Assembly: GCF_000718165.1 (NCBI RefSeq)
Contig: NZ_JOEY01000065.1
Span: 1 to 42,417, forward strand
Direction: 5' to 3'
From: Streptomyces fulvoviolaceus
Lineage (GTDB): Bacteria > Actinomycetota > Actinomycetes > Streptomycetales > Streptomycetaceae
DNA length: 42,417 nt
Shown here: piece after piece, positions 1 through 42,417 of the stretch
Layout: every line of letters begins with the position of its first letter
Position numbering within the stretch: the stretch's first letter is position 1
Made by a program: the position numbers and the translations under genes
The notes under the pieces: model-generated
What the model was told of the DNA's origin: nothing
The model's input: only the letters and a program-made list of their open reading frames with translations
Database searches by the model: none

Positions 1-1
1 C

Positions 2-97
2 ACCAGCTCCGCAATCTCCACCTGGGTCAAGAAGAACGGCACCGCCGTCACCGACTACACCGGCCTCTACCGCCTCGACACCACCGACGCCAGCTGA
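2..97 (+). CDS. C-terminal fragment of an upstream gene, possibly a membrane glycosyltransferase
   Basis: An open frame enters from the left edge and stops at TGA 95-97. The visible tail is about 31 residues, beginning TSSAISTWVKKNG and ending RLDTTDAS. From memory, this kind of short tail (SxxIxxWVKKN... then a short hydrophilic end) resembles the extracytoplasmic C-terminus of actinobacterial ArnT-like family 39 mannosyltransferases, but the piece is too short to be sure. A strong inverted repeat follows 28 bases downstream, which supports this being a genuine gene end. The identity is a weak inference; that it is coding is likely. Confidence 0.5.
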   Translation, partial: TSSAISTWVKKNGTAVTDYTGLYRLDTTDAS

Positions 98-125
98 CAA
101 CCGCTGACAACCAACCCCCCTGACC

Positions 126-162
126 GGGCGGGGCGCCGGACTCCCCTGCCGGCGGCCCGCCC
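126..162 (+). terminator. Hairpin terminator after the upstream gene
   Basis: A GC-rich inverted repeat pairs 126-139 with 149-162 (14 positions, one mismatch) around a 9-base loop. It lies between the TGA at 95-97 and the next start. No T-run follows, as is usual for streptomycete terminators. It probably ends the upstream transcript and separates it from the ABC exporter operon. Confidence 0.55.
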
Positions 163-224
163 TTCGCGTGCCCTGAAACCACGGTGAAACCGCGCTGATG
201 CCGCCCCCACGCACGCTCTGCGGC

Positions 225-1199
225 ATGAGCTCACCACGGCAGCACGCACACCAGGCCCCGCCGGCCATCGAGGCGGTCGCCCTGCGTAAGTCGTACGGCG
301 ACAAGGTCGTCCTCGACGGGATCGACCTGCACGTGCCGCGCGGCACGATCTTCGCTCTGCTCGGCCCGAACGGGGCCGGCAAGACGACCACGGTCCAGAT
401 CCTCTCCACACTGATCGGCGCCGACAGCGGCGAGTCCCGTGTCGCCGGCCACGACCTCCGCACCGCGCCCCAGTCCGTACGCGCCGCGATCGGGGTCACG
501 GGCCAGTTCTCCGCCGTGGACAACCTGATCACCGGCGAGGAGAACATGGCCCTGATGGCGGACCTGCACCACCTGGACCGCCACGAGGGCCGACGCGCCA
601 CCGCCGAACTCCTGGAGCGCTTCGACCTCGTCGAGGCGGCGAAGAAGCCCACCTCCGCCTACTCCGGCGGTATGCGGCGGCGCCTCGACCTCGCCATGAC
701 GCTCGTCGGCTCCCCCGAGGTGATCTTCCTCGACGAGCCGACCACCGGTCTCGACCCGCGCTCCCGCCACACCATGTGGCAGATCATCCGCGATCTGGTG
801 GCCGGCGGTGTCACCGTCTTCCTCACCACGCAGTACCTGGAGGAGGCCGACCAACTCGCCGACCGCATCGCGGTGCTGAGCGGCGGCCGGATCGTCGCCG
901 AGGGCACGGCGGACGAGCTGAAGCGCCTGGTCCCCGGCGGCCATGTGCAGCTCCGCTTCCTCGACCCCGCCGAACTCGCCCGCGCGGAGGCCGTGTTGGG
1001 CCTCGGCATCCGGGACGACGAGGCGCTGACCCTCCAGGTCCCGGGTGACGGCAGCGTGCACACCCTGCGCGCGCTGCTCGACATCCTCGACGGCAACGAC
1101 GTCGCCGTGGACTCCCTCACCGTCCACACCCCCGACCTCGACGACGTCTTCTTCGCGGTCACCGGTCACCCCGACGACGAGAAGACGCAGACCCGATGA
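225..1199 (+). CDS. DrrA-family ABC exporter ATP-binding protein
   Basis: This is the nucleotide-binding subunit of an ABC-2 type exporter of the daunorubicin-resistance (DrrA) family, about 324 residues. Visible motifs are Walker A GPNGAGKTT (about residues 47-55), the ABC signature YSGGMRRRLDLA, Walker B VIFLDEPTTGLDP and an H-loop replaced by Q in FLTTQYLEEAD, as is usual in this subfamily. The C-terminal part (DDVFFAVTGH) is the typical DrrA extension. An in-frame ATG at 198 would add nine residues; neither start has a convincing ribosome binding site, and I chose 225 because it begins closer to the conserved AIEAxxLRKSYG segment. It overlaps the permease gene by four bases (ATGA) and is probably co-transcribed with the P450. 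Substrate unknown; drug or lipid-like molecules are typical for the family. Confidence 0.93.
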   Translation: MSSPRQHAHQAPPAIEAVALRKSYGDKVVLDGIDLHVPRGTIFALLGPNGAGKTTTVQILSTLIGADSGESRVAGHDLRTAPQSVRAAIGVTGQFSAVDNLITGEENMALMADLHHLDRHEGRRATAELLERFDLVEAAKKPTSAYSGGMRRRLDLAMTLVGSPEVIFLDEPTTGLDPRSRHTMWQIIRDLVAGGVTVFLTTQYLEEADQLADRIAVLSGGRIVAEGTADELKRLVPGGHVQLRFLDPAELARAEAVLGLGIRDDEALTLQVPGDGSVHTLRALLDILDGNDVAVDSLTVHTPDLDDVFFAVTGHPDDEKTQTR

Positions 1200-1984
1200 G
1201 CACCACCGCCCCGCTCGTGCGCGACTCCCGCACCATGCTGCGGCGCAATCTGCTGCACGCCCGCCGCTACCCCTCGATGACGCTCCAGGTCGCGCTCATC
1301 CCCGTCTTCCTGCTGCTCCTGTTCGTGTACGTCTTCGGCTCCGCGCTCGGCGCCGGAATCGGCCACGGCGGCGACCGCACCGCCTATCTCGCCTACGTCG
1401 TCCCCGGCATCCTGCTGATGACCGCGGGCACCGGGACCGTGCCGACGGCGGTCGCCGTGTGCACGGACATGGCCGAGGGCGTCGTCGCCCGCTTCCGCAC
1501 GATGGCGATCTCCCGGCCGTCGATCCTGGTCGGCCACGTGGTCGGCAGTGTCATCCAGACGGTGATCAACCTGGTCCTGGTGACCGCCGTCGCCCTGGCC
1601 ATCGGCTTCCGCCCCGACGCGAGCCCCGTGGAGTGGCTGGCGGCCGGCGGGCTGCTCGGTCTCTTCGTCTTCGCGCTGACCTGGCTCTCGGTCGGCCTGG
1701 GGCTGGTCAGCAGGACGCCCGAGGGCGCCAGCAACGCCCCGCTGCCGTTCTCGTTCCTGCTGCCCTTCGTCAGCAGCACCTTCGTGCCGGTCGACTCGAT
1801 GCCGTCCTGGATCCGCTGGTTCGCCGAGTACCAGCCCTTCACCACGGTCATCGAGACCCTGCGCGGACTGCTGACCGGCACAGGGATCGGTCACAACGGC
1901 TGGATGGCGGTGGCGTGGAGCGTGGGGATCGCGGCCCTCGGGTTCGTGTGGTCGCTCCGGCTGTTCGACCGCGACGCCCGCTGA
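1196..1984 (+). CDS. DrrB-family ABC-2 transporter permease
   Basis: This 262-residue integral membrane protein is the partner of the preceding ATPase. It has the ABC-2 permease pattern: a cytoplasmic N-terminus with RNLLHARRYPSM, a first membrane segment (VALIPVFLLLLFVYVFG), an amphipathic coupling region around EGVVARFRTMAISR, and five further hydrophobic segments. The family motif near PFSFLLPFVSSTFVPVDSMPSW followed by WFAEYQPFTTVIETLRGLL is clearly present. The ATG start overlaps the ATPase stop (ATGA), so the two are translationally coupled. The pair would form a homodimeric or 2+2 exporter. Nothing in the sequence fixes the substrate; the P450 27 bases downstream suggests a modified small molecule. 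Confidence 0.93.
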   Translation: MSTTAPLVRDSRTMLRRNLLHARRYPSMTLQVALIPVFLLLLFVYVFGSALGAGIGHGGDRTAYLAYVVPGILLMTAGTGTVPTAVAVCTDMAEGVVARFRTMAISRPSILVGHVVGSVIQTVINLVLVTAVALAIGFRPDASPVEWLAAGGLLGLFVFALTWLSVGLGLVSRTPEGASNAPLPFSFLLPFVSSTFVPVDSMPSWIRWFAEYQPFTTVIETLRGLLTGTGIGHNGWMAVAWSVGIAALGFVWSLRLFDRDAR

Positions 1985-2011
1985 ACACCCCACCGGAGAA
2001 AGGCAGTTGTC

Positions 2012-3232
2012 ATGACCGCCGTGCACTTCACCCCCGAGCTCGTCGAGAACCCCGTGGGCGCCTACGCCGGCCTCCGCACCCGCCCCGGTCTCGGCCACGC
2101 CGTCCTCCCCGGCCTGAACACCCCGGTACGGCTGGTCACCCGGCACGAGGACGTGAGAGCCGCGCTCACCGAACCGCGTCTCGCCCGGAACCGTACGACC
2201 ATCACGGACTCCGAAATGCCGGACCCGCAGGCCGAGTTGCCGGCCTCGGGCCTGGAGGGCATCCCCGAGGAGTACGCGCAGTACTTCTCCGGGCACCTGG
2301 CCCTCTTCGACGGTGACGAGCACACCCGCCGCCGCAACCCGCTCACCCGCGCCTTCACCGCCCGCCGAGTGGCCGCGCTGCGGCCGTTCGTGGAGAAGAC
2401 GGCCGGAGAGCTGATCTCCGACCTGGCCCGCGCAGAACAGGCCGATCTACTGGGTGAGTTCGCCTACCCGCTGAGCACGGCCGTCATCTGCGCGCTCGTC
2501 GGCGTGGACGCGGCCGACCAGGATCGGGTCTGCGGCTGGATCCGGGACTTCGTGTACGGCGACGGCAGCCGCCTCCGCGCAGGGCTCGGCGGGGTCGTGG
2601 AGTACACGAAGGATCTGGTCGCCCGGCGCCGTACCGAGCCCGCCGACGACCTGGTGTCGGCGCTGCTGGCGGACGGCGGCACGACCGACGACGAGATCGT
2701 CACCGTCTTCTTCCTGCTGATCAACACCGGCATCACCCCGCCCGCCCTGTTCCTCGCCCACGCGGTCCTCGCCCTGCTGGACCACCCGGACCAGCTGGAG
2801 CTGCTGCGCACCGAGCCGGAGCTGCTCGGCCGGGCGGTCCCCGAACTCCTGCGGTACGTCACGCTGGTGCGCGTCGGTGCCACGCTGTACGCCACCGAGG
2901 ACTTCGCGTTCGCCGGCACACGGCTGAAGAAGGGCGAGGCGGTGACGGTCGCCCTGTTCGCCGCCGACCACGACCCGGCCGCGTACGACACCCCCGAACG
3001 CCTCGACGTGACAAGGGAGTTCGGTCGCACCGACAGTCACCTGGCCTTCGGGCACGGCCCGCACTACTGCATCGGCGCGGCGCTCGGCCGACTGGTGACG
3101 GGGGTCGTCCTCGAGGAGCTTCTCGTACGGCGGCCGGCGGCGCCCGAGTTGGCCGTGGACCGTGCCGACGTACGGTTCGGACACTGGCCCGGCGGCGGCT
3201 TCCACCTGCTGAGCCTCCCCGTCACGCTGTGA
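2012..3232 (+). CDS. Cytochrome P450 with atypical I-helix
   Basis: The 406-residue product is a soluble bacterial class I cytochrome P450. The heme-binding loop FGHGPHYCIG puts the thiolate ligand at Cys353; the K-helix ExxR is present as PELLRY; the C-helix has DGDEHTRRR. The I-helix is unusual: where most P450s have AGxET or AGxDT, this one reads LLINTGITPPAL, so Asn238 and Thr239 replace Ala/Gly-Gly, Ile241 replaces the acidic residue, Thr242 is kept, and two prolines follow. The oxygen-activation relay may therefore be altered, or the enzyme may do other chemistry. A purine-rich stretch (GGAGAAAGG) precedes the ATG. The gene follows the exporter by 27 bases, probably in the same operon, and overlaps the end of the convergent regulator by 11 bases. 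No ferredoxin gene is adjacent. Confidence 0.93.
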   Translation: MTAVHFTPELVENPVGAYAGLRTRPGLGHAVLPGLNTPVRLVTRHEDVRAALTEPRLARNRTTITDSEMPDPQAELPASGLEGIPEEYAQYFSGHLALFDGDEHTRRRNPLTRAFTARRVAALRPFVEKTAGELISDLARAEQADLLGEFAYPLSTAVICALVGVDAADQDRVCGWIRDFVYGDGSRLRAGLGGVVEYTKDLVARRRTEPADDLVSALLADGGTTDDEIVTVFFLLINTGITPPALFLAHAVLALLDHPDQLELLRTEPELLGRAVPELLRYVTLVRVGATLYATEDFAFAGTRLKKGEAVTVALFAADHDPAAYDTPERLDVTREFGRTDSHLAFGHGPHYCIGAALGRLVTGVVLEELLVRRPAAPELAVDRADVRFGHWPGGGFHLLSLPVTL

Positions 3233-6200
3233 CCCGCAGCAGGCCGAGGGCCGCCTCCCTCAGCCCGCCCTGGTCCAGGGCGGCGTACGTGGACACCGCG
3301 TCCTCGTAGGCCGCCTTGTCGGCGTTCTCGGCGGCCTCGCGGGCGCGGGCCGAGGACATGGTCGGCTGGAAGTTGCGCAGGGCACGGAAGCGTTCGGCGA
3401 GGGCGGTGAGGCGGGCGCCGCGAGCGCCGTCGCCGTCGGTCAGGGCGACCGTCCCCAGGGCGAGCAGCAGCGCACCGCACACCGGGAAGTCGACGGTCAC
3501 GTGGTGCGGGCCGGTCGTCGGGCGGGTCAGCAGGGCGGCGAGGCGGCCGGGCGACGCGGCGGCGAGGGGAGCGACGAGGTCGGTGCGGCCGTGCCGGGCG
3601 TGCGCGGTCAGGGCGACCGACTGCAGCTCCAGCACCCAGCCCTCCAGGAGGAGATCGTCGCCGAAGACCGGGGTCGAGCCCTGCTCCAGTCGCTCCAGGG
3701 CGCGGCGCCACAGGCCGAGGCCCGTCTCGACGTCGCCGCGCGCGAGGGCCATCTCGGCGCGGGCGCCCAGGTCGGGGGTGAAGGCGGCGTCGGTGGCGCT
3801 GCCCTCCGGTTGGTGCCGCAGGGCCTCCTCCAGCCAGTGTTCGGCGGCGTCCAGGTCGCCGGTCTGGAGGTGGGCGAGCATCATGCCCCAGCGCACGCCG
3901 ATCGTGTCGTTCCACTCACCGAGGCTTTCCAAGGCGTTCAGCGCGGCCTGCATGTGCACCGACGCCTCGGCACCGCGCTCGGCCGACAGGCACAGTTCGG
4001 CCAGCCGGGAGGCCGGCCAGATCCGCAGCACCGGGATCCCCTGGTCGCCGAGTGCCTCGACCATCCGGCGGGCCGCGGCGAGGGCGAGGTCCGGCCGGTG
4101 TTCGTTCTCCCACACGTAGCCGGCGACGCAGTTGGCGACACCGGCGAGCAACGGCGCCTCGCTCTCGCACAGTTCGGCGAGCGCGTCGTGGTCCGCGAGC
4201 ACCTCCGGCAGCGCGCCCAGCACCGCGGCCACCGCCCGGATCATGGTGTCCGGCTCGGCGGGCGGCAGCCGTCGCAGGGTGACCAGTGTGCGCACGGCAC
4301 CCGCTCCGACGCCCAGGAACAGGTTGGCGGTCAGCAGGGCGGCGGCGGTGCGGGTCGGCTCGACGTAGCGCGGGGCGGGCCGGTAGTGGGACAGCGGCCG
4401 GGCGGTGTCCTCGGTGAGGGCGATCACGCGCAGGTAGTTGGTCTCCGTGGTCCACAGAGCGCCGAGCGTGGCGGTGACCGTGGCGACGGTGTCGAGGTCC
4501 TCGCGGGCCAGCGCGAGCCGCAGCGCCTGGACGAGGTTGTCCTGCTCGGCGCGGATCAGCTGCCAGGAGGCGAACGGGTCGGTGCCGAAGGGGGCGTCGT
4601 GGTGCGCGACGCCGAACTCCCTTGCCCAGTGCAGGAATCGGTCGGTGACCGCCTCCTCCCGGTGTGCGGCGGCGAACTCGCGGACCGTCTCCAGCATGCG
4701 GAAGCGGGCACCGTAGGGCGTGTCGGTGACCTTCAGCAGGGACTGGTCGACCAGGTCCTCCAGGATCTCCCAGGCGTCGCCGACGAGTTGCTCGGCCGCC
4801 TCCGCGGTGAACCCGGCCGGGAAGACGGACAGCGCGCCCAGGGCGGCCTGCGCGGGCTCGTCGAGGAGGTTCCAGCTCCAGTCGACGACGGCGTGCAGGG
4901 TGCGGTGGCGCTGCGGGGCGTCGCGGGGGCCGCCACGCAGCAGCGCGAACCGGTCCTCCAGACGCCGGGCGATCTCCACGACCGACATCACCCGGACCCG
5001 GGCGGCGGCGAGTTCGACGGCCAGCGGCAGCCCGTCGAGGCGGTGGCAGAGGGCGGCCACGGGGTCGGCGGGCAGGTCGATGTCCGGGCGGGCGGCGCGG
5101 GCGCGCTGCTCGAACAGCTCGACGGTGGTGGCGGGGTCCAGCTCGGGCAGCGGGTAGACGGTCTCGGAGGAGAGTCCGAGGGGTGCCCGGCTGGTGGTGA
5201 GGACCCGCAGGTCCCGGGTCCTCGACACAAGGGCGTGGACGAGGTCGGCGACGCCGCGCACCACGTGTTCGCAGTTGTCCAGGACGAGCAGCGCGGGTCC
5301 CGAGCCGAGGACACCGATGATGCCGACGACCGGGTCGGCGCCGGGGGCGTCCAGCGCGGAGGCCACCTCGGCGGCGACGTCGGCGTCCTCCCGGACACCG
5401 GCGAGCGGCACCAGGTGCACGACCCGCTGCTCGGCGTCCCGGGCGACGGCGCTCGCGAGCCGTGTCTTGCCGAGGCCGCCGGGGCCGACGACGGAGGTGA
5501 CGCGGGCGCTGTGCAGCAGCCCGGTCACGGCGGCCACGTCGGCGTCCCGGCCGAGCAGCGGGTTGGGTTCGTGCGGCACCCCGCGCCGGACGACCGGGGC
5601 CTCGCCGCGCAGCAGCTCCTGGTGGAGTTCCTGGAGGGCGGGCCCGGGGTCGGTGCCGAGTTCGTCGCGCAGTCGGCGGCGGTGGGTGTCGTAGGTGGCC
5701 AGGGCGGCGGCCGGGCCGGCGGTGGCGGCCTGGCAGCGCATCAGCTCCAGGAGCAGTTCCTCGTCGTGCGGGTGCTCGGCCACGAGTTCGGCGAGCGGGG
5801 CGCCGGCCTCGTCCCGGCGGCCGGTGCGGGCCAGGGCGAGGGCACGGGACCGTACGAGGGTGTGGTGGGCGTCGGCCCGCTCGGCACGCAGCGCTGCCAG
5901 GGGGTCGCCGAGGGCTCCCCCACCGCCGACCGCATCCCCGCTGTCCCACAGCGCGAGGCCCGCCTCGGCCTCGGCGAGCGCCCCCGCGTGGTCCTGGGCC
6001 CGCGTCTTCTCCGCGCTCGCTGCCACATGCAACAGCACGGCACCGGCGTCTACCTGGTCCTCGCGCAGGGTGAGCCGGTAGCCGACGGGCGTGCTCTCGA
6101 TGACCTCGGCACCCAGCTGCCGCCGGGCCCGCGAGACGAGGATCTGCAACGCCTTGGTGGGGTTCTCGGGCTGCTCGTCCGGCCACAGCCCGTCCACGAG

Positions 6201-6326
6201 CCACCCCGCACTGCACCCCGCCCGCAACTCCCCGGCCAGCAGCGCGAGCAGCCCGCGCAGCCGGGGCGCGGTGATCTCCTGTCCCCGGTGGGAGACGGAC
6301 GTCAGCAGCGTCAACTCGATGGTCAC
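3222..6326 (-). CDS. SARP/AfsR-like transcriptional regulator with NB-ARC ATPase domain
   Basis: The 1034-residue protein has a SARP-type winged-helix DNA-binding domain (about residues 1-90, LVDGLWPDEQPENPTKALQ and VGYRLTL), a bacterial transcriptional activation domain (about 95-240, ending LGTDPGPALQELHQELL), and an NB-ARC/STAND ATPase domain with Walker A GPGGLGKTR (281-289) and Walker B LLVLDNCEHV. The ATPase continues through RVLTTSRAPLGL and the winged helix around TLHAVVDWSW. The C-terminal ~400 residues are helical and TPR-like in feel without clear repeats. Such proteins activate antibiotic or developmental genes on sensing a ligand or phosphorylation. The GTG start has no ribosome binding site, but TAACCT lies seven bases upstream, consistent with a leaderless transcript. 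It is 21 bases after apbE and convergent with the P450, a possible target. Confidence 0.9.
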   Translation of the reverse strand: MTIELTLLTSVSHRGQEITAPRLRGLLALLAGELRAGCSAGWLVDGLWPDEQPENPTKALQILVSRARRQLGAEVIESTPVGYRLTLREDQVDAGAVLLHVAASAEKTRAQDHAGALAEAEAGLALWDSGDAVGGGGALGDPLAALRAERADAHHTLVRSRALALARTGRRDEAGAPLAELVAEHPHDEELLLELMRCQAATAGPAAALATYDTHRRRLRDELGTDPGPALQELHQELLRGEAPVVRRGVPHEPNPLLGRDADVAAVTGLLHSARVTSVVGPGGLGKTRLASAVARDAEQRVVHLVPLAGVREDADVAAEVASALDAPGADPVVGIIGVLGSGPALLVLDNCEHVVRGVADLVHALVSRTRDLRVLTTSRAPLGLSSETVYPLPELDPATTVELFEQRARAARPDIDLPADPVAALCHRLDGLPLAVELAAARVRVMSVVEIARRLEDRFALLRGGPRDAPQRHRTLHAVVDWSWNLLDEPAQAALGALSVFPAGFTAEAAEQLVGDAWEILEDLVDQSLLKVTDTPYGARFRMLETVREFAAAHREEAVTDRFLHWAREFGVAHHDAPFGTDPFASWQLIRAEQDNLVQALRLALAREDLDTVATVTATLGALWTTETNYLRVIALTEDTARPLSHYRPAPRYVEPTRTAAALLTANLFLGVGAGAVRTLVTLRRLPPAEPDTMIRAVAAVLGALPEVLADHDALAELCESEAPLLAGVANCVAGYVWENEHRPDLALAAARRMVEALGDQGIPVLRIWPASRLAELCLSAERGAEASVHMQAALNALESLGEWNDTIGVRWGMMLAHLQTGDLDAAEHWLEEALRHQPEGSATDAAFTPDLGARAEMALARGDVETGLGLWRRALERLEQGSTPVFGDDLLLEGWVLELQSVALTAHARHGRTDLVAPLAAASPGRLAALLTRPTTGPHHVTVDFPVCGALLLALGTVALTDGDGARGARLTALAERFRALRNFQPTMSSARAREAAENADKAAYEDAVSTYAALDQGGLREAALGLLRVTA

Positions 6327-6338
6327 CGCGCCAGGTTA
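6327..6338 (-). promoter_or_regulatory. Possible -10 element giving a leaderless transcript for the SARP regulator
   Basis: Read on the minus strand, TAACCT sits at positions 6338-6333, followed by six bases and the GTG start at 6326. TAnnnT at this spacing from a start codon that lacks any Shine-Dalgarno sequence fits a leaderless streptomycete promoter. The -35 region is poor. This would let the regulator be expressed independently of apbE, whose stop is only 21 bases upstream. Confidence 0.35.
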
Positions 6339-6347
6339 GTCAGCCGG

Positions 6348-7085
6348 TCAGGCCGCCGTCGGCTGTTCCTGGGCGCTCGGGAACCCCGGTGTCCGCAGCA
6401 CCCGGCGTTCCGCGTCCACCGCGAACACCTCGCAACCCGGCAGCGAGGCGGCCCAGTCGATGCCCTCCGTCCCCATGGCGAAGGCCGCCGTGGCGACCGA
6501 GTCCGCCTCGGTGAGGGTCGGGGCCACGACCGTCAGGCTGAGCAGGCCGGTCGCCGGGCGTCCGGTGCGGCCGTCGATGATGTGGTCGCCGCGCTCGTAG
6601 CGCGCGGAGGTCGCGACCGCCCCGTCGGTCAGCGCGAGCACCGCGCACAGCCGGTCGGCGTGTTCGGGGTGCCGTACGCCCACGCGCCAGGGGCCGCCGG
6701 CGGCGACCACGTCACCGCCGGCGTTGAGGACGAAGCGCCGGGCGCCGGCCGCCGTCAACAGCTCGGCCGCCCGCTGCACCGACCAGCCCTTGACCACCGC
6801 ACAGGGGTCGAGGGCGCGGCCGGGCATCCGTACGTCGAACGCGCCGCCCGTGGCGACCCGGTAGTGCTCGCACAGGTCGAGGACCTCGGCGAGGTCCTCG
6901 CTGAGGTCCGACAGCTCACCCCGGTCCAGCCGCGACACCTCGCTGTCCGGCTTGAAGGGGCTGAACCGGGTGTCGACCTCGCGCAGCCACGCGAAGACCG
7001 CGTCCGCGGCCGACTCGGGGATGCCCTCGTCGTCGACCCTGAGCGAGACCGGGAAGCCCATGACGTGTTCGACGCGGTGCAGCAT
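6348..7085 (-). CDS. apbE: FAD:protein FMN transferase (ApbE family)
   Basis: This 245-residue protein belongs to the ApbE flavin transferases, which cleave FAD and attach FMN covalently to Thr or Ser in target proteins. The family landmarks are DTRFSPFKPDSEVSRL near the N-terminus, DPCAVVKGWSVQRA (usually D.GG.AKGYA.D), LNAGGDVVAAG and HIIDGRTGRPATG, plus an acidic metal site near EADSVATAAFAMG. It lacks the signal peptide or lipobox found on many bacterial ApbE proteins and is shorter than the ~300-350-residue norm. It lies between the regulator and the FMN-binding repeat protein that contains two SGATITS acceptor motifs, its obvious substrate. The ATG has AGGA in the preceding bases. Confidence 0.92.
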   Translation of the reverse strand: MLHRVEHVMGFPVSLRVDDEGIPESAADAVFAWLREVDTRFSPFKPDSEVSRLDRGELSDLSEDLAEVLDLCEHYRVATGGAFDVRMPGRALDPCAVVKGWSVQRAAELLTAAGARRFVLNAGGDVVAAGGPWRVGVRHPEHADRLCAVLALTDGAVATSARYERGDHIIDGRTGRPATGLLSLTVVAPTLTEADSVATAAFAMGTEGIDWAASLPGCEVFAVDAERRVLRTPGFPSAQEQPTAA

Positions 7086-7094
7086 GATCGATCC

Positions 7095-7817
7095 TCAGCC
7101 CTTCGCGTCGATCGCGGCCTGGAGGGACTCCTTGTAGCCGTCGCTGGTGATGGTCGCACCGGACACCGTGTCGATGTCCGCGCTCTGCGCCTCCAGCGTC
7201 TCCGCGATCAGCTTCGGCACCGCGGCGGTCGTCTGCGGGTGGTTCGGCTGCTGGAGCATGTTCACAGCCGTGATCTTGTCGCCCGCGAAGGTCACCTGGA
7301 CCTGCACGGCGCCCTTCTCCGTGTTGACCGTCGAACCGTCGACGGTCTGGGAGGCGGACGCGGAGGACTCCGAGGCGGACGGGGAGGGCGAGGCCGACGC
7401 CGTCTTCGCGTTGTCGTCGATCGCGGCCTGCAGCGACTCCCGGTAGCCGTCGCTGGTGATCGTCGCGCCGGACACCGTGTCGATGTCCGCGCTCTGCGCC
7501 TCCAAGGTCTCGGCGATCAGCTTCGGCACCGCGGCAGTGGTCTGCGGGTGGTTCGGCTGCTGCAGCATCTTGACCGCGGTGATCTGCTCGCCCGAGAAGG
7601 TCACCTGGACCTGCACGGCGCCCTTCTCCGTGTTGACCGTCGTCCCCTTGACGACGTTGGAGCCGGAGGAGGACCCGGAGGACGAGGAGGCGGACGCGGA
7701 GGGCGTCGAGGCGGGCGCGGCGCTCTCGGTGGTCGACGTGAGGGCCGAGGGCTCGTACATCCAGACGGGGACGAGGCCGGCGATGCTCAGGACGACAACA
7801 GGTATGGCTCGTTTCAT
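7095..7817 (-). CDS. Exported protein with two FMN-binding domains (flavinylation substrate)
   Basis: The 240-residue protein starts with a hydrophobic signal or anchor segment (RAIPVVVLSIAGLVPVWMY), then a Ser/Ala/Thr-rich linker (about 27-58), FMN-binding domain 1 (about 60-137), a second Ser/Ala linker, and FMN-binding domain 2 (about 162-238). Each domain ends in the ApbE recognition motif SGATITS (116-122 and 219-225); Thr in that motif is the usual site of covalent FMN attachment. The two domains differ at only about five of roughly 74 positions, so this is a recent internal duplication. Located just after the ferric-reductase-like gene and before apbE, it probably carries electrons across or outside the membrane between the flavocytochrome and an acceptor. 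The start has a good GAGGAAGAG ribosome binding site. Confidence 0.92.
   Translation of the reverse strand: MKRAIPVVVLSIAGLVPVWMYEPSALTSTTESAAPASTPSASASSSSGSSSGSNVVKGTTVNTEKGAVQVQVTFSGEQITAVKMLQQPNHPQTTAAVPKLIAETLEAQSADIDTVSGATITSDGYRESLQAAIDDNAKTASASPSPSASESSASASQTVDGSTVNTEKGAVQVQVTFAGDKITAVNMLQQPNHPQTTAAVPKLIAETLEAQSADIDTVSGATITSDGYKESLQAAIDAKG
7104..7328 (-). repeat. Direct repeat copy 2 encoding the second FMN-binding domain
   Basis: This segment encodes residues about 164-238 of the FMN-binding protein and repeats the segment 7413-7637 almost exactly at protein level. The shared protein landmarks are VNTEKGAVQVQVTF, LQQPNHPQTTAAVPKLIAET and DIDTVSGATITSDGY. The copies are separated by a short Ser/Ala linker. 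Confidence 0.85.
7413..7637 (-). repeat. Direct repeat copy 1 encoding the first FMN-binding domain
   Basis: This segment encodes residues about 61-135. It matches 7104-7328 apart from Ser/Ala, Glu/Asp, Gln/Lys, Lys/Asn and Arg/Lys substitutions. The tandem arrangement doubles the number of covalent flavins carried. Confidence 0.85.
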
Positions 7818-7827
7818 CGTCTCTTCC

Positions 7828-9168
7828 TCATCCCGCCAGGCTGAAGCGCTCGAAATGGGTCTGCGCCTTGGGCACGTTCAGCTCGCGCAGGCTGCCCAGC
7901 ACGGCGTTCATCATGGGCGGCGGTCCGCACAGGAAGACGTCCCTGTTCGCGATGTCCGGCACCAGCCGGGCGAGCTCTCCGGCCGCCAGCTTGTCGGGCA
8001 CGGGCGGGCCGGTGACCAGGTGCAGTTCGGCGCCCTTGGCGTGGGCGAGCTCCCGCAGCTCCTCGTAGAGGACGGCGTCCCGGTCCGTGGCCACGCGGTA
8101 GATGACGACGGCGTGGCCGTGCAGCTCCTCCAGCAGGGCCCGGATGGGGGTGACGCCGACACCGCCGGCGATGAGCAGGGCCTCCGGCCGGGTGCGGTGC
8201 AGCGCGGTGAAGGCGCCGTAGGGGCCCTCGGCGAAGACGCGCGTGCCGACCTTGAGGTGCCGCAGGGCCGCGGTGCCGTCGCCGGCGACCTTGGCGGTGA
8301 GGCGCAGGGTGCGGCCGTCGGGGGCGGCGGAGAGGGAGAAGGGGTTGGCCTGCCACCAGCGGTCGCGGGTGAGGAAGCGCCAGAGGAAGAACTGGCCGGC
8401 GCGGGCGGGCAGTTTGTCGAGGTCCTTGCCGCTGATGTAGATCGAGACGACGTTGTCGTTCTCCGGGACGACGGCGGTGACCCGGAACTGGTGGCGCCAG
8501 TTCCGCCACAGCGGGAGCACGAGGCGGCCGAGGACGACCGAGCCGAGCGCGACGCCCCACACCGCGTACCAGTACGCCGTGGCGACGGACGAGGAGGCGA
8601 AGGTCGTGCCGACGGCGACCTGGTGGGTGAAGGCCAGCACCACGGCGACGTACGTGTACAGGTGGATGAAGTGCCACGTCTCGTACGCGAGACGGCGCCG
8701 GGCGTAGCGGGCCGAGACGGCGCCGACCGCGAGGATGATCCCGAACGCGACGATCGCGCGGAGGATGCCCTCGGTGGTCTCGGCGAGGTCGACGACCGTA
8801 CCGATCGGGCCGACGTCGGTGCCGTCGGCGTAGCCGAAGGCGATGAAGACGGCGTGCCCGAGCAGCGTCCACAGGAGGCCGAAGCCGGTCCAGCGGTGCC
8901 AGGAGGTCAGCCGGTCCATGCCGATGCGGCGGTCGAGCCAGGGCAGCCGGGCCACCAGCACCAGCTGGAAGGCCATGATGAGGGCGCCGTAGAGGCCGAA
9001 GAGGCGGCCGATCACGATGAGGGCGTTCGAGGCGAAGCCGGCCTGGGCGAAGAAGTAGGCGACCACGGCCGCGTTGGCGGCCAGCACGGCGTAGAGGCCC
9101 GTGCGGGCCACCACCCTGGGGCGTTTTATCGCCGTGGGGGGCGCAGGGGGCGATTGGACGGTCGTCAC
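7828..9168 (-). CDS. Ferric-reductase-like membrane flavocytochrome (FNR-type oxidoreductase)
   Basis: The 446-residue protein has an N-terminal ferric-reductase-like membrane domain (about residues 20-220, six hydrophobic segments) with candidate heme-ligating histidines in SWHRWTGF, GHAVFIAF, WHFIHLYTYV and FTHQVAVG. A cytoplasmic ferredoxin-NADP reductase module follows: FAD loop NPFSLSAAP, NAD(P)-binding GGVGVTPIRALLEEL and the C-terminal LCGPPPMMNAVL. It would take electrons from NAD(P)H through FAD and heme across the membrane. The next two genes encode a doubly flavinylated exported protein and ApbE, so the three probably form one extracytoplasmic electron-transfer chain; the final acceptor is unknown (ferric iron or quinone are options). 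The GTG start at 9168 is set by AAGGAG eight bases upstream. Confidence 0.9.
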   Translation of the reverse strand: MTTVQSPPAPPTAIKRPRVVARTGLYAVLAANAAVVAYFFAQAGFASNALIVIGRLFGLYGALIMAFQLVLVARLPWLDRRIGMDRLTSWHRWTGFGLLWTLLGHAVFIAFGYADGTDVGPIGTVVDLAETTEGILRAIVAFGIILAVGAVSARYARRRLAYETWHFIHLYTYVAVVLAFTHQVAVGTTFASSSVATAYWYAVWGVALGSVVLGRLVLPLWRNWRHQFRVTAVVPENDNVVSIYISGKDLDKLPARAGQFFLWRFLTRDRWWQANPFSLSAAPDGRTLRLTAKVAGDGTAALRHLKVGTRVFAEGPYGAFTALHRTRPEALLIAGGVGVTPIRALLEELHGHAVVIYRVATDRDAVLYEELRELAHAKGAELHLVTGPPVPDKLAAGELARLVPDIANRDVFLCGPPPMMNAVLGSLRELNVPKAQTHFERFSLAG

Positions 9169-9300
9169 GGACTTGGCTCCTTGATCGGGTCCTGGGTAAC
9201 CGAGCTTCCCCGGTCGGAGCTGTCGATTTACTGTCGTGCAACTTTCAAGTGGTTATCGATGTGGCCCCGGAGGGGGACCGGCTCTGGCTTCGGCGGCCGC
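9169..9300. promoter_or_regulatory. Divergent promoter region between the flavocytochrome operon and the two-component system
   Basis: These 132 bases separate the minus-strand redox operon from the plus-strand response regulator and must hold promoters for both. The middle (about 9220-9260) is unusually AT-rich for the window (GATTTACTG, TTTCAAGTGGTTATCG). I could not define convincing -10/-35 pairs or a clear operator. The arrangement makes the two-component system a plausible regulator of the redox operon; that is inference from position only. Confidence 0.4.
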
Positions 9301-10026
9301 GTGAAGCACTATGAGGAGGTGGAAAAAGTACGACTCCTCGTCGTGGACGACGACCCGCCGATCGCCGATCTTGTCGCGACCGTGGCGCGCTACGAGGGCT
9401 GGGACGCGGTCACCGCGAACTCCGGCGAGGAGGCGTTGCGGCTGGCCGCCGAGTTCCATCCGGACATCGTGGTGCTCGACCTGATGCTGCCGGACATCGA
9501 CGGCTTCGGCGTCCTGGACAGAATGCGTCATACCGGGACGATGGTGCCGGTGGTGTTCCTCACGGCGCGTGACGCGGTCGCCGACCGGGTGGCGGGGCTG
9601 ACCCGGGGCGGCGACGACTACCTGGTGAAGCCGTTCGCGGTGGAGGAGCTGATGGCCCGGCTGCGGACCGTGCTGCGGCGCAGCGCCGGGCCCGGGTTCC
9701 AGCGCTCCGTGCTGCGGGTGGCGGATCTCACGATGGACGAGGACACCCGTGAGGTGCGGCGCGGGGAGAAACTGCTCACGCTCACGCCCACCGAGTACGA
9801 GGTGCTCCGCTACCTGATGCGCAAGTCCCCGACCGTGCTGACCAAGGCCCAGATCCTCGACCATGTCTGGGAGTACGGCTTCGGCGGCCGCTCCAACGTC
9901 GTCGAGCTGGTCGTCAGCAGGCTGCGCCGCAAGCTCGACGAGCTCGACGAGCCCGACGACGGCAGGGTGCCGCTGATCCACACCGTGCGGGGCTTCGGGT
10001 ACGTGATCCGGCAGGCGGCGGAGTGA
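9301..10026 (+). CDS. OmpR/PhoB-type response regulator
   Basis: The 241-residue product has a receiver domain (VRLLVVDDDPPIADLV, phosphoacceptor Asp60 in VVLDLMLPD, Thr in FLTARD, Lys in DDYLVKPF) and an OmpR-type winged helix (LTLTPTEYEVLRYLM, SNVVELVVSRLRRKLDE, IHTVRGFGYVIR). The start is uncertain: GTG 9301 gives VKHYEEVEKVR; GTG 9319 and ATG 9259 are in frame, but the Shine-Dalgarno-like GAGGAGG at 9314-9319 leads to no start codon at proper spacing. The stop overlaps the kinase start (GTGA), so the two are coupled. Signal and regulon are unknown; the divergent flavocytochrome operon and the downstream MMPL transporter are neighbours that it might control. Confidence 0.93.
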   Translation: MKHYEEVEKVRLLVVDDDPPIADLVATVARYEGWDAVTANSGEEALRLAAEFHPDIVVLDLMLPDIDGFGVLDRMRHTGTMVPVVFLTARDAVADRVAGLTRGGDDYLVKPFAVEELMARLRTVLRRSAGPGFQRSVLRVADLTMDEDTREVRRGEKLLTLTPTEYEVLRYLMRKSPTVLTKAQILDHVWEYGFGGRSNVVELVVSRLRRKLDELDEPDDGRVPLIHTVRGFGYVIRQAAE

Positions 10027-11456
10027 TCCGGCGCTTCAGCGAGACGTACCGCCGCCTGCGCCTGGGCACCCGGCTGGCGCTGGGCCTCGGGGTGCTGTCG
10101 CTGATCGTGTTCGCGGTGGTCGGGGCGGCGCTGACGACGTACATGCGGGACTACCTGGAGCGCCAGCTGAGCGACCAGATCAAGCTGGTCCAGACGGTTC
10201 AGTCCAAGGACGCCGCGGCGCACGGCGTCGTCGAGCAGAAGCCGTACTGGGGCTGGTACACGGCGGTGTACGACGTGTCGAGCGGCTCGGCCGTGCTGCG
10301 CAAGCCCTCCGACGTCCCGTCGGACACCGGTTCGTTCACCGCGCTCGCCGGGAGGATGGCGAACTCGGACACCGAGATCACGCGCACCGCGCAGATCGAC
10401 GACAAGGGGACCTATCTGCTGCGGGCCTGCGAGGTCGAGCCCGGCGTGGTCCTGGTGAGCGCCGCGCCCACGGAGGACATCGACGACACGATGCGGCAGC
10501 TGATCACGGTGCAGGTCGTCGCGTTCGGCGTCGCGCTGCTGGCGCTCGTGGGGTTCGGCCGGAAGATGCTGCGGCGGGGCCTCAAGCCGCTCAGCGACAT
10601 GGCGCACACCGCGCACGGCATCGCCTCGCACAACCTCACCGAGTCCGCGGCCCGGCTGCCGCTGCGCGCCGACAAGCGGGGCGGCGGCCCGGAGGTCGAG
10701 GAACTGCGCACCGCCTTCAACACGATGCTGGAGCACATCGACGACTCCCTCGCGGTGCGCGCGGAGGCCGAGCAGCGGCTGCGCCGGTTCGTCGCGGACG
10801 CCTCGCACGAGCTGCGCACGCCTTTGATGTCCGTACGGGGCTACGCGGACCTCTTCCAGTACGCCGCTGCCAACGCCCCCGAGGAGCGCGACAAGCACCT
10901 GGCCCGGCTGCGTGCCGAGGCGGCCCGGATGGGCTTCCTCCTGGACGACCTGCTGCTGCTCGCCCGGCTGGACGCGGCCGAGGTGGAGACCCCGCTGCGG
11001 CCGGCGGAGGCGGATCTCGTGGAGCTGGTGGAGCATGCGGCCGACGCGTTCCGGGCGAGCCACCCGGACCATCCGCTGAAGGTGACGGAAGGTCCCCAGG
11101 CGCTGCGGCTCCGGCTGGATCCGCAGCGCATCCGCCAGGTCCTGGACAACCTCCTCACCAACGCCGCCGTGCACACCCCGCCGGGCACGGAGGTGGCCGT
11201 CACGGTCGGCGTCCGGGACGGCCACGCCCAGGTGCGGGTCGCGGACGCCGGCCCCGGCATACCGCCCGCCGACCGCGAGCGCGTCTTCGACCGCTTCTAC
11301 CGCGTCGACAAGGCCCGCAGCCGCGACCGCGGCGGCAGCGGCCTCGGCCTCGCGGTGGCGAGCTCCCTCGTGCGGGCGCACGGCGGGACGATCGAGCTGA
11401 GCGGCGAGCCCGGGGCGACGGTGTTCACGGTGTCTCTGCCGCTGAGTCTCACGTAG
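10023..11456 (+). CDS. Membrane sensor histidine kinase
   Basis: This 477-residue sensor kinase has an N-terminal membrane segment (LALGLGVLSLIVFAVVGAAL), an extracytoplasmic sensor of about 120 residues, a second membrane segment (LITVQVVAFGVALLALVGFG), a HAMP-like linker and the transmitter. The H-box FVADASHELRTPL gives phosphorylated His262; the N-box is QVLDNLLTNAAVHT, then G1 VADAGPGIP, F-box FDRFYRVD and G2 GGSGLGLAV. It is the cognate partner of the overlapping response regulator. The sensor domain has no motif that I can link to a ligand. The GTG start overlaps the regulator stop. Confidence 0.95.
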   Translation: MIRRFSETYRRLRLGTRLALGLGVLSLIVFAVVGAALTTYMRDYLERQLSDQIKLVQTVQSKDAAAHGVVEQKPYWGWYTAVYDVSSGSAVLRKPSDVPSDTGSFTALAGRMANSDTEITRTAQIDDKGTYLLRACEVEPGVVLVSAAPTEDIDDTMRQLITVQVVAFGVALLALVGFGRKMLRRGLKPLSDMAHTAHGIASHNLTESAARLPLRADKRGGGPEVEELRTAFNTMLEHIDDSLAVRAEAEQRLRRFVADASHELRTPLMSVRGYADLFQYAAANAPEERDKHLARLRAEAARMGFLLDDLLLLARLDAAEVETPLRPAEADLVELVEHAADAFRASHPDHPLKVTEGPQALRLRLDPQRIRQVLDNLLTNAAVHTPPGTEVAVTVGVRDGHAQVRVADAGPGIPPADRERVFDRFYRVDKARSRDRGGSGLGLAVASSLVRAHGGTIELSGEPGATVFTVSLPLSLT

Positions 11457-11551
11457 GCAGCGACGGACGGCCGCTCAACAGGCGGATGGCGGTGATCGGT
11501 TCCATTCTGGGATGGCTCGGGGCGTCTGAGATCAGAGCGGAGACCCTGCCT

Positions 11552-13771
11552 GTGGCCACCTTCCTCTACCGACTGGGCTGTCTGTCCTTCCGTCGACGTT
11601 GGTACGTCGCACTGCTGTGGGTCGCGGTCCTCGCCGCGCTCGGGTTCGGCTCCGCCAAGGCCCCCGAGGCGCCCAACAGCACGTTCTCCGCGCCGGGCAT
11701 CGAGGCGCAGCACGCGTTCGACCTGATGGAGCAACGGTTCCCGGGAGCCCAGGCCGACGGCGCGACCGCCCGGATGGTGTTCGTCGCCCCGGCCGGGCAG
11801 AAGGTCACCTCGCCCGCCAATCGTGCGGCCATCGACACGGCGGTGGAACGTGCGGCCGGTGGGCAGCAGGTCGCCTCCGCCGTGGGGCCGTTCCAGGCGC
11901 AGGCGGTGAGCAAGGACGGCTCGACGGCGTACGCGACCGTCACCTACACGGTGGCCGCCGACGACCTCACCGACGCCGCCAAGAACACCCTGAGCGGCGC
12001 CGCCGAGTCGGCCCAGAAGGCGGGGCTGACCGTCGAGATGGGCGGCACCGCGCTGGCGACCACGCCCGGGGCGGGCGGCGCCGGCGAGGTGATCGGCATC
12101 CTGGTCGCGGCTGTGGTGCTGCTGGTCACCTTCGGTTCGCTGGCCGCCTCCGGGCTGCCGCTGCTGACGGCGGTGCTCGGCGTCGGCGTCAGCATGACCG
12201 CGATCACCGTCCTGTCCGATCCGTTCGGGCTGTCCTCGACGACCGGCACGCTGGCCACGATGCTGGGGCTGGCCTGCGGTATCGACTACGCCCTGTTCGT
12301 GGTCTCCCGCTACCGCGAGGAGCGGGCCAACGGGCACAGCGAGGAGGTGGCGGCCGGACTGGCCGTCGGCACGGCGGGCTCGGCGGTGATCTTCGCGGGG
12401 CTCACCGTGGTCATCGCGCTCGCGGGCCTCTCGGTGGTCGGCATCCCGATGCTCACCAAGATGGGCCTGGCCGCGGCGGGCGCGGTCGTCGTCGCCGTCC
12501 TCGTGTGTCTGACGATGGTCCCGGCCCTGATCGGTTTCTGGCCACGCGCCGTCCTGTCCCGCCGCTACCGCCTGACCGGGCGGCGGGTGCAGGGCGTGCT
12601 GGGCAACCGGGGCAGCCGCTGGGCGGAGTTCGTGCAGCGCCACCCCTTCCCCGTGCGGTTCACCGCGATGTGCGCCCTGATCGTGCTCGCCATCCCCGTG
12701 CTCAGCCTCCAGCTGGGCATGCCCGGCGACGAGGCCAAGCCCACCTCCAGCACCGAGCGCCGTGCCTACGACGACCTCGCCCAGGGCTTCGGGCCCGGCT
12801 TCAACGGCCCGCTGACCATCGTCGTCGACGCGCAGGACGCCGACGACCCGAAGGCCGCCGTCGCGGCGATCGAGAAGAGGATCGGCGCCACACCGGGAGT
12901 CGTCTCGGTCAGTGCACCCCGCTTCAACGCCGCCGGCGACACCGCGGTCTTCTCCGCCGTGCCGGCCGACGCGCCGACCGACAAGAAGACCGAGGACCTC
13001 GTCCACACGATCCGCGACGAACGCGCCGCGACCGTGGCGGGCACCGGGGCGACCTTCGAGGTCACCGGCTCCACCGCGCTGAACATCGACGTCGCCCAGA
13101 AGGTCCAGCGGGCCCTGATCCCGTACCTGATCGTCGTGGTCGGCCTGGCCGTCGTACTGCTGCTGATGGTCTTCCGGTCGATCTTCATCCCGCTCAAGGC
13201 GGCCCTGGGCTTCCTGCTCTCGGTGCTCGCCGCCCTGGGCTGCGTGGTCGCGGTCTTCCAGTGGGGCTGGGGCGCGAGCCTCATCGGGGTCGAGTCCACC
13301 GGGCCGATCATGAGCATGATGCCGATCTTCCTGGTGGGCATCGTCTTCGGTCTCGCCATGGACTACGAGGTCTTCCTGGTGTCCCGGATCCGCGAGGCGT
13401 ACGTCCACGGGGAGGGGGCCGGCGAGGCGATCACCACCGGGTTCCGTTACAGCGCCCGGGTGGTGGCCGCGGCCGCGCTCATCATGGTCGCCGTGTTCGC
13501 GGGCTTCGTCACCGCCGACGAATCCATGATCAAGATGATCGGTTTCGGCCTCGCGATCGCCGTCCTGTTCGACGCGTTCGTGGTCCGCATGGCCTTCGTC
13601 CCGGGCGTCCTCGCCCTGCTCGGCGACAAGGTGGCCTGGCTGCCGGGCTGGCTGGACCGCATCCTGCCGCACCTCGACATCGAGGGCGAGGCCCTCAGCC
13701 GGCAGCACACCCCCACGCCGGCCCCCGACAGCACCACCGACCCGACCGACCAGGAGAAGGCCCCCGTCTGA
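11552..13771 (+). CDS. MMPL-family RND-type transporter
   Basis: About 739 residues with two halves, each a single membrane helix, a large extracytoplasmic loop and a bundle of five helices, as in MmpL and actinorhodin-type exporters. Landmarks are ATFLYRLGCLSFRRRWYVALLWVAVL at the N-terminus, LACGIDYALFVVSRYREER in the first half and LAMDYEVFLVSRIREAY in the second; the paired Asp-Tyr residues form the proton relay of this family. I chose GTG 11552 because GGAGA lies eight bases upstream and family members begin at this ATFLYRLG segment; an upstream ATG at 11486 has no ribosome binding site. The gene follows the kinase by 95 bases. Lipid, lipopeptide or antibiotic export is typical; the substrate is unknown. 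It ends seven bases from the convergent binding-protein gene, with no clear terminator between. Confidence 0.92.
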   Translation: MATFLYRLGCLSFRRRWYVALLWVAVLAALGFGSAKAPEAPNSTFSAPGIEAQHAFDLMEQRFPGAQADGATARMVFVAPAGQKVTSPANRAAIDTAVERAAGGQQVASAVGPFQAQAVSKDGSTAYATVTYTVAADDLTDAAKNTLSGAAESAQKAGLTVEMGGTALATTPGAGGAGEVIGILVAAVVLLVTFGSLAASGLPLLTAVLGVGVSMTAITVLSDPFGLSSTTGTLATMLGLACGIDYALFVVSRYREERANGHSEEVAAGLAVGTAGSAVIFAGLTVVIALAGLSVVGIPMLTKMGLAAAGAVVVAVLVCLTMVPALIGFWPRAVLSRRYRLTGRRVQGVLGNRGSRWAEFVQRHPFPVRFTAMCALIVLAIPVLSLQLGMPGDEAKPTSSTERRAYDDLAQGFGPGFNGPLTIVVDAQDADDPKAAVAAIEKRIGATPGVVSVSAPRFNAAGDTAVFSAVPADAPTDKKTEDLVHTIRDERAATVAGTGATFEVTGSTALNIDVAQKVQRALIPYLIVVVGLAVVLLLMVFRSIFIPLKAALGFLLSVLAALGCVVAVFQWGWGASLIGVESTGPIMSMMPIFLVGIVFGLAMDYEVFLVSRIREAYVHGEGAGEAITTGFRYSARVVAAAALIMVAVFAGFVTADESMIKMIGFGLAIAVLFDAFVVRMAFVPGVLALLGDKVAWLPGWLDRILPHLDIEGEALSRQHTPTPAPDSTTDPTDQEKAPV

Positions 13772-13778
13772 CGACCTC

Positions 13779-14816
13779 TCAGGAGGAGAGCTTCTCCGAC
13801 TTCCCTACGGCCGCCGCGAGTTGCTCGACGACCGGCGCGTACCCGGCGTAGCTGTAGCGCTCCTCCATGGACCACGGCACCGTCTGCCCGGCCTTGACGG
13901 CGGGCAGTTGGCGCCAGGTCGACTTCTCGGCGAGCTGGGCCGGGGTCATGGCGTTGGAGCGGTTGTCGATCATGATGAGGTCGGCGTGGTACTTGTCGGC
14001 GTTCTCCCAGCCGAGGAACTCCCAGAAGCCCCACTCGTCGCTCTTCTTCCCTTCGACGAACTCGACCCCGAGGTCCTTGAAGTAGGCGAGGTCGCAGTAG
14101 GAGTCGGGGACGGCGACGTACATGTTCTCCGCGTCGCCGGACATGGCCATCACCTTCAGGCCCCGGTTGGCCCGGGCGGCTCCACGCAGGGTCTCGACGG
14201 CCTTGTCGAAACGGGCCCTGGCGTCGGTGACCTGACGCGTCCTCAGGTCGGCGCCGAGCGACTCGGCGAGTGCGGCGGTGCGCCCGAGCGGCTTGAGGAG
14301 GGAGGTGCGGGCGACGCTGATGCCGAGCGTGGGGGCGAGGGCCTCGATCTTCTTCACGCTCCCCTCGGGGACGTACCAGAGGTCGGGCGCGGGGAACATG
14401 TTGCTGATCAGGAGGTCGGGCTCGAGCGTCGCGTACTTCTCGATGTTGAACTGGCCCCATTCGGTGCCGAGGCTGGTCAGCTTCGACACGTCCATGGCAC
14501 CGGCCTGCGGGTTGGGTTTGCCGTCGATGGGCTTGCTGGGGCCGAAGACTCCGGTGCACTCGATGCCGTAGTCGAACAGGGCGGCGGCGGTACTGACGAA
14601 CGCGACGAGCCGCTCGGGCCTGCGGTCCGTCCTGACCGTACGGCCGCGGTCGTCCTTGAACGACCAGGCACCCGAACCGGCCTGCGAGGGAGCGTCCTTC
14701 CCGCCCGAGTCGTCGGAGCACGCGGCCAGCAGCGGGCCGAGGGCGAGGGCGCCGCCCGCCGCGAGCAGGCGTCGGCGGGAGGGTCCGGAAGGGCGGGCGG
14801 AAACCTGCACAGACAT
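13779..14816 (-). CDS. Iron-siderophore ABC transporter substrate-binding lipoprotein
   Basis: The 345-residue protein has a twin-arginine-like, lipoprotein signal (SRRRLLAAGGALAL then lipobox LLAAC) and a periplasmic-binding-protein fold of the Fe-siderophore/B12 class: PERLVAFVSTAAALFDYGI, EKYATLEPDLLISNMF, a long linking helix and a C-lobe ending in KSTWRQLPAVKAGQTVPW. Such lipoproteins capture ferric siderophores for an FecCD-type permease, but no such permease is adjacent, so it would use one encoded elsewhere. An iron-box-like sequence overlaps the start codon, suggesting DmdR/IdeR-type repression when iron is plentiful. It lies 14 bases beyond the peroxidase stop on the same strand, and the box would give it its own promoter. 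Confidence 0.9.
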   Translation of the reverse strand: MSVQVSARPSGPSRRRLLAAGGALALGPLLAACSDDSGGKDAPSQAGSGAWSFKDDRGRTVRTDRRPERLVAFVSTAAALFDYGIECTGVFGPSKPIDGKPNPQAGAMDVSKLTSLGTEWGQFNIEKYATLEPDLLISNMFPAPDLWYVPEGSVKKIEALAPTLGISVARTSLLKPLGRTAALAESLGADLRTRQVTDARARFDKAVETLRGAARANRGLKVMAMSGDAENMYVAVPDSYCDLAYFKDLGVEFVEGKKSDEWGFWEFLGWENADKYHADLIMIDNRSNAMTPAQLAEKSTWRQLPAVKAGQTVPWSMEERYSYAGYAPVVEQLAAAVGKSEKLSS

Positions 14817-14834
14817 AAGGGCAGGCTAACCTAA
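14816..14834 (-). promoter_or_regulatory. Iron-box-like operator (DmdR/IdeR type)
   Basis: On the minus strand the 19 bases TTAGGTTAGCCTGCCCTTA match the streptomycete iron box consensus TTAGGTTAGGCTCACCTAA at 15 of 19 positions. The site runs from the stop codon of the peroxidase gene to the first base of the binding-protein start codon. Binding there would block transcription start for the siderophore-binding lipoprotein. The left half-site is perfect, the right half degenerate. Confidence 0.7.
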
Positions 14835-15775
14835 CCAATACTCTGCAGGAAGTCGGCCGGGGGCGCGAAGAACAGGGTTCCGGTGACCGCCCGCGAGTAG
14901 TCGAGGAGGGGGTCGGGGCCACCCGACCCGGTGCCGAGGAACATCTTGCGCAGCATGGTCTCGGGCACCTCGGGTGTACGCGCGTAGCAGACGAAGTACG
15001 TTCCGAACTCGCCGTGTCCGGGGCGTCCGAAGGGCATCGCGCCGCGCAGGATCTCCAGCTCCTCGCCGTCCGGGCCGGTCACGGTGTTCACGTCGACGTG
15101 CGAACCGGGCACGTCCAGCTCGATGTTGGTCAGCTTGGTGCGGCCGATCACCTTCTCCTGGGCCTCCACGGCGAGGGCATCCCAGGCGTCCACGTCGTGG
15201 ACGTACTTCTGGACGATGGCGTACGAGCCGCCGCCGAACCCGGGGTCCTCCTCCCCCACCACCGCCGCCTCGGCGGCTGCCGGGCCGACCGGGTTCTCGG
15301 TGCCGTCGACGAAGCCGAGGAGGTTGCGCGAGTCGAAGTAGGAGAAGGCCTGGACCTCGTCCTGGACGGTCACCGCGCCGCGCAGCCGGCGCAGCACCTC
15401 GGTGGCGAGGGCGAAGCACAGGTCGGTGCGGGCGGCCCGGATGTGGAAGAGCAGGTCGCCGGGCGTGGACACGGCGTGGTGCCGGTCCCCCGCCAGTTCC
15501 CGGAAGGGGTGCAGTGCGGCGGGGCGCGGCAGGCCGAACAGCCGGTCCCACGCCTCCGACCCCACTCCGGCCACGCAGTTGAGACCGCCGTCGGGGCTGG
15601 GGAAGCCGACGGCCCGCACCAGTCCCGCGAGAGCGGACAGCAGCTCGCGTACGGCGGGCTCGCCGCCCGGTTCGACCGTGACGACCAGGAACACCGCGAC
15701 GGACGACGGCGGACTCAGGACCGGCTGCGGAAGCGAATCGGTCTTCGGCACGGACCTGGATACCGACGACACCAC
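14831..15775 (-). CDS. DyP-type heme peroxidase
   Basis: About 314 residues with the dye-decolourising peroxidase hallmarks: GFVDGTENP (catalytic Asp of the GxxDG motif), SHVDVNTV region with the probable proximal heme His, and FGTYFVCYAR with the distal Arg. It lacks an N-terminal Tat signal, so it looks like a cytoplasmic B-type enzyme rather than secreted EfeB. The start is GTG 15775, set by GAGGAG nine bases upstream; a second GTG follows immediately and an upstream ATG at 15826 has no such site. It oxidises substrates with hydrogen peroxide; heme or iron-related roles are proposed for relatives. It sits just upstream of the iron-siderophore binding lipoprotein and 133 bases after the metallophore-like operon. 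Confidence 0.92.
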   Translation of the reverse strand: MVSSVSRSVPKTDSLPQPVLSPPSSVAVFLVVTVEPGGEPAVRELLSALAGLVRAVGFPSPDGGLNCVAGVGSEAWDRLFGLPRPAALHPFRELAGDRHHAVSTPGDLLFHIRAARTDLCFALATEVLRRLRGAVTVQDEVQAFSYFDSRNLLGFVDGTENPVGPAAAEAAVVGEEDPGFGGGSYAIVQKYVHDVDAWDALAVEAQEKVIGRTKLTNIELDVPGSHVDVNTVTGPDGEELEILRGAMPFGRPGHGEFGTYFVCYARTPEVPETMLRKMFLGTGSGGPDPLLDYSRAVTGTLFFAPPADFLQSIG

Positions 15776-15907
15776 GGCGCCCCTCTCCTCGAAGCAACAT
15801 CTCCGGCGGGCGGTCAGGACGCCCACGACACGATGCCCGGCGGAAACGGCTCCGATACCGATTGCGGCGAACTCTTGGGTTCCGTGCGGGAGTACGGCAC
15901 TTGTCGG
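15776..15907. other. Intergenic gap between the ABC ATPase gene and the peroxidase gene
   Basis: Both neighbours are on the minus strand. Apart from the peroxidase ribosome binding site near 15785-15790, I see no convincing terminator hairpin, metal box or small gene. The peroxidase could therefore be read through from the long upstream operon or have its own undetected promoter. Confidence 0.4.
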
Positions 15908-17395
15908 TCAGGTCCGCAGACCGGTTCCCGCCTCGAGAACCCATCGGGCGGACCCCTGCTCGACGAGTTCGCCCGCGTCCACCACGACTACGCGGTGGGC
16001 GAGTCGCGCGGTCTCCTGGTCGTGCGTGATGAGGACGAGCGACAGGCCGCCCCGGTCGCGGACCAGGCCCGCCAGGAGGTCGAGGATGCCGCGCCGGGTG
16101 ACCGTGTCGAGGCCGGAGGTGATCTCGTCGCAGATCAGCACGCGGGGGTGGGCGAGCAGGGCGCGGGCGAGGGCGGCGCGCTGGAGTTCGCCGCCGGAGA
16201 GTTCGGCGGGGCGGCGGTGGGCCATGTCGTCCGTGAGACCCAGGCGGGCCAGGGTGGTCAACGCCTCGTCCGTGGCGGCCTGTTCGGCGGCGCCGCGCAG
16301 CCGGACGGCCGTGCGGGCGACCTGGGCGACGACGGGCCGGTGCTCGTCGAAGGCGGCCCGGGCGTCCTGGAACACGTACTGCACGGCGGCGAGTTGGGCG
16401 CGGCTGCGGTGGCGCAGGCTGTGCGGCAGGGCCGTGCCGTCGAGCAGGACCTCGCCGTCGTGGTCGCGGTGGAGCCCCGCAAGACAGCGGGCCAGCGTGG
16501 TCTTGCCACTGCCCGAGCGGCCGACGACGGCCAGGCATTCACCGGAGTTCAGGGTGAGGTGCGGGGCGCGCAGTACGGTGGTCCGGTCGTGTACGGCGGT
16601 CATGTTCCGTACTTCCAGGACGGGTTGACCGGCGCTCGCCTCCTCCCGCGGGGCGGCGTCGTGCGCTTCGAGCAGCCGGCGGGTCCACTCGTGCCGGGGG
16701 GACAGCCACAGCCGCTCCACCGGCCCCGACTCCACGACCCGGCCCGCGCGCATGACCAGCACCTCGTCGGCGAGGGCCTGGACGACGTCGAGGTCGTGGC
16801 TGAGCAGGACGACCGCGATACCGCGTGCCGCGACCGCCGCCAGCTGGTCGACGATCCGGCTCTTGGTCAACGCGTCCTGCCCGGTGGTGGGTTCGTCGGC
16901 GACGATCACCCGGGCGCCGAGAAGAAGGGCCTGGGCGAGGACGACGCGTTGCTGCTGGCCGCCGGAGAGTTGGTGGGGGTGGCGGCGCAAAAGGGCTTCG
17001 GCGTCGGGGAGTTGGGCGTCCAACATGGCCTGGAGGACGCGTGCGCGGGCCGCCGTGCGGCGTTCGGTGCGAGGCAGGTGGCGGGCCTGGGGGCGGGCGA
17101 TGTCGTGGAGGAGGGCGCCGACTCGACGGGCCGGGTTGAGGACGGCGGCGGGATGCTGGGGCACGTAGCCCACCAGGCCGCCCTCGGTCAGGCGTACGTC
17201 GCCCGTGACGCGGGCGCCGGGCGGGTACTCCCCGAGCAGCGCGAGGCCCGTCGTGGTCTTGCCGCTGCCGGAGGCGCCGACCAGGGCGGTCACCTTGCCG
17301 GGCAGGACCTGCAGGTCGACGCCGTCGACGATCGCGCGGCCGTCGATCTCGACGCGCAGGTCGCGGATCTCGGCGACGGTGTCTGCGTGGCTCAC
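15908..17395 (-). CDS. Fused double ATPase of a peptide/nickel/opine-type ABC importer
   Basis: One 495-residue chain carries two complete ABC ATPase domains, corresponding to the separate OppD/OppF or NikD/NikE subunits. Domain 1 (about 5-250) has Walker A GASGSGKTT, signature LSGGQQQRVVLAQAL, Walker B VIVADEPTTGQDA and H-loop LLSHDLDVV. Domain 2 (about 265-490) has GRSGSGKTT, LSGGELQRAALARAL, VLICDEITSGLD and LITHDQETA. The Cys-rich C-terminal OppD/F iron-sulfur motif is absent from both halves. GTG 17395 overlaps the permease stop (GTGA). It powers import of the substrate bound by the lipoprotein encoded at 19160-20734 and is the last gene of the metallophore-like operon. Confidence 0.93.
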   Translation of the reverse strand: MSHADTVAEIRDLRVEIDGRAIVDGVDLQVLPGKVTALVGASGSGKTTTGLALLGEYPPGARVTGDVRLTEGGLVGYVPQHPAAVLNPARRVGALLHDIARPQARHLPRTERRTAARARVLQAMLDAQLPDAEALLRRHPHQLSGGQQQRVVLAQALLLGARVIVADEPTTGQDALTKSRIVDQLAAVAARGIAVVLLSHDLDVVQALADEVLVMRAGRVVESGPVERLWLSPRHEWTRRLLEAHDAAPREEASAGQPVLEVRNMTAVHDRTTVLRAPHLTLNSGECLAVVGRSGSGKTTLARCLAGLHRDHDGEVLLDGTALPHSLRHRSRAQLAAVQYVFQDARAAFDEHRPVVAQVARTAVRLRGAAEQAATDEALTTLARLGLTDDMAHRRPAELSGGELQRAALARALLAHPRVLICDEITSGLDTVTRRGILDLLAGLVRDRGGLSLVLITHDQETARLAHRVVVVDAGELVEQGSARWVLEAGTGLRT

Positions 17396-18207
17396 GGGCG
17401 GCGCCCTTTCTTTTCCAGTACGGCGTCGAAGAGCAGGTTGGTGCCCGTCGTCAGCGCCACGATCAGCAGGGCGGGCACCACCACGGCCCAGGGCTGCACG
17501 AACAGGCCGGTGCGGTTGCGGTCGACCATGACCGCCCAGTCGGAGGCGTCCGGCGCGACCCCGACGCCGAGGAAGGCGGCCGTCGACACCAGGTACAGCA
17601 CGCCGGTCAGCCGGATCCCGGCGTCGGCGGCCAGGGTGCGCAGGATCGACCGGCCGACGTGGCCGACGGCGATCCGCCACCACGTCTCCCCCTGCATGCG
17701 CAGCGCCTCGACCGCGGGCCGGGCGGCGACCTCGCCCGCCGCGGCCCGTACGATCCGTGCCGCGTCGGGCACGTTCACCAGCGCGACGAGCAGCGCGAGC
17801 CCGGCGGCGCCCGGGGAGAACACGGACGCCACGAGCAGGATCAGCAGCAGCGACGGGACGGCGAGCAGCACGTCGAGCGGCCGCATCAGCACGTCCTCCA
17901 GCCGGCGCAGGTGCGTGAGCGCGCTGACGAGGCCGACCGGCAGGGCGACGAGGTAGGCCAGCGCGGTCGCGGCGAGCGCGGTCAGCACGACCGTACGGCC
18001 ACCGAGCAGCACCTGGCCCCATACGTCCCGGCCCACGAAGTCGGTGCCGAGCCAGTGCCCGCCGCCGAGAGTGAAGGAGACGGCGCGGGGGCCGGGGTCA
18101 CCGGCGAACAGGGGGCCGAGCAGGGCGAGGAGGAGGGGGACGGCGACGATCGCGAGGCCGAGGGAGAGACGGCCGGTGTGCCGCCGTAGGGACTTGGTGT
18201 CGGTCAC
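17392..18207 (-). CDS. DppC/NikC-type ABC importer permease
   Basis: This 271-residue membrane protein is the second permease of the importer. It has the OppC/DppC N-terminal layout (one helix, then GTDFVGRDVWGQVLLGGRTV, the family's LGTDxxGRDxxSRxxxG motif) and the coupling EAA loop around EALRMQGETWWRIAVGHV. About six hydrophobic segments are seen. The GTG start at 18207 overlaps the preceding permease stop. It pairs with the DppB-like subunit. The substrate class of this family covers di- and oligopeptides, nickel chelates and opine metallophores. Confidence 0.93.
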   Translation of the reverse strand: MTDTKSLRRHTGRLSLGLAIVAVPLLLALLGPLFAGDPGPRAVSFTLGGGHWLGTDFVGRDVWGQVLLGGRTVVLTALAATALAYLVALPVGLVSALTHLRRLEDVLMRPLDVLLAVPSLLLILLVASVFSPGAAGLALLVALVNVPDAARIVRAAAGEVAARPAVEALRMQGETWWRIAVGHVGRSILRTLAADAGIRLTGVLYLVSTAAFLGVGVAPDASDWAVMVDRNRTGLFVQPWAVVVPALLIVALTTGTNLLFDAVLEKKGRRP

Positions 18208-19163
18208 GCCGCCACCGCCGCCCTCGGTGTCAGCCGGTGAGCCACCACATCCGCGCCGAGATTGAGCACGACCGTCAGCACCCCGAACACCACCGCCAGC
18301 CCCTGCACCACCGGTACGTCACGTTCGGCCACGGCGTTGAGCAGGACCGTGCCCAGCCCCGGGATCACGAAGAGCGCCTCGACCACGATGACGCCGCACA
18401 GCAACCAGTCGACGGTGCGGGCGAGTTGCTGGGCGGCCGGGGCGAGGGCGTTCGGCAGGGCATGGGTGTAGCGGACGCGGGCGCCGGGGACGCCGTAGCG
18501 GCGGGCGTGGGCCGCGTACGGCGAGGCGAGGGCGTCGACCATGCCGGCGCGCACCAGACGGGACAGGGAGCACACCGGGCGGGAGAGGAGGACCAGCACC
18601 GGGAGGACGAGCGCCGCCGGGTGGGCCAGCAGATCGGTGCCGTAGCCGACCGCCGTCGGTGGCAGCCAGGCCAGCTTCAAGGCGAGGACGGTCACCAGGA
18701 GCACCCCGAGGGCGAACTCGGGGACCGCGTACACCGCGAGGGTCACGGAGCTGACCAGCCGGTCGACGAGCCGTCCCTCGTGGCGGGCGGCGAGCACGCC
18801 GAGGCCGAAGCCGGCCGGGACGAGCAGCGCGAGGGTGAGCGCGGCCAGCAGCAGGGTCGGACCGAAGCCGTCGGCGATGTACTGGCCGACCGGCCGCCCC
18901 GAGGTCAGGGACGTACCGAAGTCGCCCTGCGGCAGACCCGCCGCCCAGTCCCCCAGCCGCTCGTACCACGGCCGGTCGAGGTGCATGGCCTCGCGGATCG
19001 CGGCGATGCGTGCGGGGTCGGGCTGGTCGCCGGCGAGGGCGACCGCCGCGTCGCCCGGCAGCGCCTCGGTGAGCGCGAAGACCAGCAGCACGACGGCCAC
19101 GGTCTGCGCGGCGCCGAGGAGCAGCCGCCGGGCGACGAAGGAGCGGAGACCACCCACTGTCAC
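18204..19163 (-). CDS. DppB/NikB-type ABC importer permease
   Basis: About 319 residues with the OppB/DppB pattern: FVARRLLLGAAQTVAVVLLVFALTEALPGDAA near the N-terminus, HLDRPWYERLGDWAAGLPQGDFGTSL (conserved GDxGxS loop) and the EAA coupling loop YAAHARRYGVPGARVRYTHALPNAL. I took GTG 19163 because its GTGA overlaps the binding-protein stop, as throughout this operon; GTG 19172 is a three-codon longer option. It forms the import channel together with the next gene product. Confidence 0.93.
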   Translation of the reverse strand: MTVGGLRSFVARRLLLGAAQTVAVVLLVFALTEALPGDAAVALAGDQPDPARIAAIREAMHLDRPWYERLGDWAAGLPQGDFGTSLTSGRPVGQYIADGFGPTLLLAALTLALLVPAGFGLGVLAARHEGRLVDRLVSSVTLAVYAVPEFALGVLLVTVLALKLAWLPPTAVGYGTDLLAHPAALVLPVLVLLSRPVCSLSRLVRAGMVDALASPYAAHARRYGVPGARVRYTHALPNALAPAAQQLARTVDWLLCGVIVVEALFVIPGLGTVLLNAVAERDVPVVQGLAVVFGVLTVVLNLGADVVAHRLTPRAAVAA

Positions 19164-20734
19164 GCGAGCCACACCTTGTCGAAACGGGCCCAGTCGAGCG
19201 TGTTGGCGGGCGCCTTCGTCTCAACTCCCTTCACCGTGCGGGCCGTTCCGATGATCCAGTCGGCGAACCCCCAGATGAGGAAGCCGCCCTCGGTGTACAG
19301 ACGGCGCTGCATGCGCTCGTAGACGGCGGCCCGTTCGGTCCTGTCCCGGGTGGACTGCGCCTGCTCGTAGAGTGCGTCGAAGTCCTTGTGCCGCCACTTG
19401 GTGGCGTTGGTGGTGGAGTCGGTCAGCAGCCGCTGGGAGATGTGCGCCTCGATGGGCATCGCGCCGGAGCGGTAACAGCACAGGGTGCCGTTGTCGAGGA
19501 TGTCGCTCCAGTAGGAGTCCTTGCTGCCCATCTTCACGTCGATCGTGACGCCCGCCTTCGCGGCCTGGTCGCGGAAGATGCCGGCGGCCTCGGTGAACCC
19601 GGCGGCGACGGCCGAGGTGTCCAGGGTGACCTTCAGCTTCTCGGCACCGGCCTGCTTGAGCAGGGCGCGGGCCCGGTCGAGGTCCTGCTCGCGCTGCGGG
19701 AGGCCGTCGGCGTAGTACTCGTAGCCCTTCCCGAACAGGTCGTTGCCGACCACGCCCGCCCCGGACAACGCCCCGTCGACGAGCTCCTTCCGATCAGCGA
19801 TCAGGAAGAACGCCTCGCGCACCCGCTTGTCGTCGAAGGGGGCCCGGTCGGTCTTCATGCAGAACGCCTGCATCGCGCTGTTGCGGAGCCGCACGATCTC
19901 GATCTGGCCCTTGCCCTCGTGGGCACGGGCGGTGGTGGGGTTGAGTTCGTGGGCGTACTCGACCTGACCGCCGAGGAGGGCGTTGACGCGGGCCGACTCC
20001 TCGTTGGCGACGACGAATTCGAGCTCGTCGAGGTGCGGGGCGCCCTCCCAGTAGTCGTCATAGCGGTGGAAGACGGCGGAGCGGCCGGGGGCGAAGGAGA
20101 CGAAGCGGAAGGGGCCGGAGCCGATGGGCTTCCTGCCGAAGTCGGTACCCGTGGCGTTCTCGGGGACGATGTACGCGCCGAACGCGGCCAGGATGTTGGG
20201 GAATTCAGCGGTGGGCCGCTTGAGCACGAACTCGATCGACCGCTCCCCCGTGGCGCGGCTGGCGTCGAGGTCGAGGGGTTCCAAAGACGCCTTCGCACGG
20301 AACGTCTGCTCGGGGTCGACGATGCGGCGGTAACTGTAGAGGACGTCCTTGGCGGTGACCGGGCTGCCGTCGTGGAAGGTCGCCTCGCGCAGGGTGACCT
20401 GCCAGCGGTCCAGGGTCTTGTTGGACTCCCACTGGGTGGCGAGGCGGGGCTCGGCGGACAGGTCGGCGCCGTAGTCGGCGAGCTTGTCGTAGAGGGCCTT
20501 GGCGCGGGCGACGTCGGCGAACAGGTTGGCCAGGTGCGGGTCGAGGGTCTCGCTCGCGCCGCCTCCGGCGAAGGCGGCGCGCAGGCGACCACCACGCTTC
20601 GGCGTGCCTCCGCTGCCGCTGTCCGCCTTGTCGTCCGTGCCGCCTCCGCAGCCGACGAGGGCGAGGGCGGCCGCACCGGTGGTGGCGGCGAGGAAGCCGC
20701 GGCGGCGCAGGCCGGGAAAACGTTCGTCGTACAT
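19160..20734 (-). CDS. Family 5 solute-binding lipoprotein (peptide/nickel/opine type)
   Basis: The 524-residue protein begins with RRRGFLAATTGAAALALVGC, a lipoprotein signal with a twin-arginine-like start and the lipidated Cys at about residue 29. The rest is a family 5 binding protein: TLDPHLANLF, DPEQTFRA, the signature around WQVTLREATFHDGSPVTAKDVLYSYRRI, then KPIGSGPFRFVSF and VREAFFLIADRKELVD. Two adjacent Cys residues occur at NGTLCCYRSG. In this family ligands include peptides, nickel-chelator complexes and staphylopine-type metal complexes. It is the capture component of the importer encoded just downstream. AAGGA six bases before the ATG sets the start. The gene begins 15 bases after the methyltransferase stop. 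Confidence 0.93.
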   Translation of the reverse strand: MYDERFPGLRRRGFLAATTGAAALALVGCGGGTDDKADSGSGGTPKRGGRLRAAFAGGGASETLDPHLANLFADVARAKALYDKLADYGADLSAEPRLATQWESNKTLDRWQVTLREATFHDGSPVTAKDVLYSYRRIVDPEQTFRAKASLEPLDLDASRATGERSIEFVLKRPTAEFPNILAAFGAYIVPENATGTDFGRKPIGSGPFRFVSFAPGRSAVFHRYDDYWEGAPHLDELEFVVANEESARVNALLGGQVEYAHELNPTTARAHEGKGQIEIVRLRNSAMQAFCMKTDRAPFDDKRVREAFFLIADRKELVDGALSGAGVVGNDLFGKGYEYYADGLPQREQDLDRARALLKQAGAEKLKVTLDTSAVAAGFTEAAGIFRDQAAKAGVTIDVKMGSKDSYWSDILDNGTLCCYRSGAMPIEAHISQRLLTDSTTNATKWRHKDFDALYEQAQSTRDRTERAAVYERMQRRLYTEGGFLIWGFADWIIGTARTVKGVETKAPANTLDWARFDKVWLA

Positions 20735-20749
20735 GACTGGTCCTTGGTG

Positions 20750-21532
20750 TCAGATGGTGTGGAGGCGCGCGACAAGGTGCAGCCGGTCGCCGTCGGTGCA
20801 GGCGCCGGGCAACTCGCCCTGCCGCCATGGGGGTTCGGTGCGGGGCCCGGGTCGGTCATGGAGTTCGAGCACCTCGAAGCCGTGCGCGGCCAGGAAGTGC
20901 CGCAGCTCCTGCGGGAACAACAGCCGCCAGGCGGAGTGCTGTTCGACGGGCGCGGATCCGTCGTCCGTCGTCCATACGCGGGTACGGCGCAGCAGTTGGG
21001 CGGTGCGGTCCAGGGACAGGGTCGTCGTGGAGCGGAAGTCGGTGCCCTGCCAGGTGAAGGCGTTGACGGCCGGGGTGTCGAGGAGGTCGGTGCGCCCAAG
21101 GAAGTAGGCGCCGTTGCGCATCTCCGCGACAAGCAGTCCGCCGCGGGTGAGGGCGCGCCGACAGGAGGCGAGGAAACCGTCGAGCTGGGCGTTGGTGTGG
21201 CAGTACAGCAGGGAGCTGTCCAGGCAGACGACCGCGTCGTACTCGCCCAGGTCGAAGCCGTGCAGGTCGGCGCGGACATACACGGGCCCCGGATGGACGG
21301 TGCGGGCGTGCGCGAGCATCGCCTCGGAGAGGTCCGCGCCGGTCACCGTACGGCCGGCGGCGTGCAGGTGGGCGGCGTCGCGGCCGGTGCCGCAGCCCAG
21401 GTCCAGGACGCGCGGCCCGGCACCGTGACGGCGCAGACAGTCCTCGGCCCAGCGTCCGGCCAGCCGGTCGGGGTCGGGGAAGCGGGCCTCGTACAGCTCA
21501 GGGTTGTCGGTGAGGAGGTTGGCGCCGCTCAT
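20750..21532 (-). CDS. Class I SAM-dependent methyltransferase
   Basis: A 260-residue methyltransferase with the SAM-binding motif VLDLGCGTGRDAAHLH, acidic ribose-binding loop GADLSEAM, and motif around YDAVVCLDSSLLYC. The C-terminal part is typical of UbiE/BioC-like small-molecule enzymes (FPQELRHFLAAHGFEVLELHDRPG). It starts by ATGA overlap with the exporter gene and so belongs to the biosynthetic operon. A reasonable role is N- or O-methylation of the product, or an aminocarboxypropyl-type transfer from SAM; the motifs do not decide. I note that staphylopine-type pathways use a SAM-dependent aminobutyrate transferase, but this protein has a conventional methyltransferase look. Confidence 0.88.
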   Translation of the reverse strand: MSGANLLTDNPELYEARFPDPDRLAGRWAEDCLRRHGAGPRVLDLGCGTGRDAAHLHAAGRTVTGADLSEAMLAHARTVHPGPVYVRADLHGFDLGEYDAVVCLDSSLLYCHTNAQLDGFLASCRRALTRGGLLVAEMRNGAYFLGRTDLLDTPAVNAFTWQGTDFRSTTTLSLDRTAQLLRRTRVWTTDDGSAPVEQHSAWRLLFPQELRHFLAAHGFEVLELHDRPGPRTEPPWRQGELPGACTDGDRLHLVARLHTI

Positions 21533-22743
21533 GTGCGGGCCCTCTCCGCGGCCGGCGCCGGCACCGCGCTCGCCGGCAGTGCCCCGCGCCGGTGCAGCCA
21601 TGCCACCGCGCCCGCCGAGGCCAGGCCGAACAGCGCGCAGCACATCCAGGGCAGACGCTCGCCGCTGTCCATGGCCCAGCCGACGACAGTGTTGCCGACG
21701 GCCGCCGCGACGCCCGAAACGACGTAGAAGATCCCGAAGTACGTGCCGGTCAGCTCGGGTCGGCCGAAGCCGGGAATCAGCTCCATCACGAAGGGCGAGG
21801 CGACCATCAGGCCGAGGTAGAGCAGCAGGGCGCCCACCAGAACGGGCACGGTGCCCACGGTGAAGGCCGGCGGCACGAACGCCACCCCCATCAGAGCGAG
21901 CCCGACGGCGATCCAACGCGCCCTGCTGCCCTGGGATTTGAGCGTCCTCGTGATCCGCAGCTGCAGCGCCAGGTTCGCCAGCGTGCCGACGAGGAAGACG
22001 AGGCCCGCCGCGCCGTCCCAGCCGGTGGCCTGCCGGGCGCCCTCGGGCAGCAGCAGGTACAGCTGGTTCTCCAGGGTGAACATGCCGACCATGGCGAGGG
22101 CGAACGCCAGGAAGGCCCGGTTGCCCACGACCTCCCGCCAGTCCGCGAGCACCCCGCCCCCGGTCGGCTCGACCTGCCGTGCGGGCAGAACCATGGCCTG
22201 CGCCACCGTGAGCACGGCGAAGATTCCGGCGGCGGTGAGCGCGGACGTACGGAAGTCGACGAGGAGCAGCACGCTGCCCAGCAGCGGGCCGATCAGTGCG
22301 CCGGTGGTGGCGAAGACGTTGAACAGCGCGAACGCCTCCGCCCTCCGTTCGCCCGCCTCCTGCGCGAGATACGCCCGCACGGCCGGATTGAACAGCGCCC
22401 CGGCGAGCCCGCTCAGCACGGACGCGGCGAGCAGCACGGGCAGGCCGTCCCCGAGCGCGAACAGCGCGAACCCGACGGTCCGCAGGGCGCACCCGGCGAT
22501 GATGACGCCCCGCGCACCGAGCCGGTCGGCCGCGGAGCCGCCGATGATGAACAGCCCCTGCTGACTGAGGTTGCGCACCCCGAGGACCACTCCGACGACC
22601 GCCGCCGACATCCCCAGGTTGTCGGTGAGGTGGGTGGCTAGGTACGGGATGAGCAGGTAGAAGCCGATGTTGACGCCGAGCTGGTTGACCAGCAGGAGCC
22701 GGACGGCGAGCGGGAAGCCGCGCATCTCACGCCACGCCTTCAT
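21529..22743 (-). CDS. MFS exporter
   Basis: The 404-residue protein has twelve hydrophobic segments and MFS signatures (SAADRLGARGVIIAGCALRTVG in loop 2-3, AQEAGERRAEAFALFNVFATTGALIGPLLG between helices 4 and 5). ATG 22743 is set by GGAGGTG seven bases upstream; the ribosome binding site lies inside the end of the epimerase gene, which runs 17 bases into this one. In metallophore loci an MFS protein commonly exports the free chelator (for example CntE with staphylopine), and its place between biosynthetic enzymes and importer fits that role here. Drug efflux is the alternative. Confidence 0.9.
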   Translation of the reverse strand: MKAWREMRGFPLAVRLLLVNQLGVNIGFYLLIPYLATHLTDNLGMSAAVVGVVLGVRNLSQQGLFIIGGSAADRLGARGVIIAGCALRTVGFALFALGDGLPVLLAASVLSGLAGALFNPAVRAYLAQEAGERRAEAFALFNVFATTGALIGPLLGSVLLLVDFRTSALTAAGIFAVLTVAQAMVLPARQVEPTGGGVLADWREVVGNRAFLAFALAMVGMFTLENQLYLLLPEGARQATGWDGAAGLVFLVGTLANLALQLRITRTLKSQGSRARWIAVGLALMGVAFVPPAFTVGTVPVLVGALLLYLGLMVASPFVMELIPGFGRPELTGTYFGIFYVVSGVAAAVGNTVVGWAMDSGERLPWMCCALFGLASAGAVAWLHRRGALPASAVPAPAAERART

Positions 22744-23764
22744 ATGCCGACACCTCCTCGACTCCCAGACCCGGACGACCACTTGCGCGTACGACACCGT
22801 CCGCACCGCCGATCCCGGTCCACGGGTCGTGGGCGAGCAGCAGGTGTCCGTCGAGGTCGGCCCAGCGGGCGCGGTCGGCGAGGTGGACGGCGGGCGCGAG
22901 GCCGAGGGTGCTGGCGGTCAGGCAGCCGAGCATCAGCTCGGTGCCGCTGCCCTCGATCAACTGCGCTATGCGCAGGGCTGCTTGGGCCCCGCCGCACTTG
23001 GCGAGTTTGACGTTGACACCGTGGACCCGTCCGGCCAGCCGGCGCACGTCCTCCAGGCTCACGGCGTCCTCGTCGGCGATGACCGGGAGGGGTGAGCGGG
23101 CGGCGAGGGCGCCCAGAGCTTCCGGGTCGCCGGGGGCGAGAGGCTGTTCGACGGCCTCGACTCCGAGGTCCGCGAACCGGGGCAGCAGGGCGGTCGCCTG
23201 TGCCGTGGTCCACGCCCCGTTGGGGTCGAGGAGCAGCCGTGCCCTCGGTGCCGCGTCCCGGATGACCCGTACGCGCTCCACGTCGTCCTCGGGGTCGGGT
23301 GTGCCCGCCTTGACCTTGATGGCCTGGAAGCCGTCCGCGGTGAGGCGGCGGGCCTGGGCGGCCGCGTGCATGGGGGAGGTGATGCCGATCGTGCGGGCGG
23401 TTTCGGTCACGGGTGGCGCGGCCGCACCGAGGAGCCGGTGGACGGGGACGCCCGCGCGCTTGCCGACGAGGTCGAGCAGCGCGGACTCCACGGCGGCGGT
23501 GACGGCGGGCGGCAGGTCACCCGAGGGAAGCGCCTCCAGGGCGCTCTCGGGATCGGCGAACCGACTCAACTCCACGTCCCCGAGCAGCCGTACGAGCGTG
23601 TCGGCGTCGAGTCCGTAGTACACGCTGGTGACGGCCTCGCCGTACCCCCGCATCCCCTCGTGCTCGACGCTCATCCACACGGCGTCGCGTGCGGTCATGG
23701 TGGAGCGGGAGATGCGCAACGGCTCGGCGAGTTCGAGACGCACGGTGCGCAGGCGGGCTTTCAC
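22727..23764 (-). CDS. Dipeptide epimerase-like enolase superfamily enzyme
   Basis: 345 residues with the muconate-lactonising subgroup barrel: catalytic KxK in AIKVKAG, metal ligands Asp in LLDPNGAW, Glu in VEQPL and Asp in VIADEDA, and the opposing Lys in VNVKLAKCGG. The C-terminal WADLDGHLLL matches the DxD motif that in L-Ala-D/L-Glu epimerases binds the substrate's free amino group, so a dipeptide or N-aminoacyl amino acid substrate is likely. The GTG start overlaps the PLP enzyme stop (GTGA). Next to an ATP-grasp ligase this suggests a dipeptide is made and one alpha-carbon inverted. Peptidoglycan peptide recycling is the textbook role, but no murein genes are near. Confidence 0.9.
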   Translation of the reverse strand: MKARLRTVRLELAEPLRISRSTMTARDAVWMSVEHEGMRGYGEAVTSVYYGLDADTLVRLLGDVELSRFADPESALEALPSGDLPPAVTAAVESALLDLVGKRAGVPVHRLLGAAAPPVTETARTIGITSPMHAAAQARRLTADGFQAIKVKAGTPDPEDDVERVRVIRDAAPRARLLLDPNGAWTTAQATALLPRFADLGVEAVEQPLAPGDPEALGALAARSPLPVIADEDAVSLEDVRRLAGRVHGVNVKLAKCGGAQAALRIAQLIEGSGTELMLGCLTASTLGLAPAVHLADRARWADLDGHLLLAHDPWTGIGGADGVVRASGRPGLGVEEVSAYEGVA

Positions 23765-24843
23765 TGTGTCCTTCCCAAGGAAACGTCGATCGGATCGGTG
23801 ACCCTCGTGCAGCGCACCCACCCGTGCGCCTCGGTCGCATACGGGTGCGGTATCTCGACGGGACGGGTGGCCGCGGAGGCGGGGTCGAGGCCGTGCGCGG
23901 TGGTGAAGTCGTCGTCGTAGACCGTGCCGAGGTAGCGGTGCGGGCCGTCGGGGAAGACGGTGGCGACGACCGCCCCGGGGTGCACTCGGGCCGCCCAGGC
24001 GGCGACCCGGGCGGCCGCCCCGGTGCTCCAGCCGCCGCTGACGAAGCAGCCGCGGGCCAGTCTGCGGCAGCTGTCCACGGCCTCGGCGGGGCCGATCCAG
24101 TGGACCTCGTCGAAGGCGTCGTAGGCGACGTTGCGGGGGTGGATGCTGCTGCCGAGGCCGCGCATCAGGCGGGGCCGGGCGGGCTGGCCGAAGATGGTGG
24201 AGCCGGTGGCGTCGACGCCGATGAGCCGGAGCGCGGGCCAGTGCCGGCGCAGCGGGCCGATGACGCCGGCGCTGTGGCCGCCGGTGCCTACGCTGCACAC
24301 CAGGATGTCCAAGTGGTCGAGCTGGGCGGTGAGTTCGGCGGCCAGGGAGGCATATCCGGCGGTGTTGTCGGGGTTGTTGTACTGGTCGGGCCAGTAGGCG
24401 CCGGGCAGTTCGGCGAGGAGTTCCTGGAGCCGGGCGAGGCGGGCGGCCTGCCAGCCGCCCTGGACGGCCGGACGGTCGACGATCTCCAGCCGGATCCCGT
24501 GCGCGCGCAACAACTGCCGCATGGACGGCTCCAGTTCACTATCTCCGACCAGCACGATCGGATGACCGAGCGCCTGACCGGCGAAGGCGAGCCCGATGCC
24601 GAGCGTGCCGGACGTGGACTCCACCACCGGGGCGCCGGGCCGCAGTTCGCCGCGTTCGCGGGCGCCGAGCAGCATCGACACGGCGGCCCGCGCCTTCATG
24701 CCGCCCGCCGCGAGCCCTTCGAGCTTGGCCCAGAAACCTGGGTGGGCGCCGGGCAGGTCGACGGCGATGCGGACGACCGGTGTACGGCCGAGCAGGGCGA
24801 GCAACTCCGGGCGGGCGGCGGGGAGTACGGCGGTGGCGGTCAT
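23761..24843 (-). CDS. PLP-dependent cysteine-synthase/SbnA-like enzyme
   Basis: 360 residues of fold type II PLP enzymes. The Schiff-base Lys is probably Lys50 in GGMKARAA (canonical PGGSxKDR). The cofactor ring loop reads ESTSGTLGIGLA (76-85), where the usual TSGNTG Asn is replaced by Thr80; the phosphate loop is GTGGHSAGV; near the C-terminus SGGWSTGAA replaces the usual SSGA segment. Relatives such as SbnA condense O-phosphoserine with an amino acid to make N-linked diaminopropionate precursors; others make modified Ser/Cys. Here the enzyme is coupled by ATGA to the Rossmann protein and by GTGA to the epimerase. No SbnB-type dehydrogenase is seen, so the condensation product might be kept intact. 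The exact reaction is inference. Confidence 0.88.
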   Translation of the reverse strand: MTATAVLPAARPELLALLGRTPVVRIAVDLPGAHPGFWAKLEGLAAGGMKARAAVSMLLGARERGELRPGAPVVESTSGTLGIGLAFAGQALGHPIVLVGDSELEPSMRQLLRAHGIRLEIVDRPAVQGGWQAARLARLQELLAELPGAYWPDQYNNPDNTAGYASLAAELTAQLDHLDILVCSVGTGGHSAGVIGPLRRHWPALRLIGVDATGSTIFGQPARPRLMRGLGSSIHPRNVAYDAFDEVHWIGPAEAVDSCRRLARGCFVSGGWSTGAAARVAAWAARVHPGAVVATVFPDGPHRYLGTVYDDDFTTAHGLDPASAATRPVEIPHPYATEAHGWVRCTRVTDPIDVSLGRTQ

Positions 24844-25676
24844 CGCTCACCTCCACGACAGAGGTAGCGGTGGATGACGCCGGGCCCGCCGTCGAGCCAG
24901 AAGAAGGGGTACGGCTCCGCGCACACCGCGCTGACCCCGTGCCCGAGGAAGCGAGGCAGGACGGCGCTGCCCGTCTGGGCGAACATCACCAGCTGCTTGC
25001 CGTGCCGCAGCGCGTGCTCCCGCAGCGGCTCGAAGGTGCCGTTGCCCAGGGTCATGCCGGACACGAGCAGCGCGTCGCAGCGGTCGGCCGCGGTGAGCGC
25101 GTCGGTGACGACCGGTTCGCCCCACTCGGTCGTGCCGCCCTTGAGGTCGCACGGGACGTAACCGAGTCCACGTGAACGCAGCGCTTCCAGAAGGGAGTTG
25201 ACGACCCCGACCACGAGGACCGTGGCATCGGGCGCCAGGTCCAGGAGCTCGACCACCGCCTTCGCCCGGGCCCGGGACTTCTCCAGGGAGGATCCGGCGG
25301 GCAGCGCGAAGGAGCTCTCAGGGGTGTGCGGGGTGACGTGCATCAGATACGCGTCGAGCGCCGCCACGCGCACCGGCGCCAACGGGTGGTCCAGGAGCCG
25401 GGCCACATCGGCACCCACACAGTCGTCGAGCGCACCGTCCGGCAGTTCGCCGGGCTCCACCGCGCACGAGCCGACGGCCGCGCCGAGACGCAGGCTGAGG
25501 ACCTCGTTGCGATAGCCGGTGCCGCGCCCGTCGTGCCGTACGGCCTGCCGGGTGGTGAAGGCGACGGCTATGCGCTGGGTACCCGGGTCGGGGCCGAGGG
25601 CGCCGGAGCGGACGCGGTCGACGAGATCGTCGTACGTCTGATCTGTCCGCCCCGCCTGAGAAGTGACGGCGCTCAT
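24840..25676 (-). CDS. Rossmann-like protein resembling DUF364 (putative metal-chelation) proteins
   Basis: 278 residues. The N-terminal half is mixed with GYRNEVLSLRLGAAVGSCA and VAALDAYLMHVTPHTPE; the C-terminal half is a Rossmann-like domain with VLVVGVVNSLLEALRSRGLGYVPCDLKGG, then CDALLVSGMTLGNGTFEPL and QLVMFAQTGSAVLPRFLGHGVSAVCAEPYPFF. This layout resembles the DUF4213/DUF364 family, annotated as putative heavy-metal chelation proteins from structural genomics; I am moderately sure of that match. It starts by ATGA overlap with the ATP-grasp gene and ends by ATGA with the PLP enzyme, so it is part of the pathway. Candidate roles are a metal-handling partner or an unrecognised biosynthetic enzyme. 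Confidence 0.75.
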   Translation of the reverse strand: MSAVTSQAGRTDQTYDDLVDRVRSGALGPDPGTQRIAVAFTTRQAVRHDGRGTGYRNEVLSLRLGAAVGSCAVEPGELPDGALDDCVGADVARLLDHPLAPVRVAALDAYLMHVTPHTPESSFALPAGSSLEKSRARAKAVVELLDLAPDATVLVVGVVNSLLEALRSRGLGYVPCDLKGGTTEWGEPVVTDALTAADRCDALLVSGMTLGNGTFEPLREHALRHGKQLVMFAQTGSAVLPRFLGHGVSAVCAEPYPFFWLDGGPGVIHRYLCRGGER

Positions 25677-26923
25677 CGGACGACCAGCCCCGTCCGCACC
25701 GCGGCCAGCAGCCCCTCGACACGGTCCCGCGCCCCGAGCCCGTCCGGGTCGCCCGCCATGACGTGCCCCAGGTACTCGTTGTTGCTGCCGGCCGCCTTCA
25801 CAGCCTTGCCGGGCTCGGCGAGCTGGACCTCCAACACGTCCTCCCCATCGGAGAGTTGACCGAGCGCTTCGAGCGTGCCCGTCCGCTCCGGCACGAGGAA
25901 GCCGATGGCGGCGCTGCGCAGCCCGGTGTCCGTGCGCCGCAGGTCGGGGCGGCGGCCCAGGGCGACGTCCACGAAGGCGGCGGCGAGGTCGATGCCGGTG
26001 ACGTGGCGGACCAGCTCGGTGATGCGGTTGCCGGCGGGCCGGGGGTTGACCTCGACGACGCGCGGTCCGGCGGAGGTCAGCTTGATCTCGGTGTGGGCGA
26101 CGACGCCGTCGGTGAGGCCGAGGGCCTTGAGCGCGGCGAGGGCGGTCTGTTCGGCGGCCTCGGTGTCGGCGGAGGTCAGGTCCGCCGGGAACATGTGGCC
26201 GGTCTCGATGAAGGCGGGCGCTCCGCCGATGCTCTTGTCGGTCACGCCGATGACGTGGACGGCGCCCGCGTACGACACGGTCTCGATGCTGACCTCGGGT
26301 CCGTCGAGGAGCTCTTCGAGGAGCACGGCGGGCTCGCGCCGCTGCCCGCGGGCGTTGACCGGGAAGTCGGCCAAGGCCCGTACGGCTTCGGCGAGTTGGG
26401 CCTCGTCGTCCACACGGCGTACGTACATGCCCGCGCACAGGTCGACGGGCTTGACGACCAGCGGGTAGCCGATCTCCCGGGCAGCCCGGGCGAGGTCGGC
26501 CCACTCCTCGTGCAGGGCGAAGCGCGGGCCGGGCAGTCCGGCGTCGGCGAGCACCCGACGGGTGGCGTCCTTGCGGCAGGCGTTCTCGACCGCTTCGGGG
26601 CCCGGGCCGGGCAGGCCGAGGCGGGCGGCGATCCGAGCCACCGTCGGCAGGTAGTAGTCGCAGGAGGTGATCACCCCGTCGAATCCCAGCACCGTGTGCA
26701 GCCGCTCGACCTCGGCCGTCAGGGCCTCGGTGTCGTTGGTGTCGGCGGTGATCACATGGCGGGCGCCGAGCAGCGGGTGGGCCGTGCCCTCGGGCGCCGA
26801 GCGCAGGTAGTGGTGCAGGTCGCGGGTGAGGAACGTGAACTCGTTCCCGCCCTCCCGGATGGCCCGTGGCAGCAGCCTGCCCATCGACCCGACCCAGCTC
26901 TCGACCACCAGCAGATGAGCCAC
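25673..26923 (-). CDS. ATP-grasp carboxylate-amine ligase
   Basis: 416 residues of the ATP-grasp superfamily: N-terminal Rossmann-like domain (LLVVESWVGSMGRLL), ATP-binding LVVKPVDLCAGMYVRRV, metal-binding VVAHTEIKLTSAGPRVVEVNPRPAGNRI with the Glu and Asn ligands. It resembles L-amino-acid ligases and dipeptide-forming enzymes that activate a carboxylate as acyl phosphate and join it to an amine. As first gene of the operon it would build the peptide-like bond of the product. GTG 26923 is preceded closely by GGGGAG (spacing two), which is short; no better start is seen. Its upstream leader holds a long hairpin and, further up, a Fur/Zur-type box. Confidence 0.9.
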   Translation of the reverse strand: MAHLLVVESWVGSMGRLLPRAIREGGNEFTFLTRDLHHYLRSAPEGTAHPLLGARHVITADTNDTEALTAEVERLHTVLGFDGVITSCDYYLPTVARIAARLGLPGPGPEAVENACRKDATRRVLADAGLPGPRFALHEEWADLARAAREIGYPLVVKPVDLCAGMYVRRVDDEAQLAEAVRALADFPVNARGQRREPAVLLEELLDGPEVSIETVSYAGAVHVIGVTDKSIGGAPAFIETGHMFPADLTSADTEAAEQTALAALKALGLTDGVVAHTEIKLTSAGPRVVEVNPRPAGNRITELVRHVTGIDLAAAFVDVALGRRPDLRRTDTGLRSAAIGFLVPERTGTLEALGQLSDGEDVLEVQLAEPGKAVKAAGSNNEYLGHVMAGDPDGLGARDRVEGLLAAVRTGLVVR

Positions 26924-26931
26924 AACTCCCC
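26917..26931 (-). promoter_or_regulatory. Ribosome binding site region that mimics the leader hairpin arm
   Basis: On the mRNA this region reads GGGGAGUUGUGGCUC and spans the Shine-Dalgarno and GTG start of the ATP-grasp gene. The 3' arm of the upstream hairpin reads GGGGGGUUGU, five more bases, then GGCUC. The 5' arm could therefore pair with either the 3' arm or the ribosome binding site (about 14 pairs, one mismatch, a 5-base bulge). This is an observation about sequence; its regulatory use is inference. Confidence 0.5.
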
Positions 26932-26950
26932 TTTTCGTGCCGCGAGTTCA

Positions 26951-27015
26951 GAGCCTGTGAACAACCCCCCGTCGTCCGCCCGCAGCGGCGCAGGCGGGGG
27001 GTTGTTCACAGGCTC
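26951..27015 (-). promoter_or_regulatory. Perfect 20-bp hairpin in the leader of the metallophore-like operon
   Basis: The arms 26951-26970 and 26996-27015 are exact reverse complements over 20 bases (GAGCCTGTGAAC...CCCCCC), and the next pair (26971/26995) also matches. The loop is about 23-25 bases and GC-rich. It lies between the Fur/Zur-type box and the first start codon, so it would be in the 5' untranslated leader. It could act as an attenuator, a translation switch or an insulator between the divergent genes. No T-run follows on either strand, and I see no flanking target duplication to suggest a transposon. Confidence 0.8.
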
Positions 27016-27082
27016 GGAGATGTCAGGGCAGCCCGGCGGACCCCTCGGTCGGAAGGGGCCGGGCTTGACACGCACACGCTAT

Positions 27083-27097
27083 CGATAATCATTTTCA
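27083..27097. promoter_or_regulatory. Fur/Zur-family 7-1-7 operator-like box
   Basis: The minus strand reads TGAAAATGATTATCG. It matches the streptomycete Zur-type consensus TGAAAATGATTTTCA at 13 of 15 positions and the general Fur 7-1-7 form TGATAATnATTATCA about equally well. It lies in an AT-rich island (27080-27102) that stands out from the GC-rich surroundings, 160 bases before the ATP-grasp start and 40 bases before the divergent hydrolase start. A TTGACA at 27065-27070 could be the -35 of the plus-strand promoter, with the box over its -10. Which metal regulator binds is not decidable from sequence alone. Confidence 0.65.
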
Positions 27098-27137
27098 TTT
27101 ACCACCCCATTGATCGCCCTTGGTCTGGAGACGACCT

Positions 27138-28613
27138 GTGCCTGTCCGCACCGCCCTGCCGATCGCCCTCGCGACAGCGGCCGCCCTGCTGCCCACCGCG
27201 CCCGCCTCGCCCCCTCAGGACGTGCTGCGCTTCGGCGCCTGCCCGGCCACCGTCCCGGCCCCGCCCGCACCGGACCGCGTCGAGTGCGGCCGCCTCACCG
27301 TTCCCCTGGACTGGAAGCACCCGGACGGCCGGCACATCGAGATCGCCGTCTCCCGTGTCCCCGCCTCCGGCTCTCCCGCCGAACGGCGCGGCATCCTGCT
27401 GGTGAACCCGGGCGGCCCGGGCGGCTCCGGGCTCCCGTACGCCGTGACCAAGCGCGCCAAACTCCCCGACAGCGTGCGGCGCGCGTACGACGTCATCGGC
27501 TTCGACCCGCGCGGCACGGGACAGAGCACGCCCGCCGACTGCGGCACGATGGGCGGCCTCTTCGACAGCCCGGGCACGGACCCGGTACCGGTCGGGGCGT
27601 CGGCCGAGCGGGCCTACCTCACCTCACTCCGCGACCTGGCCGACGACTGCGCGACGGCCGCGGGTGACGTGCTGCCGTATCTGTCCACCGAGCAGACGGC
27701 GTACGACATGGACGCGATCCGGGCGGCGCTCGGTGAGCCCCGGACGAGCTTCCTGGGTGTCTCCTACGGCAGTTACCTGGGCGCGGCCTACGCGGCCCAA
27801 TTCCCGTACCGCATAGGGCACATGGTGCTCGACAGCGTGGTCGGCCCCTGGGACTGGTACGACTTCGACGTGATCCAGAGCCGGGCACTGCTGGACGCCC
27901 GCGACACCTTCTTCGGCTGGACGGCGACGCACGCGGAGCGCTTCGGGACGGGCGGGGGTGCCGAGGCCGTACGGCGTTCGTACCTGCGCGTACGCCGGGG
28001 ACTCACCGCGCACCCGGTGGACGGCTTCGGCCCGGCGGAATTCGACCGTGCCGTCTACCGCGCCCTGGGCCGCACCGAACGCTGGGCGGGACTGGCCGAC
28101 GGTCTGCGCACCTACCTGACCGACGGCAGTACGGCCGGACTGCGTCCCGCGGCCGCCTTCGACAGCCCCGAGTCCCGTACCTACGAGGCGGCCAACCGCA
28201 TAGTGAAGTGCGCGGACGGACCCGGCCCGAGCGCCCTCGAGATCATCACGGACATCCGCCGCACCCGGCGCCTCGACCCCCAGCCGGTCCTCACCGGCAT
28301 GGAGGCCGCCACCTGCGCCTACTGGCGCCACCGCCCCGCCCACCGCACCCCGCTCGGCAGCCCCGACGCACCGCCCGTCCTGCTGGTCGCCTCCGCGCAC
28401 GACCCGGTCACGCCCGTCGAGGGCGCCCGGCAACTGCGCCGGCTCCTGCCCGGCTCACGGCTGGTCACCCTCGACGACGACTACTCCCACGGCGTGTTCG
28501 CCAGCCGGGGGAACGCGTGCGTGGACGACACGGTGGCCGCGTACCTCGTCGACGGGACGGTGCCGACGGCGGACGTACGGTGCACGGGGCCGGGGCTGCC
28601 GGAGCCGTCGTAG
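27138..28613 (+). CDS. Secreted alpha/beta hydrolase, tripeptidyl-aminopeptidase-like
   Basis: 491 residues with a Sec signal peptide (PVRTALPIALATAAALLPTAPASP) and the fold of streptomycete tripeptidyl aminopeptidases: LLVNPGGPGGSGLPY (oxyanion region), IGFDPRGTGQS, nucleophile Ser in GVSYGSY, Asp in VASAHDPVTP and His in DDYSHGVF. The C-terminal Cys-containing cap (ACVDD, VRCTG) is typical. Such enzymes release short peptides from N-termini outside the cell. GTG 27138 is set by GGAG seven bases upstream. It is transcribed divergently from the metallophore-like operon and shares its Fur/Zur-type box, so it may be co-regulated, perhaps processing a peptide product or freeing amino acids. Confidence 0.9.
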   Translation: MPVRTALPIALATAAALLPTAPASPPQDVLRFGACPATVPAPPAPDRVECGRLTVPLDWKHPDGRHIEIAVSRVPASGSPAERRGILLVNPGGPGGSGLPYAVTKRAKLPDSVRRAYDVIGFDPRGTGQSTPADCGTMGGLFDSPGTDPVPVGASAERAYLTSLRDLADDCATAAGDVLPYLSTEQTAYDMDAIRAALGEPRTSFLGVSYGSYLGAAYAAQFPYRIGHMVLDSVVGPWDWYDFDVIQSRALLDARDTFFGWTATHAERFGTGGGAEAVRRSYLRVRRGLTAHPVDGFGPAEFDRAVYRALGRTERWAGLADGLRTYLTDGSTAGLRPAAAFDSPESRTYEAANRIVKCADGPGPSALEIITDIRRTRRLDPQPVLTGMEAATCAYWRHRPAHRTPLGSPDAPPVLLVASAHDPVTPVEGARQLRRLLPGSRLVTLDDDYSHGVFASRGNACVDDTVAAYLVDGTVPTADVRCTGPGLPEPS

Positions 28614-28625
28614 GCCCCACCATGC

Positions 28626-31394
28626 TCAGGGCAACGGCAGTTCCGTCCATATGATCTTTCCCTCGGGTGTGTACCGCGTCCCCCAGCGCTCGGTCAGCTG
28701 GGCGACGAGGAACAGCCCGCGGCCGCCCTCGTCCTCGGTGCGGGCGCGGCGCAGCCGGGGTGAGGTGCCGCTGCCGTCGGAGACCTCGCAGATGAGGGCG
28801 CGATCGCGGAGCAGCCGTAGCTGAACCGGGCCGGTGGCGTGCCGGATGGCGTTGGTGACCAGCTCGCTGGCGACCAGCTCGACGGTGAACGACAGGTCGT
28901 CGAGGCCCCACGCGGCCAGTTGGGCGGTGACGGCCGCGCGGGAGCGGGAGACGACCGCCGGGTCGCTGGGCAGGTCCCACTGGGCGACCCGGTCCGGGCC
29001 GAGCGCGCGCGTCCGGGCGACGAGCAGAGCCACGTCGTCGCTCGGGCGGACCGGGAGCAGCGCGTCGAGGACGGCCTCGCAGGTCTCCTCCGGCGGCCGG
29101 TCCACGGCGGCCAGCACGGTACGGAGCCGGTCGAGGCCGGAGTCGATGTCCCGGTTCCGGTCCTCGACCAACCCGTCGGTGTAGAGCACCAGTTGGCTGC
29201 CCTCGGCGAGTTCCAGCTCGACCGTCTCGAAGGGCATCCCGCCGAGCCCGAGCGGTGCGCCCGCCGGCAGGTCGACGAACTCCACCGTGCCGTCGGGTGC
29301 GACGACCGCGGGCAGGGGGTGCCCGGCGCGGCTGAGGGTGCAGCGCCGGGACACCGGGTCGTAGACCGCGTAGAGGCAGGTCGCTCCGACGATGCCGGAG
29401 TCCGCGTGGCCGTTCTCCACCGCCCAGCCCTCGCCCCGGTCGAGCCGTCCGACCAGGTCGTCGAGGTGGGTGAGGAGTTCGTCGGGCGGCAGGTCGAGCG
29501 AGCAGAAGTTGTGGACGGCCGTGCGCAGGCGGCCCATGGTGGCGGCGGCGTGCAGCCCGTGGCCGACGACGTCGCCGACCACCAGCGCCACCCGGGCCCC
29601 GGACAGCGGGATGACGTCGAACCAGTCGCCGCCCACCCCGGCCTGGGCGGGCAGATAGCGGTACGCGACCTCCACGGCGCTCTGCTCGGGGCGGCCCCGG
29701 GGCAGCAGGCTGCGCTGCAGGGCGAGTGCGGTGTTGTGCTCGCGGGTGTAGCGGCGGGCGTTGTCGATGCAGATCGCCGCGCGGCCGGCCAGCTCCTGGG
29801 CGAGGGAGAGGTCGTCCTCCTCGAACGGGGCGGGCTTCTGCGAACGGTAGAAGCTGACGACGCCGAGGGTCGTGCCACGCGCCCGCAGCGGCACGGTGAT
29901 CAGGGAGTGGATGCCGACGGTGAGGACGCGTTCGAGCCGTGCCGGGTCCTGGGCGAGCCAGCCGCCCGCCTCGGCCAGGACGGGTTCCAGCACCGCCCGC
30001 CCGGACTCCAGGCTGCGGGCCTGCGGGGTGGACGGGACGTAGGAGACCTGGTCGCCGACGCCGTACAGGTGCGACTCCTCGCGCACCGTGCCCAGCGCGA
30101 CACGCCGCAGCGGGACGCCCGGGCGGAGCGGTTCCGGCTCCTCGCCGCGCAGCACCGGATCGGGGAGGTCCACGGCGGCGAAGTCCGCGAAGCGCGGGAC
30201 GGCCACCTCCGCGAGTTCCTCGGCGGTGCGGGTGACGTCGAGGGTGGTGCCGATGCGGATCCCGGCCTCGTGCAGCAACTCCAGGCGCCTGCGGGCCAGC
30301 ACGGCGAGGCGGCCGACGCCGGGGTCGCCGAGGAGCAGGAGGCGGTCCTGGGTGGTGGCACCGCTGTCGAGCGGCTCGATCGGCGCAGGCGCCGGTGGCC
30401 GGACGGGCGGAACGAGCAGGGTCGAAGCGCTCGCCGACTTCACCTCAGCGGTCGTGGCCAAGGCGCCGAGCCCGATCTGCCGCAGCTCCGGCACGCCGAC
30501 GATCCGCGCCTCGACCACCGCCCCCGCCTCACCCGAGGCTCCCCTCACCTCGCGGCGCAGCAGCGTGGCGGTCCGGCCGCGCGACAGGGTCACCTCGTCG
30601 AGGGTGCGGTGCGGTGCGGCGATGAGCGCCTCGGCCCTCTCCCGCAGTACGGCGAGGTCGATCCGGCCGAGGCCGCTGCCGTCGTCGGGACCGCCACGGT
30701 GCTCCTGCTCGCCGCGCCCGGCCCGGCGGTACGCGGCAAGCAGTGCCCGCTCGCGTTCCGTGGCCTGTTCGAGCAGCCGGGCCTCGATGCCCAGGGCGGC
30801 CTCACGGACCAGCCGCAGCATGAGGGGGTCGCCGTCGTCACGCAGGCAGGTGAGGTCGAGGACGGCCTCGACCCGTCCGCTGAAGGGGTTGCGGACGGGT
30901 GCCCCCGCGCAGGCGAAGGGCTGCAGGCAGTCGGCGAAGTGCTCGCGGCCGGCGACGTAGACGGGGCCGCGGTCGGCCAGTGCGGTGCCGACGCCGTTGG
31001 TGCCCACGACCGGTTCGGAGGCGTCGAAGCCCGGGGCGAAGTTCACCTCGTCGAGGTGGGTCCGCAGCCGCCGGTCGCCACCGAGCCGCTGGACCATGCG
31101 GCCCTGCGCGTCGCAGAGCGCGATCGTCGTGCTCATCCCGGACAGGGACGCGGTCAGATTCCGGAGCACCGGCTCGGCGGCCCGCAGGAATCTGTCGTCC
31201 AGAGCCAGGTCGGGAGCGTACGGAACCAGCAGTCGGTGCGGTTCGAGCCCCGCGGAGCGGCATCGCTTCCAGGAGTCGAGTACCGAGCCCCGGACGTCCG
31301 AGTCGACGCGGGCACCGGCCAGGAAACGTTCGTGGGCATCGACCAGCCCGCCGATGTCGTCCCACTCGACGGACAACGGAATCACTTCCCTCAC
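28626..31394 (-). CDS. GAF-SpoIIE phosphatase-HATPase multidomain regulator
   Basis: About 922 residues. The N-terminal third resembles the sensor of AcoR-type activators (RGSVLDSWKRCRSAGL, then FAPGFDASEPVVGTNGVGTAL), a GAF-like ligand domain but without the sigma-54 AAA domain. A second GAF follows (about 350-520, LITVPLRARGTTLGVVSFYRS), then a SpoIIE/PP2C phosphatase with metal Asp residues in GGDWFDVI, VGDVVGHG, LYTDGLVE and PSDDVALL, and a C-terminal anti-sigma-factor-type HATPase with N-box ELVTNAIRHA and GGRGLFLVAQL. Such proteins tune partner-switching cascades by dephosphorylating anti-anti-sigma factors. I chose GTG 31394, with GGAGG seven bases upstream; ATG 31412 is a poorer alternative. 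It is convergent with the hydrolase, 12 bases apart. Confidence 0.9.
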   Translation of the reverse strand: MREVIPLSVEWDDIGGLVDAHERFLAGARVDSDVRGSVLDSWKRCRSAGLEPHRLLVPYAPDLALDDRFLRAAEPVLRNLTASLSGMSTTIALCDAQGRMVQRLGGDRRLRTHLDEVNFAPGFDASEPVVGTNGVGTALADRGPVYVAGREHFADCLQPFACAGAPVRNPFSGRVEAVLDLTCLRDDGDPLMLRLVREAALGIEARLLEQATERERALLAAYRRAGRGEQEHRGGPDDGSGLGRIDLAVLRERAEALIAAPHRTLDEVTLSRGRTATLLRREVRGASGEAGAVVEARIVGVPELRQIGLGALATTAEVKSASASTLLVPPVRPPAPAPIEPLDSGATTQDRLLLLGDPGVGRLAVLARRRLELLHEAGIRIGTTLDVTRTAEELAEVAVPRFADFAAVDLPDPVLRGEEPEPLRPGVPLRRVALGTVREESHLYGVGDQVSYVPSTPQARSLESGRAVLEPVLAEAGGWLAQDPARLERVLTVGIHSLITVPLRARGTTLGVVSFYRSQKPAPFEEDDLSLAQELAGRAAICIDNARRYTREHNTALALQRSLLPRGRPEQSAVEVAYRYLPAQAGVGGDWFDVIPLSGARVALVVGDVVGHGLHAAATMGRLRTAVHNFCSLDLPPDELLTHLDDLVGRLDRGEGWAVENGHADSGIVGATCLYAVYDPVSRRCTLSRAGHPLPAVVAPDGTVEFVDLPAGAPLGLGGMPFETVELELAEGSQLVLYTDGLVEDRNRDIDSGLDRLRTVLAAVDRPPEETCEAVLDALLPVRPSDDVALLVARTRALGPDRVAQWDLPSDPAVVSRSRAAVTAQLAAWGLDDLSFTVELVASELVTNAIRHATGPVQLRLLRDRALICEVSDGSGTSPRLRRARTEDEGGRGLFLVAQLTERWGTRYTPEGKIIWTELPLP

Positions 31395-31430
31395 CTGGAG
31401 GCCTCCAAGCATTTACACCCTAGACCTCAC

Positions 31431-31444
31431 GTGATGCGCATCAC
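31431..31444. promoter_or_regulatory. Perfect palindrome resembling a CRP-family site
   Basis: GTGATGCGCATCAC is a perfect 14-base palindrome and contains GTGA-N6-TCAC, the core recognised by CRP/FNR-family regulators. It lies 37 bases upstream of the GTG start of the phosphatase regulator, where it could block or aid transcription. Streptomyces has a CRP protein with a similar site; the link is inference. Confidence 0.5.
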
Positions 31445-31735
31445 AACTCCCGACAGGTGTTCGACTCGCGCCCCTCAAGACGAAGGCTGACATTCGGCTG
31501 ACATCGCACCACCAGCTTTTGACGACACGCGATGTTTACGAAGTCCTGCCGCCCTGTCCATCATGTTTCGAAAGCGTGAGGCACAGGTGAATGCGCGCAC
31601 CCGAGGGCGAAAATTAGCCGGGTTTTCGGTTGTTTGGGGCGACCGGTCTAGGCTGGCTTGATCAATGCGTCGGCCAGCCCAAAGCCATGAGCGACGTTGA
31701 CCACCGGGTAACCACAGGGCTAGCTTTCAACGCGT

Positions 31736-31771
31736 TATCCACACGAGTATCCACGCGAGTTCTCGCGGATA
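31736..31771. promoter_or_regulatory. Tandem plus inverted 12-bp repeats upstream of the synthase
   Basis: TATCCACACGAG (31736-31747) is followed at once by TATCCACGCGAG (31748-31759), and an inverted near-copy CTCGCGGATA lies at 31762-31771. Three half-sites in 36 bases, about 80 bases before the synthase start, look like an operator. The first copy includes TTATCCACA, identical to the E. coli DnaA box, but one box does not make an origin. Confidence 0.5.
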
Positions 31772-31852
31772 AGGGTGTGCCTTTCTGCACCAATTCGCCG
31801 CCTGTAGGCCGAAACCCCCCACCATGTATCTTCACCGTTTATTCGGAGAATC

Positions 31853-34800
31853 ATGACGTCAGCCGTGCGCGCCGAAGACTTGATCATTGGAATCACCCCG
31901 TTCGGTGAACCCGACGCCAGGCTCGCCGCGGCCGTCAGTCGTGCCGGCGGACTCGGGGTGCTCGATCTCGGAAACGGGGACCGAAGAGCCAGGGAGGCAC
32001 TGGCGCGCCTCGGGCGTTGGGCGCCCGGACCGTTCGGGGTGCGGATCGGGGCGGGCTGCCGGATCGAGCCCGCCGAACTCGCGGGCCCGGCCACGGAACA
32101 GGCGAGCCCGGCAACCGTCGTCCTCGGCCCCGACGCCCCCTGGCGGGTCGGCGACCTCCCCCCGGAATTCCGGGTGCTCGTCGAGGTCACCGATCTGGAG
32201 CAGGCCCTGGACGCGGTCCGCGCCGGGGCGCACGGGCTGATCGCCCGGGGCGGTGAGAGCGGCGGCCGGGTGAGCGAGCTCAGCACCTTCGTCCTGCTGC
32301 AGCAGCTCCTGGCCGATCCCGGCCTGACCGTCCCGGTCTGGGCCTGCGGCGGCATCGGTCCACATACGGCGGCGGCCGCGGTGGCCGGCGGTGCGGCCGG
32401 CGTCGTACTCGACAGCCAGCTCGCCCTCCTGACCGAGTCGGGCCTGCCGGAGGCGGCGGCAGCGAAGCTGCGCTCCATGGACGGTTCCGAGACGACAGTC
32501 GTGTCGGGACACCGGGTCCTGCAACCCCGCCAGGGGCGCGGGGCTGTGACATCTGCGGCTCCGCCGCGTGGGCGCGACAAGCCACAGCCGGCCCGCACCC
32601 GCCAATCAACCATGCCCCCCGAGCTCCTAGGCGCCCAAAACCCCCACACCCAACTCCTCCCCGTAGGCCAGGACGGCTTCCTGGCCCCCCGCTTCGCCGA
32701 GCGCTACGGCAACACAGGCGGAGTGGTCCGCGCACTCACGGCCGCCATAAAAAACGCCGTCCGCAATGACAAAGCCGCCCGCGCCCTGCGTCCCGGCTCC
32801 CCCATGAGCCAAGCACTCGGCACCGAACTGCCCGTCGCCCAGGGCCCCATGACCCGCGTCAGCGACCGCGCAGGGTTCGCCGCCGCCGTCGCGGAAGGCG
32901 GCGGACTGCCCTTCATCGCGCTGGCCCTCGCGAGCGGCGAACAGACGCGCACGATACTGGCGGAGACCCGTGCCGCCGTGGCCGACCGCCCCTGGGGCGT
33001 CGGAGTGCTCGGCTTCGCACCGGAGGAGACGAGGAACGCCCAGCTCGAAGCCGTACGGGAGCTGCGCCCCACGCACGCGATCATCGCGGGCGGCCGGCCC
33101 TCGCAGGCCGAGGCGCTGGAGAGCGCCGGTATCCGCACCTTCCTGCACGTGCCCTCGCCGGGACTGCTGAAGCAGTTCCTGGAGGCGGGCGTACGGCGGT
33201 TCGTCTTCGAGGGTTCGGAATGCGGCGGCCATGTCGGGCCGCGGAACAGCTTCCCGCTGTGGGAGGCCCAACTCGCCGTACTGGAGGACTTTTTCGAAGG
33301 GCCGGCCGTCGAAGGTACGGCCGAGTCCGTCGAGGTGTTCTTCGCGGGCGGCGTCCACGACGAACGGTCGGCGGCGATGGTCGCCGCGCTCGCCGCTCCG
33401 CTCACCGCGCGCGGCGGTGCCGTCGGCGTCCTGATGGGCACCGCCTATCTCTTCACCGAGGAGGCGGTGGCGTGCGGGGCGATCCGTCCGCTGTTCCAGG
33501 AACAGGTCGTACGGGCCACCCGCACCGCCCTGCTGGAGACCGCGCCCGGCCACGCCACCCGCTGTGTACCGAGCGCGTTCAGCGACGGCTTCCGGGAGTT
33601 CGGGGCCGGGCTGCGGGAGCGGGGCGTGCCCGACCGGCAGGTCTGGGAGGAGCTGGAGCAGCTCAACGTCGGCCGACTGAGGATCGCCAGCAAGGGCGTC
33701 GAGCGGGACGCCACCGGATCGCTGGCCCCCGTGGACGAGGAACGGCAGCTCGCCGAGGGGATGTTCATGGCCGGCGAGGTGGCCGTGCTGCGCTCGGCGA
33801 CCACGACGGTCGGGGCGCTGCACCGGTCGGTGACGGAGGGCGCCGCCGAGTTCTTCGCCCGGCGGTCCCGTGAACTTCCTTACCTGAGTGAGGAGTTGCC
33901 GGAGGACAGCACGCCCGCCCCGCTCGACGTCGCCGTCGTCGGCATGGCCTGCATGTTCCCCGGGGCCCCCGACCTCGCCTCCTTCTGGGCCAACATCCTC
34001 GGCGGCCATGACGCGGTCGGCGAGGTCCCGCCGCACCGCTGGGACCCCGCCGTGCACTGGTCCGAGGACGGCACGGGCGTCACGCCGTCGAAGTGGGGCG
34101 GCTTCCTGCCGGAGATCCCCTTCGACCCCTTGCGCTACGGCATCCCGCCGACCTCCCTCGGCAGCATCGAACCGGTGCAGCTGCTGGCCCTCGAAGCGGC
34201 CCGGCGCGCGCTGGAGGACGCCGGATACGGGGACCGGGGACGGGAGTTCGACCGCGCGCGCACCTCCGTCGTCTTCGGCGCCGAGGCGGGCAGCGACCTG
34301 TCCAACGCCACCACCCTGAGCGCCGTACTGCCGTCGTACTACGGCAAGATCCCCGACGGCCTAGCGGACCAGCTCCCGCAGCTCACCGAGGACTCCTTCC
34401 CCGGCATGCTGGCCAACGTCATCTCCGGCCGCATCGCCAACCGGCTGGACCTCGGCGGCGCCAACTACACGGTCGACGCGGCCTGCGCGTCCTCGCTCGC
34501 CGCCGTCGACGTCGCGTGCAAGGAGCTGGTCGGCGGTACCAGCGACGTCGTCCTGTGCGGCGGCGCCGACCTGCACAACGGCATCAACGACTACGTCCTC
34601 TTCTCCTCCGTGCACGCGCTCTCCCCCACCGGCCGCTCCCGGGCCTTCGACAGCTCGGCCGACGGCATCGCGCTCGGCGAGGGCGTCGCCTGCGTCGTCC
34701 TCAAGCGGCTCGCGGACGCCGAACGCGACGGCGACCGGATCTACGGCGTGATCAAGGGAGTCGGCAGTTCCAGCGACGGCCGCTCGCTGGGCCTGACCGC

Positions 34801-37800
34801 ACCCCGGCCCGAGGGGCAGCGGGCCGCGCTGCAGCGGGCGTACCGCAACGCGGGTGTCTCGCCCGCCGAGGTCGGTCTGGTCGAGGCGCACGGCACCGGG
34901 ACGGTCGTCGGCGACCGCACCGAACTCACCATCCTCAGCGAGGTGTTCACCGAGTCCGGTGCGCGGGCGGGCAGTTGTGCGCTCGGCTCGGTCAAGTCGC
35001 AGATCGGGCACACCAAGTGCGCCGCCGGTCTCGCGGGCCTGATCAAGTCCGTGCTGTCCCTGTACACGGGGGTCAAGCCGCCCACCCTGCACGTGCGGCA
35101 GCCGAACGCGGCCTGGCAGGAGGACGGCAACCCCTTCGTCTTCCACGAGCGGGCCCGGCCCTGGGCTCTGCCTGCCGGAGAACGGATCGCGGGGCTCAGC
35201 GCGTTCGGTTTCGGCGGCACCAACTTCCATGCGGTGATCGGGGCTTACGGCGATGCCGTTCCGCCGGCGCAGGGGCTGGACGCGTGGCCCGCCGAGCTGT
35301 TCACGTTCCGGGGTGCGGATCTGGCGGGAGCCCGCCGGGCCATCGAGGACGTACTCAAGGCCGCCGAGGCCTCCGGCGGTCTGCCGTGGCGGCTGCGCGA
35401 CCTCGCGCTGGCCGCGTCCCGCCGGTCGGACGCGCGGCACGAGCCGGTACAGGTGGCCGTCGTCGCGACGGACGTCGAGGGGCTCGTCGGGCAACTGCGG
35501 CGCGCGATGGAGGGGGAGCACGATCCGGCCGGGGGGATCCATCTCGCGGACGGCGGGCGGGAGGAGCTCAAGCGCTCCGCGGGTAGTGCCGCGACGGGCC
35601 GTCGTTCGGCTGCTGCGCCGTCGGGGCTGGTCGCTCCCCCACTCTCGGCTGCGCTCGAGCAGGGGGACCCCCATCGCGGCGGAGCCGCAAGTCGACACAG
35701 CCCCGCGCCCCTTGAGGGCGCTGCAGCCGACTCGTCCCACCCCGCGGCAGCGCACGGCAAGGTCGCCTTCCTCTTCCCCGGCCAGGGCAGTCAGCGCCCC
35801 GGCATGCTCGCCGACGTCTTCGTCGCCTTCCCCGAGCTCCAGCACTATCTGCAGCTCGGCCGCGACCACGCCGCCGCGCTCTACCCGCCCGCCGCCTTCG
35901 ACGACACCGCGCGCGACCGTCAGCAGGCCGGCCTCACCGACACCCGGGTCGCCCAGCCGGCCCTCGGCATCACCTCACTCGCCGCGCACGCCCTGCTCAC
36001 CGCGGCGGGCATACGGCCGGACATGGCGGCCGGGCACAGCTACGGCGAGCTGGCCGCCCTGTGCGCGGCCGGCGCGATCGGCCCGGAGACGCTGCTGGAA
36101 CTGAGCGCCGAGCGCGCCACGGCGATCCTCGCGGCCACCGGCGGGGACGACCCGGGGACCATGGCCGCGGTCGCCGCCGGCGCCGAGGACGTGGCACGGG
36201 CCCTGCGCGAGACCGGCGCCCCCGAGTCGGTCGTCCTCGCCAACCACAACGCGCCCCGGCAGACCGTGATCTCCGGCCCGACGGAGGCGGTCGGCGACGC
36301 AGTGCGGCTGCTCCGCGAGGCCGGTCACGGCGCCAAGCGCATCCCGGTGGCCTGTGCCTTCCACAGCCCGCTGGTGGCGGGCGCCGGCGACCGGTTCGCC
36401 GAGGCCCTCTCGGTACGACCCGTGCGTCCGCCCGAGTTCCCGGTGTGGTCCAACCGCACGGCCGCCCCCTACGGCGACGACCCCGACGCGATCCGTGCGG
36501 AACTCACCGCCCAGATCGGCGCACCGGTCCGCTTCGTCGCGCAGATCGAGGCGATGTACGAGGCCGGGGCGCGGATCTTCGTCGAGGCGGGCCCCGGGAC
36601 CGTACTGACCCGGCTGGTCGGACAGATCCTCGGCGACCGCCCGCACCGCACCGTCGCCTGCGAGCCGCGCCCCGAGAGCGGGCTGCGCGGCTGGCTCGAC
36701 GCTCTCGCCCAACTGGCCGTCGCGGGACAGCCGTTGCGCACCGGATGGCTGTTCCAGGGGCGCGACGCCGTCGACGCGACCCGGACGCCCGCGCCCCGGC
36801 GGCCCGGCTGGACGGTCGACGGACAGCTGGTCCGTACCGCCGCCGGAGAACTCCTCCCCGGTGCGCTCGCACCGGCCCGACGCGTTGTGGAGACGACTGT
36901 GACGAGCAACCAGACGGACCAGACGAGCCAGCACGGCGGCGTCCCGGCCGGCCAGGAAGCGCTGATCGCCGAATTCCTGCGCACCAGCCGGGAGATGGTC
37001 GCCGCCCAGCGTGATGTGCTGCTGACGTACTTCGGCGGAGCGGCGGCGGCCGGGCAGTGGGTGCCCGCCGCTCCCGCTCCGGTGGCCGCCGTGCCGCAGG
37101 TGCAGCCGCTCCCGGCTCTTCCGGTGGCCGAACTCCAGGCAGCTCAGCCGGAGTTGGCGCCCACCTCCGCCCCCGAGCCGGCCGCGGAGACGGACGTCCT
37201 CGGCGTCGTCCTGGACATCATCAGCGAACGCACCGGCTACCCCGTCGACATGATCGAACCCGACCTCGACCTGGAGGCGGACCTCAGCATCGACTCGATC
37301 AAGCGGGCCGAGATCGCAGGTGAGCTGGCCAAGCGCCTGGGCCTCGGCGAGGCGACCGCACTGGACGACGCGGAGCTGGAGGACCTGGCGAAGGCCCGCA
37401 CGGCGGCCTCGGTGACCGACTGGCTCGCGGCACGGCTGACGGGGCCCACGAGCGAGCCCGCACAGCCGGACCCCGTAAAGGCGGTACCGGACCCCGTAGA
37501 GGCGACAGAGGCACCCGTCACCGGCGAGGCACCGAAGCGCTTCCAGCTCAGGCCCGTGTTTCTCGCCCACCAGGAGGCGGTCGACCCGTCCTCCGTCCTC
37601 ACCGGTCGGCGGTTCGTCCTGATCGGTGACGACGACGCCGGGGACGTCTCCCGCGAGGTCACGGCCCGGCTCACCGGGCACGGCGCCGAGGTGGTCACCG
37701 TCACCCCCGACCACCTCCTGACCGAGGCGGACGGCCGGGTGGACGGCGTGCTGTACCTCGACTCCCTCGCGGCCACCCGCCCCCCGGTCCTGCCCGACGC

Positions 37801-38995
37801 GTTCCCCGTGTTCAAGGCGGCGTTGGCGCTCGGCCCGCACCGAGTGCTCGCCGTACGGCCCACCGGTCCCCACCTCCGCTCGGCCGGCCTGCACGGCCTG
37901 TTCCGCACGGTCGCCCGTGAGTACCCGGAGACACTCGCCCGGATCGTCGACCTGGACGACACCACGCCCACCGCGGTCGCCGACGCGCTGCTCGCCGAGC
38001 TGACCGCCGAGGACTCCGCCCCGGTGGTCCTGCGTACGGCCACCGGCCGCCACGGTCTGGAGATGACCGAGGTCCCGCTGGGCGCCCTCGCCACGAACGG
38101 TGCCGGACCGGCCGGTGACGGAGCCGCCGAGGCCGCCGCGATCGGCCTGGACCGTGACTCGGTGGTGCTGCTGGTCGGCGGTGCCCGGGGCATCACCGCG
38201 AAGTTCGCCGCCGCGCTGGCCGCGGCCTCCCGGTGCCGCATCGAGCTGCTCGGCCGGACGCCCGCGCCGGCCGGCCCCGAGGATCCGGCGACCGCGGCCG
38301 CCCGCACCCCGACCGAACTGCGCGCGGCTCTCGCGGCCCAGGGCGGCCGCTCCCCCGCCGACATCAACCGGGCCGCCGAACTCCTCCTGGCCCAGCGGGA
38401 GATCACCGCCACCCTGGAGGAACTCGAAGCGCTCGGCAGCCGGGCCCGCTACCAGTCCGTCGACTTCCGCGAACCCGACGCCGCGCTCCAGGCGGTGAAG
38501 GAGATCCACGCCGAGCACGGCCGCATCGACGGAGTCGTCTACGCGGCCGGGGTGATCGAGGACCGGCTGATCGCCGAGAAGACCACGGAGTCCTTCGAGC
38601 GGGTCTACGGCACGAAGACGACCGGCGCCGAGACCCTGCTGGCCGCACTGGAGGAACTGCCTGGCGGGCCTTCCTTCGCCGTCCTGTTCGGCAGCATCTC
38701 CGCCGTCCTCGGCAACCGGGGCCAGGTGGACTACGCCGCCGCCAACGACGCCCTGGAGAGCCTCGGCGCCTCCTGGACCGCCCGCACCGGCCGCCGCGCG
38801 CTGACCGTGCACTGGGGGCCGTGGGCGCCCACCGGCGGCCACACCGGCATGGTGACCCCGGAGCTCGGCCGCGAGTACGCCCGGCGCGGGATCACGCTGA
38901 TCGACCCGGAGGAGGGGACGGCGGCGCTGCTGCGGGAGCTGGCCTGGGGCGACGAGTCGGCCGGGGCCGTCGTCTACACCGCGTCGGGTTGGTGA
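31853..38995 (+). CDS. PUFA/HglE-like iterative type I synthase, NMO-NMO-KS-AT-ACP-KR
   Basis: 2380 residues. Domains in order: a nitronate-monooxygenase-like FMN barrel fragment (about 1-205, with Arg139 where the GGH catalytic His is expected), a second, more complete barrel (about 300-650, His460 in ECGGHVG) like the PfaD-type enoyl reductase, a ketosynthase (about 692-1130, Cys878 in DAACASS, His1013 in EAHGTGT, His1053 in KSQIGHT), an acyltransferase (about 1304-1610, Ser1396 in GHSYGEL), one acyl carrier domain (Ser1815 in LSIDSIK, the form seen in PUFA synthases) and a ketoreductase (about 2100-2380, Ser in FGSISA, Tyr2294 in VDYAAAN). It probably builds a long acyl or polyketide chain iteratively with the next gene product. 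Linkers carry in-frame repeated elements. Confidence 0.9.
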   Translation: MTSAVRAEDLIIGITPFGEPDARLAAAVSRAGGLGVLDLGNGDRRAREALARLGRWAPGPFGVRIGAGCRIEPAELAGPATEQASPATVVLGPDAPWRVGDLPPEFRVLVEVTDLEQALDAVRAGAHGLIARGGESGGRVSELSTFVLLQQLLADPGLTVPVWACGGIGPHTAAAAVAGGAAGVVLDSQLALLTESGLPEAAAAKLRSMDGSETTVVSGHRVLQPRQGRGAVTSAAPPRGRDKPQPARTRQSTMPPELLGAQNPHTQLLPVGQDGFLAPRFAERYGNTGGVVRALTAAIKNAVRNDKAARALRPGSPMSQALGTELPVAQGPMTRVSDRAGFAAAVAEGGGLPFIALALASGEQTRTILAETRAAVADRPWGVGVLGFAPEETRNAQLEAVRELRPTHAIIAGGRPSQAEALESAGIRTFLHVPSPGLLKQFLEAGVRRFVFEGSECGGHVGPRNSFPLWEAQLAVLEDFFEGPAVEGTAESVEVFFAGGVHDERSAAMVAALAAPLTARGGAVGVLMGTAYLFTEEAVACGAIRPLFQEQVVRATRTALLETAPGHATRCVPSAFSDGFREFGAGLRERGVPDRQVWEELEQLNVGRLRIASKGVERDATGSLAPVDEERQLAEGMFMAGEVAVLRSATTTVGALHRSVTEGAAEFFARRSRELPYLSEELPEDSTPAPLDVAVVGMACMFPGAPDLASFWANILGGHDAVGEVPPHRWDPAVHWSEDGTGVTPSKWGGFLPEIPFDPLRYGIPPTSLGSIEPVQLLALEAARRALEDAGYGDRGREFDRARTSVVFGAEAGSDLSNATTLSAVLPSYYGKIPDGLADQLPQLTEDSFPGMLANVISGRIANRLDLGGANYTVDAACASSLAAVDVACKELVGGTSDVVLCGGADLHNGINDYVLFSSVHALSPTGRSRAFDSSADGIALGEGVACVVLKRLADAERDGDRIYGVIKGVGSSSDGRSLGLTAPRPEGQRAALQRAYRNAGVSPAEVGLVEAHGTGTVVGDRTELTILSEVFTESGARAGSCALGSVKSQIGHTKCAAGLAGLIKSVLSLYTGVKPPTLHVRQPNAAWQEDGNPFVFHERARPWALPAGERIAGLSAFGFGGTNFHAVIGAYGDAVPPAQGLDAWPAELFTFRGADLAGARRAIEDVLKAAEASGGLPWRLRDLALAASRRSDARHEPVQVAVVATDVEGLVGQLRRAMEGEHDPAGGIHLADGGREELKRSAGSAATGRRSAAAPSGLVAPPLSAALEQGDPHRGGAASRHSPAPLEGAAADSSHPAAAHGKVAFLFPGQGSQRPGMLADVFVAFPELQHYLQLGRDHAAALYPPAAFDDTARDRQQAGLTDTRVAQPALGITSLAAHALLTAAGIRPDMAAGHSYGELAALCAAGAIGPETLLELSAERATAILAATGGDDPGTMAAVAAGAEDVARALRETGAPESVVLANHNAPRQTVISGPTEAVGDAVRLLREAGHGAKRIPVACAFHSPLVAGAGDRFAEALSVRPVRPPEFPVWSNRTAAPYGDDPDAIRAELTAQIGAPVRFVAQIEAMYEAGARIFVEAGPGTVLTRLVGQILGDRPHRTVACEPRPESGLRGWLDALAQLAVAGQPLRTGWLFQGRDAVDATRTPAPRRPGWTVDGQLVRTAAGELLPGALAPARRVVETTVTSNQTDQTSQHGGVPAGQEALIAEFLRTSREMVAAQRDVLLTYFGGAAAAGQWVPAAPAPVAAVPQVQPLPALPVAELQAAQPELAPTSAPEPAAETDVLGVVLDIISERTGYPVDMIEPDLDLEADLSIDSIKRAEIAGELAKRLGLGEATALDDAELEDLAKARTAASVTDWLAARLTGPTSEPAQPDPVKAVPDPVEATEAPVTGEAPKRFQLRPVFLAHQEAVDPSSVLTGRRFVLIGDDDAGDVSREVTARLTGHGAEVVTVTPDHLLTEADGRVDGVLYLDSLAATRPPVLPDAFPVFKAALALGPHRVLAVRPTGPHLRSAGLHGLFRTVAREYPETLARIVDLDDTTPTAVADALLAELTAEDSAPVVLRTATGRHGLEMTEVPLGALATNGAGPAGDGAAEAAAIGLDRDSVVLLVGGARGITAKFAAALAAASRCRIELLGRTPAPAGPEDPATAAARTPTELRAALAAQGGRSPADINRAAELLLAQREITATLEELEALGSRARYQSVDFREPDAALQAVKEIHAEHGRIDGVVYAAGVIEDRLIAEKTTESFERVYGTKTTGAETLLAALEELPGGPSFAVLFGSISAVLGNRGQVDYAAANDALESLGASWTARTGRRALTVHWGPWAPTGGHTGMVTPELGREYARRGITLIDPEEGTAALLRELAWGDESAGAVVYTASGW
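32531..32603 (+). repeat. Streptomyces-type repeated palindrome in frame in the synthase
   Basis: The segment CAGGGGCGCGGGGCTGTGAC ... GCCACAGCCGGCCC can fold with GGCTGTG pairing CACAGCC and an inner GCGGCTCCGCCGC hairpin. From memory this is a common intergenic repeat of Streptomyces chromosomes. Here it is translated in frame (QGRGAVTSAAPPRGRDKPQP) as the linker between the two monooxygenase-like parts. Confidence 0.6.
35581..35722 (+). repeat. Repeated palindromic element with a nested second element, in the KS-AT linker
   Basis: The outer element (35581-35634 plus 35701-35722) matches the copy at 40411-40491 in the next gene: GCTGCGCCGTCGGGGCTGGT and CCCCGCGCCCC..GAGGGCGCT. Between them lies a 66-base segment, 35635-35700 (TCCCCCACTCTCGGCTGCGC ... 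AGGGGGACCCCCAT), in place of six bases in the other copy; it is itself a well-known type of Streptomyces palindromic repeat. The difference is 60 bases, so the frame is kept. Confidence 0.7.
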
Positions 38996-38997
38996 CG

Positions 38998-41900
38998 ATG
39001 ACTCGGTCCCCTGAAGACGCAGCGATTGTCGGGATGGCGGTGCTGTTCCCCGGCGCCGCCGACCTCGACGCCTACTGGCGAAACCTGCTGGACGGCACGG
39101 ACGCCATCACCGACGTACCGGAGGGGCGCTGGGACGCGGACTACTACCGTCCGGGTTCCGCGAGCGGTCCGGCCGTCGCCGACCAGGTGTACTGCCGGCG
39201 CGGCGGGTTCGTCGACTCGCTGGCCGAGGTGGAGGTCACCCGGTTCGGGATCATGCCGAACTCGGTGGCCGGCACCGAGCCGGACCAGCTGATCGCCCTG
39301 CGGGTGGCCGCCCAGGCCATCGCCGACGCGGGCGGCGAGGACCGACTGCCCGACCGGCGGCGCGTCGGCGTCGTCCTCGGCCGGGGCGGCTACCTCACGC
39401 CCGGGCTGGTCCGGCTCGACCAGCGGGTGCGTACGGCGGGCCAACTCGTCCGTACGCTGGGCGAGTTGCTGCCTGACCTGACGTCCGGCCAACTCGACCG
39501 GGTGCGGGAGGCGTTCACCGAGCGGCTCGGGCCCGACAGCCCCGAGTCGGCGATCGGTCTGGTGCCCAACCTCGCGGCCTCTCGGGTCGCCAACCGTCTC
39601 GACCTGCGCGGCCCCGCCTACACCGTGGACGCCGCCTGCGCCTCGTCCCTCGTCGCCGTCGACCAGGCGGTGACCGAACTCGCCGCCGGGCGCTGCGACT
39701 TGATGCTCGCCGGGGGCGTGCACCACTGCCACGACATCACCCTGTGGAGCGTCTTCTCCCAGCTGCGCGCGCTCTCCCCGAGCCAGCGCATCCGCCCCTT
39801 CCACCGGGGTGCCGACGGCATCCTCATCGGTGAGGGCACGGGCGTGGTCGTCCTCAAGCGGCTCGCGGACGCCGAGCGCGACGGCGACCGGATCTACGCC
39901 GTCATCCGGGGCACCGGGGTCGCGAGCGACGGACGTGCCGCGAGCCTCGTCAACCCCGACTCGGCCGGCCAGGCCCATGCCGTACGCCAGGCGTGGGAGG
40001 CGGCGGGGCTGGACCCGGCCGCACCCGGATCGATCGGTCTGCTGGAGGCGCACGGCACCGCGACACCCGCCGGGGACGCGGCCGAACTCGCCACGCTGGC
40101 CGAGGTGTTCGGCACAGCGGCCGCGGGGGACGAGTCGGTCATCGGCTCCGTGAAGTCGATGATCGGCCACACCATGCCCGCCGCGGGAGTCGCCGGCCTG
40201 ATCAAGGCCGCCCTCGCCGTCCATCACGGGATGCTGCTGCCGACGCTGCACTGCGACGATCCGCATCCCGCCCTCGCGGCCACGCGGTTCCGTCCGCTGG
40301 AGAAGGCGACGCCCTGGGAGACGTCCGAGGGGCAGCCGGTGCGGCGGGCTGCGGTGAACGCGTTCGGGTTCGGCGGGATCAATGCGCATGTGGTGCTTGA
40401 GGAAGCGCCGGGGAGTGCCGCGAGGGGTCGTGGTGATGCTGCTGCGCCGTCGGGGCTGGTCGCGCAGTTCCCCGCGCCCCTGGAGGGCGCTGCCGCGCCC
40501 ATCACCGTCAGCGAGCCCGAGCGGGTGCTCGCCCTCGCTTCCGACAGCCCCGAGCGCCTCGCCGCGCTGCTGGACGCCGACGACTCCGCCGTACTGGCCG
40601 CGGGTCTCGACACCACCCACCCCCACCCGTCCGTCGGCCGGTCCCGGCTCGGGATCGTCGACCCGACCGCCAAGCGGCTGGCCCTGGCCCGCCGGGCGGT
40701 CGCCAAGGGCCGGGCCTGGCAGGGCCGCAGCGACGTCTGGTTCACTCCGGACCGGCTGCTCGGCGGGGGTCACACCGGAAAGCTGGCCATCGTCTTCCCC
40801 GGTCTGGAAGGCGACTTCGATCCCCAGGTCGACGACGTGGCAGGCCACTTCGGGCTGCCACCGATCCGGTCCGCGGACCCGGCACGGGTCGGCGACATCG
40901 GGCGCCACGGCCTGGGTGTCGTCTCGATCGGCCGACTCCTCGACGCCGCCCTGCGCCGCATGGGTGTCGTCCCGGACGCGGTCGCCGGACACAGCGTCGG
41001 CGAGTGGACGGCGATGATGGCGGCCGGGGTGTACTCGGGGGACCAGGTCAACGCCTTCCTCGGGTCCTTCGACCCCGACGAACTGGCCGTCCCCGGCCTG
41101 GCGTTCGGCGCGATCGGCGCCCCCGTCGAGCGGGTCCTCGCCGCGCTCGACGAGGAGTGGGGGGAGGCCGGAGTCGTCCTCTCCCACGACAACTCCCCGA
41201 ACCAGTCGATGGTGTGCGGGCCGGACGAGGCCGTGGAGGAGTTCGTACGGTCCTTCCGGGCACAGGGCGTGCTCAGCCAGGTGCTGCCCTTCCGGTCCGG
41301 CTTCCACACGCCGATGCTGAAGCCGTACCTGGGGCCCATCGAGGCGGCCGCACACGGTTTCCGGCTGCATCCGCCGACGGTCCCCCTGTGGTCGGGGACG
41401 ACGGCGTCGCCGTACCCGAAGGACGAGGCCGCGGTGCGCGAGCTGTTCGTCCGGCACCTGCTGGAGCCGGTCCGCTTCCGGCAGCTCGTCGAGGCCATGT
41501 ACGCGGCCGGCCACCGCGTCTTCGTCCAGGCCGGCACCGGTCAACTCGGCTCGCTGATCGGCGACACGCTGAGCGGCCGCGACCACCTGGTCGTCGCCGC
41601 GAACTCGCCCCACCGCACCGGTCTGGCCCAACTCCGGCGCGTGGCAGCCGCGTTGTGGACCGCGGGCGCGGAGGTCGCTCCCGATCTGCCGCCGTCCGTA
41701 CGGGCCACAGATTCCGTAGGTTCTGCAGCCTCCGTAGGTTCTGCAGCCTCCGTAGGTTCCGTGGCTTCCGTAGGTTCCGTGGCTTCCGCAGGTTCCGTGG
41801 CTTCCGTGCGGACGAACCGACCGCCGGTCCGGCTCGACCTGGGCGGGGCGCTGGTGTCCCTGGAGAGCGGGCGCCTGGCCGAACTGCGCGCAGAGCTGCA

Positions 41901-42417
41901 CACGGGAACTCGCCGGCCCGCCACGGCTGTTGGCCCACTCGACACCTTGGCAGCCCGCTCCCCCGTAGCCGCCGAACTGTCCGCCTTCCTCCAGGACACC
42001 GCCGACACCGCCGCCGCCCTGATCACCGCGAGCGCCCGCCGCACAGCTCCCGCCCGCCAGAACAGGACCGTCCGCGTCTCCCCCGACACCATGCCGTACC
42101 TCCTCGACCACTGCTTCTTCCCGCAGCGCCCGGGCTGGCCCGACGTGGCCGACCGCTGGCCGGTCGTCCCCGCGACCACGATCGTGCACCACATGATGGA
42201 GGCGGCCGAGCAGGCGTCCCCCGGAATGCGGGCGGTCGCGGTCCACGGGGCCCGCTTCGACCAGTGGCTGACGGCGACGCCGCCGGTCGACGTGACGGTC
42301 ACCGTCGCCCCCGACGGTCCGGGCCGCCTCGCGGTCTCCTACGGCCCCGGCGCCCGAGGCGTGGTCGAACTCGCCCCCCACTACCCCACCGCACCCCCGC
42401 CCCGCCCCTTCCTCGCC
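38998..42417 (+). CDS. PUFA/HglE-like synthase subunit, KS-AT-DH, cut by window end
   Basis: An open frame of 1140 codons runs to the window edge without a stop. Domains: ketosynthase (about 1-470; Cys214 in DAACASS, His352 in EAHGTAT, His391 in KSMIGHT, so all three catalytic residues are present and this is not a chain-length-factor form), an acyltransferase-like domain (about 594-890; Ser666 in GHSVGEW), an 18-bp-repeat linker (906-935) and the start of a dehydratase hot-dog domain (His1038 in LLDHCFF, then WPVVPATT). ATG 38998 lies three bases after the upstream stop; GTG 38992, which overlaps that stop as GTGA, is an equally good start. The rest, possibly more dehydratase, lies outside the window. 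Confidence 0.9.
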   Translation, partial: MTRSPEDAAIVGMAVLFPGAADLDAYWRNLLDGTDAITDVPEGRWDADYYRPGSASGPAVADQVYCRRGGFVDSLAEVEVTRFGIMPNSVAGTEPDQLIALRVAAQAIADAGGEDRLPDRRRVGVVLGRGGYLTPGLVRLDQRVRTAGQLVRTLGELLPDLTSGQLDRVREAFTERLGPDSPESAIGLVPNLAASRVANRLDLRGPAYTVDAACASSLVAVDQAVTELAAGRCDLMLAGGVHHCHDITLWSVFSQLRALSPSQRIRPFHRGADGILIGEGTGVVVLKRLADAERDGDRIYAVIRGTGVASDGRAASLVNPDSAGQAHAVRQAWEAAGLDPAAPGSIGLLEAHGTATPAGDAAELATLAEVFGTAAAGDESVIGSVKSMIGHTMPAAGVAGLIKAALAVHHGMLLPTLHCDDPHPALAATRFRPLEKATPWETSEGQPVRRAAVNAFGFGGINAHVVLEEAPGSAARGRGDAAAPSGLVAQFPAPLEGAAAPITVSEPERVLALASDSPERLAALLDADDSAVLAAGLDTTHPHPSVGRSRLGIVDPTAKRLALARRAVAKGRAWQGRSDVWFTPDRLLGGGHTGKLAIVFPGLEGDFDPQVDDVAGHFGLPPIRSADPARVGDIGRHGLGVVSIGRLLDAALRRMGVVPDAVAGHSVGEWTAMMAAGVYSGDQVNAFLGSFDPDELAVPGLAFGAIGAPVERVLAALDEEWGEAGVVLSHDNSPNQSMVCGPDEAVEEFVRSFRAQGVLSQVLPFRSGFHTPMLKPYLGPIEAAAHGFRLHPPTVPLWSGTTASPYPKDEAAVRELFVRHLLEPVRFRQLVEAMYAAGHRVFVQAGTGQLGSLIGDTLSGRDHLVVAANSPHRTGLAQLRRVAAALWTAGAEVAPDLPPSVRATDSVGSAASVGSAASVGSVASVGSVASAGSVASVRTNRPPVRLDLGGALVSLESGRLAELRAELHTGTRRPATAVGPLDTLAARSPVAAELSAFLQDTADTAAALITASARRTAPARQNRTVRVSPDTMPYLLDHCFFPQRPGWPDVADRWPVVPATTIVHHMMEAAEQASPGMRAVAVHGARFDQWLTATPPVDVTVTVAPDGPGRLAVSYGPGARGVVELAPHYPTAPPPRPFLA
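40411..40491 (+). repeat. Repeated palindromic element in the KS-AT linker of the second synthase
   Basis: This copy reads GTGCCGCGAGGGGTCGTGG, GCTGCGCCGTCGGGGCTGGT, CGCGCAGTTCCCCGCGCCCC then GGAGGGCGCT and is translated as AARGRGDAAAPSGLVAQFPA with PLEGAAA. It is the undisturbed counterpart of the element at 35581-35722, at the equivalent place (end of the ketosynthase) in the neighbouring gene. Confidence 0.7.
41713..41802 (+). repeat. Five tandem 18-bp repeats in the second synthase
   Basis: Units of TCCGTAGGTTCTGCAGCC (two copies) and TCCGTAGGTTCCGTGGCT (three, the last with one change) run head to tail at 41713, 41731, 41749, 41767 and 41785, followed by a partial unit. Each encodes six residues (SVGSAA or SVGSVA), giving a 30-residue flexible linker between the acyltransferase and dehydratase. 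GC content is lower than in flanking code. Confidence 0.9.

Follow-up and report, generated by a model that had tools for sequence, protein, structure and literature searches.

We suggest that ten genes in the window, by which we mean the whole 42,417-nucleotide stretch of Streptomyces fulvoviolaceus DNA analysed here, form a Zur-controlled zincophore system, a reading to which we give a probability of roughly three in four on comparative sequence evidence. The genes lie on the minus strand as one operon running from 26923 to 15908 (Table 1). The sequence-only reading had described them as mostly overlapping by four bases, and this was borne out, with seven of the nine junctions being overlaps of exactly that length; the epimerase and MFS genes overlap by 17 bases, and a 15-base gap separates the methyltransferase and solute-binding protein (SBP) genes. 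These figures follow from start codons that are our own choice, and for permease 1 the family scans took a longer frame from 19172, versus the GTG start listed. Pfam and NCBIfam profile searches, by which the ten proteins were assigned to families, agree with the earlier assignments of the ligase, DUF364, SbnA-like, epimerase, MFS, methyltransferase and importer genes. The components of the full family-5 ABC importer proposed there are likewise present, with the correction that its two ATPases are one fused gene.

Table 1. Operon genes and leader features (positions in the window)
Feature	Position	Strand	Basis or remark
Zur-type putative operator TGAAAATGATTATCG	27083..27097	-	160-174 bases upstream of first start codon
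21-bp perfect inverted repeat, 23-base loop	26951..27015		leader, between box and first gene
ATP-grasp ligase, L-amino-acid-ligase type, GTG start	25673..26923	-	Pfam ATP-grasp_4 + LAL_C2
DUF364 protein (PF04016, 'putative heavy-metal chelation')	24840..25676	-	Pfam
SbnA-like PLP-dependent enzyme, beta-replacement type	23761..24843	-	PALP; TIGR03945; SbnA structure
Dipeptide-epimerase-like protein, enolase superfamily, GTG start	22727..23764	-	Pfam, NCBIfam
MFS transporter	21529..22743	-	MFS_1; nearest NCBIfam model MdtH
SAM-dependent methyltransferase	20750..21532	-	Methyltransf_25
Family-5 solute-binding protein (SBP)	19160..20734	-	SBP_bac_5
Opp/Nik-type permease 1, GTG start 19163	18204..19163	-	BPD_transp_1
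Opp/Nik-type permease 2, GTG start	17392..18207	-	BPD_transp_1
Fused double ABC ATPase, GTG start	15908..17395	-	ABC_tran twice

The Zur motif published for S. coelicolor, tGaNNatSatNNtCa (PMC5472717), has 11 fixed positions, of which the box at the head of the operon, TGAAAATGATTATCG, matches 10. The Fur/Zur-type box noted earlier stands, and Zur-type is the better label for it. The position that is missing is the last consensus A, which we count against the zincophore reading. The two other closest matches in the genome are at the znuA promoter of the znuA-znuC-znuB-zur locus and at another family-5 importer. Of the 92 distinct relatives, 88 have a predicted Zur site scoring at least 9/11 in the 300 bp upstream of the operon, and the four that lack one are counted against the reading. 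With the threshold at 10/11 or more, 56 sites were found in the leaders, which total 26 kb, versus 8 in the remaining 1,678 kb of these loci. With a conserved upstream operator that matches the S. coelicolor motif, the operon is a predicted member of the Zur regulon.

The operon itself is present across many Streptomyces. A search across genomes gave 100 related loci, four of them duplicates, and all ten genes are in order in 87 of the 96 distinct loci, which are non-independent samples; a gene was scored as present when its best tblastn match had at least 50% identity, in order and on one strand, and the counts come from such matches, not from open frames. Six of the nine remaining loci stop at a contig edge. 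The other three have fewer genes inside a contig and are counted against the zincophore reading. In locus L054 the break adjoins runs of N and may be an assembly fault. Both gene order and box recur in the relatives, so the arrangement seen in the window is more than chance.

The predicted biosynthetic proteins resemble known enzymes to different degrees. The ATP-grasp protein combines an ATP-grasp domain with LAL_C2, the arrangement by which we recognise an L-amino acid ligase, and its best solved relative is the L-amino acid ligase BL00235 (121 bits); NCBIfam PRK02186 matched the N-terminal, ATP-grasp part alone (214.6 bits, cut-off 625). The SbnA-like protein has SbnA both as its best solved relative (141 bits) and, through TIGR03945, as its best NCBIfam model, and with 242.8 bits it falls under the curated cut-off of 349.95 that an SbnA equivalog would exceed. 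It retains the residues at the positions of the SbnA Lys, Arg132 and Tyr152; in place of Ser185 it has Gly, a difference shared with the SbnA of this genome that does exceed the cut-off. The canonical SbnB-SbnA pair of this genome is on contig C15. The DUF364 protein reaches the Pfam gathering score for PF04016 and has the two-domain fold of that family. In the epimerase, the motifs typical of dipeptide epimerases of the enolase superfamily, namely KxK, the metal ligands, the second Lys and the C-terminal DxD, keep the same residues in 95-97 of the 97 sequences compared and argue for such an enzyme; no NCBIfam epimerase cut-off was reached.

Among the transport proteins, the MFS protein is nearest to MdtH (169 bits, cut-off 469). 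The SBP scores 257.5 bits against SBP_bac_5 in Pfam, and its best NCBIfam match is of Opp5A/NikA type (151 bits, cut-off 600); it is far under the NikA and CntA cut-offs, and this too counts against the zincophore reading. By our reading the SBP N-terminus is a twin-arginine lipoprotein signal. The double ATPase, of 495 amino acids, has two ABC_tran stretches and is NikD/CntF/CntD/NikE-like, every score being below cut-off. A putative exporter co-located with an Opp-type or FecCD importer, as expected of an opine-zincophore locus, is what the predicted MFS and family-5 proteins provide.

A second type of cluster, represented by 39 loci, bears on the same question. Its DUF364 proteins are 38-45% identical to that of the operon, and beside them stand an SbnA-like enzyme in 38 loci and an MFS protein in all 39. 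The importers are FecCD in 31 loci and family-5 in three; in the other five neither kind was found, and these are counted against the reading, although some reach a contig end. Perfect Zur sites number 15 in the 584 kb of these loci and 0 in 258 kb of controls; for sites matching ten of eleven positions the figures are 18 and 2. The controls comprised 17 of the 20 stretches requested, three being nonexistent and one of the 17 short. Also counted against the reading are the 16 loci without a site of at least 10/11 and the six ten-of-eleven sites that lie away from cluster promoters. Sites of 9/11 alone are no proof, since they are no commoner in these loci (0.17 per kb) than in the controls (0.20 per kb). 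In 30 of the 39 loci a site of at least 9/11 precedes a recognised cluster gene by no more than 450 bp, but with as many as nine genes considered in each locus and a control density of 0.2 per kb, chance alone should produce many of these. Our argument from the second type therefore leans on sites of at least 10/11.

Other explanations have to be weighed against these results. The strongest of them, which still seems unlikely to us, is that the metallophore serves nickel, cobalt, iron or several metals instead of zinc, and that a different Fur-family regulator reads the box. The permeases and ATPases match nickel/cobalt and staphylopine-type models best, all below cut-off; FecCD importers, usual for iron siderophores, are found in most second-type clusters; and the genome encodes four Fur-family proteins, of which those besides Zur could read a similar box, a point counted against the zincophore reading. 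However, this genome also has the motif in front of znuA-znuC-znuB-zur, the IdeR (iron) consensus does not rise above shuffles upstream of the operon, and no IdeR site of 14/19 or more was found among 19 second-type loci. Moreover, published opine zincophore clusters have both importer kinds, with FecCD reported in actinobacteria too (PMC7438024). We consider it more improbable still that the product is a small modified dipeptide, a signal or antimetabolite made under zinc limitation, and that the importer serves self-uptake rather than metal recovery. Such a dipeptide could come from an ATP-grasp enzyme of L-amino-acid-ligase type together with a dipeptide-epimerase-like protein, and the nearest model to the MFS protein is one of drug efflux, but Zur-type control, a complete importer within the operon and the recurrence of the DUF364/SbnA-like core beside a different class of importer, behind the same kind of box, speak against it. 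Lastly, importer, epimerase and ligase might salvage or remodel external peptides (e.g. L-Ala-D-Glu wall peptides) while nothing is secreted. This would suit an epimerase similar to L-Ala-D/L-Glu epimerases and an importer from the oligopeptide family, but is very improbable, as it leaves the SbnA-like enzyme, DUF364, the methyltransferase, the MFS protein and the Zur-type box unexplained.

We therefore return to a zincophore. The idea of a chelator made, exported and re-imported behind a metal-responsive box is supported by the comparative evidence, which also narrows the metal to zinc as the probable one. The scheme that we infer, from the metal and the existence of a chelator to the reactions, their order and the class of product, would run as follows. 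When zinc is short, Zur would leave the box (27083-27097) and the ten genes would be co-transcribed. The SbnA-like enzyme would join a phosphoserine-type substrate and an amine into a diamino or aminocarboxylate building block, which DUF364 would modify or condense further. The ligase would form a dipeptide bond, the epimerase would invert one (probably acidic) residue of the dipeptide and the methyltransferase would add a methyl group. The MFS protein would then export the chelator, and the family-5 importer would recover its zinc complex. More tentatively, and at somewhat less than even odds, DUF364 and the SbnA-like PLP enzyme may be the catalytic core of an undescribed actinobacterial zincophore class, in which DUF364 stands in for SbnB, or for the step otherwise carried out by nicotianamine synthase and opine dehydrogenase, and either family-5 or FecCD importers accompany the core under Zur.

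EDDS-type clusters have a pair of SbnA-like and SbnB-like enzymes plus a lyase of the argininosuccinate-lyase family, and SbnA-like chemistry is likely common to that system and the operon. In contrast, no argininosuccinate-lyase-type protein was found among the ten proteins with Pfam, none of the 140 related loci gave a hit to the genome's own SbnB (tblastn, E 1e-5), and the operon adds a ligase and an epimerase. The [S,S]-EDDS zincophore of Amycolatopsis japonicum is also actinobacterial and Zur-controlled (PMC6103462 and PMC12161575). The SbnA/SbnB diaminopropionate pathway (staphyloferrin B and others) shares the SbnA-like sequence, but the operon's enzyme is under the model cut-off and without an SbnB partner. 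Opine-like zincophores (staphylopine, pseudopaline, bacillopaline) share zinc-linked control, Opp-type or FecCD import (PMC7438024) and, in some, a racemase/epimerase step or MFS-type export; in place of nicotianamine-synthase-like and opine dehydrogenase enzymes (CntM-type), neither of which was found among the ten proteins with Pfam and NCBIfam, the operon has the dipeptide ligase, SbnA-like enzyme, DUF364 and methyltransferase. Coelibactin of S. coelicolor is likewise a Zur-controlled candidate zincophore in Streptomyces but is described in PMC3430247 as non-ribosomally made, whereas the same searches found no NRPS modules or IucA/IucC (NIS) synthetase here. At gene level, then, the defining enzyme sets of the staphylopine, EDDS/EDHA-like, coelibactin and desferrioxamine schemes are missing, just as the sequence-only reading had held. 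The DUF364 structures 3l5o and 3npg align with the operon's protein at 14% identity, and the latter differs in having an SbnA-like enzyme as its partner and in its link with Zur boxes. No earlier description of the operon was found in the open-access library searched, and its enzyme set appears to fit no zinc scavenger that we found described there.

If both cluster types scavenge zinc, searches that look for NRPS, NIS or opine enzymes would miss a common class. Among 297 genomes of the family sampled, 55 have a close relative of the operon's DUF364 and 28 have the second type, as judged by bit score and counting the DUF364 protein, not the operon. If our reading of the DUF364/SbnA-like core is true, it would provide a first function for DUF364. 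The zinc response of the operon and the role of DUF364 are predictions, and the function of DUF364 becomes directly testable here, since both its partner enzyme and the condition to apply, zinc limitation, are defined.

The inverted repeat in the leader is probably local to this strain, since it is absent from the 99 other leaders examined. A second pair of its arms, with one mismatch each, occurs elsewhere in the genome.

We examined 100 relatives of the minus-strand operon, comprising the best 80 of 291 encoded DUF364 relatives and 20 loci from further relatives. The ten-gene order, which the sequence-only reading had suggested seeking in other genomes, was complete, in order and on one strand in 91 of them, and in 87 of 96 distinct loci after removal of four duplicates; all ten window proteins were searched in each locus, a gene being counted when its best match reached at least 50% identity, and the relatives compared are not mutually independent. 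A contig edge truncates six of the nine incomplete loci, and three are shortened inside the contig (L043, L047 and L054, with four, five and seven genes recognised), the break in L054 adjoining runs of N. The DUF364 protein was matched in 82 of 297 sampled genomes of the family (55 close, 28 more distant, 2 both and 1 weak only, a grouping by bit score that is our own) and in 33 of 394 class-wide, three of the latter being weak matches over short stretches only. The window itself corresponds to contig 65 in a genome of 11.58 Mb; its operon has four-base overlaps at seven of nine junctions, with starts as chosen, and among the matches listed none of the ten proteins reached an NCBIfam curated cut-off.

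Features of the window, its own genome (G000; C, contig) and examined loci (L)
Feature	Position	Strand	Basis
Ten-gene operon	26923-15908	-	
ATP-grasp ligase, L-amino-acid-ligase C-terminal domain		-	Pfam + NCBIfam
DUF364 protein		-	Pfam + NCBIfam
SbnA-like PLP enzyme		-	Pfam + NCBIfam
Enolase-superfamily epimerase		-	Pfam + NCBIfam
MFS transporter		-	Pfam + NCBIfam
Methyltransferase		-	Pfam + NCBIfam
Family-5 binding protein		-	Pfam + NCBIfam
Two permeases		-	Pfam + NCBIfam
Fused double ATPase		-	Pfam + NCBIfam
Zur-type box	27083-27097	-	10/11
21-bp perfect inverted repeat, operon leader	26951-27015		
Second pair of repeat arms	G000:C39:13669-13688 + 13877-13896		1 mismatch each
Zur-type site (L185)	G000:C57:32998-33012		one mismatch from box pattern
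Weaker Zur-like site (L189)	G000:C48:29551-29565		
Protein similar to L189 GNAT-like protein	L047:2872-3474		
Siderophore-type binding protein and DyP peroxidase genes	13779-15826		
IdeR-like (iron-type) site	14816		16/19
Ferric-reductase-like, FMN-binding and ApbE family genes, in succession	6348-9168		

The Fur/Zur-type box proposed from the sequence held up in the relatives. The S. coelicolor Zur motif is reported from ChIP-chip as tGaNNatSatNNtCa (PMC5472717), and the window box, TGAAAATGATTATCG, agrees at 10 of its 11 fixed positions. We took the best site in the 300 bp upstream of the operon for the 92 distinct relatives whose sequence extends that far: 55 scored 10, 33 scored 9, three scored 8 and one scored 7. 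At 10/11 or better, sites numbered 56 in 26 kb of leaders versus 8 in the other 1,678 kb of the loci, and 500 leader shuffles (100 leaders, window and duplicates included) reached 9 in seven cases and 10 in none. A site of at least 9/11 begins 55-125 bases ahead of the gene in 94 of 99 relatives; the window box begins at -174. The inverted repeat of the window leader was not found in the 99 other leaders examined.

Taken together, the Zur-type control, the amino-acid C-N chemistry and the presence of both export and dedicated import point to a zincophore; we infer the product and each reaction step, as well as a response to zinc and the binding of Zur at the predicted box. For opine zincophore clusters, the exporters described are of the MFS or other kinds and the importers are Opp-type or FecCD (PMC7438024), and these shared transporter kinds support such a mode of working. 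The defining enzymes of those clusters are absent here, and therefore we do not class the operon among the opine zincophores. Zur-controlled metallophores named in a review include coelibactin, EDDS and pseudopaline (PMC6103462).

More distant DUF364 proteins (38-45% identical) occupy clusters of another kind, which we sampled in 39 loci (19 + 20; L074 was dropped, having no match to the window proteins). These encode MFS (39/39), an SbnA-like enzyme (38/39), a GHMP kinase that we take, by motif, to be PduX-like (29/39) and a small methyltransferase (13/39). A FecCD importer is present in 31, and three (L059, L234, L238) carry a family-5 importer sharing 47-53% identity with that of the window; neither was found in five. 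Perfect Zur sites numbered 15 in these 583,576 bases versus 0 in controls (257,853 bases in 17 stretches taken from related genomes), and ten-of-eleven sites 18 versus 2, six of the 18 lying away from cluster promoters by our reading of positions; 9/11 sites were not commoner (99, 0.17/kb, versus 52, 0.20/kb). A site of at least 10/11 occurs in 23 loci and none in 16, and the 19 loci scanned for IdeR sites showed none of at least 14/19. A chelator-making role for DUF364 was proposed in a 2010 structure paper (PMC2954201), for which the tie to Zur boxes and SbnA-like partners would be new support.

In the window's own genome, 29 sites matched TGAAAATGATTATCA, the box changed to consensus at its final base, when at most three mismatches were allowed; the reversed sequence, used as control, matched 5. 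Sites that differ by two mismatches or fewer lie at this operon, just ahead of a family-5 importer operon on C57, and at the znuA promoter on C81, where the order is znuA-znuC-znuB-zur (names from our reading of translations and a Fur-family match). No biosynthetic genes were seen adjoining the C57 operon, which is perhaps an importer for foreign zincophores. The C48 site stands beside a GNAT-like protein, so named from its translation, and a family-5 binding protein; the similar protein in L047 adjoins the shortened operon. Downstream of the window operon, the siderophore-type binding protein and DyP peroxidase are separate genes, with the IdeR-like site between them.
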